Of a stretch of DNA of 52,822 bases, positions 1-52,822 are shown one piece after another. The notes below the pieces were generated by a model, which had not been told where the DNA came from, ran no database searches, and was given only the letters and a program-made list of their open reading frames with translations. This stretch comes from Spartobacteria bacterium. Its GTDB lineage: Bacteria > Verrucomicrobiota > Verrucomicrobiia > Chthoniobacterales > UBA10450. Position 1 is the stretch's first letter. Each line of letters begins with the position of its first letter. The DNA lies in assembly GCA_003169975.1 (NCBI GenBank), contig PNAA01000038.1, forward strand, positions 1-52,822. The letters are read 5' to 3'. The position numbers and the translations under genes were made by a program.

Positions 1-7
1 TCCACAG

Positions 8-133
8 CCATATCAACGAGAACGAGCTCAGGCACCGCTGGCGAGAGCGGGCGTGGCTTGCAATGGATGTACTTTCATAATCTTGATTGAGGCTTCAGAG
101 CGGCCAGCGGTTGCCTGCAGCGACTGGTTAGAC
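8..133 (-). other. attC-like integron recombination site of the first cassette
   Basis: Read on the minus strand, the cassette gene is followed at once by GTCTAAC (127-133), which fits the attC R'' consensus RYYYAAC. Then comes a long imperfect inverted repeat: arm CAGGCACCGCTGGC at 29-42 pairs with GCCAGCGGTTGCCTG at 103-117, leaving one unpaired base. An extrahelical base in such a stem is typical of attC folds. The expected R' box is degenerate: GTTGATA at about 8-14 matches GTTRRRY only partly. The length of about 126 bp is within the known attC range. The inverted repeat is seen directly; the attC assignment is inference, supported by intI next door. Confidence 0.55.
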
Positions 134-463
134 TTTACGGGTTTCCGGGCGGGTTATGCCACCGCGCACCGCAGCGCAAATCCCGGTAATCATCGCCGCA
201 AGTGCAGCATACGCAGCGATATTGGCGATAATGCTGATCATGATGATGATTCCGTCAAAAAGCATGCCCTCAGAACCGCGTTGAGGTATCGCCATCAGGA
301 AAAACGACCCCGGGTAGATCCATATGACGACAGGAATATCGAGCCACGAAACCTCATCGAACCAGATCCCCGTGATCTTATAAAATGCGAACAGGCTGAC
401 CGCCACGCCCGCGCCAATAAATGCCGTGGTGGCAACAATCCGTCGAAATGTTGTGTGTTTCAT
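128..463 (-). CDS. small multi-pass membrane protein in an integron gene cassette
   Basis: This 111-aa protein has three to four hydrophobic segments (about residues 8-28, 42-60, 68-100) and a basic C-terminus; I recognise no family. Its setting is typical of an integron cassette. On the minus strand the core site GTTAGAC (466-472) lies two bases before the ATG, the gene reads away from intI, and the stop codon is followed directly by an R''-type box and an attC-like fold. Short inner-membrane proteins of unknown role are common in chromosomal integron cassettes. Expression would come from a promoter near attI, because there is no room for one inside the cassette. The ORF is likely real; the function is unknown. 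Confidence 0.7.
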   Translation of the reverse strand: MKHTTFRRIVATTAFIGAGVAVSLFAFYKITGIWFDEVSWLDIPVVIWIYPGSFFLMAIPQRGSEGMLFDGIIIMISIIANIAAYAALAAMITGICAAVRGGITRPETRKV

Positions 464-472
464 GGGTCTAAC

Positions 473-564
473 GAGTAGTGGGTGGAATTTTTGCGCAAAA
501 TAAGGCGCAATATTTCCGTCTAATCCGCTTGTCTGCAGGGCTGGCGCCTATTATAGACGGATTC
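473..564. other. probable attI site and integron promoter region
   Basis: This is the gap between the first cassette boundary (core GTTAGAC on the minus strand, 466-472) and the chosen intI start. In integrons attI and the divergent Pc and PintI promoters lie here. It holds an inverted repeat TTGCGC/GCGCAA around 491-510. I see no convincing -35/-10 pair and no LexA box. The assignment rests on position only. Confidence 0.45.
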
Positions 565-1578
565 ATGCCGGACAGTCTGCCCGCCCCTGCCAGCGAAGGC
601 AAGCCCAAAAAAAGATTACTCGATCAGGTGCGCGATGTCCTGCGCTTTAAGCATTACAGTCTGCGCACGGAGCGAACCTATTGCGACTGGATTACGCGCT
701 TTATCCGCTTCCACGGCAAGCGGCATCCGAGCGGGATGGGCGCGGAGGAGGTGGGCCAGTTCCTGACCCACCTGGCGCGGGAGGGCAAGGTCGCCGCTTC
801 GACCCAGAATCAGGCGTTGAGCGCGCTGCTCTTCCTCTACAAGGAGGTGCTCAAGCAGGAGATCGGCTGGCTCGAGGGCGTGGAACGAGCGAAGCGTCCG
901 GCGCGGCTGCCGGTGGTGTTGACGCGCGATGAGGTGCACAAGGTCTTTGCCCACTTGCGCGGGACGCCGCGTTTGATGGCGGCCCTGCTCTACGGGAGCG
1001 GTCTGCGCCTGATGGAATGTGTACGGTTGCGGGTGAAGGATGTGGATTTTGCCTATGCGAGTATCACGGTGCGCGATGGGAAGGGCGGGAAGGACCGGGT
1101 GACGATGCTGCCGGTGAATCTGGCCGCGCCGCTGCAGCGCCATCTTGGGAAAATTCGGGCGCAGCACGAGCAGGACTTGGAGGAAGGGGGCGGCGAGGTT
1201 TTTCTGCCTGACGCACTGGAGCGGAAATATCCTAACGCGGCGCGGGAATGGGCCTGGCAATATGTGTTCCCATCCAGTCGGCTGTCGATGGATCCGCGGG
1301 CGAGCGCGGATGGCCCGGTGCCGGCCCGGCGCCGGCGGCATCATGTGGCCGAGACGGCCTTGCAGCAGGCGGTGAAGCAAGCGGTGCGCGCGTCGGGGAT
1401 CGCGAAGCCGGCGACCTGCCACACGTTCCGGCATTCGTTTGCGACGCATCTGCTCGAAAACGGCAACGACATCCGCACCGTGCAGGAATTGTTGGGACAC
1501 AAGGATGTTTCCACGACCATGATTTATACCCATGTGCTGAACAGACCGGGCATCGGGGTGAAGAGCCCACTGGATTGA
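565..1578 (+). CDS. intI: integron integrase (tyrosine recombinase)
   Basis: This is a 337-aa site-specific recombinase that would insert and excise gene cassettes at attI/attC sites. The N-terminal SAM-like DNA-binding domain contains the [10 protein letters not shown] segment. The catalytic residues are present: R148 (SGLRL), H286 and R289 (HTFRHSF), H312 (LLGH) and Y321 (IYTH). The extra segment [12 protein letters not shown] separates IntI proteins from XerC/D, and the C-terminus GVKSPLD is also IntI-like. The frame is open upstream to a GTG at 478, but the ATG at 565 gives the usual family length and leaves room for attI. It is divergent from the cassette gene, as in standard integrons. 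Nothing suggests inactivation. Confidence 0.93.
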
Positions 1579-1649
1579 AGCGCGATTGGACCGAACCGGT
1601 CTCCAAGATGGCTCTGTAAACGGCGTTCCCGGAAGGAAGCGCCAGGGCA

Positions 1650-1685
1650 GAGCGCCGGAGAGGTCATTCCCTCCGGCGCTCTTTT
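1650..1685 (+). terminator. intrinsic terminator after intI
   Basis: GAGCGCCGGAG at 1650-1660 is a perfect inverted repeat of CTCCGGCGCTC at 1671-1681, with a 10-base loop and a TTTT tract after it. It lies 70 bases downstream of the intI stop. Confidence 0.75.
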
Positions 1686-1764
1686 GCTGTCATGAAGCGC
1701 ATTTCGGCCGCACTGTGGTCGTACGATGAAGCCACCCGATCGCAGGGACGACAGAGAAGGAACG

Positions 1765-2253
1765 GTGGTAGCCGGGAAATCTTCAAAGGTGAGCGCCGGG
1801 CTGCTCATGTTTCGGCGGCGCAACGATGTGCTCGAGGTGTTGCTCGTACATCCCGGTGGTCCATTTTTCGCGCGTAAGGATGACGGCGCGTGGTCAATTC
1901 CAAAGGGCGAGCTGGAACCGGGCGAGGATCTTCTCGCCCGCGCGCAAATTGAATTTGCGGAGGAGGTCGGAATCGAGCCGCGCGGCGATTGGAAGGCGCT
2001 CGGATCGATCCAGCAGCGGGGCGGCAAGGTCGTGCATGCCTGGGCCTTCGAAGGCGATCTGGAGGATTCGTTTCAATTGCGATCGAACACCTTCGAGGTG
2101 GAGTGGCCGCCGGGCTCGGGGAGACGCGGGAAATTTCCCGAGGTCGATCAAGCCGTTTTCTTCCCGGAGGAAATGGCGCGGCGCAAGATCAACCCGGCAC
2201 AGGTCGCATTGCTCGACCGGTTGAAAGAGCTCACCGAAAAGCCAGGCGATTGA
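1765..2253 (+). CDS. Nudix hydrolase (MutT-like)
   Basis: Nudix hydrolase that would cleave a nucleoside-diphosphate-linked substrate; the substrate is not predictable. The Nudix box begins GELEPGED and ends EEVGI. The usual RE pair at the core is IE, so the conserved Arg is replaced by Ile while the metal-binding glutamates remain. The segment before the box (HPGGPFFARKDDGAWSIPKG) matches the small predicted NTP-pyrophosphohydrolase group. An ATG at 1726 is in frame, but GTG 1765 is preferred because AAGGAA lies just upstream and homologues start close to the first beta strand. The gene is monocistronic after the intI terminator. Confidence 0.85.
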   Translation: MVAGKSSKVSAGLLMFRRRNDVLEVLLVHPGGPFFARKDDGAWSIPKGELEPGEDLLARAQIEFAEEVGIEPRGDWKALGSIQQRGGKVVHAWAFEGDLEDSFQLRSNTFEVEWPPGSGRRGKFPEVDQAVFFPEEMARRKINPAQVALLDRLKELTEKPGD

Positions 2254-2331
2254 TTAGAGCCTGTCTGCATTTTGAAACAGAGCGTTAAGTAGTGCGTGTC
2301 CTGCACTTCACGAGCCGGGCCACGGGCGAGG

Positions 2332-2429
2332 CTGTAGCCGCTTCGCTGCGCGAAGCGTTCGCCGGCGTGCAACACTCTCAAGCTTTTTGGAGCGCGCTCT
2401 CCGCGTCGCCCACAGGGCGACGGCTACAG
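2332..2429. repeat. REP-like palindromic element in a gene-free gap
   Basis: The gap 2254-2631 has no credible gene. It holds an imperfect palindromic element bounded by CTGTAGCCG (2332-2340) and CGGCTACAG (2421-2429). Inside are two hairpins: CGCTTCG/CGAAGCG near 2340-2358 and GTCGCCC/GGGCGAC at 2405-2421. A related copy lies at 24069-24162 (TGTATAGACG ... CGTCTACA with the same two inner hairpins). The pair looks like a dispersed REP/BIME-type family. I see nothing else in the gap. Confidence 0.65.
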
Positions 2430-2631
2430 GACGCTACAGGACGCGGATTTTGCTGGCCACGCAGGCTCCGCAAGTTCATGACACGCTCTAGCGGGCTTTC
2501 ACTGGCTCTTCCCGGCCGTCCGCGCAAGAAATGAACGGTCTTTAGCAAGCCGTGGCGAGTGCCGGCGATGATCGTGCTCGACGGTAATACATGGAAATAC
2601 TTCTCTCGCCATTGGCCCAGAACCAAAACCA

Positions 2632-3618
2632 GTGAAAATCCAAGCGCGTCAACCAGCGTCGGCGGACCGGTTTCGTCTCAAGACGATCCTGGTGCCGACC
2701 GATTTTTCGAGCCTCTCGCAACAGGCGATCCGCTGGGCAAAATTCATGGCGCAGCCAGCGCACGGCAGGGTGCACCTGGTTCATGTGCACGATTTCGAGT
2801 TCGCCATCCCGGACGAGGTCGCGGTCGACCTCATTTCCCCGGCCGATGTGGACCGGATGTTGCAACAAGAACTTTACCGGGTCGCGGCGAAGCACGCCGT
2901 TCCCAACCCCAGGAAAACCTGCCACCTCAAGAGCGGGCGCGCCTACGATCAGATCGAAAAACTCGCGGAGGAAATCAAGGCGGATCTCATCGTGACGTCG
3001 ACGCACGGTTTCAAGGGATTGCAGCATGTCCTCCTGGGGAGCACGGCCGAGCGGATCGTGCGGCATGCGACCCGTCCCGTCCTGGTCGCGCGAGCGGCCA
3101 AGAGCGGGCGCAGGCGGGCGCCCCGGCTGAAGAAAATCGTCGTGCCGCTCGATTTCTCCAGGTGTTCGGAGAGCGGGCTGCGCTACGCGATAAAACTGGC
3201 GCGCAGCTTTGGCGCGCGACTTTTCCTCGTGCACATCGTTCGGCTGGACTACCGCTTGATGGCCGATGGCTATGCGCTGTATGCGGCGGAGGAAATCATG
3301 AAGAGCGCGCACGAGGCGGCCGAAAAGGAAATGCGCCGCGTCGTGACCGCGACGGACTTCGGTGAAGTGAAATTTGAGACCGCGATCGAGACCGGATCGC
3401 CGGAGATCCGCATCTGCGGCTACGCGAAGCAAATGGGCGCGGATATCATAGTGACCTCCACCCACGGCCGCACCGGACTGCAACATGTGCTCATCGGCAG
3501 CATCGCAGAACACATCGTGCGCGACGCCGAATGCCCGGTCGTCGTGGTGCCGACTCGCCACGAGACCAAACTGGTTCGCCGGCGTTTCGCTTCCACATCC
3601 GCGCCAGGCGCTCGTTGA
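2632..3618 (+). CDS. tandem universal stress protein (two UspA domains)
   Basis: This 328-aa protein consists of two UspA folds, about residues 17-155 and 163-305. Each starts with the beta-strand motif (KTILVPTDFS; KKIVVPLDFS) and ends with an ATP-binding loop: STHGFKGLQHVLLGST in the first and STHGRTGLQHVLIGS in the second. Both halves therefore look able to bind nucleotide. Cytoplasmic stress or redox-linked role is known for the family; the specific trigger is unknown. The start is a GTG and no good Shine-Dalgarno is visible. It precedes the metal ATPase by 117 bases in the same direction, so co-transcription is possible. Confidence 0.9.
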   Translation: MKIQARQPASADRFRLKTILVPTDFSSLSQQAIRWAKFMAQPAHGRVHLVHVHDFEFAIPDEVAVDLISPADVDRMLQQELYRVAAKHAVPNPRKTCHLKSGRAYDQIEKLAEEIKADLIVTSTHGFKGLQHVLLGSTAERIVRHATRPVLVARAAKSGRRRAPRLKKIVVPLDFSRCSESGLRYAIKLARSFGARLFLVHIVRLDYRLMADGYALYAAEEIMKSAHEAAEKEMRRVVTATDFGEVKFETAIETGSPEIRICGYAKQMGADIIVTSTHGRTGLQHVLIGSIAEHIVRDAECPVVVVPTRHETKLVRRRFASTSAPGAR

Positions 3619-3735
3619 GCAGGCGGGCCGATTGGGGCCGCGATTCGTTAGGCCGGTGATTCGATCGTCGCCCCCGGCCGAGGCGGGTCGGCAGATTGAC
3701 GTGTATTTTCACTGCAGACCGCTGATCGTCCTCCG

Positions 3736-5625
3736 GTGACACCACGCCCGCGCATCGCCTGGACGCAGCCGAACCACCGCGTCTTGCTCCTCTTCGCGGT
3801 GATCTGCGGGCTGAGCACGTTCAGCGGATTTCTGCTGCAACGACTCGGGGCCCCGCCCCTCGCCGCGATTCCGCTCTTTATCGTCGCCTACTTGAGCGGC
3901 GGCTGGTTTGCCTCGATCCAACTCAGCGGCGAGTTGCGGCGCGGCAAGTGGGACATTAATCTGCTCATGATCGTCGTCGCGCTCGGCGCGGCGAGCGTCG
4001 GCGCCTGGGCGGAAGGCGGCACGCTGCTTTTCCTCTTCTCGCTGAGCAACGCGCTCGAGCGCTTTGCCAATTATCGCACCGAGCAGACGATCAGCTCGTT
4101 GCTCAAGTCCGCGCCGGAGACCGCGTGGCTGCGCGAGAACGGACGATGGATTGAAGTGGCGGCGGATTCGTTAGGCATCGGCGCTGAGGTGCTGGTGAAA
4201 CCGGGAGAGCTTTTCCCGGTGGATGGAGCAGTGATCGAAGGCGCGACCTCGGTCGACGAGTCCGCCCTGACCGGAGAGGCGCTCCCGGTTTCGAAACGCA
4301 CCGGTGATCCGGTGAGCGGCGGCACGATGAATCTGGAGGGGCAGGCGGTCATCCGGGTGCAGCGTTTGCCGAGCGAGAGCGCGGTGCAACGCATCATCGA
4401 CTTGATCGAGAGCGCGCGCGGACAGAAGGCGCCGGCGCAACGTTTTACCGACACGTTTACGCGCTACTACACGGTGGTCGTCCTGGCGGGCAGTGTCGTT
4501 TTTCTCGGGTGGCTCCTGCTTTGGGAGCGCGAGCCGCTCGCGCGCGCCGTTTACCGGATGATGACGCTCCTCGTCGTCTCCTCGCCCTGCGCTCTCGTTC
4601 TTTCGATTCCGTCCGCCATCCTGGTCGCGATCGCGGCCGGCGCGCGCCAGGGCATTCTTTTCCGGGGCGGGGTGGCGGTCGAAACGCTCGCCGGGGTCAA
4701 TCACTTCGCCTTCGACAAGACCGGCACCCTAACGACGGGCGAGCTGGAGGTCGCGCGAATTGAGACGACCGGCGACATCTCACAGGAAGAAGCGCTCGCC
4801 GTCGCCGCCGCGGTGGCCCAGAATTCCACCCATCCGCTCTCCCGCGCCGTCGTGGCGGAAGCCGAACGCATTGGTTTGCCGCTGAGCGAAACGCAGGGCG
4901 TCGCCAATATCCCCGGGTTCGGAATGGAAGCGATGATCGGGTCAACTCTGACCGCGGTCGGAAGCCGGCGCTTGATGGAGCAGCGCGGATTCGACGTCGC
5001 GCCGTTCCCTTCGAGCGGCGCGGAGGCCGAGGTCTGGGTCGCAGGCGACAGACTGCTCGGCGTCATTTACCTGCGCGACCGGCTCCGGCTGGCGACCCCG
5101 GCGGTCATCGCGGACCTAATGAAAGAAGGCGACTCGGTCGCCTTGATCTCCGGCGATCGCGCCTCCGCGGCCGAGATGGTGGCGCGCGCGGCGGGGATCG
5201 AGGAAGTGCACGCCGACCTTACGCCTAACGAAAAACTGGAATGGATTCACCGCTGGCGACAGGAGGGAAAAACGGTCGCGATGGTGGGCGACGGAATCAA
5301 CGATGCTCCCAGCCTGATCGCGGCCGATGTCGGTCTCGGGATGGGCGCGCGCGGCTCGGATGCCGCCCTCGCCCAAGCCGATATCATCCTGATGCACGAC
5401 CGGATCGAGAACGTGCCGGCGGCCCTGCGCCTTAGTCGGCGGGCGCGCACCATCATCCGGCAGAATCTCGTCGTGTCGTTAGGCACGGTGGCCGTCCTGG
5501 TGAGCTTCGCGCTCGCGCAAAAGATCAGGCTTTCGATCGGGGTCGTCGGCCACGAAGGGAGCACGGTCCTGGTGGTGCTCAACGGCCTGCGGCTGCTTCG
5601 GTTCAAGCCGGGCCGCGAGGCGTGA
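3736..5625 (+). CDS. P1B-4 type heavy-metal translocating ATPase (Co/Zn/Fe export class)
   Basis: This 629-aa P-type ATPase would pump a divalent transition metal across the inner membrane. The phosphorylation motif DKTGTLT has D327; the actuator TGEALPV, HP motif (HPLSRAVV) and hinge GDGINDAP are all present. The transmembrane metal motifs are SPC (S283-C285) and HEGST (from H606), the signature of the P1B-4 (CoaT/CtpD-like) subgroup rather than the CPC of Cu or Zn/Cd pumps. There is no N-terminal metal-binding domain, which is usual for P1B-4. The start is GTG 3736. It sits between a universal stress protein and an AIM24 protein; no metal-responsive regulator is adjacent. Confidence 0.92.
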
Positions 5626-5685
5626 ACCGAGCGCCGCGCGCCGCGGGCGTTGCGGGCCGAGCCGGTCGGAGGGATAGGTCTGCTG

Positions 5686-6444
5686 ATGCAACATCAAATT
5701 ATTGGCAGCACGATGCCCGTTCTGGAGATCCAGCTCGCGGCCGAGGAGCGGATCATCGCCGTCTCGGGCGAGCTTTCCTGGATGACGAGCACAATCGACT
5801 TGAGCACCACCACCGGGTTCGGCGGCGGGGGCGGGTTACTCGGCGCCTTCCAGCGCGTGGTCGGCGGCGGTTCGCTTTTCATGACGGAATATCGCGCGCG
5901 TGGCGGCGATGGAACGGTGGCTTTCGCGACGAAATTGCCGGGGCACATCGTGCCAGTCGACGTTTCACCGGGGCAGACTTACCTGATCCACCGCCACGGC
6001 TTCCTTTGCGCGACGCCGGGCGTGGAATTGAGTGTCGGATTTCAGCAGTCGTTAGGCGCAGGCATCTTTGGCGGCGACGGATTCATCCTGCAAAAGCTGG
6101 CGGGGCAATGCCAGGCGTTCGTCGAGCTCGGCGGCGAAATCGTGACCTACGATCTCGCGCCCGGGGAAACGCTCCGGGTCCACCCGGGCCACGTCGGGAT
6201 GTTCGAAGCAAGCGTCCGCTTCGAGATCACGCGGATCAAAGGCATTCGCAATATGCTCTTCGGCGGCGATGGAATTTTCCTCGCCGCTCTCACCGGCCCC
6301 GGAAAGATTTGGCTCCAGACGCTGACGGTGGCGAATTTCGCGCACGCGCTCGCGCCCTACCTGCCCGGCATCAAGACCGAAGTCACCGAAGTCGGCGCGG
6401 GTGCGGTCATCGGCTCGGTGATTCGTGGCCTAACGACAAGCTAA
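5686..6444 (+). CDS. AIM24 family protein
   Basis: This 252-aa protein has the AIM24/TIGR00266 architecture: repeated beta-sandwich segments with glycine-rich turns (TGFGGGGGLLGAFQRV, LGAGIFGGDGFILQKL, MLFGGDGIFLAALTGPG) and the family's characteristic PGxI..V and L.PG.. stretches. The family is widespread and lacks an agreed biochemical role; the yeast homologue acts in mitochondria. Start chosen at ATG 5686, which has GGAGGG about 13 bases upstream; a TTG at 5650 is also in frame. It follows the metal ATPase by 60 bases on the same strand. Confidence 0.85.
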   Translation: MQHQIIGSTMPVLEIQLAAEERIIAVSGELSWMTSTIDLSTTTGFGGGGGLLGAFQRVVGGGSLFMTEYRARGGDGTVAFATKLPGHIVPVDVSPGQTYLIHRHGFLCATPGVELSVGFQQSLGAGIFGGDGFILQKLAGQCQAFVELGGEIVTYDLAPGETLRVHPGHVGMFEASVRFEITRIKGIRNMLFGGDGIFLAALTGPGKIWLQTLTVANFAHALAPYLPGIKTEVTEVGAGAVIGSVIRGLTTS

Positions 6445-6570
6445 CGAACTCGAGACGCGGCGAGTGCGCCGTATCGCCCTGGATCGAAATGGCAGCCAAA
6501 TTCTTAAAAAAATTTGCTTCCATCGGCGACGCTTATTGATCTATTGTCGGAAGCTATAAATTACAATTCC

Positions 6571-7770
6571 ATGACAACTTCAAGAATTCTTAATGTCATT
6601 CTGTGCACCGTCTTCCTCTTCGCAGGCTGCAGCAAGAAGACGAGCACGACGAAAATCATCAATTCGAAGCATGTGAAGATCGGCTTTATCGGGCTGACCT
6701 GCGAAGCGCCGATTTATACGGCTTATGAGAAAGGGTTTTTCAAGGAAGAAGGCCTCGAGCCTGAATTAGTGAAATGCAGTTGGGCGAATTACAAAGATAA
6801 TCTCGCGCTCGGCAGCTACGACATCACGCACCATCTGGTGATGTATTTCCTCAAACCGATCGAGCAGGGCTTGGATGTGAGGTTCCTTGGGGGAGTGCAC
6901 ACCGGATGCCTGCGAGTCCAAACCGGTGTGAACAGTCCAATTCATACAATCCAGGATTTGAAGGGAAAACGGATTGGAGTCCCGGGAATGGGCACGCCTC
7001 CGTTCGTCTTTGCCAACCGGGTTCTCGGAACCCACGGCGTCGATGCCAGCAAGGATATTACCTGGAAGGTTTTTCCGGCCGGAGAACTGGGATTGGCGCT
7101 GACCAAGGGAGAAGTGGATGCCGTGGCCGACGCCGAGCCGATTGGGACCCTGTTGGTCGCGGACGGGAGGGCGAGAAACATCGACGGAATGGACGAGGCG
7201 ACCGACGAACCTTACGCCAGCGAGTATTGCTGCGAAATCATCGGGAATGGCAAATGGATCGATGCCAACCCCGACACCGCAGCCCGAGCAACCCGAGCGA
7301 TCTTGAAAGGGGCGGTGTGGGTGCAGCAAAACCCGAAGGCTGCAGCTAAGCTGGCCGTGGACAAAAAATACCTCGCTTCCACGGTTGAACTAAACACCAT
7401 CGCCCTTAGCCGCTTGAAATACATTCCGTCGGTCGGTCGCGCTGAGCAAACACTCTACACCGCGGCCAAGGAAATGAGGGAGGCCAAGATGCTTTCGCCT
7501 ACCACCGATACTGACGCATTAGCGAAGCGCGCCTTCCAGCATCTTGATGGCGTGACCGACGAGTGGATTAAGACCGTCCGAGTGGAAAAAGTCCCGGGCG
7601 GCCAGGTCGACCCTAACGAAGATATCCGCATATATGCAGAGTTGATTCAGAGAGACACCGAAGATTCCTGCTGCCGAAGAAAGATGTTCGATCAGCCGGA
7701 CCAGGAAGCCCCGAATCTGGCTGATCCCGAGGCGCCATGCCTCCAGAAGAAGACGATCGCCGGTAAATGA
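6571..7770 (+). CDS. ABC importer substrate-binding lipoprotein (NMT1/SsuA/NrtA type)
   Basis: This 399-aa lipoprotein has a short signal sequence and lipobox (LFAGC, cysteine near residue 20). The mature part is a type II periplasmic binding fold: KIGFIGLTCEAPIYTAYEKG opens it, and DLKGKRIGVPGMGTPP is the typical loop of the nitrate/sulfonate/taurine group. The ligand cannot be told from sequence. The ATG at 6571 is chosen because it starts the signal peptide; a TTG at 6514 is in frame but would bury it. The unusually polar, Cys-containing tail (DSCCRRK and beyond) extends past the normal domain end. Its stop overlaps the permease start (ATGA), so the two are translationally coupled. Confidence 0.9.
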   Translation: MTTSRILNVILCTVFLFAGCSKKTSTTKIINSKHVKIGFIGLTCEAPIYTAYEKGFFKEEGLEPELVKCSWANYKDNLALGSYDITHHLVMYFLKPIEQGLDVRFLGGVHTGCLRVQTGVNSPIHTIQDLKGKRIGVPGMGTPPFVFANRVLGTHGVDASKDITWKVFPAGELGLALTKGEVDAVADAEPIGTLLVADGRARNIDGMDEATDEPYASEYCCEIIGNGKWIDANPDTAARATRAILKGAVWVQQNPKAAAKLAVDKKYLASTVELNTIALSRLKYIPSVGRAEQTLYTAAKEMREAKMLSPTTDTDALAKRAFQHLDGVTDEWIKTVRVEKVPGGQVDPNEDIRIYAELIQRDTEDSCCRRKMFDQPDQEAPNLADPEAPCLQKKTIAGK

Positions 7771-8810
7771 ATAGTGCCATTCAGGAAGTCGCAACGGAAG
7801 CCTCCGTCATCACAATGGCGCGGTCTGCCGCCGGTGAGGCCGCGTTCACAGCACCGCCTGCCCTGAAATCACGGCCGCAGACGCTCCTGGCTATTCCAGT
7901 CGCGGCGGCGATCGGTCTCGCGGTGCACTATTTCGTGCCGAAAAGCGAACCGCTCTATCCCACCCATTTCTATCCGATATTCCTGAGCGTCATGTTCGGC
8001 CTGGGATTAGCGGGCGCGTTGGCGCAGATTTCTTTTCCGCGGCTCCGTCGCTGGATGCGCAAGATGTGTCCGATTCTAGGTGCGGTTGTCTTGACCGCCG
8101 CTTTATGGGAGCTGGCCACGAGTTGTTTGGAATTGCTGCCACTCCCCTACTTCCCAGGGCCGGAAGGAGTGATGGCCGCACTCGCCAGCGATCGCGTCCT
8201 GCTCTTCGATAGTACCTGGCATTCTCTTGTCCTGTTGCTGAGCGGTTATGCGGTCGGAACGGTGATCGCTTTGATCACCGGCGTAACCATCGGCTGGTTC
8301 CCGCATGCCCGCTATTGGGGCATGCCATTGCTTAAAGTCGTCGGTCCCATCCCCGCCACGGCGTGGATTCCCCTCGCGATGGTTATCTCGCCCTCCGCCC
8401 TCTGGTCCGCAATCGGCCTGGTGGCCCTTGCCGTCTGGTTCCCAGTCACGATGTTGACCGCCTCCGGCATTTCCAATACGCGCACTTCCTATCTCGACGT
8501 GGCGCGCACCCTTGGTGCCGGACAGGCTTACCTCATCTTCCGGGTCGCGATTCCTGCTGCGTTGCCGAATATTTTTATCGGACTCTTCATGGGACTTGGC
8601 ACCTCATTTCTGACCCTCGTGGTCGCGGAAACGGTCGGGGTAAAATCCGGTCTCGGCTGGTATTTGAGCTGGGCCCAGGGCTGGGCTGAGTATGGCAAAG
8701 TGTACGGGGCGTTAGTAATCATGGCAGCCTTCTTCTCGACGATCATGACCGTGCTCTTCAAGGTGCGCGATCACGTTCTCGTTTGGCAAAAGGGAGTTAT
8801 CAAATGGTAG
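7767..8810 (+). CDS. ABC importer permease (SsuC/NrtB/TauC type)
   Basis: This 347-aa inner-membrane permease has the BPD_transp_1 fold in its C-terminal two thirds. The EAA-type coupling loop is visible as DVARTLGAGQAYLIFRVAIP around residue 240-260. The N-terminus is longer than usual for SsuC/TauC (about 110 residues before the conserved WELA segment) and adds two or more hydrophobic helices. It overlaps the binding-protein gene by 4 bases at its start and the ATPase gene by 7 at its end, giving one tight operon. Confidence 0.92.
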   Translation: MNSAIQEVATEASVITMARSAAGEAAFTAPPALKSRPQTLLAIPVAAAIGLAVHYFVPKSEPLYPTHFYPIFLSVMFGLGLAGALAQISFPRLRRWMRKMCPILGAVVLTAALWELATSCLELLPLPYFPGPEGVMAALASDRVLLFDSTWHSLVLLLSGYAVGTVIALITGVTIGWFPHARYWGMPLLKVVGPIPATAWIPLAMVISPSALWSAIGLVALAVWFPVTMLTASGISNTRTSYLDVARTLGAGQAYLIFRVAIPAALPNIFIGLFMGLGTSFLTLVVAETVGVKSGLGWYLSWAQGWAEYGKVYGALVIMAAFFSTIMTVLFKVRDHVLVWQKGVIKW

Positions 8811-9637
8811 CCATCGCCCCTGAGCAAGGCGTTAGCGAAGCGGCATCGTTAAGAGTTTGGCACGTGACCAAGGAATTTGCGTCGCCAGACGGCGGCGTGA
8901 CGCCCGGCGCGCACGCCTTGGACGACGTCTCCCTTTCTATCGCAGCGGGCGAGCTGGTCTCGATTGTCGGTCCGAGCGGTTGCGGCAAGTCCACGCTGCT
9001 GCGGATGCTCGCTGGTCTCACCAGCCCGACCAGCGGAGAACTCGCGATCGGTGCGGAGCCAATCACGGAGCCCAGCGCCGAGCGCGGCCTCGTCTTCCAG
9101 GATCCAAATCTTTTCCCATGGCTCACCGTCCGGCGAAACATCGAAGTGGGCCTCGTCGCACGAGGCGTCCTCCGGGAAAAACGCGCAGAGGTTGATGAAT
9201 TCATGCGCCTGGTGGGGCTCGAAGCATTCGCCAATTCCTTCCCCCACCATCTCTCGGGCGGCATGGCCCAACGCGTCTCCCTGGCGCGCGCCCTCATCAA
9301 TCATCCAAGGGTCCTCCTGCTCGATGAACCACTCGGCGCCCTTGATGCCTTCACCCGCATGCGGATGCAGGACGAAGTGCTGCACCTCTGGCGGGCGCAC
9401 GGTACCACGATGCTTTTTGTCACCCATGACATCGACGAGGCGATCTACATGAGCGACCGGATCGTCATCATGACCCAGCGCCCCGGCAAGATCGAGCAGA
9501 TCATTCCCGTGGAACTCGATCGGCCGCGTGACCGCAGCAGCTCAGACTTCCTGCGCCTCCGGGGCGATATCCTCGAAACGCTGCATTTCGCCGGCCAGCC
9601 AATGGCTGGGAACAACAGGCAGTCCGCGGCCACGTAA
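8804..9637 (+). CDS. ABC importer ATPase (SsuB/TauB/NrtD type)
   Basis: This 277-aa ATP-binding subunit has Walker A GPSGCGKST, Q-loop (VFQDPNLFPW), signature LSGGMAQRV, Walker B LLLDEPLGALD and switch histidine FVTHDIDEA. All catalytic parts are intact. It would energise uptake through the preceding permease. ATG 8804 lies inside the permease's last codons, with AGGGAG 8-13 bases upstream; the frame is also open to a TTG at 8783, which is less likely. The order binding protein-permease-ATPase-porin suggests uptake of a small anion or amine through both membranes; this last point is inference. Confidence 0.94.
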   Translation: MVAIAPEQGVSEAASLRVWHVTKEFASPDGGVTPGAHALDDVSLSIAAGELVSIVGPSGCGKSTLLRMLAGLTSPTSGELAIGAEPITEPSAERGLVFQDPNLFPWLTVRRNIEVGLVARGVLREKRAEVDEFMRLVGLEAFANSFPHHLSGGMAQRVSLARALINHPRVLLLDEPLGALDAFTRMRMQDEVLHLWRAHGTTMLFVTHDIDEAIYMSDRIVIMTQRPGKIEQIIPVELDRPRDRSSSDFLRLRGDILETLHFAGQPMAGNNRQSAAT

Positions 9638-9717
9638 ACGCGAGTTCGTTGCACTCTTCGATTCGGCGGACAATTCCGAAACCATCTCATCACGTTTCGA
9701 CGATGAACGCTCACCCG

Positions 9718-10955
9718 ATGAAACATCTCTCAACGATCGGCCTGACGGTCGCGTCTTTCTTATCCATCGCCATAGCGTTAGCCGGCGAATCCACGGCACT
9801 CGATCCCAAGACACCGGTCGTCCCCTCCGCTGCGCAATCACGTCTCATGCTCTCCGGTTGGCTTGAAGCCGGCATTACCGGCAACTTCGCGTCGCCGAAC
9901 GACCGCCAGAACTTCGGACGCCTTTTCGACGACCGTTCGAACGAGCCGCTCCTCAACCAGTTCGTCGTCACGGCCGAGCGGATGCTTGATCCGAAGGCGT
10001 CTGATCGCTTCGATTGGGGCTTCAAAGCCCAGTTTCTTTACGGAAGCGACGCTCGCTATCTCCACTCCGCCGGCCTGCTCGATCTCACGACTAACGACGC
10101 CGTCCAACCGGACATTCCCGAAGTATGGCTCCTGGCGCACTTCCCCATTACGGGCACTGCAACCGGCCTGGATCTGAAGGTCGGCAAATTCGGCACCTGC
10201 ATCGGCGCCGAGATGAGCGATCCCCACCTGAATCCGTTTTATTCTCACAGTTATATCTATAACTTTGGCGCTCCCTTCAACGCCACCGGCGTCCTGGCCA
10301 CGCTGCACGCAAACACGTGGCTGGACACCTATGTTGGGTTGACACGCGGAGTAAATGTCACCTCAGACGATCCCAACGATTCCGTATCCTTCTACGGCGG
10401 CGTGGGTATAAATTGCTGCGATGGCAGAGTTTGCTGTGTCGCCATGACTCATGCCGGCCCCGAGAATGCGCACGATAATCATGACTACCGCTATTTGAGC
10501 GCTATTACCTTAACCTGGAGGCAACCGACAAGCTCACTTCCATCACCGACATGAACTACGCCTACGAAGAGTCTTTTGGCGCAAAAGGCTACGGAATCGC
10601 GCAATATCTCACCTATGCGATCAGTGACTGTTGTACGGTTGGCATTCGCGGGGAAGTTTGGCGCGACGCCGATGGCTTCTTCGTCGCCCAGTTCGCCTCC
10701 AACAACGACTTCATTCACTTCGCGCGGGGCGACGACACGGTTTTCGATCCGCGTACGGTCGGCGGCGGCCGCACGACTTACGGAGCAATCACCGCTGGCC
10801 TCACCTTTAAGCCGCCGGTGCCGAAGCCGCTCACTGGATTGATGATTCGTCCTGAGGTTCGCTGCGATCGTTCTCTCAACAACACCCGTCCATTTAACGA
10901 CTCATCCGACGTCGATATGCTTACGGCCGGGGTCGATGTCGTTTTCACGTTCTAA
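9718..10955 (+). pseudogene. BBP2/OmpL-like outer-membrane porin, interrupted by a single-base frameshift
   Basis: A signal peptide (MKHLSTIGLTVASF...) is followed by a beta-barrel porin of the BBP2 type (LSGWLEAGITGNFASP, VVTAERMLDP, VGKFGT, FNATGVLATLHA). The reading frame leaves the porin near 10494 and ends at 10554. The rest of the barrel continues in another frame from about 10494 (FERYYLNLEATDKLTS) to the usual aromatic end VVFTF at 10955. One missing T in the run at 10494-10496 would restore a single protein of about 412 aa. It may be a true mutation, phase variation or a sequence error. It lies 80 bases after the ABC ATPase gene and probably serves the same uptake system. An ATG at 9703 is an alternative start. 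Confidence 0.82.
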
Positions 10956-11111
10956 GGGTTGATCTTTAGCGCATTAGGAATTGCGCGTTCCAGTCGCGAT
11001 CGGGTCCTGGCTCGCCGCCCGCCTACGCCTGTCGTCCTGTTTTCGTCGTATGCGTGAAATCTATTGGACGGGACCAAACGCCCGCTTTACTTCTTCTCTC
11101 TTTTGCCAACC

Positions 11112-11768
11112 ATGCCCCGCCGCCCAAAAATTCCGCTTGATGGTGACCCCGATGAATCCGGACCCCGCCTGCCGGCCGTGAGCCCGCAGATCGAGCCGGG
11201 GGAGCCGACTGATCTGGAATTGATGCTCGGCATCCAGCAGGAGAATCCCGAGGCACTGTCCAAGCTCTACGATCGTTACAATGGCATTATTAAGGCGCTC
11301 ATCCTGCGCGTCGTGCACAACGAGGCAGAGGCAGACGACTTGCTACAAGAGATCTTTATGGAGCTTTGGAACCAGGCGAAAAATTTCTCGGCACAGAAAG
11401 GAAAACCTCTGGGCTGGATGGTGACCCTGGCGCGGCGCAGGGCGATCGATGGCCTGCGCAAGAAGCAGGCCTACATGCGCGCCGGGGAACGGCTGCAGAA
11501 CGAGACCGAACAGCAGCCCGACGCCTGGGTGCACAACGCGACCGAGGAGGAAATTAACCTCTCCGATACCCGGGTGCTCATTCGCAAAGTGATCAATAGC
11601 CTGCCGCCGGCACAGCAACAGGCGATCGATCTCGCATTTTTTCGCGGAATGAGTCAGCGCGAAATCGCCGCAAAAACGAATACACCATTGGGGACCGTAA
11701 AAACGCGCCTCGAATTGGGTCTAAAAAAAATCTACGATGGCCTGAAAGAGTTGAAAGATGAGCTTTAA
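11112..11768 (+). CDS. ECF RNA polymerase sigma factor
   Basis: This 218-aa sigma-70 family protein contains region 2 (LYDRYNGIIKALILRVVHNEAEADDLLQEIFMELW split over about residues 60-95) and region 4 (LPPAQQQAIDLAFFRGMSQREIA ... TPLGTVKTRL) near the C-terminus. The spacing without region 3 is that of ECF sigma factors, close to the SigK-like group. ATG 11112 is preferred to the in-frame TTG at 11064. Its last codons overlap the start of the short downstream protein by 11 bases, so the two are translationally coupled, as sigma/anti-sigma pairs often are. The regulon is unknown. Confidence 0.9.
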   Translation: MPRRPKIPLDGDPDESGPRLPAVSPQIEPGEPTDLELMLGIQQENPEALSKLYDRYNGIIKALILRVVHNEAEADDLLQEIFMELWNQAKNFSAQKGKPLGWMVTLARRRAIDGLRKKQAYMRAGERLQNETEQQPDAWVHNATEEEINLSDTRVLIRKVINSLPPAQQQAIDLAFFRGMSQREIAAKTNTPLGTVKTRLELGLKKIYDGLKELKDEL

Positions 11769-12024
11769 GGAATTCCAGAACCGGGCACGACTTTACGTGA
11801 TCGGCGCGCTGGAAAATGGCGCGAGCCGTGAATTCGAAAAGGCGCGGGCGGGATTCGGCCAGAAGGCGGAAGATTTCATCACCGAGTGCTACCGACTGCA
11901 CGAAGCATTCGCGCTCAGCCTGCGACCGGCGAAGTCATCTGGAGCCTTGAAGGAGCGCCTGATGAAAATGGTGCGTGCGCGCAAGCAGAGCCAGCCGGCC
12001 GGGGAGCAGCCGCAAAGTCAGTAG
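11758..12024 (+). CDS. short anti-sigma-factor-like protein
   Basis: This 88-aa soluble protein overlaps the sigma gene. Its N-terminal half (YVIGALENGASREFEKARAGF ... ITECYRLHEAF) resembles the sigma-binding N-terminal domain of RskA/ChrR-type anti-sigma factors. There is no HxxxCxxC zinc motif and no transmembrane helix or periplasmic domain, so it would be a cytoplasmic mini anti-sigma. The tail is basic and Gln-rich. The gene ends 16 bases before a convergent gene on the other strand, so it is not simply truncated by the window. The family call is moderate; the coupling to the sigma gene is seen directly. Confidence 0.65.
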   Translation: MSFKEFQNRARLYVIGALENGASREFEKARAGFGQKAEDFITECYRLHEAFALSLRPAKSSGALKERLMKMVRARKQSQPAGEQPQSQ

Positions 12025-12040
12025 GCAGTAGCCGATCGGA

Positions 12041-12556
12041 TCACTCGTTAGGCGCAGCGGCGCCGTCGCAATCCATCTCACGCAGGATAAACTCCTGCAG
12101 GAACCCATAGAAGTTCACCTGGAACAGGCTGAGATCGCGCCGCGAACCGATCGGCGAGCGGTAGTGATCGCAGAGTTCGGCCTCGCTAAAATCATACTTC
12201 GCGGCAATCGCCAGCCGCGCCTGATTGAGCGCGTTCAGCCAGGCATCGGAATGTTCATGCGGGATCCGGAGCGTACTGTTGGCAAACGGTTTCTCGTTGG
12301 CGCCGAGCTGGCGCAGATCGGACTCCACGGTTTCCGTCGCGCTCTGGAAGAGCCGCCGCAACTCCGGCTCGACGTAAACCTTCCACTCCGCGCAAAGTTC
12401 CTTCTCGTCAGGCCCGGCCGGGGCACTGAAGAGGCGCCGCTCGGCCGCCGGCACCGCATCGGGTTTCGTGCTCGCGGGGATTTGCCGCAACAACTCCGCC
12501 AGAAAAGGATCGATCTCGCTGATCTCAAGCGCGCCGTTATTGCGCTGGACGTCCAT
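12041..12556 (-). CDS. DUF2017-like protein, partner gene of clpS
   Basis: This 171-aa, acidic, helical, soluble protein begins one base after the clpS stop codon on the minus strand. It resembles the DUF2017 family, which is found next to clpS in many genomes. No catalytic motif is visible. The adjacency suggests a link to ClpS-mediated N-end rule degradation or its control; the family has no established function. A start six codons upstream is possible but would overlap clpS; ATG 12556 fits the operon. Confidence 0.65.
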   Translation of the reverse strand: MDVQRNNGALEISEIDPFLAELLRQIPASTKPDAVPAAERRLFSAPAGPDEKELCAEWKVYVEPELRRLFQSATETVESDLRQLGANEKPFANSTLRIPHEHSDAWLNALNQARLAIAAKYDFSEAELCDHYRSPIGSRRDLSLFQVNFYGFLQEFILREMDCDGAAAPNE

Positions 12557-12557
12557 T

Positions 12558-12869
12558 TTAGTTGACCCGCTCAATCGTCGCCAGGAGCAGGTAACCGTGC
12601 AGCTGCTGGACGAAGAGCTCGGCCCGTTCCCGCACGCCGCTCCACAAGATCGAGCGTCCGTTACGATGCACCTCGAGCATGTGGAGTTCCGCCTTTTCTT
12701 TCGGATAACCGAAGACCCGCTGGAAAACCATCGTCACGTAGGTCATCAGGTTGACCGGATCGTTATGCACCACCACCTGCCACGGAAGATCGAGCGCCTC
12801 CTTGCTTTTGGTTTCCTCCGTAATCGCCGGACTCTCGATGGCGCCGGTGGTCAGCTGCGAAGTGTGCAT
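12558..12869 (-). CDS. clpS: ATP-dependent Clp protease adaptor ClpS
   Basis: This 103-aa adaptor would deliver N-degron substrates to the Clp AAA+ unfoldase. The core motif VVVHNDPVNLMTYVTMVFQRVFGY holds the ligand-pocket Asn-Asp pair; the second Asp of the common NDD is Pro here. The helix with LHMLEVHRNGR continues the fold, and the N-terminal 28 residues form the usual flexible arm. The downstream DUF2017-like gene follows after one base. ybeY and the ketopantoate reductase lie upstream on the same strand, separated by 143 bases. Confidence 0.92.
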   Translation of the reverse strand: MHTSQLTTGAIESPAITEETKSKEALDLPWQVVVHNDPVNLMTYVTMVFQRVFGYPKEKAELHMLEVHRNGRSILWSGVRERAELFVQQLHGYLLLATIERVN

Positions 12870-13012
12870 TCGAAAAAGTGCCGGTTGTTAGGGATGATGT
12901 CGCGGGCAACGCGAAAGCGGGCGGGCGAACATTGGCATAACCAAAAGCGTATCACACGGCAGGGTTGATTCAACCGGCGGCGGCTTTGGGGAAACGGCTC
13001 TCGGCGTGCCTC

Positions 13013-13459
13013 TCAGACCCCGCGGCCGGCCGTTAGAACAATCTTCTCCTGCACCGCCTGCATGCGGCGGCGACCAGCGGGAACGCAATCGTCAAATCCG
13101 TGGAGATGAAGCAGGCCGTGCACGAGGTAAAGACGTAACTCGTGATCCAGCGAAGTGTGATGAGCGTCGGCCTGTCGTTGCGCGGTTTCGACGCTGATGA
13201 AAATCTCGCCGTGCTGGAAGGTGATCACGTCCGTTGGTCCCTCGACCTGCATGAAGCGGTGATGAAGTGCGCTGATTTTGCGATCGGAAATCAAAAGCAC
13301 AGCGATCTCTTCCAAACTCGATAGGCCGTGCCCCCGCTCCCGGGCGCACAACGGCAGGGCCCGCCGCGCGAACCGCTCGAGCGCCGCCTGATCGAGCGCG
13401 ATCTTCCGCTGCCGGTTTCGCACCGAGATTTCCGGGAGTGCAGTAGATTCCTTGTTCAT
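13013..13459 (-). CDS. ybeY: endoribonuclease YbeY (rRNA maturation)
   Basis: This 148-aa metal-dependent RNase acts in 16S rRNA 3' maturation and ribosome quality control. The zinc motif HGLLHLHGFDD corresponds to the family's HGxLHLxGYDH; the last position here is Asp instead of His. GPTDVITFQHGEIFIS is the conserved TDVLSFP-G(D)I-IS block. The start overlaps the stop of the upstream ketopantoate reductase gene (ATGA), so translation is coupled. Length is normal. Confidence 0.9.
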   Translation of the reverse strand: MNKESTALPEISVRNRQRKIALDQAALERFARRALPLCARERGHGLSSLEEIAVLLISDRKISALHHRFMQVEGPTDVITFQHGEIFISVETAQRQADAHHTSLDHELRLYLVHGLLHLHGFDDCVPAGRRRMQAVQEKIVLTAGRGV

Positions 13460-14394
13460 TTCCGCGGCCCGCGATCGAGCGCAACAAGCAGCCGGTAGAG
13501 CATCTCCAGCCGCGGGCTTTCGAGGCCCGCTTCCCGGCCGCGCCGAAGGGGTTCACCCCAGATCGGTTCAATCTCCAGGGCGCGGCCGGCGAGATAGTCG
13601 ATCAGGGTTGACGGTTTGAACTCGCCCATTGCTTTGGTTCGCTTCAGCTCTTCGGGCGCGAGGGCGGTCGGCACGTTCTGTCCGCAGGCCTTCGCAATCG
13701 CGATCGTCTCGTCCATTAACTCCACAGCGAGCCGGCACAAACCCTCATCGGCGAGGATCGCCGCCGTATCGATGCCGCCGGCCGCAACAGAGAGGCCGTT
13801 GAAGGGAATGTTCCAGATCAGCTTGCGCCAGCGCTCGCGCGCGAGATCCGCCACCACGCTGCAGACGACCCCGCAGCGTTTGAATTCCCAGGCGATGTCG
13901 TGCAGGCGGGGGCGCGGGTAACCGCTGAATTCCCCGAGCGCGAGACGGCCACTGTCGAAACGCTCGACCACGCCTGGCGCGGTCCGGTTCAGGCAGATGA
14001 AACAGATCCCCCCGAGAATCCGTTCCGCGCCGAAATGTTGGGCGAGAAACTCTTCGTTGCCCAGCCCATTCTGCAGCGTCAAGATGATGGTCTCGCTGCC
14101 TAACAATGGCGCGATCAACGATGGGAGTTCAGAATTGGAGGTGGCCTTGACCGCCACGATGACCAGATCGCACGGACCGATTTCCTCCGTCGAGCGATGG
14201 GCCTGCACTTTCGGGAGATGAATGTTCTCGCCCTTGCTCCGCAGGCGCAGTCCGCGTTGGCGGACGACTGCGTAGTCACGCCGCAAGAGGAAGTGCACAT
14301 CGCGCCCGAAATGCGCCAGCTTTCCGCCGTAGTAAAGGCCGATCGCGCCCGCGCCGACGATGGCGATTCGGAAGTTTGGAAGCGTGTGCTTCAT
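13456..14394 (-). CDS. panE: 2-dehydropantoate 2-reductase (PanE/ApbA family)
   Basis: This 312-aa NADPH-dependent reductase would reduce ketopantoate to pantoate in coenzyme A synthesis. The N-terminal Rossmann motif is GAGAIGLYYGGKLA (residues 14-27). The substrate region carries LTLQNGLGNEE and the catalytic-lysine block (RWRKLIWNIPFNGLS). The C-terminal helical domain ends with ALEIEPIWGEPLRRG, typical of the family. Paralogues with other 2-oxo acid substrates exist, so the symbol is likely but not certain. It is followed by ybeY with a 4-base overlap. Confidence 0.88.
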   Translation of the reverse strand: MKHTLPNFRIAIVGAGAIGLYYGGKLAHFGRDVHFLLRRDYAVVRQRGLRLRSKGENIHLPKVQAHRSTEEIGPCDLVIVAVKATSNSELPSLIAPLLGSETIILTLQNGLGNEEFLAQHFGAERILGGICFICLNRTAPGVVERFDSGRLALGEFSGYPRPRLHDIAWEFKRCGVVCSVVADLARERWRKLIWNIPFNGLSVAAGGIDTAAILADEGLCRLAVELMDETIAIAKACGQNVPTALAPEELKRTKAMGEFKPSTLIDYLAGRALEIEPIWGEPLRRGREAGLESPRLEMLYRLLVALDRGPRK

Positions 14395-14418
14395 TGAGTG
14401 ACCGGGCGATTGAGTGAT

Positions 14419-14796
14419 TTAGCGATTGGTTTTCGCGGTCGCCAGTGAGCTCGAGAAGATTTTCAGTAGTTCTGCACATTCGTTTCGGAGTGGAGCAATC
14501 GAAACCGCAGGGACCAATTTCGTCTCGACGAGAAGCTTCAGCCAAAACTCAGTTTCATCGGCCTCCTCGACGACCACGCCCATCTTTGAGATAAACTCTG
14601 CCTTGGAGCGCGCTCGACAGGCCGCACGGTAATTCGCCGCGACCGCCGTGCCCGACCGCAGGAACTGCCGACCGATCACCCGAGCTTCATCGGACTTGGG
14701 CGGCGCGGTAAAGGCGCAAATGATGCCGATGGCAAAAGTCTTCGCTCGCTCTTGCAACTCAGTGGCTCGGTCAAGCTTGTTTCGGCCTTCTTCCAT
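14419..14796 (-). CDS. four-helix bundle protein (S23 rRNA-intervening-sequence family)
   Basis: This 125-aa protein belongs to the TIGR02436 / S23-type four-helix bundle family: AIGIICAFTAPPK, IGRQFLRSGTAVAANYRAACRA and FISKMGVVVEEADETEFWL are its standard helices. The family occurs both inside 23S rRNA intervening sequences and, as here, as free-standing genes in accessory DNA. The molecular role is unknown. It sits between the NDH-2 gene and the ketopantoate reductase, with 24 and 27 bases on either side. Confidence 0.88.
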   Translation of the reverse strand: MEEGRNKLDRATELQERAKTFAIGIICAFTAPPKSDEARVIGRQFLRSGTAVAANYRAACRARSKAEFISKMGVVVEEADETEFWLKLLVETKLVPAVSIAPLRNECAELLKIFSSSLATAKTNR

Positions 14797-14823
14797 TCAC
14801 TCAATCTCTCAATAAACTCATTC

Positions 14824-16107
14824 TCATCCGAGCGGCCGTTGTTCCGCCTGAAAGTTCCGCGTGATCAGCCGGGCGCCTTTGTTGAAGGTGAGATAAGCCC
14901 AGGCCCACTGGAAGAGCACCGCAATCCGATTCCGGAATCCCACGAGAAAGAGGACGTGAATGAAAAGCCAGGCGAGCCAGGCCGGGAATCCGCTGATATG
15001 CATGAAGTTCAAATCGGCCACCGCCTTGTTGCGGCCGATCGTCGCCATGCTGCCTTTGTCCCAATAATAAAAACGCTGCGGCTTCGCCCCCGCGATCATG
15101 TGCAGAATGTTGTGCGCGGCGTGCCGGCCCTGCTGGATCGCGACCGGCGAGACGCCGGGAAGCGGTTTCCCGTCCTTTGAACCAGAGAAGTTCGCCAGGT
15201 CGCCGATCACCTGCACTTCAGGGTGATCGGGAATCGTCAGGTCATCCTGCACAATAACCCGGCCGACGCGATCGACCGGCACGCCTAACGTTTTGCCGAC
15301 GAACGAGGCGGTGTTGCCTGCCGCCCAGATTTTCACCCGGCAGGGAATGAACTTTCCCGCCACTTCCAGACCCTTCTCGTTCAGCTTTTCGGCGTGGACT
15401 CCAGTCATCACTTCGACGCCGAGGTCCTCCAATTGCCGGCGCGCGCTCGCCGAAAGATCCTCGGGGAAGGAGGAGAGAACACGCTTCTCTCCTTCGACGA
15501 GAATGACGCGCGCGGTCGACGGGTCGATGTGGCGGAAATCCCGGGCGAGCGTTTCGCGCGAGATCTCGGCGATCGCGCCCGCCATTTCGACGCCGGTCGG
15601 GCCGCCGCCGATGACGACGAAGTTCATCGCCGCGGCCTGCGCCGCCGGGTCCGACGTTTTCTCGGCAAACTCGAAGGCCATCAAAATACGCCGCCTGATT
15701 TCGACCGCATCCTCGAGACTCTTCAAACCGGGTGCGAGTTTTTCCCATTCCTCGTGCCCAAAGTAGGAGTGGCGCGCGCCAGTCGCGACGATCAGGTAGT
15801 CATAATGAATCTCGCTCTCCCCCGTCCGCACGATACGCGCTACGACATCGACGGCCTGCACTTCGGCGAGAATCACCTCAATGTTTTCGTATTTTCCAAG
15901 AATACCGCGCACCGGGCCGGCAATGTCCGCCGGCGAGAGGGCAGCGGTCGCGACCTGATAAAGGAGCGGCTGAAAGAGGTGATAGTTGGTGCGATCGATG
16001 ACCGTCACGTGCACTGGTTTGTTGGCCAGGTGTTTGGCCGCCTCGAGGCCGCCGAAGCCGGCACCGATAATCACGACGTGAGGGCCGGCTGTTTTTGGGG
16101 TTTCCAT
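14824..16107 (-). CDS. ndh: type II NADH:quinone oxidoreductase (NDH-2)
   Basis: This 427-aa non-proton-pumping NADH dehydrogenase has an N-terminal FAD-binding GAGFGGLEAAKHL, an NADH-binding VVIGGGPTGVEMAGAIAE and the quinone-site block VSPVAIQQGRHAAHNI. The C-terminal 60 residues (GFPAWLAWLFIHVLFLVGFRN and after) form the membrane-anchoring amphipathic and hydrophobic region. It passes electrons from NADH to the quinone pool at the inner membrane. Single gene, divergent from rpmI, leaving 83 bases for both promoters. Confidence 0.93.
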   Translation of the reverse strand: METPKTAGPHVVIIGAGFGGLEAAKHLANKPVHVTVIDRTNYHLFQPLLYQVATAALSPADIAGPVRGILGKYENIEVILAEVQAVDVVARIVRTGESEIHYDYLIVATGARHSYFGHEEWEKLAPGLKSLEDAVEIRRRILMAFEFAEKTSDPAAQAAAMNFVVIGGGPTGVEMAGAIAEISRETLARDFRHIDPSTARVILVEGEKRVLSSFPEDLSASARRQLEDLGVEVMTGVHAEKLNEKGLEVAGKFIPCRVKIWAAGNTASFVGKTLGVPVDRVGRVIVQDDLTIPDHPEVQVIGDLANFSGSKDGKPLPGVSPVAIQQGRHAAHNILHMIAGAKPQRFYYWDKGSMATIGRNKAVADLNFMHISGFPAWLAWLFIHVLFLVGFRNRIAVLFQWAWAYLTFNKGARLITRNFQAEQRPLG

Positions 16108-16190
16108 CGTCGAATGATCGCCGGATTAGCCGGGTGGTAAATAGAAAATCGGTTGTCAGCCCCGGGTGGCGTGCTTATCTTCCGCGCCTT

Positions 16191-16400
16191 ATGCCGAAGC
16201 CCATCGCGCGGAGCAAGACGAAGAAAGCAGTCGCCAAACGTTTCAAGATTACCGGAACGGGGAAAGTGCTGCGTTCCCACGCGACGCGCCGGCATCTCAT
16301 GTCGACCAAAAACGCCAAGCGCAAACGGCAGCTCGCAAAGTCGGGTCTCGTCCACAAGACCGACCTGCGACGGATCAAGGCGAACCTGCCGTTCGGGTAG
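16191..16400 (+). CDS. rpmI: 50S ribosomal protein L35
   Basis: This 69-aa, very basic protein starts MPKPIARSKTKKAVAKRFK and continues KVLRSHATRRHLMSTKNAKRKRQL, the L35 signature. The frame is open to 16095, but ATG 16191 gives the exact family N-terminus. L35 normally lies in an infC-rpmI-rplT operon; here rplT is not downstream (a membrane-protein gene follows) and infC is not upstream, so the operon is split in this genome. Confidence 0.95.
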   Translation: MPKPIARSKTKKAVAKRFKITGTGKVLRSHATRRHLMSTKNAKRKRQLAKSGLVHKTDLRRIKANLPFG

Positions 16401-16478
16401 AGTCAAGGGCGGCTGCGCCCGCATCTCGCGGGAAAGGCTTGACGCCGGGTCGCCTCCGCCCCTAAAAGGGACGCCTTC

Positions 16479-17444
16479 ATGAAATCCGCGTCCTCTCTTC
16501 ATCCGCTCACCCTCTCGATCCTCCTCTTGATTGCGCTTGCCGCCGTGGAGCAGTCCGCGCGGGCGCAAAGTAGCGATGCGGATCGCGCTCGACTGCTCCA
16601 AAGCCAGGCGACGCTGCCTCCAACGGGGAGTGCCGCCGCCTCCGGCGAAGGTGTCGACCAAGGTTACGCCGCCGCCAGCCCTAACGACACCGATCTCGGC
16701 GAGCAGGAAATCCTGAAACGGGTCGAGAAATACGAGCCGTTCTCCCTCGAAACCGGCACGCCCATTTATTATACCTCCAATGTCGCCCTGGTGAATCGCG
16801 GCCGGGTCAGCGATGTCATCATTGCACCGGTCGTCGCCCTCACCTATGCGCCAAAATTCCAGAAGACGCTCTACGGTGAGTTCACGGTCCGGCAGCAGTT
16901 TTTTTATTACAACGATTTCACTGGCTTCAACTTCGCGAGCTTCGATGCGATCGCCGGCCTCGCCTATTATGTCCCGAAGTGGAATAACCTGACGCTGCGC
17001 GCCAACATCGATTACAACCGCCTCACCGGGACCGATAATTTTGACGACTTCTTTTACGACTATGCCCTCTCCCTCAGCGCCGAAGTGCCATTCCGCATCG
17101 GACGCGCGCAACAGCTTTCCTTCGGCGCCGACACCAACATCAGCCTCTACGCCTATCCGGAACCGCCGCGCCGCAACGATTTCTCATTTTTTGTCGGCTA
17201 CACGGCCAACTTGAGCCGCTACTTTTCGATCAACGCCGCAGCCAGCCTGGCGGTGCGCCCCTACGACTCCGGCGGCCGCACCGACGTGAGCGAAATCATC
17301 TCGCTCAGCGCCAATTATCGGATCAGGGAATGGCTGACGTTGAGCGCCATCAGCACGTACGTGGCGAATCAGTCGAACCGCAGCGTCTTCGATTATCAGG
17401 TCTTCAACATTGGCGGCGGCATTTCGCTCACCTGGAAGTTCTAA
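16479..17444 (+). CDS. outer-membrane beta-barrel protein next to the giant surface proteins
   Basis: This 321-aa protein has a signal peptide cleaved after AARAQ-type residues (about 30), a low-complexity Ala/Ser/Gly stretch, then alternating amphipathic strands with many aromatics (YYVPKWNNLTLRANIDYNRL, FSFFVGYTANLSRYFSINAA) and a terminal Phe (ISLTWKF). These are marks of an outer-membrane barrel; I recognise no named family. No POTRA domain is visible, so it is not a classical two-partner TpsB. Only 6 bases separate it from the 2197-aa protein, so they are probably co-translated. A role in export or anchoring of that protein is inference. Confidence 0.75.
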   Translation: MKSASSLHPLTLSILLLIALAAVEQSARAQSSDADRARLLQSQATLPPTGSAAASGEGVDQGYAAASPNDTDLGEQEILKRVEKYEPFSLETGTPIYYTSNVALVNRGRVSDVIIAPVVALTYAPKFQKTLYGEFTVRQQFFYYNDFTGFNFASFDAIAGLAYYVPKWNNLTLRANIDYNRLTGTDNFDDFFYDYALSLSAEVPFRIGRAQQLSFGADTNISLYAYPEPPRRNDFSFFVGYTANLSRYFSINAAASLAVRPYDSGGRTDVSEIISLSANYRIREWLTLSAISTYVANQSNRSVFDYQVFNIGGGISLTWKF

Positions 17445-17450
17445 AGCTAA

Positions 17451-20400
17451 ATGAATCCTCTTGGCAACAAGCACTCCTCGTTAGGCAATTGCATCGAACG
17501 CCTCCGTCTCATTGGCGCCCTCCTTTTCCTCGGCCTTTTCTGCGCGTCCCTCCATGCGGCGCAACTCAAAGAGGCGCGCGTCAGCCAGGTGATCAAGGAT
17601 GTGAAACTGCTCCCCGCGCAAGCCGCACCGCGGCCCGCGGCGGTGAGTGACCCGGTGCGCAATGGCACCGCCGTGCGCACCGGCGTCGAGTCCCGCGCCG
17701 AACTCACCTTTACCGACCAGACGCTCGCCCGCCTCGGCGCCAACACCATCTTCAGTTTCAACGAAGGCACCCGCAATCTCGATCTCGGCGGCGGCGCCAT
17801 GCTCCTGCGCGTCCCCAAAAACGCCGGCGGCGCCCAGATCAATACCGCCGCGGTGACCGCCGCGATTACCGGCACGACGATCCTGCTCGAGTATCACCCC
17901 AACGCTTACATCAAGTTCATCGTTCTCGAGGGCACCGGCCGGATTTTTCGCAAAGACCATGTCGGCGAATCGGTCCTTGTGCACGCCGGTCAGATGCTGA
18001 TCGTCAATCCCAAGGCGAAGAATCTGCCCGATCCCGTTGATGTGGACGTGAAGCGCCTGATGGAGACTTCGCTGCTGATCACCGACTTCGGAGGGCTCGG
18101 GAGCAGCGATCTCATCGCGCGGGAAATTCAGACGCAGCTCGACCAGAAATCCAACGGCGGCCTGGTTGATACCAACCTCGTGATCTTTGGTGGAGGCACC
18201 GCCGTGACTCTAACGGCGGCGACACAAGCGGTCGACCAACGAAGCGCCGTGACGGAGACGACCGGCTCCGGGCCATCGGTCTCGCCGACTCCGCCTCCGA
18301 CCGCGACCCCAACGCCAACAGCCACCGCGACTCCAACGCCCACTGCGACCGCCACTCCAACTCCCACTGCGACCGCCACGCCGACCCCCACTGCGACCGC
18401 CACGCCGACTCCCACTGCGACTGCCACTCCTACCCCGACCGCGACTCCCACCCCAACTCCTACTCCGACCCCCACGGTGACGCCGACCCCGACTCCGACG
18501 GTCACGCCCACGCCCACACCCACCCCTACGATTACCCCAACCCCCACGCCGACCCCGACTATCACCCCTACGCCGACGCCGACTGCGACACCTACCCCGG
18601 CGACCATGGCCACCTATAACGGTGGCACCGGCAATTGGAGCGACCCCGGAAGCTGGACTCCCGGAGTCGTGCCGAATAACGGAAACAACGGAACCGACTA
18701 CGATGTCTTCTTTTCCAGCGGCACACTGACTCAGGACATCGTCGCGGGCGTCATCATCAATCAGCTTTTCATGAGCGGCGGCACGCTCGTCCTGGCCAAT
18801 CCGCTCACCCTCGAGGTCGGTCTGCAATTCACCGGCGGCTCCATCATTTCGGGCACCCTGAATATCGCCGGCCTCAGCTCGCAGTCCGCTCTCATGACGG
18901 TCAGCAACACGACACTCAATAACTCCGGCAGCTATGACCTGGTCCTGAACGGCAATGCTTTCAGCGGCGGTGGTTCCGTTTTCAATAACTCCGGCACGCT
19001 CACCGCTCATGCGACCGACGGGACGGTCACCTTTAACATTCCGCTCAGCAACACCGGCACGGTTTCCGCCGAGGTCGGCACTTTTGTTCTAACTGGCGGC
19101 GGCACGAGCTCCGGGATTGTCTCCGCGGCATCCGGCGCCGTCCTGCAGTTTGGGAGCAACTTTACCTTCACGGATGGGGCGCAATTCTCCGGCGACGGCA
19201 TTATCCAGTTGAGCAACGGCACCACCACGACCCTCTCCGGAACGATCACCAACAATGGCAACGTCGTCCTGAACTCGGCCGGCAACTTCACCGATTTCGT
19301 GCTCAACGGCGCCCTGACCCTCAGCGGCTCCGGAGTGCTCACCCTGTCGAATGCCGACCGCGTCCGCGGCAGCGGCATCCTGACCAATGCCGGAAATACG
19401 ATCCAGGGCGAGACGAGCAACTCGGGCAGTCTCGGCAACAACGAAATCGGAATCGTCAACCAGACCGGCGGCGTGATTGACGCCAACGTCCCGGGACTTC
19501 CTTTGAATGTCGATCCAAACAGCGAGCCTGGCCTAACGAATACAGGGATCATGCAGGCCAGTAATGGAGGCATCCTGCTGCTCAACGGCAACGGCGGCGG
19601 CGGTTTCAATAACGTCGGCGGCACCATTACCGCGCTCGATGGTTCACAAGTGCAGTTCGTGAATGGCGCGGTCATCACTGGCGGCATTCTGAGCAGTTTC
19701 GGCACCGGTGCGATTCACAACGTCAACACCGCGACCCTCGTTTCTCTGACCAACGCCGGAACCTTTATCGCTAATAACGACAGCACGACGACCGTCGTCG
19801 GCACCCTCGCCAACACCGGCAGCTTCATTCTCAACTCGGTCGGTAACTTCACCGACTTCGCGCTGAGCGGCGACGTCACGCTGGAGGGCGGCGGCACCAT
19901 CTTCCTGACGAACGCCGACCGCGTTTTCGGCAGTGGCACGCTGACCAATGTCGATAACATCATCCAGGGTGAGACAAGCAACACCGGCGGACTTGGCTAT
20001 AACGAGATAGGACTCATCAATGAAGCCAGCGGACTGGTTAACGCCAACGTCGCGGGATTAGCTCTCAACGTCGATCCGAACGCCAGCGCCGGGATGATCA
20101 ACCAGGGAACCATCGAGGCCAGTAATGGCGGCATCCTTCTGCTCAACGGCAACGGCGGCGGCGGAGTCGATAACACCGGCGGAATGATCCTGGCGCTCGA
20201 CGGTTCTACTGTCCAACTGACGGCCGGTATTGTTATCACCGGAGGAACGCTCAATACGATTGGGAGCGGCACGATTCACAATATCAGCACCGCCACTCTC
20301 GATTCCCTGACTAACTCCGGCACCTTCATCGGCGACAACAGCACGATCACGTATCTCAGCGGCACAATCACGGATACTGGCAGTATTACGATTAATTCCA

Positions 20401-23400
20401 CCGGCAATTTCACCGATCTGGTCATCAACGGGGATGTGACCTTGACCGGCGGCAGTACTTTGACCCTCGCCAATGCCGCCCGAGTGCTGGGCGGCGGGAC
20501 CCTTTACATCGGAGGAAGCGATGGCGAAGCCTTTACGGTGCAGGGCGAAACCAGCAACACCGGCGGCCTGGGCTATAACGAACTCGCGATCGTCAACCGC
20601 TCGGGCGGCCTGATCAATGCGAACGCGGTCGATGGCAATGACAATGGCCTCGCGCTGGTCGTCGATCCCCGACAGGGAGGCAACCTGACCAACCTCGGAA
20701 CGATGCAAGCCAGCAGCGGCGGCATTCTTCTCCTCACCGGCAACGGCGACGGGGTCTTCAACAATGCGGGCGGCCTGATCGAAGCACTCGACGGTTCCCA
20801 AGTAGAGTTGACCGCGGGAGCCACGATCAACAACGGCACTCTGATGACGGTCGGCACCGGCAACATTGTGAACTTGAGCACCGCCACCCTCAATACACTG
20901 ACTCTGGTGGGCGACTTTATCGCGAACAACGCGACAACCACCACTCTGGTTGGCACCATTACCAACACGGGTGTTATTTCCATCAACTCAACCGGCAACT
21001 TTACCGACCTGATACTGAGCGGCGACGTTACATTGACGGGCGGCGGTACTATTAATCTGACCAATGCTGACCGCGTTCTCGGCAGCGGCATTCTTACCAA
21101 CATTAACAATCTCATCCAGGGAGATACCAACAACACCGGAGGACTCGGCTACAACGAGCTCGGCATCGTCAACCAGGCGAACGGGGTGATTATGGCCAAC
21201 AACAACGGATTGGCCCTGATCATTGATCCCGACGCCACCGACGGCCTGCTCAACCAAGGCCTGATCGAAGCCAGTGCGGGCGGCATTCTACGCCTGACAG
21301 GTAATGGCGGTGGCGCCTTCAACAACGCGGGGGCCGTAATCGAGGCTCTCGATGGCTCCCTGATTCAATTGACTGCGGGCGCCACGATCAACAACGGCAC
21401 CCTCATGACGCTCGGCACCGGTAGCATCGTCAATCTGGACACCGCCACTCTTAATACCCTGACTTTGGCGGGCGCCTTCAACGCCAACAATAGCACGACG
21501 ACGACTCTGGTTGGCACCATTACCAACACGGGCGTTATTTCGATCAACTCAACCGGCAACTTCACCGACCTGATACTGAGCGGAGATGTCACCTTGACGG
21601 GCGGCGGCACCATCAATTTGACGAATGCCGATCGCGTCTACGGCAGCGGTATCCTGACCAACACCAACAACACGATCCAAGGAGATACCAATAACACCGG
21701 CGGACTCGGCTACAACGCGATAGGCATCATCAACCAAACCAGCGGCGTTATTAACGCCAACAATAATGGTCTGGTGTTTAACGTCGATCCCAACTCCGCC
21801 AACGGCCTTGTCAACCATGGCCTGATGGAAGCGAGCAACGGCGGCATCCTGCTCTTGAATGGCAACGGCGGCGGCGGTTTCACTAACACCGGGGCGACGA
21901 TCACCGCGCAAACCGGTTCAACCATCCAGTTAGTCAATGGCGTGTCGATCACCGGCGGCACCCTGAGCGCAGTTGGCACCGGCAGCATCGTGAATTTAAA
22001 CACGGCCACGCTCAATACCCTCACGCTGGCGGGCGCTTTCAATGCTCCTAACACCACCACCACCACCCTGAACGGAGCAATCGTTAATACCGGGAGCATC
22101 TCGATTAATGCCGCGGGTAATTTTACCGATCTCGTTTTGGGCAGCAATGTCACGCTGACTGGTGGCGGTGTCGTCAATCTGGTCAACGCCGATCGCGTCT
22201 ACGGCAGCGGTATCCTGACCAACACCAACAACACGATCCAAGGAGAAACCAGTAACTCTGGCAGCCTCGGAAACAATGGAATCGGGATTGTGAATCAGGC
22301 TGGCGGAATCATCTCGGCGAATGTCTCCGGCCTGACCTTGAATGTGGATCCAGATTCCACCGACGGCCTTCTCAATCAGGGAACGATGCAGGCCATCAAC
22401 GGCGGCATTCTGCTCCTCAATGGCAACGGCGGCGGCACCTTCACCAACAGCGGCACGATCGAGGCGAGCGGCGGCACGTTGCAATTCGGCGGCACAGTTA
22501 CTTCTTCTGGAACGGTCGATGTTGGCACTGACTCACTCTCCGTGACCGGCAGTTATACCCAGACCGCTGGAACCTTTCGCCTCGCTGGTGGGAGTGTTAC
22601 CTCAACGACCGCGCTCGATTTTGAAGGCGGCCTGGTTGACGCCTGGGGCACCATGATCTCGGCAATTACTAACAATGCCAACCTGCAACCGGCCCTCGGC
22701 GGCACTGGCCTCGCCGTCACCGGAAACGTCTCCTTGCTTTCGGCCTCCAAGCTAACGTTCCAGCTTGGCGGTCTCACTCAAGGCAATCAGTACGGTTTCC
22801 TGAATGTGAATGGCACCGTCGCGCTCGGCGGCCAGCTGGTCCTGACCTTCGTGAACGGCTTTCAGAATTCAGTGACCGGTAACGACATTTTTACGGTTCT
22901 CAATTCCTCCTTCAGCTTGACCGGGTCGTTCAGCAACGTTGCCTCCGGCACGCGTTTGACCACGAGTGACGGTTTCGGCTCCTTTGTTGTCACCTACAGT
23001 GGCAGCGACGTCGTGCTATCGAATTTCCTTGGTAACCTTTTGGGGCCATGGAATTTCGCCGGGTCGAACTCAACCACTGGTAACGGCGGCAACGGCGGCA
23101 GCTTCAGCCTAACGACGACCTCGATCGCCTTCGGCCTCGGCAGCGGGGAAGTTCCGGCCGCTTACTTCAGCGGCGGCAACGCCCCGGCTGGCTCCGCGTT
23201 CCTCGGCGGCGACGGCGGCAGCCTCGCGATCACCACCACCACCGGCGACATCGTGGTCGGGGCCGATATTGAAGCGTCGACCGGAACCAGCGGCGCCGAT
23301 ATCATTGGCGGCAAAGGCGGCTCGGTTAGCCTCACGGCCAACACCGGCACGGTGACGGTGAACAACCGAATTCAGGTTTCGCATAACACTGTTAATCGGC

Positions 23401-24044
23401 GAAGCGCTTCCGGCGGAACGATCGCGCTCAAGAGTGGAAGAAATTCCGGAGTCGCAATCAACGTTAGTAACACTGGACAGTTGCTCTCACTCCTCGACGC
23501 CGCCGCTCCGGGGCCGGGCGGGAAAATCATTATCCAGGCCACCGCTCCGAGCGGGAGCGGGCAGGTTAACATCAGCGGCGCGGTCGAGGCCGACCGGGGA
23601 ACGGTCGACGTGCGCAATTTCGGCAGCAGCGGCCAAGTCAACCTAACGAATGCCGACGTCCACGCCGACACCCTTAAAGTCGCCGCGCTCGGGAGCAACG
23701 GCGTCCTGCAGATTGGAGGCGGCAGTCTTTCCGCCGATACCACTCTGCAACTCTACGCCACGAACGGCAACGGGCAGGTCGTCTTCGTCGGCAACGTGAG
23801 CTTGAACGGCACCTCCACCAAGAGCATCGCGGGCGACAGCGTCACGATCAATAATGGCGTCCTCGTGACCGTTAACGGACCCAAGGCGTCGGTTTACGTG
23901 AACAGCCTGGATAACGTGCCGAAAGCCAATTACTCCGGCTTCGGCGGCAACGGCAAGACCAGCGGCACCTTCGGCGGCTCGGGCGCGAATGCTCCGCAGC
24001 CGCTCTCCAACGCTCCGCCGCTCGGCCTTCCTCCGGGAGGCTAA
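17451..24044 (+). CDS. giant FecR-domain surface protein with beta-helix repeats
   Basis: This is a 2197-aa secreted protein. Order: signal peptide (to about residue 37, ...CASLHA), FecR-type domain (about 60-215; [41 protein letters not shown]), a Thr/Pro-rich linker of TPTPTATA units (about 285-385), and a region of Gly/Asn/Thr-rich beta-helix strands. That region includes six ~187-aa repeats. The C-terminal domain ([33 protein letters not shown]) is shared with the downstream paralogue. There is no barrel, LPXTG or PEP-CTERM-like end; it finishes GLPPGG. A large adhesin or envelope fibre is likely; the FecR domain may anchor or sense at the cell surface. It is probably co-expressed with the barrel gene upstream. 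Confidence 0.85.
18296..18606 (+). repeat. degenerate coding repeat for the Thr/Pro linker
   Basis: Short tandem units of about 24 bases, of the form CCGACTCCCACTGCGACCGC with variants, encode the TPTPTATA linker between the FecR domain and the beta-helix. Units diverge towards the 3' end ([16 protein letters not shown]). Such arrays can change length by slippage. Confidence 0.8.
19216..22460 (+). repeat. six tandem 561-bp coding repeats
   Basis: The marker NADRV or NAARV recurs at 19353, 19914, 20475, 21066, 21627 and 22188. Spacings are 561, 561, 591, 561 and 561 bases; the third unit has a 10-codon insertion ([10 protein letters not shown] region). Each unit runs through GNFTDL, NADRVxGSG, IQGxTxNx[12 protein letters not shown] and TATLxTLT blocks. 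Units 4 and 5 are close at the nucleotide level, which suggests recent expansion. Array ends are approximate. Confidence 0.9.
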
Positions 24045-24068
24045 ATCATTTCGGCCGTTGGAGCCGAT

Positions 24069-24162
24069 GTATAGACGCTTCGCTCTGCGAAGCGCGGGCC
24101 GAGCGTCGCTCTCAGTTGCAGCATCGCCTTAACCCCCGTCGCCCGAAGGGCGATCGTCTACA
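24069..24162. repeat. REP-like palindromic element between the two giant genes
   Basis: Bounded by TGTATAGACG and CGTCTACA, it has inner hairpins CGCTTCG/CGAAGCG (about 24076-24095) and GTCGCCC/GGGCGA (24138-24153). It is a diverged copy of the element at 2332-2429. The rest of the intergenic gap (24045-24323) shows only a possible TTGACT at 24182 and no gene. Confidence 0.6.
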
Positions 24163-24323
24163 GAAGGCGTAAAATCGAAGCTTGACTCTTCCGCAGCGAT
24201 CCGTCAGAACGGTCGCGCATCAGTCGCGCGCTTATCCCCAGTTGGTTCGGTTTCGGTGCCGGACCGCAGCTGACGGCTCAGCGCCAGACCGAGCGCAATC
24301 TCCAACCGAAACGATCCTCAAAA

Positions 24324-27300
24324 ATGAAACAACACGATTCGTTAGGCAAGTCTCTCCGCAACCCTCGCCGGCTCCTCTTTTCAAGCGCGCCGGTTTTCCG
24401 CCGATCGTTCACCCTGTTCTTGCTCGTCCTGCCGCTCGCCTTCACGACGAATGCGGCGCAACTCAAAGAGGCGCGCGTCAGCCAGGTGATCAAGGATGTG
24501 AAACTGCTCCCCGCGCAAGCCGCACCGCGGCCCGCGGCGGTGAGTGACCCGGTGCGCAATGGCACCGCCGTGCGCACCGGCGTCGAGTCCCGCGCCGAAC
24601 TTACCTTTACCGACCAGACGCTCGCCCGCCTCGGCGCCAACACCATCTTCAGTTTCAACGAAGGCACCCGCAATCTCGATCTCGGCGGCGGCGCCATGCT
24701 CCTGCGCGTCCCGAAAAATGCCGGCGGCGCCCAGATCAATACCGCTGCCGTGACCGCCGCGATTACCGGCACGACGATCCTGCTCGAGTATCACCCCAAC
24801 GCTTACATCAAGTTCATCGTCCTCGAGGGCACCGGCCGGATTTTTCGCAAAGACCATGTCGGCGAATCGGTCCTTGTGCACGCCGGTCAGATGCTGATCG
24901 TCAATCCCAAGGCGAAGAATCTGCCCGATCCCGTTGATGTGGACGTGAAGCGTCTGATGGAGACTTCGCTGCTGATCACCGAATTCGGAGGGCTCGGGAG
25001 CAGCGATCTCATCGCGCGGGAAATTCAGACGCAGCTCGACCAGAAATCCAATGGCGGCCTGGTCGATACCAACCTCGTCATCTTCGGCCGCGGCACGGTC
25101 GTTTCATTGCTCGACCCGACCAACACCAACGTCGTTAATCAGGCAAACTCGAACTCGGAACGCCAGCCCACGCCCACACCGGCACCAACCCAAACTCCGA
25201 GTCCTTCGCCGACTGCGTCACCGACGCCGAGCCCTTCGCCCACTGTGTCACCGACACCGAGCCCTTCGCCGACGGTATCACCGACACCGAGCCCTTCGCC
25301 GACGGTATCACCGACGCCGAGCCCTTCGCCGACTGTATCGCCGAGCCCGAGCCCTTCACCGACTGCGACCCCGGGTAAATACGGGACTCTCACTCCCATT
25401 TCCTCTCCTGTGCCCTACGTGATCAGCAGTGGAACGACCATCGCGACGGATCCCACCATTACGACCAATGGCGTCACTGACTTCGGCAAGATCTATCGCG
25501 GGCCGGCCGACGACGGTCTGGTTTCGACCTGGTTGTTTACCGCGACTTCACCTTTCGATACGCAAATCGGGATCGACGCCTTCTTCAGCGCCAGCGCCAA
25601 TTTACCGCTGGCCGCATTGAAGTTCATTGCCCTGAGCTTGACCGGCAATCCCACGATCTCGATCGCAAACGGCGGGCCGACGAAACTCGCGCTCGTCAGC
25701 GTCGGCGATATCACCTCCGGCCCACCCGGGGGCACTCTCACTTTCAGCGGGCTCGATCTCCTGCTTCTCGCGACGCAGAATGGCTCCATCACTCTGACCT
25801 CCGATCTCGCCTTCCAGGACATCCCCTATCTCGGCATTTACGCGCGCGGCGCCGAATCCACTCTTACGCTCGATTCGACCATCTCGGGCACAACAGACCT
25901 GGCGGTGGAATCGGAAGGAAGCATCCTTTTCAATAACGCGTTTAGCCTGACCGAGACTAATGTCTCGGGCTCGCAACTGATTGTCGATGTTCAGGCCGGC
26001 GCCGACCTCACGGCCAATAACGGTTTCACCACAACCCTCGACAATTCATTTGGCGGCGTCCTCGCCGTGGACGCCGGGGTGAACCTGGTCGCGGGCGGAA
26101 ATATGACCCTGAACGGCGGAAACGGTCTCGGCCTAACGATTTCGAACAACGACGGAGGACACATCGTTGGCAACGCTTCGTTAACAGTCTCCGCAGGCGG
26201 CGACCTGACCGCCAGCGCGATCACTCTCCTGATCAACAACCGCAATAGCGGCTTAATCGACGGCAACGGCCTGGTTTCACTCAGCACCGGCGGCGCGATC
26301 ACCACGACCGGCGACGCGACGTTCGTCATTTCCGGCCGCGACGACGGCGGCGGCCCTGGCGTGATCAGCGGCAACGCCTCGGTAGTGGTGACAGCCGGGA
26401 GCGTTAACGTTGGCGGGCTTTTCCTGGCGGGGATGAGTGAAGCCGCCGGCGGACAACTGGCGAGCGCGCTGGCCACCATTAATGTGGCCGGCGATGTCAC
26501 AACTGGAAGCGGCCTCCAGTTCTCCATTCAGAACGGTGGTTTCGATCAAGTCCTCGGGGTGCAGGAGGGCGGCGGAACGATCAACCAGGATGCTCTCGCC
26601 TCGTTCACCGCAAACAACGTCACGATCGGCGACTTTTTCGCCGGCCTCGTCTCGAACCTCGACGGCGGCCAAATCGGCGGAACCGCCGAACTCGCAGCGT
26701 TCTTTACCGGCGACGTGAACGCTCAGGGAGATGCCACCTTCCAGATCGACAATAGCACCACGATGGGAACCCTTACCTCCACCATCGGTTCCGACGCCGC
26801 CATCGGGCTCGTGGCCAATAACTTCACCGCCGGTTCACTTCTTGCCCAGATTACCAACGAAGGCGGCGGAAGCGTCGGTGGTAATGCCACGATCGGCTTT
26901 GGGATCACTCAGGGCCTAACGAGCATAGGCGACGTCACCTTCGAGATCTTGAATGACGATAACGACGCCGGATTCGGTGGCGGAACGGTCGGCGGAGATG
27001 CAACCATCACCGTGACGGCGAATACGCTTTCGGCCGCTTCCCTGCTTGCCCAGATCGACAACACCGGCGGCACGATCGGCGGCAACAGCACGATCAGCGT
27101 TACGATCGGCGGCGCGCTCACCACCACGGGGGATGCGACCTTTGCCATCTTCGGCAGCAGCCTAACGATGCCCGGCGCGGCGATCACGGCCAGCGCCGGC
27201 TCTTTTAATGTCGGCGGCTCGCTCACCGCCAGCATCGCCGACGGCGAAACCGCCTTCAACATCGGCAGCGTCACGATTAACGCGACGAACGACATCACCG

Positions 27301-28826
27301 TCGGCAACCAGATCATCGTCGCTGGCAGTGTTGGCGCCGGCGGAAACATTAGCGCAACCAACGGCATCACGATCACCGGCGGCTCACTCACGGCCGGTGG
27401 CGACATCACTTCTTCGGCCGGCGCGATCACTCAATCCCCGAGCGCGGTCGGTGAAATCGGCACCATTTCCGCGGGCGGGAATATCTTTGCTGCGGGCGGC
27501 CTCGAAGCTTTTTACTTCAACACCTCGATCACGGCCGGCGGTTCCATCACGGCGTCAGATGCTGCGGCCGTTACCTTGCAGGCGGGAACCGATATGACTA
27601 TCGGGCAAACCACGGGCCTGGCGCATTTCATTGACGCGAATACCATCACCGCGGGCGGGGCGCTTAGCCTCATCAATGTCGGCACCATCCAGGACGAGAC
27701 TTTTTCCAGCTTTGGCGATATCAACTTTACCCCGGATCCATTCACGCTCACGGCTAGTTCGATCAGCGGCGCCGGACCCGCGATCGCAAGTCTAATTTTT
27801 GACGGTTTCGCCGCCGACCCAAACTTTGGGAATGACAATCCCGGCAACGGCGGAATGGTAACACTTAACCTGACGGTCGGCGGCCTAACGATCGGCTCGG
27901 CCGGCGATATCGCCTCGATCACGGCCAGCGGCGGCGCTTTTGCGAGCGATTCTACGATTGGCGGGAACGGCGGCACGGTCAATATTAACGCGACCGGCGA
28001 CGTCAACCTGACCGATGGAAATATCATCGCCACCTCCGGCATCCTCGCCACGGGCGGCGCGAACACGATCGGAGACGGCGGCACGGTCAACGTCACCACT
28101 TCCGGGGCGATCAACGTCAGCTCCGCCATTCAAACGTCATCCGACGACGTCGAAGGCACGTCGCTGCGGCGGAGCGCAAAAGGCGGCAACATTAACCTCA
28201 CGAGCAACAAGGCGACCGGCGTCGCGATTAACGTCACCAACAGCGCCCAGCTCCTCGCCTTGCTCGACGCGGCCGCGCCCGGCCCCGGCGGCACGATCAC
28301 GATCGTCGCCACCGGCGCGAGCAGCACCGCCAACGTCCAGGGCACGATCGAGGCCGATCGCGGCACCGTCGATATCCATCACAACGGCGACAGCGGCGTG
28401 GTCAACATCAGCGGAGTGGGCGGCACTAATTCCGCCTTTATCCGCGGCGACATCGTGAAGATCGGCGCGCTCGGCAACAACGGCATCCTCACCATCGGCC
28501 AGGGCACGCTCTCGGCCGATAGCATGCTGCAGCTCTACGCCAACGGCTCCAACGGCCAGATCCTGTTCGTCGACAACGTCACCATCGGCGGCGGCAGCGC
28601 CACCATTATCGCCGGCAACACGGTCACCATTAACAACACCAAAACCGTCACCGTCACCGGGACGAAGGCGGACGTTTATACCGGCTTCAACGGCGAGGTG
28701 CCGAACGCCAACTACACCGGCTCGGGTGGGAACGGCTCCACCAGCGGAATGTTCGGCGGCCTGGGCGCGAACAATCCGCAGCCGATCAGCAATGCGCCGC
28801 CCTTCAAGCCGACCCACGGCGGCTAG
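24324..28826 (+). CDS. second giant FecR-domain surface protein
   Basis: This 1500-aa paralogue of the preceding giant protein starts with a different signal peptide ([14 protein letters not shown]) but an almost identical FecR segment. About 635 bases (24451-25087) match 17554-18190 with around a dozen differences. The linker is built of [10 protein letters not shown] units. The central beta-helix is unrelated in detail, lacks the 187-aa repeats, and is rich in GGxxTxxGDxT strands. The C-terminus ([43 protein letters not shown]) matches the first protein's end at the protein level only. It has its own 279-base upstream region. Cell-surface role likely; exact function unknown. Confidence 0.85.
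25190..25375 (+). repeat. 30-bp coding repeats for the Pro/Ser linker
   Basis: Near-perfect tandem units of 30 bases (containing CCGAGCCCTTCGCCGAC) encode [10 protein letters not shown] about four times. This follows the shared FecR segment, at the place where the paralogue has its TPTPTATA linker. Confidence 0.8.
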
Positions 28827-28854
28827 GTTGCGAGCGCCGTTTGCCTAACGAATT

Positions 28855-29763
28855 TTAATCGCGTAACTGCTCTTCGAGGTAACCGGACCCCAGCGCGATG
28901 CCGGCGAGCAGGAGAGCGCCGGCCGTCGCCAGCGGCACCGGATCGAACGGCGCGGGCGGCAGCGCGACCACGCCAGTCTCGTCCACCTGCGCGGGCGCAT
29001 CCACATAGCGGCCGTGCCGCGGCGGCCGGAAGCGTTGTGCGAGGCGCTCGAGCCGCTCAGGCAATTGCGCGTCGCTCATCGGCACGCCATGGCCGCATCC
29101 GGCCACGTTAGGCCGCAACTCCGCCAGTTGCCGTAATGACTCCCGCGCGGCGCGCCAGTCCATGGTGAACGGCGCGCCGGCCCGCGACAGTTTCTTTTGG
29201 CCGCTGATCAGCCCGCTCCACGAATCCATGTTCATGGTCGCAAACGCGTCGCCCGCCAGCAATACCCGGTCGGATTCACGAAAAAATGCAACGTGCCCCG
29301 GCGAATGACCAGGCGCCGCGATCCATCTCCAGTCCGGCAAACCCTCCAGCTCGCCCTCCGGCAGAACGCGAATCCTCTCGCCCAGATCGCGTGCGCGATA
29401 AGGAATGAAGCGCGAGAGAAACGCCATCGCCCCGCCGATCGTCGGGTCCGGTGGCGGATAGGCCGAGAGCCCGGTCAGGTAGGGCAACTCCATCCGGTGC
29501 GCGAAGATTGGCACATCCCAGCGCTCGGCTAATTGCAGCGCCGATCCCGCATGATCGAAATGACCATGTGTGAGATAAATCGCTTCCGGGCGCGAGCCTG
29601 CGCCAAAGCGCGCTTCGGCGACCGCGAAAATCTGCTCCCCCTGCCCGGGCAATCCGGAGTCGATCAAGACCCAGGGTCCGCCAGAGTGACCGACGAAATA
29701 ACTGTTCACGAAACTGATCGGGAGCCAGCCGACATCGGGAGCAATTCGTTCGATCGCTTTCAT
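28855..29763 (-). CDS. MBL-fold metallo-hydrolase
   Basis: This 302-aa metallo-beta-lactamase fold hydrolase has the zinc motif THGHFDHAG, a second histidine in APGHSPGHVAFF, the bridging aspartate in LLAGDAF and a late histidine in GCGHGVPM. That is the full dinuclear metal site. The substrate is unknown; glyoxalase-II-like thioesters and lactones are typical for the group. The C-terminal 60 residues are Pro-rich and end in a hydrophobic helix (PLATAGALLLAGIALGSG) that may tether it to a membrane. ATG 29763 is preferred to the in-frame TTG at 29772. It is on the strand opposite to the giant surface genes. Confidence 0.88.
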   Translation of the reverse strand: MKAIERIAPDVGWLPISFVNSYFVGHSGGPWVLIDSGLPGQGEQIFAVAEARFGAGSRPEAIYLTHGHFDHAGSALQLAERWDVPIFAHRMELPYLTGLSAYPPPDPTIGGAMAFLSRFIPYRARDLGERIRVLPEGELEGLPDWRWIAAPGHSPGHVAFFRESDRVLLAGDAFATMNMDSWSGLISGQKKLSRAGAPFTMDWRAARESLRQLAELRPNVAGCGHGVPMSDAQLPERLERLAQRFRPPRHGRYVDAPAQVDETGVVALPPAPFDPVPLATAGALLLAGIALGSGYLEEQLRD

Positions 29764-29837
29764 GAGGTGCAACGCCCGCCAAGATAAAACGAAACCGGCG
29801 GCGTTTCCTGCTGTAAATCGCTCCGCAACGGAGAGTG

Positions 29838-29922
29838 GACAGGATTAACAGGATGGAAGAGAGTCAACCTAGGACGTTCGGAGTCACCTCTAGTCAATCC
29901 TGTAAATCCTGTTAATCCTGTC
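29838..29922. repeat. inverted repeat of the 'aacaggat' family
   Basis: GACAGGATTAACAGGAT at 29838-29854 is the exact inverse of ATCCTGTTAATCCTGTC at 29906-29922, with a 51-base spacer that contains another AATCCTGTAA unit. It lies between the MBL gene and the LysM gene. Similar degenerate units are common between genes in this part of the bacterial tree (general recollection, not checked). It has no T-tract, so it is not an obvious terminator. Confidence 0.7.
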
Positions 29923-29928
29923 AAAGAA

Positions 29929-30648
29929 TCAGGGGATGACCAGCGTCTGGCCCGGTTTCAAATCGCCCGGCTTGGAAATCGTGTCGGAATTGGCCTCGAG
30001 GATCTTGTGCCAGAGCGCCGAACTCTTATAGAATTTCCGCGCGATCGAAGCCAGGGTGTCACCCCGCCGCACAGTGTAGCGGCGGGCCGGGCCGCCCTTC
30101 TTTTCCTTCTCGTTAGGCTGCTTCTTCGTTCCACCCGCGGTTTTCTCCGTCGCGCTCGCCGCCTTCTTCTCCGCCCAGCGTTCCTCGATCTGCTGGCGCA
30201 GGTTGAGATTCTCGTTGCGCAAACGCACCACCTCCAAGCGCGGCACCATCGAGTCGCCGGTCAGATTCGTGAGCAGGGTGAGTTCGTCGCGTTTCATGAA
30301 GCCCTTCACCTCTTCCGCCCGCGGCCCGCTCGGCTCGAGGGTAAGGAAACGCTTGAAATGATGCAGTGCATTGAGCGGATCATTCAGTTTGTCGTCGTAG
30401 ATGAGGGCGAGCTTGTAGTGCACATCGGCCGAGCCCGGGCTGCCATCGAGCGCCGCCTCGTAGAGATTGATCGCCTCGGCGTAGTTCCCTTCGGCCCTCT
30501 TCGCATCCGCATTCTTGCTCAACTGCGTCTGGCGTTGCGTGATCATCCGATCGCAACCGGTCAGCGCGCCTAACGAGATCAAAAGCAGCAAAACCAGCGC
30601 TTCCCCTCGTGCTCCTCCTCGTGCTCGTAATCGAATCGGGAAAGCCAT
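29929..30648 (-). CDS. LysM and TPR lipoprotein
   Basis: This 239-aa lipoprotein starts with a signal sequence and lipobox (LISLGALTGC). A TPR-like segment follows (AEGNYAEAINLYEAALDGSPGSADVHYKLALIY, about residues 50-85), then a coiled-coil stretch (VVRLRNENLNLRQQIEERW), a Lys/Gly-rich linker and a C-terminal LysM domain (YTVRRGDTLASIARKFYKS ... LKPGQTLVIP). LysM binds peptidoglycan, so it probably bridges a membrane and the cell wall. ATG 30648 starts the signal peptide; the longer frame to 30852 only overlaps the moeB end. An inverted repeat of GTGCTCGT units (30605-30680) spans the start codon. Confidence 0.85.
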   Translation of the reverse strand: MAFPIRLRARGGARGEALVLLLLISLGALTGCDRMITQRQTQLSKNADAKRAEGNYAEAINLYEAALDGSPGSADVHYKLALIYDDKLNDPLNALHHFKRFLTLEPSGPRAEEVKGFMKRDELTLLTNLTGDSMVPRLEVVRLRNENLNLRQQIEERWAEKKAASATEKTAGGTKKQPNEKEKKGGPARRYTVRRGDTLASIARKFYKSSALWHKILEANSDTISKPGDLKPGQTLVIP

Positions 30649-30685
30649 CACGGCACGAGCACGAGCACGATCACGAGGAGGAACC

Positions 30686-31873
30686 TTAATACCTCGGCAC
30701 ATCAGGATCGATTTCTTCGGACCACGCGTCGATGCCGCCGGCCACGTTGGCGATTTTCGGAAATCCCGCCGAACGCAAAAACTCGGCCGCCTGCTCGCTC
30801 CGCACGCCGCTATGGCAAAACACGAAAATCTCCTTCTCCCGGTCGAGTTCATGGTAGCGCGCCGAGAGCTGGCCTAACGGAATCAAGTTCGCCCCGGCGA
30901 TGCGCGCCAGCTCGACCTCAAAAGGCTCGCGCACGTCGAGCAAAATGTAGGGTTCGCCCGAGGCCATTCTCTGTTCCAATTCGCGCACCTGAATTTGCGG
31001 CACCGCGGCCGTCAGGTCCGGTCCTCCATGGCAAAACGTTTCGTAATCGATCGGCGCGGTGATCGTCGGGTCCTCGCCGCACACCGGGCAAGCGGGATCG
31101 CGCCGCAGATTAAATTCCCGGAACTTCATCTTCAGCGCATCGAAGTGGACGAGCCGCCCGACCAGCGTCTCGCCGAGGCCAAGAATCAACTTGAGCGCTT
31201 CGGTCGCCTGCAACGTGCCGATCATGCCGGGGAGCACGCCAAGGACGCCGGCTTCCGCGCAGCTCGGGACCGCGCCCGGCGGCGGCGGCTCGGGGAAGAG
31301 ACAGCGATAACACGGCCCGCCGAGATGTGGCGCGAAGACGGTCGCCTGCCCATCGAAGCGGAAGATGGAACCATAAACATTCGGCTTGCGCGCAAAAACG
31401 GCGACGTCATTGGAAAGATAACGGGTGGCAAAGTTGTCCGTGCCATCCACGATCAGATCGTAGTCGCGCAAAATCTCCTCCGCGTTCCCGCTCGCGAAGC
31501 GGCACGGGTGGAGCTGGATCGCGACATGCGGATTGGCCTCGGCTAAACGATCGCGCGCTGATTCCGTTTTCGGGCGGCCGACGTCTTTGGTCCCGTGGAG
31601 AAGTTGCCGATGGAGATTGGAAAGCGCGACCCGATCGTCATCCACCAGCCCGATGGTGCCGACTCCGGCCGCCGCGAGGTAGAGCGCCGCGGGTGAGCCG
31701 AGTCCGCCCGCGCCGAGGCATAAAACGCGCGCCGCCTTCAGGCGCTCCTGCCCGGCCACACCGATCTCCGGCAACATGATGTGGCGCGCATAACGCCGGC
31801 GTTCCTCGTCGCCCAGGCCGGGATTTGCCTTTTCGTTAGGCAAGCGCGCTCCTAATTCTTCATCAGTTCCCAT
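30686..31873 (-). CDS. moeB: MoeB/ThiF-type adenylyltransferase with rhodanese domain
   Basis: This 395-aa E1-like enzyme adenylates the C-terminal glycine of a ubiquitin-like sulfur carrier (MoaD or ThiS). The ATP-binding segment is GAGGLGSPAALYLAAAGVG and the catalytic arginine region is LSNLHRQLLH. A zinc tetrad is made by CYRC and CPVC. The C-terminal rhodanese domain (from about 300) has the active loop CHSGVRS, so it can also supply sulfur. The fusion resembles MoeZ/MOCS3. The start ATG 31873 lies inside the end of the upstream small gene; a long in-frame N-terminal extension is not credible. Confidence 0.9.
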   Translation of the reverse strand: MGTDEELGARLPNEKANPGLGDEERRRYARHIMLPEIGVAGQERLKAARVLCLGAGGLGSPAALYLAAAGVGTIGLVDDDRVALSNLHRQLLHGTKDVGRPKTESARDRLAEANPHVAIQLHPCRFASGNAEEILRDYDLIVDGTDNFATRYLSNDVAVFARKPNVYGSIFRFDGQATVFAPHLGGPCYRCLFPEPPPPGAVPSCAEAGVLGVLPGMIGTLQATEALKLILGLGETLVGRLVHFDALKMKFREFNLRRDPACPVCGEDPTITAPIDYETFCHGGPDLTAAVPQIQVRELEQRMASGEPYILLDVREPFEVELARIAGANLIPLGQLSARYHELDREKEIFVFCHSGVRSEQAAEFLRSAGFPKIANVAGGIDAWSEEIDPDVPRY

Positions 31874-32139
31874 TTGATGCCCACGATCCGCTGATCCGCG
31901 AAACGCTTCAAGGATTTCGGAAAATTGAGATAGATCGCGTTCTTCCGCTCGATGAAGCCCACGCAGCCAAAATCCGCGCCGCCGTCGGAACGCTGGATCG
32001 TCATGATGCGCGACTGCCGGATCTGGGTTTGCAGGCGTCGATCCTTTTTCGGCGTCTGCCACAAGGTGTAAACCTGCGGCGCACCGCAGGCCTCGACCAT
32101 AGCGGCGAAGCGCGCGGTTTTTGTCGTGAGAACTTTCAA
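31852..32139 (-). CDS. conserved small hypothetical protein overlapping moeB
   Basis: This is a protein of about 95 aa if TTG 32139 is used (LKVLTTKTARFAAMVEACG); the frame is open to 32235, but the upstream part is Arg/Leu-rich and overlaps a repeat. It is basic, with a compact sheet-like middle (QTQIRQSRIMTIQRSDGGADFG) and an end KSLKRFADQRIVGIKWELMKN overlapping the moeB start by 22 bases. The overlap and the well-formed sequence argue that it is a real, co-translated gene. I recognise no family. No strong ribosome binding site is visible. Confidence 0.6.
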   Translation of the reverse strand: MKVLTTKTARFAAMVEACGAPQVYTLWQTPKKDRRLQTQIRQSRIMTIQRSDGGADFGCVGFIERKNAIYLNFPKSLKRFADQRIVGIKWELMKN

Positions 32140-32226
32140 AGTGAGAAGAATGGATCGCGGAGAAAACCGAGCGCGCAAGGTGCTGGCGTGCTTTCCCAGG
32201 AGCAGGGCCCGCAGCGTCCTGCGTGA

Positions 32227-32350
32227 GTAGCGCACGCGTCCCGCGTGCTGGTTTTGGCGTCACGCCAAAAGAGGCTTTCCCTCCGGCAGCACGGTCCAAA
32301 AGTTCGCGGAGGCGAGACGCCTCCGCCAGCACTCGGGACGAGTGCGCTAC
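32227..32350. repeat. imperfect palindromic repeat (GTAGCGCAC ... GTGCGCTAC)
   Basis: Outer arms are GTAGCGCAC at 32227-32235 and GTGCGCTAC at 32342-32350. Inner arms include GTGCTGG/CCAGCAC and TTTTGGCGT/ACGCCAAAA. This is a second family of REP-like elements, distinct from those at 2332 and 24069. It lies in the non-coding stretch 32140-32766, which otherwise holds the SRP RNA and no convincing protein gene. Confidence 0.65.
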
Positions 32351-32374
32351 CCGGCCTCGGGATGCCTCTCCAAA

Positions 32375-32465
32375 AGAAAAAGTCCGCCAGAGGACTACGG
32401 CAAAGAGGATCAGACTACCGTTGCTGCATTCCTGCCCTGGCGGGGTTCGTTAGTCCTCAGTCCAT
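32375..32465 (-). ncRNA. ffs: signal recognition particle RNA (4.5S-type)
   Basis: On the minus strand the segment contains the SRP domain IV core: CCAGGGCAGGAATGCAGCAA, with the GGAA tetraloop (loop at 32429-32432) on a GCA/UGC stem followed by AGCA. An outer stem GAGGACTA (32451-32458) pairs with TAGTCCTC (32390-32397), with CGAACCCCG on the 5' side. A T-rich tract (CTTTTTCTTTT, 32370-32384) follows as a likely terminator. The length of about 90 bases fits the small bacterial form. End points are approximate. Confidence 0.85.
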
Positions 32466-32766
32466 AGCCCCTGACGGAGAGGAAAGGTCCGGTGAAGCAG
32501 ACCGTCGCGCAATCAATTTCTCGGCTGCGTGGACACACCGGAGTCGATCTGATTCGATGCCCGCTTGAAACCTCTTCTGCTCCCGTGTGCCTGCGCGCTC
32601 TGCGCGACTTCCTGCACCACCTTGTCGAACCGCCGGGACCTTTACACCCGAGCGAGGACGCCGGGCCCTGCCATTCGCTCCAGCAGAAGAAAACCAATCC
32701 CGCGAGCGGAAGCTCGACCCAACCTGAAGGGCCGCTCCCGCCTTCGCATTAGCTTCGCCTAACGAC

Positions 32767-33816
32767 TTACAGGCCGAGCAACTCGCGCTGCCACGGCACG
32801 AGCACGGTCTCGGCGCGGCTCGGGTCGGCCGCGAGCGCTTCCAGCGCGCTGCGCGGCGCGATGAGCGAAGGGTCGAGCGCCAGTTCCTTCGCGTGCTGAT
32901 CGCGGCGGCGTTTCAGCTCTTCCACTTTCTTGTCGAAGTCGCGGGTCCGTGCCCGATTCCCGCGCGGCGGCCGTTGCGGCCAGGCCGCTTCCGGCAATTC
33001 GAGCGCGGCCCGCGCCGCGGCGAGAAAACCGCGCCGCCGGCGCTCGGATAAGTGGCGAAATTCCGGCGTCTCGCCGGCGACAAATTGCTTCGCCGCCTCA
33101 ATCATCGCGCTGTTTTGCAAAATGTGGAACGCCGGCCGATCCGCCTGTTGCGCCTCGCCATCGCGCCATTGCCAGATGGCGCGCAGCACGGCGCCCGTTT
33201 GGCCGGGCAACGTCCCGCTGCCGGCGATCCGCCACGCTTCATCCGGATCGCGCTCCCGCGAGACTCTCGTCTGCTCGAGCGCGCGCTGACACGATTGCCG
33301 GAACCATCCCGTCCGGCCCAGCGCCTGCATCTGCTCCTCCATCCGGGCCGCGAGAGGGAGGAGAAAATGGGTGTCGTTCTTGGCGTATTCCTCCATCGCC
33401 TGCGGGAGCGGGCGGCGCGCCCAGTTCGCTTTCTGCGAGCCCTTGGCCAGCGTGACGCCGAAATATTGCTGAACCAAGGCGGCGAGACTGAACTCCATCA
33501 GCCCCAGCATGCGCGCGGCGATGACCGTGTCGAAAACTTCGCGGACATCAAAATCGAACGAGCGCCGGAGCAGGCGCAGATCGAAATCCATGCCTTGGAG
33601 CACGATCTCCTTCTCGGCAAGCACGGTGCAAAGCGGCTGCAGATCGATTGACGCGAGCGGATCGACCAGGTAATCCTGGCTGTCGAACGTGAGCTGAATG
33701 AGGCACAGCTTTTCAAAATAGCAGTGCAAGCTGTCGGCCTCGGTATCGACCGCGACGCGCGCGAACGAGTGGAACCGCGGAAGGATCTCCGCGAGTTGTG
33801 CATCGGACGCGATCAC
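32767..33816 (-). CDS. rnd: ribonuclease D
   Basis: This 349-aa 3'-5' exonuclease of the DEDD family acts in tRNA 3' maturation. Exo I is VAVDTEADSLHCY, Exo II includes VLQGMDFDLRLL, and Exo III is YAKNDTHFLLPL, which places all four acidic residues. The C-terminal half has two HRDC-like helical segments (GAVLRAIWQWRDGEAQQADRP and ERRRRGFL onward). Start GTG 33816 overlaps the rho stop codon (GTGA), so the two are translationally coupled; the longer frame to 33942 would run into rho. Confidence 0.9.
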   Translation of the reverse strand: MIASDAQLAEILPRFHSFARVAVDTEADSLHCYFEKLCLIQLTFDSQDYLVDPLASIDLQPLCTVLAEKEIVLQGMDFDLRLLRRSFDFDVREVFDTVIAARMLGLMEFSLAALVQQYFGVTLAKGSQKANWARRPLPQAMEEYAKNDTHFLLPLAARMEEQMQALGRTGWFRQSCQRALEQTRVSRERDPDEAWRIAGSGTLPGQTGAVLRAIWQWRDGEAQQADRPAFHILQNSAMIEAAKQFVAGETPEFRHLSERRRRGFLAAARAALELPEAAWPQRPPRGNRARTRDFDKKVEELKRRRDQHAKELALDPSLIAPRSALEALAADPSRAETVLVPWQRELLGL

Positions 33817-35153
33817 CGCAGGCCCGCCAGCAAAAGCTCCGCGTTGGTTTTGGTCGCGTGCAGGTTGTTGATCAATAATTCCATCGCCTCGAGCGGCGGC
33901 AGGTCCGCCATCGTCTTGCGCAACATCTTCACCCGCTCCCATTCCTCGGGATGGTAAAGCAGGTCTTCGCGCCGGGTCCCGGATTGCAGGATATGGATCG
34001 CGGGATAAAGCCGCTTTTCGACCAGCGAACGATCGAGATGCAACTCCATGTTGCCCGTCCCCTTGAACTCTTCAAAAATCACTTCGTCCATCCGGCTGCC
34101 GGTCTCGATCAAGGCCGTCGCGAGGATCGTTAGGCTGCCGCCTTCCTCGACGTTGCGCGCCGCGCCGAAGAAACGCTTTGGCTTGAGCAGCGCCTTCGCG
34201 TCGACTCCGCCGGACATCGTGCGGCCCTTGCCGCGAATGAGCGAATTATACCCGCGCGCCAGGCGCGTGATGCTGTCGAGCATGAGGACGACATCCTTCT
34301 TCTGCTCGACCAACCGCTTGGCCCGCTCGCTCACCAGCTCCGCCACCTGCACATGGCGGGTCGGCGGTTCATCGAAGGTCGAGCTGTAAATCTGGCAATC
34401 GACCTCGCGCTGCAGGTCGGTCACCTCCTCCGGGCGCTCATCGACCAACAGAAGGATGAGCACAATGTCGGGATGATTCATCCGGATCGCTTTCGCAATC
34501 TGCTTGAGCAAAATCGTTTTTCCAACGCGGGGCGGCGCGACAATTAAGCCGCGCTGGCCGCGACCGAGCGGCGTCAGCAAATCGACTGCCCGCACACAGG
34601 CGGAATCAGTCGAATCGTTTTCCAGCATGATGCGACCCTGCGGATAGAGCGGCGTCAGAAGGTCGAAGGCGGTCGGCGCCTGCCACGTGTCGGCGGGCTG
34701 GCCCTCGATCGAGAGGATGCGATCCAGCATCATCCCTTTCTCGCGCTCCCGCGGCAGCCGGATCGTGCCGGCGAGCGACTGCCCCGGGCGGAGATTGAAC
34801 TGGCGAATGTGGTGATGCGCCACGCCGACGTCTTCCGGCAAGGGGAGAAAATTCAAACCCGGCGAGCGCAACATTGCGGGGGCGTCGTTAGGCAGCTCGA
34901 GGAAGCCGCTCGTCCGGACCTCCCGGCCCCGCGTCACGGCATGCCGGACGAGATCGAGGATCAACTGATGACGCGTCCGGCTCGGATGCGGTTGCAGGCC
35001 GAAGCGGACAAACAAATCCTGGAGCGCGGCCGGCGCCAGGTCTCGCAGCGCGTCGAGATCGAGCGGCTCGAGCGGCCGGGCTTTTTCCTCAGGCCCGGGG
35101 GGAAGCGTGGCCGGGCCGGCGTTTTCCGGCGCTATAAATTTTTCTTCGTCCAT
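33813..35153 (-). CDS. rho: transcription termination factor Rho
   Basis: This 446-aa hexameric RNA helicase has an N-terminal Rho_N helical domain ([21 protein letters not shown]), a cold-shock-like RNA-binding domain ([40 protein letters not shown]), Walker A APPRVGKT, Walker [17 protein letters not shown] and the R-loop/Q-loop region [10 protein letters not shown]-like ([21 protein letters not shown]). Compared with typical Rho the first RNA-binding strand is diverged ([10 protein letters not shown] in place of GFLR..NY). The start overlaps the coaE stop (TGATG) and its stop overlaps rnd, so coaE-rho-rnd form one coupled operon. Confidence 0.94.
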
Positions 35154-35761
35154 CACTTGGCGGCCAGAAAACGCGCCAGGATCCCGGCCTGCGCTTCGAG
35201 AATGGGAACGGGGCCGTTGTTCCAAACAACGTGATCGGCCCGGGAGATTTTTTGTGGGAGAGGCATTTGAGAGCAAATCATGGCGTGAGCGGCGGAGGGC
35301 GTGAGACGGGTGCGGGAGATCAGCCGTTTTTGCTGAATTTCCTGCGAGCAGGCGACGACCACCACGCGGTCGCATAGGACTTCACCTTTGGTTTCATAGA
35401 GGAGTGGGATATCGGCCAGGAAAATCTCGCCGGACTGGCGGCTTTCTTCCGCTTCAGTGGCCCACTGATGGCGGATGCGCGGATGCAGGATTTGCTCGAG
35501 CGCGCGCTTCTTTCCCTGGTCGGCGAAGACTATCGCCCGAAGTGCGGCCCGATTCAAATCGCCGCCCGCAGAAAAAATTTCCGGGCCGAAACGCTCGCGC
35601 AAAAGCCGGCGCACTTCCGGGTCCTGCTCGACAAGCTGTCGGGCCGCGCCATCCGCATCGAAGGACTTCGCACGCAGCAACTGGCCGAGACGATTGCAAA
35701 AAGTGGATTTGCCGGTGGAAATGCCACCGGTGATCCCGATGACCACGCTATTTTTTTGCAT
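35153..35761 (-). CDS. coaE: dephospho-CoA kinase
   Basis: This 202-aa P-loop kinase carries out the last step of CoA synthesis. P-loop GITGGISTGKST is at residues 9-20; the substrate aspartate lies in FDADGAARQL, the lid region in IFLADIPLLYE and the adenine loop in RLISRTRLT. ATG 35761 gives the family N-terminus. It overlaps the upstream DUF3486-like gene by 14 bases and the downstream rho by one base. The frame open to 35935 is not needed. Confidence 0.92.
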   Translation of the reverse strand: MQKNSVVIGITGGISTGKSTFCNRLGQLLRAKSFDADGAARQLVEQDPEVRRLLRERFGPEIFSAGGDLNRAALRAIVFADQGKKRALEQILHPRIRHQWATEAEESRQSGEIFLADIPLLYETKGEVLCDRVVVVACSQEIQQKRLISRTRLTPSAAHAMICSQMPLPQKISRADHVVWNNGPVPILEAQAGILARFLAAK

Positions 35762-36557
35762 TGCCGCCAGTTGGTTCACGTATTTTCCCGGTTTGATTTG
35801 GTTGGATTTGGTTGGATTCAGTTTGATCCTTCGGTTTCTCCGGGCCGTCTGCCAAGGGACGCGCTTCTCTCTTCGGTCGCACCGGACCCCATGGCGGGGA
35901 CGGGCCGTACTCAATCTCATCGAAGAAATCGGCAACCCTTTCGCCGAGCTCGCCGCCGCCGAACATTTTGACCGCCTCGGGCCTCTGGAGTTCCCTCCAT
36001 ATCCGTCCCGTTATTTGATCTTTCTTCTCCTGGATCTCCCGTTTGCGGTCCTCTTCCAACATTCGCTCATGCTCGATCTCCCAGCGATCGTTTTGCAGAC
36101 GCGCCCGTTGCATCGCGCGATCTCCGTCGCGCAGCCGGGCGAACTCGCGCGTGATCTTCACCACGGCGGCACACTGCTTCGGGCCCTTCTCTCCCTCCTT
36201 CAGCTCCACGCGCAATAATTGACCGAGAGCAAGCGCCAACGTCCCGGTCATACGATCGGTGAGGGGGATTTCGCCTACCTCCTCTTCCAGTTCCGCGGCT
36301 TCATCGAGAAAATCGCGGAGCAGGGCACGCTTTTCCTCGCGCTGACACCAATCCCGGTAACCACGCTGTTTCCATTCGCTCAGGTTCTGTTCGGAAATAG
36401 GCCGGCCGCCAAATTTCTTCTCGATAATCTCCTTCACGACTTCCAGCCCATTGAGCCAGCGAACGAGTCCCTTGCCTTCCTCGCCGTTTTGCAGACGCTC
36501 ATTGAGCTCGTTGCGAATGAGGAGCGGCAGGCGAGCGATTTTTCCGTTGCCGGTCAT
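35748..36557 (-). CDS. DUF3486/terminase-small-subunit-like protein
   Basis: This 269-aa soluble protein begins TGNGKIARLPLLIRNELNERLQ and has INEQN-like PISEQNLSEWKQRGYRDW, which resembles the helix-turn-helix N-terminus of phage DUF3486 / Mu gp27-like proteins. The middle is a long charged coiled coil. The C-terminal tail (ESNQIQPNQTGK) is encoded by short TTTGGTTGGA-type repeats and looks low-complexity. Its position in a housekeeping operon overlapping coaE is unlike phage genes, so it may be a domesticated DNA-binding protein. Function unknown. Confidence 0.65.
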   Translation of the reverse strand: MTGNGKIARLPLLIRNELNERLQNGEEGKGLVRWLNGLEVVKEIIEKKFGGRPISEQNLSEWKQRGYRDWCQREEKRALLRDFLDEAAELEEEVGEIPLTDRMTGTLALALGQLLRVELKEGEKGPKQCAAVVKITREFARLRDGDRAMQRARLQNDRWEIEHERMLEEDRKREIQEKKDQITGRIWRELQRPEAVKMFGGGELGERVADFFDEIEYGPSPPWGPVRPKREARPLADGPEKPKDQTESNQIQPNQTGKIREPTGGNAKK

Positions 36558-36884
36558 AGGTTAGGCTTGCCCTCCGGCGCGCTTTTGTCCCGCTCTTCGT
36601 CGTCCTTTGTGAGCCCAGTGCCCGCTTCCTGTTCTTGCGCAGCGGGTAGGAGTCGGGGTGAGGCAAGACATGCCATCACCAGTTCGCCTAGCGAAGGCGA
36701 TGTTCTCAGATTGCAACGAGCGCTATGGCCTTGATTGGCCGTCAAAAGATTACGAAAGCAACAAACTTCGACTTCCTGGCTTTGTCCAGTCATTTGTTTC
36801 GATGAACCATGACGCCTGGCATTTTCGCGTCCGGCATCGCTGATCGCTTGCCATCTCGGCTTTTGGTCCGCTAATCTTTCCGCC
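36558..36884. other. intergenic stretch, no recognised gene
   Basis: This 327-base gap separates the housekeeping block from the restriction-modification island. A minus-strand frame 36554-36925 ends just before the DUF3486-like start (TAACCTATG), and its last 45 codons could be a small gene, but I see no family or ribosome binding site. No terminator or RNA recognised. Confidence 0.4.
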
Positions 36885-37085
36885 GTGCCCGCCAAGCCGT
36901 CCGCTCTGATCGACACCCGCGTCATCTACTGCGGCGACAACCTCGACCAGCTCCGCAAGCTGCCGGACACGTGCGTCGATCTGATCTACATCGATCCGCC
37001 CTTCAATTCGAACCGCAACTACGAAGTTTTTTGGGGCAATACAACATTGCGGAATCGATCGCAAACTGGTAAAAACAATTTATGA
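36885..37085 (+). pseudogene. truncated DNA methyltransferase (N-terminal fragment)
   Basis: The frame encodes 66 aa. The first 50 (VIYCGDNLDQLRKLPDTCVDL ... IDPPFNSNRNYEVFWG) are the start of an adenine-specific methyltransferase with its DPPF motif IV. After FWG the sequence leaves the family and a new methyltransferase starts at 37082, overlapping the stop (ATGA). The remaining several hundred residues are missing. This looks like the stump of an older methyltransferase gene cut by insertion of the following pair. Confidence 0.78.
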
Positions 37086-38062
37086 TCGCTCGACGAGCCT
37101 CCCCCGACGACCAAGAGCTTTGGCAAGAGCTTCCAATCGGTCCCTCGGTAGCCAAACTTGTGGGGAAAAGAAGACCCGCCTACAAAACGAATTGGGGAGC
37201 TGCGTACGCCGGGGACAGCTTGGAAGTGCTTCGCGCGATTCCTGGCGAAAGCGTCGATTTGGTTCTCACTTCACCGCCATACGCGTTGGAATTCAAAAAA
37301 GAATACGGAAACGTCGCCAAAGGCAAATACGTCAAGTGGTTGGAGCCTTTCGGGCGTGAGATTCACCGGATCCTTAACCCCGAAGGAAGTTTCGTCATCA
37401 ATATTGGAGGAAGCTACAATCAGGGTACTCCCACCCGTTCACTTTATCATTTTAAGGCGCTCTTGATGTTATGTGAAGACGTTGGTTTTCATCTTGCGCA
37501 GGAATGCTTTTGGCATAACCCAGCGAAACTTCCGTCGCCCGCCGAATGGGTTACGGTCCGTCGCCAACGGGTGAAAGATGCCGTGGAGTATATCTGGTGG
37601 CTGAGCAAAACGCCGTTTCCGAAGGCAAACAATCGAAACGTCCTGAACGAATACAGCGCCGACATGAAACGGCTGCTCAAACGTGGCTACAAACCAAAGC
37701 AGCGACCGAGCGGTCATATCATCACGGCCAAGTTCGGTCAGGATCATGGCGGGTCAATTCCTTCGAGCTTGATCGAACGTGGAAACAACGAAAGCAATTC
37801 GGATTACATTCGCGCCTGCGCCGAGGCGGGTTACAAGGCACATCCGGCGCGTTTTCCTCGCGCGTTACCGGAGTTCTTTATCAAACTATTGACAGATGAA
37901 GGTGCAATCGTGGTCGATCCCTTCGCCGGAAGTAATATGACCGGTGCGACCGCGGAAAATCTGCGCCGGAGGTGGATCTCCGCCGAGATTAAAGAAGAAT
38001 ATCTCCTTTCATCGCGCGTTCGATTTTCCTCGCTCACAAGGAGCGGCAACACGCTCTCATGA
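37082..38062 (+). CDS. type II DNA methyltransferase (N4-cytosine/N6-adenine, beta class)
   Basis: This 326-aa methyltransferase of a restriction-modification pair has the catalytic motif TSPPYALEF near residue 63 and the AdoMet-binding [14 protein letters not shown] near 280, in the beta-class order. SPPY favours N4-methylcytosine but does not exclude N6-adenine. Target recognition would lie in the segment between about 130 and 230. Composition is clearly less GC-rich than the flanking genes, a sign of transfer. Its stop overlaps the next gene (ATGA), which encodes the likely endonuclease. Confidence 0.9.
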
Positions 38063-39054
38063 CGCTGGAGCAGCTGGAGCGCTTGCTCGGTAGAATCTAT
38101 GGTGAGGCAGCGCGACCGAAGCCGTTACACCTTCTCGCGGCGCTTAGAGAAGTTCGTTCCGGCGTCCCTCTTCAGGACGCGGCGCGCAGCGCGCGAACAA
38201 CCGCAGCAAACCTCGACAAGCTTGTCCAAGCCACTGATCCCGTCGTACACTTGCTGGGCGAGGCAGCAAGCGATCGTCCGGAAAAAGAGCAAAAAGTTCG
38301 TGCTACCATTGGACAGTTGATCATCGGGAATCTGGCGGAGCAGGTTTTCGAGGATACATATCGGCGCACTGTCGGGAGCACACAGCTACAGTTAGAGGAT
38401 GATCGCTCAGGCGGCGGTGATACCGACTATCTCGTCCGCAACGGAGAAGGCCGACAAGTTTTTCGACTCAATATTAAGTTCCATGGCTCTCAATTCCGGA
38501 AGGCGCAGGAGCTTGTCGGACTTCCGCCGGAAGACTCCTTCGCCCTCGCGACATACAAAATCTACAGCGCCCTACAAAAGCAGGAGCGTGAACATTTGCC
38601 TTATATCTTTGTGGTGGTCGGAGTGCCTAATTTAACCGGTGCGGTAGTCGGTGACACGATGCCGACGGACGTTATCGAGTTCGCCACGATGGCGCGCCAT
38701 TCCGCTCGCTTTCACGGTAAACGGAAAGTCGAAGACGCCATTGTGCAAGCGATCACTGCTCAGCCAGCCGATTTCGGATTAAGCGACACGCTGAATGGAT
38801 TTCTCGCGCAAATTCGCAATGCAATCTGGCGAGTGATCTCCGCCCGACGCGCGGATGCATTACTACGCGAAAAGTTATTTGAGCGAGCTTACGCGCTTCG
38901 CGTCCGCGGATTCGCGATGAACTATCGCGGAGCGGAGCTCGATATGCATTTCTCAATATCCGCCGACCTACATTCACTGGAAGACATGCTGCGCATACTC
39001 CGAGATGACGGATTGCATGCGCTGAGTGTCTATCTGGAACGCGGCACTTACTGA
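38059..39054 (+). CDS. putative type II restriction endonuclease
   Basis: This 331-aa protein is translationally coupled to the methyltransferase. A PD-(D/E)xK-like core is visible: E98 in the preceding helix, D121/D123 (GGGDTDYLV), and N138-I-K140 (FRLNIKFHG). That arrangement, and the pairing with a methyltransferase, support an endonuclease. The rest shows no family I can name, and the target site cannot be told. Composition matches the methyltransferase, so the two were probably acquired together. Confidence 0.75.
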
Positions 39055-39232
39055 AATAAGGGATGATCTCCGAAGAACGAAAGCTAGGCTGCTTTTTCCG
39101 CTTCGATTTCGTCGGCGCCTGCCTTGGTTTCCCAAAGTCCGTGAAGCAGGCGGCTGCCCCAAGCTGCTTTATTCCGCCGCCCGCAGCTGACCCTATTCTC
39201 GTTAGATGTAATGAACCGAAAGGAAAGCACAC

Positions 39233-39457
39233 ATGGCTGGAATGTTGCAGATCATAACTTATCTCCTGGGCTTCTACCTTGTCGTTAAGGGATTCGAGGT
39301 GCTACAGATAGGCCTTGCGTCAAACCGCCAGAACCACGTTGGACTGATCGTGTTTGGTGTGCTCGTTCTCGGCGCTTGCATTATCGCGGCGATTGGATTT
39401 GTAGCGATGCAGGATCACCAAGCAGCGTCCATCGGAAACAGAATGCCCTCGCCCTAG
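39233..39457 (+). CDS. small two-helix membrane protein
   Basis: This 74-aa protein has two hydrophobic helices (MLQIITYLLGFYLVVKGFEVL and LIVFGVLVLGACIIAAIGFVA) joined by a short polar loop, with both ends probably on the same side. The ATG is preceded by AAAGGAAAG, a good ribosome binding site. I recognise no family. It stands alone after the restriction-modification pair. Confidence 0.65.
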   Translation: MAGMLQIITYLLGFYLVVKGFEVLQIGLASNRQNHVGLIVFGVLVLGACIIAAIGFVAMQDHQAASIGNRMPSP

Positions 39458-39760
39458 TGGACTTGAGGGGACCAGAGCTTGCTCTCGACACTGTTGAGGA
39501 GGCTCGAAACGTAACTGGCGCTGCGCATTCTTAAGCGATCGACTGTCGGCTCATCGGTGTCTGGGTCGGCCGCCGCGCCGCCGTTCGGTGCGCCAACCCT
39601 AATCTTTGGAGCGCATCACATCGCGCAGTTGATCGAGCATTTTTTTGGGCTTGCCTTGGGCGGCAGCGCCGTGCACGATGGTCGACATGAACCCGTGTTT
39701 CGCGGGCGGCCAGCTCCGCTGCCCAGCGGATCATACAAACACTCGTTAGGCCTTTAAATT
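39458..39760. other. intergenic stretch, no recognised gene
   Basis: About 300 bases with short frames on both strands but nothing I can assign. One copy of CGTTAGGC lies at 39744-39751, just before the next start codon. Confidence 0.4.
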
Positions 39761-39988
39761 ATGTCCATCGCTTGGCCTACTTCGACCGAACTTCTTACTG
39801 ACGTGGTCGCCTTCGCCTCGGCAGCAATGGGCGCTCTGCTAGGTTCCTTATCGGCTTATCGACTTGGCCGCCGCCAGCAGCGAGCCGATCAGCGTGACGA
39901 ACATTATGGCGCTCTTTTAACAGCGCAATATTCTCTTATGTCGCAGTGGAACATCCTTGAAGGGTGTAGGAATTGGGGTCGGGTCTAA
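39761..39988 (+). pseudogene. membrane protein gene cut by a transposon remnant
   Basis: The frame starts normally (MSIAWPTSTELLTDVVAF, one hydrophobic segment, then a basic stretch YRLGRRQQRADQRDEHYGAL). After about 65 codons (MSQWNILEG) it runs into the repeat GGGGTCGGGTCTAAA that marks the end of the RAYT element at 39986, and stops. The natural C-terminus is not seen beyond the element, so the gene is truncated. Confidence 0.55.
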
Positions 39989-40313
39989 ATATTTTGACAA
40001 TTGGCAAGGTGGTGAAGATTGAGGAATGGTGCGAGCGCACGGATTTGAGTTCGAAGGCGCAATTTATCACCTGACGGCGCGGGGCAATCGGCGGGAGCGA
40101 ATCTTTGCTGGTGGCGCCGGAATATGGCTTGGCCGCGCGCAATGTCGCTTTGTGGGCGGTGTGGCAGCTTTGCGATTTGACGTTGCGGGAGATCGGCACA
40201 ATTTTCGGCGGGATGGATTACGCCGCGGTGGCCCAGCGAATCAGGCGTTTGGAACGCAACAAATCGCTGCAGAGTGATTTGAGAAAACTGTTGCAACAAT
40301 GTCAAAATGTTTA
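39986..40313 (+). mobile_element. decayed REP-associated tyrosine transposase (RAYT) element
   Basis: Terminal inverted repeats CTAAATATTTTGACA (39986-40000) and TGTCAAAATGTTTAG (40299-40313) match at 14 of 15 bases. Inside, 40026-40115 encodes the N-terminus of a Y1_Tnp/RAYT transposase (HGFEFEGAIYHLTARGNRRE, with the first histidine region), and another frame to 40312 encodes its C-terminus (LREIGTIFGGMDYAAVAQRIRRLE). The central catalytic part is deleted, so it is inactive. It is preceded by GGGGTCGGG, a motif related to the palindrome at 49207. Confidence 0.8.
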
Positions 40314-40461
40314 GGGCGTGTTGCTCAAACGCCCTTTCTGTAATGAGGGAAAAAGACGAAGTCACAGAATGACCTGTAGCGCATTTTGATTTTGCGGCAG
40401 GGTGATTTGACCCCCTCACTTAGCAACGTTTGTGGCTAAAGCCGATTTGGGCAACACGCCC
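40314..40461. mobile_element. 148-bp MITE-like element
   Basis: Ends GGGCGTGTTGCTCAAA (40314-40329) and TTTGGGCAACACGCCC (40446-40461) form inverted repeats with one mismatch. It encodes nothing. The ends resemble TTTGGGCAACAGCCC at 52462-52476, beside the IS transposase fragment, so an IS of that type could have mobilised it. It is inserted directly after the RAYT remnant. Confidence 0.65.
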
Positions 40462-40721
40462 ATTTAGACGCGACCCCTGTTACCACAAGCTGGTTTTGAG
40501 CCTCATTTGAGCCTCTTCCGAACGATTCCTTGTAAAAGCGGACGCTGTCTCACAAACGACCGTTTTTGCGACCCTTGGATATTTGACCGCTTCTGCGCCT
40601 GCCCCACAATTTCCAGATGATCTGAAGAGTGTGCGCAACCATGGACACGGTTTCCTAACTTCGCCGGGCCGACGAGCATTATGTCTGGAAGGTGCGCCGG
40701 TAAGATGGATATACTGGAGAG
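40462..40721. promoter_or_regulatory. lanB upstream region with possible promoter
   Basis: This is the gap before the lanthipeptide cluster. TATACT at 40707-40712 could be a -10 box and GGAGAG just before the ATG a ribosome binding site, but they lie so close that only one may be used. The same TATACTGG occurs upstream of lanC1 (about 44611). No regulator gene is nearby. Otherwise the stretch may be transposon debris. Confidence 0.3.
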
Positions 40722-43700
40722 ATGCAGGATTTTTTGAGTTCGGACTTTTTCGTTCTGCGAACGCCTTTGTTGCCGTTTGATGAAGTAGCTGCGTTTAGCG
40801 AGGGATTGGAAGCAGCCGCTATATGCGAAAATCCCGCGGCACTGGGGTTGGCGATTGGCCGGGATCGGGCGCGGCTGCGGACTCGAATGCAAACCATCGT
40901 CGGGCGACCTGAGATTCGCGAGGCACTTTTTGTGGCTTCACCGCCTTTCGATGAAGCGATCGAACACTGGCTAAGCGACCCGGAAAGCGAGCGAGCTTCG
41001 GGAATTGAGCGTGCGTTGCTGCGCTACTTTGTCCGCATGACGGCGCGCCCGACGCCTTTCGGATTGTCCGCCAGTTGTTCAGTGGGATTGCGTGGCGATA
41101 AAACATTTCTCCTCCTGGGGGAGCGCAGGAAATACCGGCGTCACACTTACCTCGCGACAAAGTATCTATTCGCCCTAACCGATACGTTGCGGGGCGATCC
41201 GGCATTACGGACCGCCTTTCTCTACCGTCCAAACTCCAGCCTCTATCGTTCCGCGGGACGCGTTCGTTATGTAGCCTGGCGTCCGACGGAGAAAGAACTC
41301 TCTTATCACCTCGTCTCGGCCGAGGAAACGGAAGCTCTGCTTTCCAGTCTGGCCTGCGCCGAAGCGGGCGCGACCTTTGATTCGTTAGTTGAAGGACTCG
41401 TCAGTGAGGAGGTTACTCAGAACGAAGCCGAGGCCTACATTGCTGAGTTAACCGAAAGTCAGATTCTGCTGGCCGATATTCCGCTAACGGTAAGCGGACG
41501 CGAACCCGTCGATTCTCTCGTTGAGGGATTGCGGCAGAGTCCCCTAACGAATCAAATCGCGGAAAGCCTGGGCGAGGCACAACGGGCACTCGCGGGCCTC
41601 GATCACGCCGGGCTCGGTGTCGAGCCGCGACGCTATCAGGCAGTGGCTCGCCTGCTTGAGGCTCTCCCGGGGGAGATGGATGCAAACCATCTTTTCCAAG
41701 CCGAGCTGATTAAGCCGATGGTGCGGGCGACGATCAGCGATGCGGTGGTCGCTGAGGTGGCACGCGGCGTGCAGTTACTGCATCGTCTTCAGGCGCGCCC
41801 GAGAGACGAGGAGCTGAGAAGGTTTCGCGAGCGGTTCGAGCAGCGTTACGAGTTGCGGGAAATTCCGCTCTTACAGGCGCTGGACGAGGAAGAGGGAATC
41901 GGCTTCGAGTCCTCGCGCGATGTCAGTCCATTGCTGAAGGGAGAGAATGTTTCTCCGGGCGAGGGCGAAGTTGCGCCGTGGGGCGCGCGTGAAAATTTCC
42001 TGCTCGAGAAGTTGGGCGAAACTCTGCGCCGCGCGAACCGGGAGATGGTGCTGACTCGGGAAGACGAGGTCGCAATTGGGCCAAAGGATTCGGCGCCTTT
42101 ACCTGATGCTTTTGCGGCGGTGGTTACCCTTGCCGCGGCGACGGAGAGCGATTTAGATCGCGGGAATTTTCGCCTCGTGCTGCACAACGTTTTTGGACCT
42201 TCAGGGGCGCGCTGGCTCGGCCGATTTTGCTATTCCGCGCCGGAGCTTGTGCCGCTTGTGGAGCGGCATCTTCGGGCCGAAGAAGCGCTTCAACCGGAGG
42301 CGATATTTGCCGAGATTGTCCACCTCCCGGGCCGGCATTTCGGTTTCCTTTGCCGGCCTTCCCTCCGCGACCATGAGATTCCTTATCTCGGCTACTCCGG
42401 TCTGCCCGCTGCGCAACAAATTCCCGCCACCGATCTCACTGTTTCCGTGCGCAGAGAGCGCGTGGTCCTTCGCTCAACGAGGCTGGGCCGTGAAATCATT
42501 CCGCGTCTTACCTCCGCCCATAACCACGGGCAGAGCAGCCTCGGCGTTTACAAGTTTCTCTGTGCCCTCATGGAGCAGGATCAATCGAGCCAGTTGGGGT
42601 GGGATTGGGGCGTCCTAAAGGCGGCGGAATTTTTGCCGCGGGTAACGAGCGGCCGCTTCATCCTCAGCCTCGCGCGCTGGCGCGTCTCCTTAAAGGAATT
42701 GAAGCGCTTTCGTGAACCTAACGGGGCCGCTCTTTTCCAGACGATCCAAGCCTGGCGTCGCGAGCGACAGTTACCGCGCTGGGTGGCCGTGGCCGACGCC
42801 GATAACGTTCTGCCGATCGATCTCGACAACGTGCTCAGTGTGGAAATGTTTGTTCACCTCGTCAGGCACCGCGAAGAAGCGACCTTGATTGAAGTGTTTC
42901 CTGGCCCCGGTGAACTTTGCGTCCATGGACCGGAAGGCAGCTTCGTCCATGAATTGATCGTTCCGTTCGTCAGGGCGAACCAAAAAGAATCAATTCCAGT
43001 TCCGACGAAAGCCTCCCCGGTCCCCGTCGAAGCTATCCGGCGAAGTTTTCCGCCCGGCTCCGAGTGGCTCTTTGCCAAGCTTTACCTGGGAGATGCCGCG
43101 GCTGACGATGTCCTGCTCCAGACCGTCGCCCCCCTGGTCCGCGAAGTTGGTGCTTCGGGCGCGGCAGAGCAATGGTTCTTTATTCGCTATGCCGATCCGG
43201 ATCCCCATTTGCGCCTGCGTTTTCGGGGCCGGCCGGAAAGGCTGCACGGCGAAGTGCTGCCCGCCCTCCAAAAGGCGCTTTCTCCGCTGGCCGATAACGG
43301 ACCGGTTTGGCGCTGGCAGCTCGACACCTACGAGCGCGAGCTGGAACGCTACGGCGGTCCGGAAGGGATGTTGATTGCCGAGCGTTTTTTTCAAGTAGAT
43401 AGCGAGGCCGTGCTGGAAATTTTGGCCCTGCTGGAATACGGCGATGCCGGGCTGGACGAACGTTGGCGCTTGGCCTTGCGTGGAATCGACTTCCTCCTTT
43501 CAGACTTTGGCCTCGACCTAACGAGCAAATGCGCATTCTTCAAAGAGATGCCAAAGTATTTTGTCGAGATGTCGCGGGTCGACCATGCGATGCGGGTCGA
43601 GCTCGGGGAAAAGTTTCGCCGCGAACGCGCCAGTCTGGAAGAGATTCTTGATCCTGCCTGCGACGCCGGGAGTCCGTTGGCACTCGGATTTGAGGTCCTG

Positions 43701-43922
43701 CGCCGCCGATCCGCGCAGATGGCACCCATAATGGCTGACTTGAGAGCGAGCATGGAAGCGGGGCGCTTTCTCGTTTCCCTCGATAGCTTCATCGCCAGCT
43801 TCCTTCACATGCAGGTCAACCGGCTCTTGCGTTCCTCGCACCGCAGGCAGGAATTGGTGATTTACGAACTTCTCTCCCGCCTTTACCAATCGCTCAATGC
43901 CCGGGGGCGTGACCACCCCTGA
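40722..43922 (+). CDS. lanB: class I lanthipeptide dehydratase LanB (full length)
   Basis: This 1066-aa enzyme would dehydrate Ser/Thr in the precursor cores using glutamyl-tRNA. The N-terminal lantibiotic-dehydratase domain (about 1-750) includes RYFVRMTARPTPFGLSAS and RVVLRSTRLGREIIPRLTSAHN. The C-terminal elimination domain of the SpaB_C type (about 775-1060) includes EWLFAKLYLGD, QWFFIRYADPDPHLRLRF and HMQVNRLLRSSHRRQELVIYELLSRLY. Both domains are in one chain, as in NisB. ATG follows GGAGAG. Two precursor genes follow directly, and its last ~150 bases are duplicated between them. A long reverse-strand frame here is a shadow. Confidence 0.93.
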   Translation: MQDFLSSDFFVLRTPLLPFDEVAAFSEGLEAAAICENPAALGLAIGRDRARLRTRMQTIVGRPEIREALFVASPPFDEAIEHWLSDPESERASGIERALLRYFVRMTARPTPFGLSASCSVGLRGDKTFLLLGERRKYRRHTYLATKYLFALTDTLRGDPALRTAFLYRPNSSLYRSAGRVRYVAWRPTEKELSYHLVSAEETEALLSSLACAEAGATFDSLVEGLVSEEVTQNEAEAYIAELTESQILLADIPLTVSGREPVDSLVEGLRQSPLTNQIAESLGEAQRALAGLDHAGLGVEPRRYQAVARLLEALPGEMDANHLFQAELIKPMVRATISDAVVAEVARGVQLLHRLQARPRDEELRRFRERFEQRYELREIPLLQALDEEEGIGFESSRDVSPLLKGENVSPGEGEVAPWGARENFLLEKLGETLRRANREMVLTREDEVAIGPKDSAPLPDAFAAVVTLAAATESDLDRGNFRLVLHNVFGPSGARWLGRFCYSAPELVPLVERHLRAEEALQPEAIFAEIVHLPGRHFGFLCRPSLRDHEIPYLGYSGLPAAQQIPATDLTVSVRRERVVLRSTRLGREIIPRLTSAHNHGQSSLGVYKFLCALMEQDQSSQLGWDWGVLKAAEFLPRVTSGRFILSLARWRVSLKELKRFREPNGAALFQTIQAWRRERQLPRWVAVADADNVLPIDLDNVLSVEMFVHLVRHREEATLIEVFPGPGELCVHGPEGSFVHELIVPFVRANQKESIPVPTKASPVPVEAIRRSFPPGSEWLFAKLYLGDAAADDVLLQTVAPLVREVGASGAAEQWFFIRYADPDPHLRLRFRGRPERLHGEVLPALQKALSPLADNGPVWRWQLDTYERELERYGGPEGMLIAERFFQVDSEAVLEILALLEYGDAGLDERWRLALRGIDFLLSDFGLDLTSKCAFFKEMPKYFVEMSRVDHAMRVELGEKFRRERASLEEILDPACDAGSPLALGFEVLRRRSAQMAPIMADLRASMEAGRFLVSLDSFIASFLHMQVNRLLRSSHRRQELVIYELLSRLYQSLNARGRDHP

Positions 43923-43988
43923 TTTTATCTCTTGACTTGCCTGCTTTCTGGCTCTAGCAGGCATCATAGAACTAAAGAACGGGAAACT

Positions 43989-44150
43989 ATGTCAAAAAAA
44001 CCAGCGAAAAATAAGCCAGACAAGCTCAAACTGCGCAAGGCGACCGTGAAGGACTTGAGCGTCCGCTCCGCCCAGGCGGACAAGTTAAAGGGCGGTATGG
44101 CGAATACGGGTCCTACGTGTGGTGGGGAGACTTGCGCCACTCGTAGCTAG
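43989..44150 (+). CDS. lanA1: lanthipeptide precursor 1
   Basis: This 53-aa peptide has a leader that is Lys-rich and contains KLKLRKATVKDLSV, a typical LanB-binding type motif, and ends in KLKGG. The predicted core MANTGPTCGGETCATRS has 2 Cys and several Thr/Ser. GGGAAACT before the ATG is the likely ribosome binding site. Upstream, GCCTGCT/AGCAGGC around 43940-43964 forms a hairpin between lanB and this gene, which may set the precursor level. It is a tandem duplicate of the gene at 44409. The frame open upstream to 43932 is spurious. Confidence 0.88.
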   Translation: MSKKPAKNKPDKLKLRKATVKDLSVRSAQADKLKGGMANTGPTCGGETCATRS

Positions 44151-44184
44151 CGAAATTAGAGCATCTCTGAAGTCTGCCGAGAGC

Positions 44185-44341
44185 GCGATTTCTCGCGTCC
44201 CTCGATAGCTTCATCGCCAATTTCTATCAGATGCAGTCAACCGGCTCTTGCGTTCCTCGCACCGCAGGCAGGAATTGGTGATTTACGAACTTCTCTCCCG
44301 CCTTTACCAATCGCTCCGTGCCCGGGGGGTGGCCAACCCTG
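44185..44341 (+). pseudogene. duplicated 3' tail of lanB between the precursors
   Basis: About 150 bases nearly identical to 43765-43922, the end of lanB (coding VSLDSFIA ... NRLLRSSHRRQELVIYELL), repeated after precursor 1 and followed by a copy of the lanB-lanA spacer. A small deletion and several changes have broken the frame. It is a by-product of the tandem duplication that produced precursor 2. Confidence 0.85.
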
Positions 44342-44408
44342 ATTTTTTCCCTTGACTTGCCTGCTTTCCGGCTCTAGCACGCATCGTAGAACCAAAGAAA
44401 GGGAAACT

Positions 44409-44579
44409 ATGTCAAAAAAACCAGCGAAAAGTAAGCCAGACAAGCTCAAACTGAGCAAGGCGACCGTAAAGGACTTGTCGGTCAGCCCAAGCCAGGCAAA
44501 CAAGTTGAAAGCCGGCGCGCGGGACGAGACGTTCGCTTGCCCGACTAATATAATGTGTTGCTACGGGGGGACCAAATAA
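44409..44579 (+). CDS. lanA2: lanthipeptide precursor 2
   Basis: This 56-aa peptide has the same leader as precursor 1 with few changes (KLKLSKATVKDLSVSPSQANKLK) but a different core. The leader ends KAG rather than KGG, and the core is ARDETFACPTNIMCCYGGTK: 3 Cys and 3 Thr, so up to three rings. GGGAAACT lies before the ATG, as in copy 1. The hairpin arm upstream has one change (AGCACGC), weakening the stem. The core has diverged far more than the leader or the flanking DNA, which points to selection for a new product. Confidence 0.88.
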   Translation: MSKKPAKSKPDKLKLSKATVKDLSVSPSQANKLKAGARDETFACPTNIMCCYGGTK

Positions 44580-44725
44580 CAATCAGAAAGTAAACGACGG
44601 CGGGAGTATGCTATACTGGTACTGCTAGTTGCCCTTATCTGCCCTAAGCACTGGCATAAACACATAATAGAGATGAGTCAGGCCGGGTGAACGATTCGAC
44701 AGCTACGAAGAGCTTGCAGTTGTAA

Positions 44726-46006
44726 GTGGCACTCCTCAGGTTGGGCCGAGATTGCTCGCGGGAGGACGAGCTGGCTTCATTCCCCTTACCTGGGTCAATT
44801 TATCTAAAGGCCACACCAAGGGATGCTTGGTATTGGCTATTACTGTCCCTTTTGCACTCCAAACCTTCCGCGAGAAAACTGACTGCTGGGAAAACCTTCA
44901 TCGCGGCGTTTCTCCGTGACTGTGAAGCTGGCGGCGAAGCTCTCAGCCAAACCTTCCGTTCCCCTCCTACCTGCTCCGTCCATCACGGCGCAGCGGGGAT
45001 TGCCCTTCTTCTCTACAAGCTGGGGTACGATCGCGACGATCGATTTCTTCTTTCCTCGGCCGAGCGATGGGTCAGGCGCACGTCGCGGCATGTTGCCAGC
45101 CCGGAGGCTTTCTATAATCCGGCTCCCGCTTGGGACATCACCGAAAAGTCGGTCGGCCGGATGTCGCTCCTTTTTTGCGAAAGCGGAGTCCGGTGCGTCC
45201 AGGCACTAATCGCTCTGGGACTCGGGCGGCAGCGGGCTGCGCGCAGTGCCGTCGCCCTCTTTCTTCGACTATCCGAAATTGCGGAACGCCGCCACGAACT
45301 GACCATCGGTAAGGGGGGAATGCTTTTGGGCTGCGCATTGCTCCTGGACTCCCTGCCCAATTCTGCCCGGCAATCGCGCAAACAAGTCCGGGCGCGAGGA
45401 GAGCAAATCTATCGCCAGATGATAAAGCTCCCAACCGCCGGTCCAGCCCTTCCGGTAAAACGTCTCGGCATCGCCCATGGACGGGCCGGCATTCTTTACG
45501 CGCTCCTCCTTTGGCACGACGCAACTGGGCGACCCGTCTCACCGCGACTATCGGCGGCACTCAAGAAGCTTGCCGAGATGGGTCAGGAAATAGGCTCCGC
45601 CGCCCGCTGGGAGCATACGCAGGGGAAGGGCGAGTATTGGAGCGGCTGGTGCAATGGCACCGCCGGCTACGTTTTTCTCTGGACTCTGACCGCGCGTCTT
45701 CTTTCCCACCCCGGCTATCTGGAGTTAGCTGAAATGGCGGCACAACATACCTGGCAAGTCGGCAGCGCTAATTTGAGTCTCTGCTGCGGTGCGATCGGCG
45801 ATGGATATGCCTATCTCAATCTTTATCGCGCGACCGGCAAGGCCTTATGGCTGCAAAGAGCGAGAAGCTCCGCGAGGTTGGCGATGGGTGTTGAAGATCA
45901 CTCGCTCTACCGCGGCCGTGCCGGGGTCGTGGCTTTACTCAGCGATCTTGATCATCCCAAGACCTCATGGATGCCTTTCTTCGAGCGAACACGTCATTCT
46001 CCTTAG
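44726..46006 (+). CDS. lanC1: LanC-like lanthionine cyclase with Cys-Cys-Gly zinc motif
   Basis: This 426-aa alpha/alpha-toroid cyclase would join Cys to dehydrated residues. GxxG repeats are visible (HHGAAGIALLLYKLG, GIAHGRAGILYALLLW, GTAGYVFLW, RGRAGVVALL). The acid/base histidine is H251 (AHG). Zinc ligands are C309 (GWCNG) and C353-C354 (LCCGAIG): the usual CHG is CCG here, and the Tyr after the first Cys is Asn. Three-Cys sites are known from ProcM-like LanM enzymes with relaxed substrate use. Start GTG 44726 is the only reasonable start. No dehydratase domain is attached. Confidence 0.85.
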   Translation: MALLRLGRDCSREDELASFPLPGSIYLKATPRDAWYWLLLSLLHSKPSARKLTAGKTFIAAFLRDCEAGGEALSQTFRSPPTCSVHHGAAGIALLLYKLGYDRDDRFLLSSAERWVRRTSRHVASPEAFYNPAPAWDITEKSVGRMSLLFCESGVRCVQALIALGLGRQRAARSAVALFLRLSEIAERRHELTIGKGGMLLGCALLLDSLPNSARQSRKQVRARGEQIYRQMIKLPTAGPALPVKRLGIAHGRAGILYALLLWHDATGRPVSPRLSAALKKLAEMGQEIGSAARWEHTQGKGEYWSGWCNGTAGYVFLWTLTARLLSHPGYLELAEMAAQHTWQVGSANLSLCCGAIGDGYAYLNLYRATGKALWLQRARSSARLAMGVEDHSLYRGRAGVVALLSDLDHPKTSWMPFFERTRHSP

Positions 46007-46093
46007 CGATTAAATTTTGCCATACCGATTTCACCGAGATTCAGGCTTGTCGCACATTTAGAAGATCGCCCTACGGTTTGATAAGTTTTTCTG

Positions 46094-47377
46094 GTGCCGA
46101 AGACTAAAGACGACACTTGGACACCCATCCTGGAAGACAGTTCTCGCTTCCAGGCCCTCGATGTAATTGACTCGATCGCCAAGAGCCTCTGTAAGCGAGC
46201 GGTCAAGGAGGCATCGCTCGCTGGCGGAACGGCAGGGCTAGCGCTCTTGTATGCATATCTTGCGCAAGCGCGATCTGGTCGCGACGATCAAGAAGTATCG
46301 GCGAAGCTTCTGGAGAAAGCAAGCGACGCCATGGCCGCGCAAAGAATGGGGCCTTCCTTTTTTGGTGGATTCACCGGCATAGCTTGGGCTGTTGCCTATC
46401 TCGAAAAGCGGCTCCTCGATTCCGAGAGAGAAGATGCCTGCGAGGCAATTGACGAAGCACTTGAAATTTATCTTAGCCGGCCATCTTGGCGGGGAGACTA
46501 CGACCTGGTAAGTGGCCTGGTTGGTTACGGTGTCTACGCGCTGGAACGTTTGCCGCAAAATAGCGCAGTGCATTGTCTGAAGCTGGTAGTTAGCCGGCTT
46601 GAAGAGATTGCCGAGCACACTAAGTCGGGTGTCACCTGGCCCACCGCGCCGGAGCTACTTCCGGATTCTACCCGCAAGGATTTCCCATTGGGGTACTACA
46701 ACCTCGGTCTGGCGCATGGCGTGCCAGGAGTGGTCGCGTTCCTCGGCCATGTTTGCGCAACTCACGATAACAGACTTGGGGCGATCCGTGTTAAGGCCCG
46801 TTTATTACTGGAAGGGGCAGTATCCTGGCTCCTGGCGCAACAGCCAGCGGATCAGACGCAGCCTTTCCCCTGCCACATCGCTCCCGACATGCCTTCTATT
46901 CCAGCTCGGGTAGGCTGGTGTTATGGCGACCTGGGAATCGCCGTAGCTCTTCTGGGAGCGGCCCGTTGTGTCAGCAAACGAAGCTGGGAACGGGAAGCGC
47001 TGTTAATCGGCCGTCGGGTGGCAGCGCGCCCGGCGGAACAATCGGGCGTGGTGGATTGCGGGCTTTGCCATGGTGCGGCTGGAGTCGGCCATCTTTTCAA
47101 TCGTTTGTTTCAAGCCACTGGGGAGAAATGTTTCTCTACCGCCGCGCGCTTCTGGTTTAAGCGGCTTTTTGAAATGCGGCGACCCAAGCAAGGTATCGCC
47201 GGCTTTGTCGCATTTATGCCGAACCCTGGACGGCCTAACGACAAACAATGGATCGCCATGCCGGGCATTCTCGAAGGCGCCGCCGGCATCGCACTCGCAC
47301 TGCTCGCTGCCGCCACACCTATCGAACCGGAATGGGACCGAATGTTGTTATTGTCTGGGCGGAGCGCGCTGTTATGA
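46094..47377 (+). CDS. lanC2: canonical LanC lanthionine cyclase
   Basis: This 427-aa cyclase has the standard zinc site C276 (GWCYGDLG), C325 and H326 (GLCHGAAG), and histidine in LAHGVPG. Toroid repeats begin SLAGGTAGLALLYAYL and end PGILEGAAGIALALL. It follows lanC1 by 87 bases on the same strand; the two share fold but little sequence, so it is not a recent duplication. A GTG start is used. It overlaps the LanB-tail relic at its end. Two cyclases for three precursors suggest division of labour; this is inference. Confidence 0.92.
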   Translation: MPKTKDDTWTPILEDSSRFQALDVIDSIAKSLCKRAVKEASLAGGTAGLALLYAYLAQARSGRDDQEVSAKLLEKASDAMAAQRMGPSFFGGFTGIAWAVAYLEKRLLDSEREDACEAIDEALEIYLSRPSWRGDYDLVSGLVGYGVYALERLPQNSAVHCLKLVVSRLEEIAEHTKSGVTWPTAPELLPDSTRKDFPLGYYNLGLAHGVPGVVAFLGHVCATHDNRLGAIRVKARLLLEGAVSWLLAQQPADQTQPFPCHIAPDMPSIPARVGWCYGDLGIAVALLGAARCVSKRSWEREALLIGRRVAARPAEQSGVVDCGLCHGAAGVGHLFNRLFQATGEKCFSTAARFWFKRLFEMRRPKQGIAGFVAFMPNPGRPNDKQWIAMPGILEGAAGIALALLAAATPIEPEWDRMLLLSGRSALL

Positions 47378-47552
47378 GCGCAACGTCGAAGCATTGTTCG
47401 ATCCGTACGAAAGAGAAAATCCTCTCTCCCTCCTGCCTGGGATTAGAATTATCCGTCGCCCACTCCCCCAGCTCACTCCGCTTGTCACCAAATTAAAGGA
47501 GGCTGCAGGCAGTAAATTGACAGTTGCGCTAGGCGAATTTCCGCTAGCCTGA
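47373..47552 (+). pseudogene. LanB C-terminal relic 1
   Basis: The frame reads YERNVEALFDPYERENPLSL ... RRPLPQLTPLVTKLKEA and stops. It aligns with the LanB stretch ERASLEEILDPACDAGSPL ... RRRSAQMAPIMADLRA, i.e. about 120 to 75 residues before the end. No start or upstream LanB sequence precedes it, and the terminal helices are missing. It is a decayed copy of another dehydratase, more divergent than the duplicated tail at 44185. Confidence 0.75.
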
Positions 47553-47609
47553 CCCGTATGCAGGCCAATCGGGCTGCTCCGCTTCGCACAGCGCGCTAAC
47601 GAAAGCGGT

Positions 47610-47765
47610 TCATACACAAGTCTCGTACGTGTTGGGCCTGATGCGGGCACCGCCGCGGACCGCGTGGCCTTTCGCTCCAGGCGACAAATCACGCAGCGTT
47701 TCTTTGTTCAGCGCGAGTTTCTTTTGGGGTTTTTTCCCTGCTGTTTTTTTAGTTTTCGTTGTCAT
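47610..47765 (-). CDS. lanA3: lanthipeptide precursor 3 (51 aa, opposite strand)
   Basis: The minus strand encodes a 51-aa peptide from ATG 47765 to TGA 47610. A strong ribosome binding site, GAGAAAGGAAAC, precedes the ATG. The leader is MTTKTKKTAGKKPQKKLALN followed by KETLRDLSPGAKGHAVRGG: the KLALNKETLRDL stretch is the classic class I leader motif, and VRGG is a GG-type cleavage site. The predicted core is ARIRPNTYETCV, with one Cys, two Thr and no Ser, so a single ring is possible. It is the last gene of a minus-strand unit with an oxygenase and a membrane peptide. Confidence 0.85.
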   Translation of the reverse strand: MTTKTKKTAGKKPQKKLALNKETLRDLSPGAKGHAVRGGARIRPNTYETCV

Positions 47766-47777
47766 GTTTCCTTTCTC

Positions 47778-47888
47778 TTAGTTAACGGCTTCGTCATGAA
47801 TGAGACCTATAATTAGGCTCAGTCCTGCGCCGATCAAGCCTAAAATGTCGAATGCCGTTATGGCAGCCGTGCGGCAATGCAGGCACAA
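47778..47888 (-). CDS. 36-aa membrane peptide upstream of precursor 3
   Basis: A short minus-strand frame ends 12 bases before the precursor 3 start. From TTG 47888 it reads MCLHCRTAAITAFDILGLIG and then AGLSLIIGLIHDEAVN: one clear hydrophobic helix and an acidic end. It lies between the oxygenase gene (28 bases away) and the precursor in the same direction. It could be an immunity or assembly peptide, but no family is recognised and the start codon is weak. Coding status is moderate. Confidence 0.45.
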   Translation of the reverse strand: MCLHCRTAAITAFDILGLIGAGLSLIIGLIHDEAVN

Positions 47889-47916
47889 ATGCCGTCAGGA
47901 TGTTTCGAAACGCTGG

Positions 47917-48639
47917 TTAATTGAAGACGCCAACGTTGAGGCTAATGGAGAAGTTGCCCATCGCCTCACCGATGTGCCAGTAGCTCGACGGCCAATAAAT
48001 GAGATCGCCCGCTGCGCCCTCGAGGGTAATCGCTCCAGCCAGAAACCGCCGGTATCTTAGCTCACCCGTGATCTTTTCCGCATCGGGGAAGAAAGCGCTC
48101 GGCCACGCCCGAAATCTTTTTCGTCCCTCAACGACAAAAACGAATGTGCCGTGCGGATCTTTATGGATGCCCACCGGTGTGCGTTCATAATCGCCCAGGA
48201 ACAAAAGCGTCTTTGACTGCACATCCAACCGAACCAGGCGTTGGAGCGTTCGGAGAAACTTGCGGATTCGCGTGCGAATCCTCGCGTCGAACTCAGGATA
48301 ATCCACCACCACGAGGCCAAACCGGGCGCCATTTAGTGATTGCCGGATTCTTTCGCGGTACCCCTTGAAGTTGCCGTCGGTGGGCCGCGGAAGGTTGCGT
48401 TTAACACCCGAGCGATGAATCTCATCATCGACGAAAAATCGTAGATAACGTTTCTGTGCGCGGCCAAGTTCGTCACGCACTTCCACGATCACGCGGAATA
48501 TCTGCGCCGTAGTCGTGATCGGCGCAGCAAAAGGATGCTTTAGAACGAGCGGCTGGTTCTCCCAATACTGTTTCGCGAACCGCGTCCCAAAACGGGCAGA
48601 CAGGCAATATTCGCCCTCATGGCTTCGGCATTCGGTCAT
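47917..48639 (-). CDS. cupin/JmjC-like Fe(II)/2-oxoglutarate oxygenase
   Basis: This 240-aa protein has a C-terminal double-stranded beta-helix. The metal triad is visible: H159 and D161 (GIHKDPHGTFVFVVEG) and H222 (GDLIYWPSSYWHIGEA). The N-terminal half (WENQPLVLKHPF) matches the cupin_4/JmjC-like hydroxylase layout. Such enzymes hydroxylate amino-acid side chains; some act on RiPP precursors. Start ATG 48639 is preferred; an ATG at 48705 is in frame but runs into the LanB relic on the other strand. It leads the minus-strand unit that ends with precursor 3. Confidence 0.8.
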   Translation of the reverse strand: MTECRSHEGEYCLSARFGTRFAKQYWENQPLVLKHPFAAPITTTAQIFRVIVEVRDELGRAQKRYLRFFVDDEIHRSGVKRNLPRPTDGNFKGYRERIRQSLNGARFGLVVVDYPEFDARIRTRIRKFLRTLQRLVRLDVQSKTLLFLGDYERTPVGIHKDPHGTFVFVVEGRKRFRAWPSAFFPDAEKITGELRYRRFLAGAITLEGAAGDLIYWPSSYWHIGEAMGNFSISLNVGVFN

Positions 48640-48687
48640 TGGCGCTTCATCATTTTGGGCTAATCCCCCTGGCAGATCAAGCGTAGA

Positions 48688-48912
48688 ATGCCTACGCGAC
48701 CTCATCGATTGACGCCAATCGTCGCTAAACTGAAAGCTCTTGATCAGGCCGGCCGCTTAGGCGGGCCGGTGAACGAGCTGGCGCCGGGTTACGTTCAGAT
48801 GCACGTCAACCGCATGCTGCGCTCGGCGCAACGGGCGTTTGAAGTGGTGTGCTATGACTTCCTCGGGCGACTTTTCGACGCGCAGACTGCGCGGCAGAAG
48901 AGATGCATTTAG
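48688..48912 (+). pseudogene. LanB C-terminal relic 2
   Basis: The frame reads HRLTPIVAKLKALDQAGRLG ... APGYVQMHVNRMLRSAQRAF then VVCYDFLGRLFDAQ. It aligns with the last 65 residues of the intact LanB (MAPIMADLRAS ... FLHMQVNRLLRSSHRRQELV). It starts where relic 1 breaks off, but the two overlap in the TPxVxKLK block, so they are either different copies or one gene split with rearrangement. Nothing resembling the rest of LanB lies upstream. Confidence 0.78.
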
Positions 48913-49140
48913 ATTCACGCTCGCGGCTGATGACTTGGTGAACAACCGCGGATCGCCGACGACTACTTGTCGGAGGCGTCGCGAGTGAGAGCGGACTAAT
49001 TATTTGCTTGCCCTCAGCGCACCTCGGATGATTATTCAAAGACAGTGATCCACGCATTTGCGTGAATCCGCCTGGCTTGTTCGCAGTCTGGAGAGAGAGT
49101 AAGACGCTAGACGCCTTTAGCCCGTGCCCCAGCCTGGATC

Positions 49141-49175
49141 GGCGGGGGATTTTTTTGCTCTATGAAATCCCCGCC
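49141..49175. terminator. GC-rich hairpin in the gap after the lanthipeptide cluster
   Basis: GGCGGGGGATTT (49141-49152) pairs with AAATCCCCGCC (49165-49175), one G bulged. Internal T and A runs could form a bidirectional terminator, but there is no T-tract after the stem. The gap 48913-49410 holds this, the palindrome at 49207 and no gene I can support. Confidence 0.45.
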
Positions 49176-49206
49176 AGATGCAATTCGAAATGCGGCGGGG
49201 AAAATA

Positions 49207-49247
49207 GGAAAATAGGGGTCAGGCAGCCTGCCTGACCCCTATTTTCC
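49207..49247. repeat. 41-base perfect palindrome (RAYT-type REP)
   Basis: GGAAAATAGGGGTCAGGCAG at 49207-49226 is exactly inverted at 49228-49247 around one base. The AGGGGTCAGGC motif recurs near 49860-49872 and 52557-52567 and, degenerate, at 39975-39985 beside the RAYT remnant. It therefore looks like a REP unit of the RAYT family. Confidence 0.8.
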
Positions 49248-49410
49248 TTTCCTAGCACACTCCCCATTTTTTCGGCGTCCGCAGGCCGTTTGCAACGCGC
49301 CTGCAGGCGCGAAGAAAAGGCGGGGCACCGCGAGCGGCATCCGGCCTCCCATACACTACAGCTTCTGTCTCTGCCGACGCCGTGCAATCGCTTTGCAGTC
49401 AGAAAATCGC

Positions 49411-49680
49411 TTATTCGCCCCGTAACTGCTTCTCAAGTTCAGCCGTCGCCCGCTTTAGGTTCACGGCCGCTTCCTCCTTCGAGAACAAATAAGCTTCATC
49501 GCGGCGCTTTTCGAAGGACTTTACAACTTTTCGTCGATCGCCTGTCTGCTTAGCGCGCATTTGGATCACCAATTCGGCGAGGGCACTTACACTCGCCAGC
49601 GTGCTCCGGATCTCGTTCAACAATTCCATTAGCAGCGCGTGTTGCGCTGCGATCTCGGCAAGGATTTGAGGTTCTTCCAT
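49411..49680 (-). CDS. small coiled-coil protein
   Basis: This 89-aa, highly helical, charged protein (EIAAQHALLMELLNEIRSTL, then SFEKRRDEAYLFSKEEAAVN and KRATAELEKQL) has no membrane segment or known motif. The ATG has only a weak ribosome binding site. Amino-acid composition is sensible and the codon pattern looks coding, but I recognise no family. It stands between REP palindromes. Confidence 0.5.
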   Translation of the reverse strand: MEEPQILAEIAAQHALLMELLNEIRSTLASVSALAELVIQMRAKQTGDRRKVVKSFEKRRDEAYLFSKEEAAVNLKRATAELEKQLRGE

Positions 49681-49793
49681 CCCGCAACACTAAACGAAAG
49701 ATTGCGCGATCGACCAGCGCAAAAAAGCCTGTCCCAAGTCTCGTGCGGTTTTTCTGGAGCGGAGATATGGTGCCAATGTGCAAATCTGGACAC

Positions 49794-49889
49794 GAAGCAA
49801 TCTTTCAGGACGAGGCGGACCGGCGGTTTCTTTAGGAATGGATTCGCTGTCAAGAAATGATGCCTGACCCCTAGTTTCCCCCTTTCGCG
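49794..49889. repeat. direct repeat, copy 1 (about 90 bp)
   Basis: The segment from GAAGCAATCTTTCAGGACGA to the CCTGACCCCTAGTTTCC end is about 94% identical to 52492-52585, in the same orientation and 2698 bases away. It contains the REP core (on the minus strand GGGGTCAGGCATCATTTCTT). The two copies bracket the MFS, deacetylase and IS region. Confidence 0.85.
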
Positions 49890-49992
49890 CAACAGCGGCC
49901 GTGGCAACTGCCGGGCGGCGAAGTGCCAATGCGCGAACCCAAGCCGGCTGCCGAACTGCAGCCGTAGCGGCCGAAAAACCGCAGCGGGATCG

Positions 49993-51174
49993 CTACTGCC
50001 GCTCCGATCGTTTTGCGAATAGGAAAATCGGAAGCGCAAGGAGCTGGATGACGACCGAAAAGATAATCACGGCGGAAATTGATCTTTGGTAGAGCACGCC
50101 CATTAACCAGCTACCGAGGAACCAAGCGACGCCGAATCCGGTATCGAACACGCCGAAAGCGGTGCTGCGTTTATTCGAATGAATGACGCCGGCGATGAGA
50201 GCGCTGAGCAACGAGCCTTGCGCGCTCATGCCGATTCCCCACAACGCCATTCCGAGCAATGCGATCCAGCCGCTACCGAGAAAAACGAGCGGCGCGAAGA
50301 ACGCGGAGAGGAAGAAGACAACGAGAACGACAGTGAGGCCGATCTTGTCGAACAGCTTCCCAAAAATAAGTGCGCCAAGCGCGCCCATCGCCATCGCCAC
50401 CGCGTAGTAAATCGGGATCAGGTTCGTAGCGACTGCCGCTGTTTTTTGGAAATGGAAAGCGATCAGCGCGAAATCGGCGAAGCCTGCGCCGATACACGCG
50501 TTCGCGGCCATGTAGAGCCAGAATGCGAGCGGAAATTTTCCTGGCGCGATGGACTCGGTGACTTCGAGATGTTGCGGATCAGGAAAGAAATAGCGCGCGA
50601 TGAGAACAATCGCGATGGCGAGCAATGCCGGGATGAGAAGGAGCGCGAAACCGTTCTGATAACTCCCGTGGCGAAACAGGACGAACGCGAGGACAAGCGG
50701 GCCAATCGTTGCGCCGGTCTGATCGAGCGCCTCGTTCAAACCGAAGACCCAGCCATGCCCGATTTGTTTGCCGGCGAAAGAAAGCATCGCTTCGGTCGCT
50801 GGTTTTCGAATTGCGCGGCCAGTTCGCTCGGCAATAATCAACCCTGCGGCAATCGGCCAATTTCCGGCGAGCGCCAGCGCGGGAACGGCCAGCATGTTGA
50901 CGACGTAGCCGACAACCGTGACGACCCAATACTTGCCAGTTTTATCGCTAATGATTCCTGAGACGGAGCGCAGCGCGTAGCCGAGAAGTTCCCCAAACCC
51001 AGCGGTGAATCCGACGACTGCTGCGCTCGCGCCGAGCGTCCCGAGAAATTGACCGGTTGAGCTGCGCGCGCCCTCGTAGTTCAAATCGGCAAACAGATTC
51101 GCGATGCCGAGAATGAGCACGAAGCGAAAAGCGCTCGAAGCCGCGAGCGATTTTTTACCGCCGTCGTGCTTCAT
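49993..51174 (-). CDS. MFS transporter
   Basis: This 393-aa major facilitator has about 12 hydrophobic helices. Motif A-like loops are visible: SGIISDKTGKYW after helix 2 and GKLFDKIGLT in the second half. The N-terminal stretch NLFADLNYEGARSSTGQFL resembles a subgroup often annotated as MFS drug/unknown exporters. The substrate is unknown. It lies 15 bases downstream of the polysaccharide deacetylase on the same strand, so they may be one transcript. It could export a product of the neighbouring lanthipeptide cluster, but it lacks any peptidase and there is no direct evidence. Confidence 0.88.
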   Translation of the reverse strand: MKHDGGKKSLAASSAFRFVLILGIANLFADLNYEGARSSTGQFLGTLGASAAVVGFTAGFGELLGYALRSVSGIISDKTGKYWVVTVVGYVVNMLAVPALALAGNWPIAAGLIIAERTGRAIRKPATEAMLSFAGKQIGHGWVFGLNEALDQTGATIGPLVLAFVLFRHGSYQNGFALLLIPALLAIAIVLIARYFFPDPQHLEVTESIAPGKFPLAFWLYMAANACIGAGFADFALIAFHFQKTAAVATNLIPIYYAVAMAMGALGALIFGKLFDKIGLTVVLVVFFLSAFFAPLVFLGSGWIALLGMALWGIGMSAQGSLLSALIAGVIHSNKRSTAFGVFDTGFGVAWFLGSWLMGVLYQRSISAVIIFSVVIQLLALPIFLFAKRSERQ

Positions 51175-51188
51175 GGATTAGCCGGGAC

Positions 51189-51962
51189 TTATGGGGTCGG
51201 CATCGGAGCCGCCGGGGGCGGCGGTGGCGGGGGACTGACGGCCAGCGATAGCAACTCGGAAACGGTGACGAACTTAAATCCTTTCGCCAGCAGAGTATCG
51301 AAAGTCTCGGGCATCGCAGCGATGGTCTGCGCATGAATATCGTGCGAAAGTATGATCGAACCGGGTCTCGTTCCTTTGATGATTCGCTGCGCGACTATCG
51401 ACGGGCCGGGTTCTCTCCAATCCATTGGATCGACATCCCACAAGATCACTTTGTAGCCGAATTCGCGGTTCACCCATTGCCGCTGTTTCGGCGTCAGCTC
51501 GCCGTATGGAGGGCGCATAAGTGTCGGATGCGAACCGATCGCTTGCGCAATGATGTCATCGGTACGCTGAAGCTGGCTGCGAAGCGCGTCGTTGGACAGT
51601 TTGGCCAGATTTGGATGCGACCACGAATGGTTGCCGATCTCATGCCCTTCAGCGACCGCGCGTTTCAGTATCTCAGGATGCCGCGCTACGTTCTCGCCCA
51701 GGACGAAGAAAGTCGCCTTGATTTTTTTTCGCGCGAGCAAATCGAGAAGCTTCGGCGTGAGGGTCGCGTGCGGGCCATCGTCGAATGTCATCGCAACGTA
51801 GGGGCCGGGGACGTGAATAAAACTGTAAGTGACTTTGGGCGCTGGGGTGGCCTGTGGTCCGGGCCTCTGCGAAACGTCCCGAGGGGATTGCAGATCTGCC
51901 GTCTGCCCAGGGGCGATGCTCGTCAGCAGGCAAAGAAATATTGTTAAGCGCGCTGACGTCAT
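51189..51962 (-). CDS. secreted polysaccharide deacetylase (NodB domain)
   Basis: This 257-aa CE4-family enzyme has a signal peptide (to about residue 20). Motif 1 is TFDDGPH, the metal histidines are in GNHSWSHPNL, motif 3 is RPPYG, motif 4 WDVDPMDW and motif 5 ILSHDIH, so the active site is complete. It would remove acetyl groups from peptidoglycan or another N-acetylated glycan in the periplasm. The end is a Pro-rich tail (SPPPPPPPAAP). The MFS gene follows after 14 bases. Confidence 0.93.
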   Translation of the reverse strand: MTSARLTIFLCLLTSIAPGQTADLQSPRDVSQRPGPQATPAPKVTYSFIHVPGPYVAMTFDDGPHATLTPKLLDLLARKKIKATFFVLGENVARHPEILKRAVAEGHEIGNHSWSHPNLAKLSNDALRSQLQRTDDIIAQAIGSHPTLMRPPYGELTPKQRQWVNREFGYKVILWDVDPMDWREPGPSIVAQRIIKGTRPGSIILSHDIHAQTIAAMPETFDTLLAKGFKFVTVSELLSLAVSPPPPPPPAAPMPTP

Positions 51963-51969
51963 GGCAGAG

Positions 51970-52476
51970 ATCGCAGGCGTTACCGCTCCTGGTCAATCAG
52001 CCCCGCCTCCAGACACTGCGCCACACTTTGACGAAAAAGCCGGGCAAAGACTTCCGCCCCCAGCGCCGCCGCGCCTTCGAAAGCACGCTATGATTGGGAA
52101 TCTCGTCCTCCAGGCTGTAACCCAAAAACCAGAGATAATCGATCCGCAGCGGGATGATCCGCATCAGCTCCCGCTCGCTGCGCACGTTGTCCCAGAAGAG
52201 CAGGAGCATCATCTTCATCACGATCACCGGATCGACTGAGACGTTGCCCTTGCGCCCGTAGGAGCCCGCCACCTCCTCGCGCACGAAATCCAAATTGACT
52301 GTCTCCCGGAGCTTGCGCAGCGGATGATCCGCTGGGATCCGCCGGGCCAGGTTCACCGGCTCACTCCACAATTCGTTCTGTTTGGCATGCCGTCCCATCA
52401 TGGGAACAGTGCTTTATCAAATCCCAGTTCTCTTGGGTACTATTATTTTTTACCCCCTCCATTTGGGCAACAGCCC
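51970..52476 (-). mobile_element. IS transposase remnant (IS1182/IS5-like N-terminus)
   Basis: The frame 51997-52401 encodes the N-terminal DUF772-type part of a transposase (PVNLARRIPADHPLRKLRET, SVDPVIVMKMMLLLFWDNVRSERELMR). A frameshift follows; the next residues (QCLEAGLIDQER) appear in another frame and then the homology ends. The likely terminal repeat TTTGGGCAACAGCCC lies at 52462-52476. The catalytic C-terminal part is missing, so this is an inactive 5' fragment next to the deacetylase gene. Confidence 0.82.
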
Positions 52477-52491
52477 GGCAAATCTTGACAG

Positions 52492-52585
52492 GAAGCAATC
52501 TTGCAGGACGAGGCGGACCGGCGGTTTCTTTGGGAATGGATTCGCTGTCAAGAAATGATGCCTGACGCCTATTTCCCCTTCGCGT
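52492..52585. repeat. direct repeat, copy 2 (about 90 bp)
   Basis: Second copy of the segment at 49794-49889. It begins 16 bases after the IS terminal repeat and ends just before the alpha/beta hydrolase stop codon. Confidence 0.85.
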
Positions 52586-52601
52586 CCCTCACGGCTGACC
52601 A

Positions 52602-52822
52602 TTATTTGGCTAATACGTCAAGCAAGAATTCGATCACATCGGGGCTGATCTTACTCCAGTAGGCGAAAGCGTGTCCGTGTCCAGAGTATACCGTCTGCTG
52701 GTAATTCTTCGCCCGCACACTATTTAGTTGGGCTATCAGGTCAGTAATTTGCTGAGGCGGCATAGATTCGTCCGCAGATGCATAAAGCAGGAGCGGTGAC
52801 ATGGGTGCCTTGATGAACGCGA
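52602..52822 (-). CDS. alpha/beta hydrolase, C-terminal part (runs off the window)
   Basis: The frame is open at the window edge, so only the last 73 or so residues are seen. PLLLYASADESMPPQQ carries the catalytic-acid aspartate region, and YSGHGHAF the catalytic histidine, as in dienelactone-hydrolase-like enzymes. The serine nucleophile would lie outside the window. An internal ATG at 52802 is not the likely start. Confidence 0.8.
   Translation of the reverse strand, partial: AFIKAPMSPLLLYASADESMPPQQITDLIAQLNSVRAKNYQQTVYSGHGHAFAYWSKISPDVIEFLLDVLAK

What the first reader, a model, noticed from the sequence alone, without database searches (positions are those of the whole stretch)
47610..47765. 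Third precursor peptide hidden on the opposite strand
A 51-codon minus-strand frame with a strong GAGAAAGGAAAC site encodes a leader with KLALNKETLRDL and an RGG site, then core ARIRPNTYETCV. It is too short for ordinary gene callers and is antisense to the main cluster. The core has a single Cys, two Thr and no Ser, so the ring pattern would be minimal.
Basis: seen in the sequence. Interest (0 to 1): 0.8.

Follow-up and report, generated by a model that had tools for sequence, protein, structure and literature searches.

The report
Third lanthipeptide precursor beside JmjC oxygenase
A 51-residue gene on the opposite strand next to a bacterial peptide-antibiotic-type cluster is very probably a real third precursor peptide of that cluster; it sits behind a gene for a JmjC-type oxygenase that probably decorates it, which makes it a sensible but not revolutionary addition to a known family.

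Summary
The 51-codon minus-strand frame exists as described. It carries the published class I 'LxLxKx5L ... GG' leader (KLALNKETLRDL ... RGG) and a 12-residue core, ARIRPNTYETCV. The leader matches NCBIfam lant_leader_L1a only below its cut-off (18 vs 22 bits). With a leader HMM built from 42 leaders of other LanB clusters it is the best of 636 window ORFs (21.4 bits; best of 100 shuffles 11.6). It also aligns to both plus-strand precursors. It is not antisense to any gene: it lies in the gap after LanC2, convergent with the cluster.

Its closest relative found sits in a Nonomuraea lanthipeptide cluster; other Cupin_8 genes adjoin single-Cys L1a precursors and LanB in Cupriavidus and Rhizobium.

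Best reading: a genuine class I precursor, cyclised by LanB and a LanC into one methyllanthionine ring (Thr7-Cys11), probably hydroxylated by the JmjC enzyme. Precursor identity is well supported; ring, hydroxylation and export are inferred. No orthologue of the peptide was found in sampled relatives, so conservation of this core is untested. New member of a known kind.

The parts
47610..47765 (-). P3: 51-aa candidate LanA precursor (leader residues 1-39, core 40-51, stop at 47610-47612)
   Evidence: open frame; lant_leader_L1a 18 bits; home-made HMM 21.4 bits vs shuffle maximum 11.6; blastp to P1 and P2
47649..47765 (-). leader with LxLxKx5L motif (L17-L27) and double-Gly G38-G39
   Evidence: sequence; motif definition in PMC7268733
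47613..47648 (-). predicted core ARIRPNTYETCV (Thr7, Thr10, Cys11)
   Evidence: sequence; boundary inferred from GG
47766..47777 (-). GAGAAAGGAAAC, Shine-Dalgarno-like
   Evidence: sequence; similar to the sites of P1 and P2
47917..48705 (-). JmjC/cupin-fold protein (MTECR... start at 48639 also possible), 151 nt upstream of P3 on the same strand; HKD...H metal-site residues intact
   Evidence: Pfam Cupin_8 and JmjC_2 above cut-off; alignment; profile search hits NO66, MINA, YcfD
40722..43922 (+). LanB, full-length class I dehydratase (N and C domains)
   Evidence: PF04738 and PF14028
43989..44150 (+). P1 precursor, core ...MANTGPTCGGETCATRS
   Evidence: LxLxKx5L motif and GG; 68% aa identity over 44 aa to P2
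44409..44579 (+). P2 precursor, core ...ARDETFACPTNIMCCYGGTK
   Evidence: tandem duplicate of the P1 unit
44726..46006 (+). LanC1, LanC-like with CCG zinc motif
   Evidence: PF05147; motif
46094..47377 (+). LanC2, LanC-like with CHG zinc motif
   Evidence: PF05147; motif

Best explanation
P3 is a genuine class I lanthipeptide precursor with an L1a-type leader. The leader is bound by the cluster's LanB, which dehydrates core Thr7 (and perhaps Thr10). One of the two LanCs then closes a single five-residue methyllanthionine ring, Thr7 to Cys11 (TYETC). The leader is cut after GG, probably by a C39-ABC exporter encoded elsewhere in the genome. P3 is probably expressed with the JmjC oxygenase gene just upstream on the same strand, and that enzyme most likely hydroxylates a core side chain (Arg2, Arg4 or Asn6 are the likeliest by analogy) before export. 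Shown here: frame, leader homology, paralogy, neighbours, intact metal-site residues. Inferred: expression, dehydration, ring, hydroxylation, protease.
For: Leader: NF038153 E 0.0024 against the library; best of 636 window ORFs with a leader HMM made only from other genomes, above all 100 shuffles; in 1.8 Mb of other loci the ORFs at or above its score are almost all precursor-like. Paralogy: 42% over 47 aa to P1 and 42% over 38 aa to P2 (E about 3e-5 to 6e-5 in a nine-sequence comparison), with a shared N-T-x-x-T-C spacing in P1 and P3 cores. Enzymes: full-length LanB, two LanCs with intact zinc-ligand motifs. Published motif LxLxKx5L ending in GG for class I precursors (PMC7268733). Neighbour: Cupin_8/JmjC_2 protein above Pfam cut-offs; its closest relative found (32%, Nonomuraea) lies in a cluster with a DUF4135 (LanM-type dehydratase) protein, a second cupin and a LanC. 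In Cupriavidus and Rhizobium a small L1a-leader peptide with a single-Cys SLWTC motif adjoins a Cupin_8 gene and LanB. JmjC precedent in another RiPP: BipG hydroxylates ornithine in biphenomycin (PMC12707348). C39-ABC exporter elsewhere in the genome.
Against: NF038153 score is under its curated cut-off, and similar scores occur by chance in other genomes of the phylum. Codon bias does not favour this frame over its antisense. No promoter or terminator signal stands out. No orthologue of P3 in 83 family genomes, and the oxygenase and LanB are as good as absent from sampled relatives, so no purifying-selection test was possible. The AlphaFold model of the oxygenase failed (pLDDT 30). Nothing shows which peptide the oxygenase acts on.
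Confidence: 0.78

Rival explanations
1. P3 is a decayed or relic precursor: a leader duplicated from the cluster or left from a second cluster, with a truncated core that is no longer made into product.
For: A truncated LanB C-terminus (48688-48912 +) abuts the oxygenase gene and a duplicated LanB tail lies between P1 and P2, so the island carries wreckage. The core is short (12 aa) with one Cys.
Against: Intact ATG, ribosome-binding site, leader motif, GG and stop; the oxygenase beside it has intact catalytic residues; single-Cys cores occur elsewhere.
Confidence: 0.12
2. P3 is a RiPP precursor whose main maturation is by the JmjC oxygenase (hydroxylated linear peptide), with LanB/LanC acting only on P1 and P2.
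For: Same strand and adjacency to the JmjC gene; two Arg and one Asn in a 12-residue core; JmjC hydroxylase in biphenomycin.
Against: The leader is the LanB-type L1a leader shared with P1 and P2, and the core keeps the N-T-x-x-T-C spacing of P1.
Confidence: 0.06
3. Chance open reading frame in an intergenic gap.
For: Short; no codon-bias signal; sub-threshold NF038153 score.
Against: Score never reached in 100 shuffles; correct position of motif, GG and Cys; paralogues 3 kb away.
Confidence: 0.04

Closest known systems
Class I lanthipeptide precursors with LxLxKx5L / lant_leader_L1a (NF038153) leader, described mainly from Bacteroidetes (PMC7268733)
   Same: Leader motif, double-Gly end, Cys and Thr in the core, LanB and LanC in the cluster
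   Different: Scores below the NF038153 cut-off; 12-residue single-Cys core; opposite strand; host outside Bacteroidetes (Verrucomicrobiota by inference)
P1 and P2 of the same cluster
   Same: Leader register; N-T-x-x-T-C spacing (P1); similar ribosome-binding site
   Different: Opposite strand, beside the JmjC gene, one Cys only
Cupriavidus oxalaticus and Rhizobium johnstonii LanB-Cupin_8-small peptide loci (L018, L021)
   Same: Small L1a-leader peptide with one Cys next to an Fe/2OG-type cupin and LanB
   Different: Long N-terminal extension before the leader motif, SLWTC motif, cupin without significant blastp similarity to the window's
BipG, JmjC ornithine hydroxylase of biphenomycin biosynthesis (PMC12707348)
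   Same: JmjC-domain oxygenase in a RiPP pathway
   Different: Not a lanthipeptide; substrate is Orn in a different precursor
Ribosomal oxygenases YcfD / NO66 / MINA
   Same: Profile similarity and HxD...H residues of the window's oxygenase
   Different: Those act on ribosomal proteins; the window protein is shorter and lies in a lanthipeptide cluster

Membership tests
Class I lanthipeptide precursor (L1a / LxLxKx5L type) | LxLxKx5L leader motif | tested here: met
   L17-A-L19-N-K21-ETLRD-L27; HMM 21.4 bits
Class I lanthipeptide precursor (L1a / LxLxKx5L type) | NF038153 score over the curated cut-off (22 bits) | tested here: not met
   18 bits. A naming threshold of one model, not a biological criterion; P1 and P2 do not match that model at all.
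Class I lanthipeptide precursor (L1a / LxLxKx5L type) | Double-Gly or other cleavage site before the core | tested here: met
   VRGG|ARIRP in the sequence; cleavage itself not tested
Class I lanthipeptide precursor (L1a / LxLxKx5L type) | Core with Ser/Thr and Cys able to form a ring | tested here: met
   Thr7, Thr10, Cys11
Class I lanthipeptide precursor (L1a / LxLxKx5L type) | LanB and LanC encoded nearby | tested here: met
   zinc-ligand motifs
Class I lanthipeptide precursor (L1a / LxLxKx5L type) | Lanthionine or methyllanthionine in the product | not testable with these tools
   needs co-expression and mass spectrometry
JmjC Fe(II)/2OG oxygenase (neighbour) | JmjC/cupin domain | tested here: met
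   PF13621 32.4 bits (cut-off 27.4), PF08007 28.6 bits (cut-off 22)
JmjC Fe(II)/2OG oxygenase (neighbour) | HxD...H metal triad | tested here: met
   GIHKD...YWHIG, aligned with the Nonomuraea homologue
JmjC Fe(II)/2OG oxygenase (neighbour) | JmjC fold by structure | tested here: inconclusive
   single-sequence model failed, pLDDT 30; profile hits to NO66, MINA, YcfD
JmjC Fe(II)/2OG oxygenase (neighbour) | Hydroxylates the lanthipeptide core | not testable with these tools
   inferred from gene neighbourhood only

The most novel reading that the evidence does not exclude
A dedicated, co-oriented pair: a JmjC ribosomal-oxygenase-like enzyme that hydroxylates Arg or Asn of a single-ring class I lanthipeptide, one instance of a wider, undescribed habit in which Fe/2OG cupins of at least two types (JmjC_2-like here and in Nonomuraea, Cupin_8 in Cupriavidus and Rhizobium) serve lanthipeptide clusters.
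Probability: 0.35. Interest if true: 0.55.

Novelty: new member of a known kind. Interest (0 to 1): 0.4.

Why it matters
It shows that a small opposite-strand frame belongs to a lanthipeptide cluster and ties it to an oxygenase type that the searched papers do not describe in lanthipeptide pathways (the only two papers naming both 'lanthipeptide' and 'JmjC' concern other systems). If the pair works as inferred, it offers a small, one-ring substrate on which JmjC tailoring of lanthipeptides could be tested directly, and a search handle (small L1a peptide plus JmjC/cupin) for similar clusters that miners restricted to the LanB strand or to above-threshold precursors may miss.

Tried and rejected
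Orthologues of P3 in 83 family genomes and of the oxygenase in 83 family and 286 class genomes: none. A genome-contig scan with the oxygenase alone found nothing. LanB in 384 class genomes: only one distant relative, G317. L1a leader model in 388 genomes of the phylum: three other hits; two inspected (L114, L116) are not convincing small precursor genes, L115 has an internal stop and was not examined further. tblastn of P3 against plasmids: none. Codon bias to choose the frame: uninformative. Rfam: nothing in 40000-52822. A stable hairpin or terminator after P3: none beyond chance. Streptomyces and Nostoc plasmid cupins similar to the oxygenase lie in contexts without annotated lanthipeptide genes, so the family is not RiPP-specific. 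The window oxygenase was first compared with the Cupriavidus/Rhizobium Cupin_8 proteins as possible orthologues: rejected, no significant similarity.

Full report
What was checked. The minus-strand frame 47765->47610 is present exactly as reported and encodes MTTKTKKTAGKKPQKKLALNKETLRDLSPGAKGHAVRGGARIRPNTYETCV. GAGAAAGGAAAC abuts the ATG. The frame lies in the 0.5-kb gap between the end of LanC2 (47377, +) and the end of the next minus-strand gene (47917); it is convergent with the lanthipeptide genes rather than antisense to one of them.

Setting. The cluster is LanB (40722-43922, full-length: PF04738 plus PF14028), P1 (43989-44150), P2 (44409-44579), LanC1 (44726-46006) and LanC2 (46094-47377), all on +, then P3 and a JmjC/cupin gene (47917-48705) on -. 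LanC1 has a CCG and LanC2 a CHG zinc motif; in LanM enzymes CCG is linked to substrate promiscuity (PMC10027976), which is only a lead for a stand-alone LanC. No dedicated transporter or protease gene was recognised in the cluster itself; a C39-peptidase ABC exporter with an adaptor-like neighbour is encoded on another contig. LanB was found in only one other of 384 class genomes, and only distantly, and the oxygenase in none, so the cluster looks like an accessory island. The window's genome is a 4.47-Mb, 59-contig assembly; that it is a Verrucomicrobiota genome is my inference from relatives' genome sizes, not a tool result.

Is P3 a precursor? (a) It satisfies the published class I motif LxLxKx5L with a terminal GG (PMC7268733). 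(b) NCBIfam lant_leader_L1a: E 0.0024, 18 bits, under the 22-bit cut-off. Alone this is weak: the whole-genome E is 0.034, and unconvincing hits of similar score occur elsewhere in the phylum. (c) A leader HMM built from 42 leaders taken only from other genomes' LanB loci ranks P3 first of 636 window ORFs at 21.4 bits; P1 follows at 11.5, P2 at 5.5; the maximum over 100 dinucleotide-preserving shuffles is 11.6. In 1.8 Mb of other loci, ORFs scoring at least 21.4 are almost all small precursor-like frames, though many of them were the training set, so this is a check on specificity rather than sensitivity. One training sequence, from L061, looks like a false frame antisense to LanB and was not removed. 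(d) blastp aligns P3 to P1 and P2 over the leader, and P1 and P3 share the spacing N-T-x-x-T-C in the core. Codon statistics are neutral.

Is the arrangement odd? No. Of about 29 LanB loci in which I could recognise L1a-type precursors, some 7-8 carry one on the strand opposite LanB (Comamonas L030, Archangium L044, Myxococcales L036 and L032, Smaragdicoccus L051, Rhizobium L021, Deltaproteobacteria L048, Frankiaceae L037), by hand count. Single-Cys cores also recur (L030, L036, L071, L018, L021). The Archangium leader KKQPKKLSLNKETLRNI is close to P3's KKPQKKLALNKETLRDL.

The oxygenase. The protein upstream of P3 exceeds the Pfam cut-offs of Cupin_8 and JmjC_2, keeps HKD...H, and a profile of it with six relatives hits the ribosomal oxygenases NO66, MINA and the L16 arginine hydroxylase YcfD among solved structures (E 5e-12 to 2e-7); the single-sequence AlphaFold model was useless. 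The closest relative found, in Nonomuraea gerenzanensis (32%), lies between a protein with a DUF4135 domain (the LanM-type dehydratase domain, from my own knowledge), a second cupin, and a LanC. Separately, Cupriavidus and Rhizobium LanB loci carry a Cupin_8 gene next to a small peptide with an L1a motif and a single Cys. A JmjC protein hydroxylates ornithine in the RiPP biphenomycin (PMC12707348). Against over-reading: Streptomyces and Nostoc relatives lie in contexts without annotated lanthipeptide genes.

Most likely working. LanB binds the P3 leader and dehydrates Thr7 (perhaps Thr10); a LanC joins Cys11 to position 7, giving one five-residue methyllanthionine ring; the JmjC enzyme hydroxylates a core residue; the leader is removed after GG on export. 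All of these steps are inference from the anatomy. Confidence: precursor about 0.8; JmjC acts on P3 about 0.5.

Novelty. The peptide is a new member of a known kind. The pairing of a JmjC-type oxygenase with a class I lanthipeptide was not found in the papers searched, but the library is partial, so absence there is weak evidence.

Noticed in passing
window 43763-44515: The LanB 3' end plus P1 was tandemly duplicated (copies 420-422 nt apart, 85-93% identical through the LanB tail and leader), but the P1 and P2 core regions are almost unalignable: a duplicated precursor unit whose core diverged much faster than its leader and than the dead LanB tail.
   Followed up: partly
window 48688-48912 (+): Truncated C-terminal fragment of a second, diverged LanB (PF14028 positions 201-253 of 255) overlapping the 5' end of the oxygenase gene; suggests the island is a mosaic with a lost second cluster.
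   Followed up: partly
window 44726-47377: Two LanCs in one class I cluster, LanC1 with a CCG and LanC2 with a CHG zinc motif; LanC1 resembles the LanC half of a kinase-LanC protein in Cupriavidus (34%), LanC2 a Streptomyces LanC (44%).
   Followed up: partly
L018:6565-6972 and L021:7534-7830: Cupriavidus and Rhizobium peptides with a long N-terminal extension, then an L1a-like motif (LTLERETIRNL / LPLKRESIRDL) and a single-Cys SLWTC motif, next to a Cupin_8 gene and LanB; the Cupriavidus locus also has a kinase-LanC fusion and a 2OG-FeII_Oxy_3 protein.
   Followed up: partly
L060, L064, L068, L071 (Mycobacterium LanB loci): L1a-type leaders followed by Cys-free, repetitive cores (GTGTGTG..., SGTSVINPSGG...), as in Myxococcales L032 (VSSVRP repeats): LanB clusters whose products may be dehydrated but not lanthionine-bridged.
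   Followed up: no
L113 (G000:C23), about 6328-10657: Exporter with two cyclic-nucleotide-binding-like stretches, C39 peptidase and ABC transporter, followed by an adaptor-like protein; the only C39 protein found in the genome and a candidate for leader removal in trans.
   Followed up: partly
window 17451-28826: Two very long ORFs (2197 and 1500 aa) that share a near-identical N-terminal stretch ([17 protein letters not shown]...), with low-complexity frames on the reverse strand: large repetitive, possibly secreted proteins.
   Followed up: no
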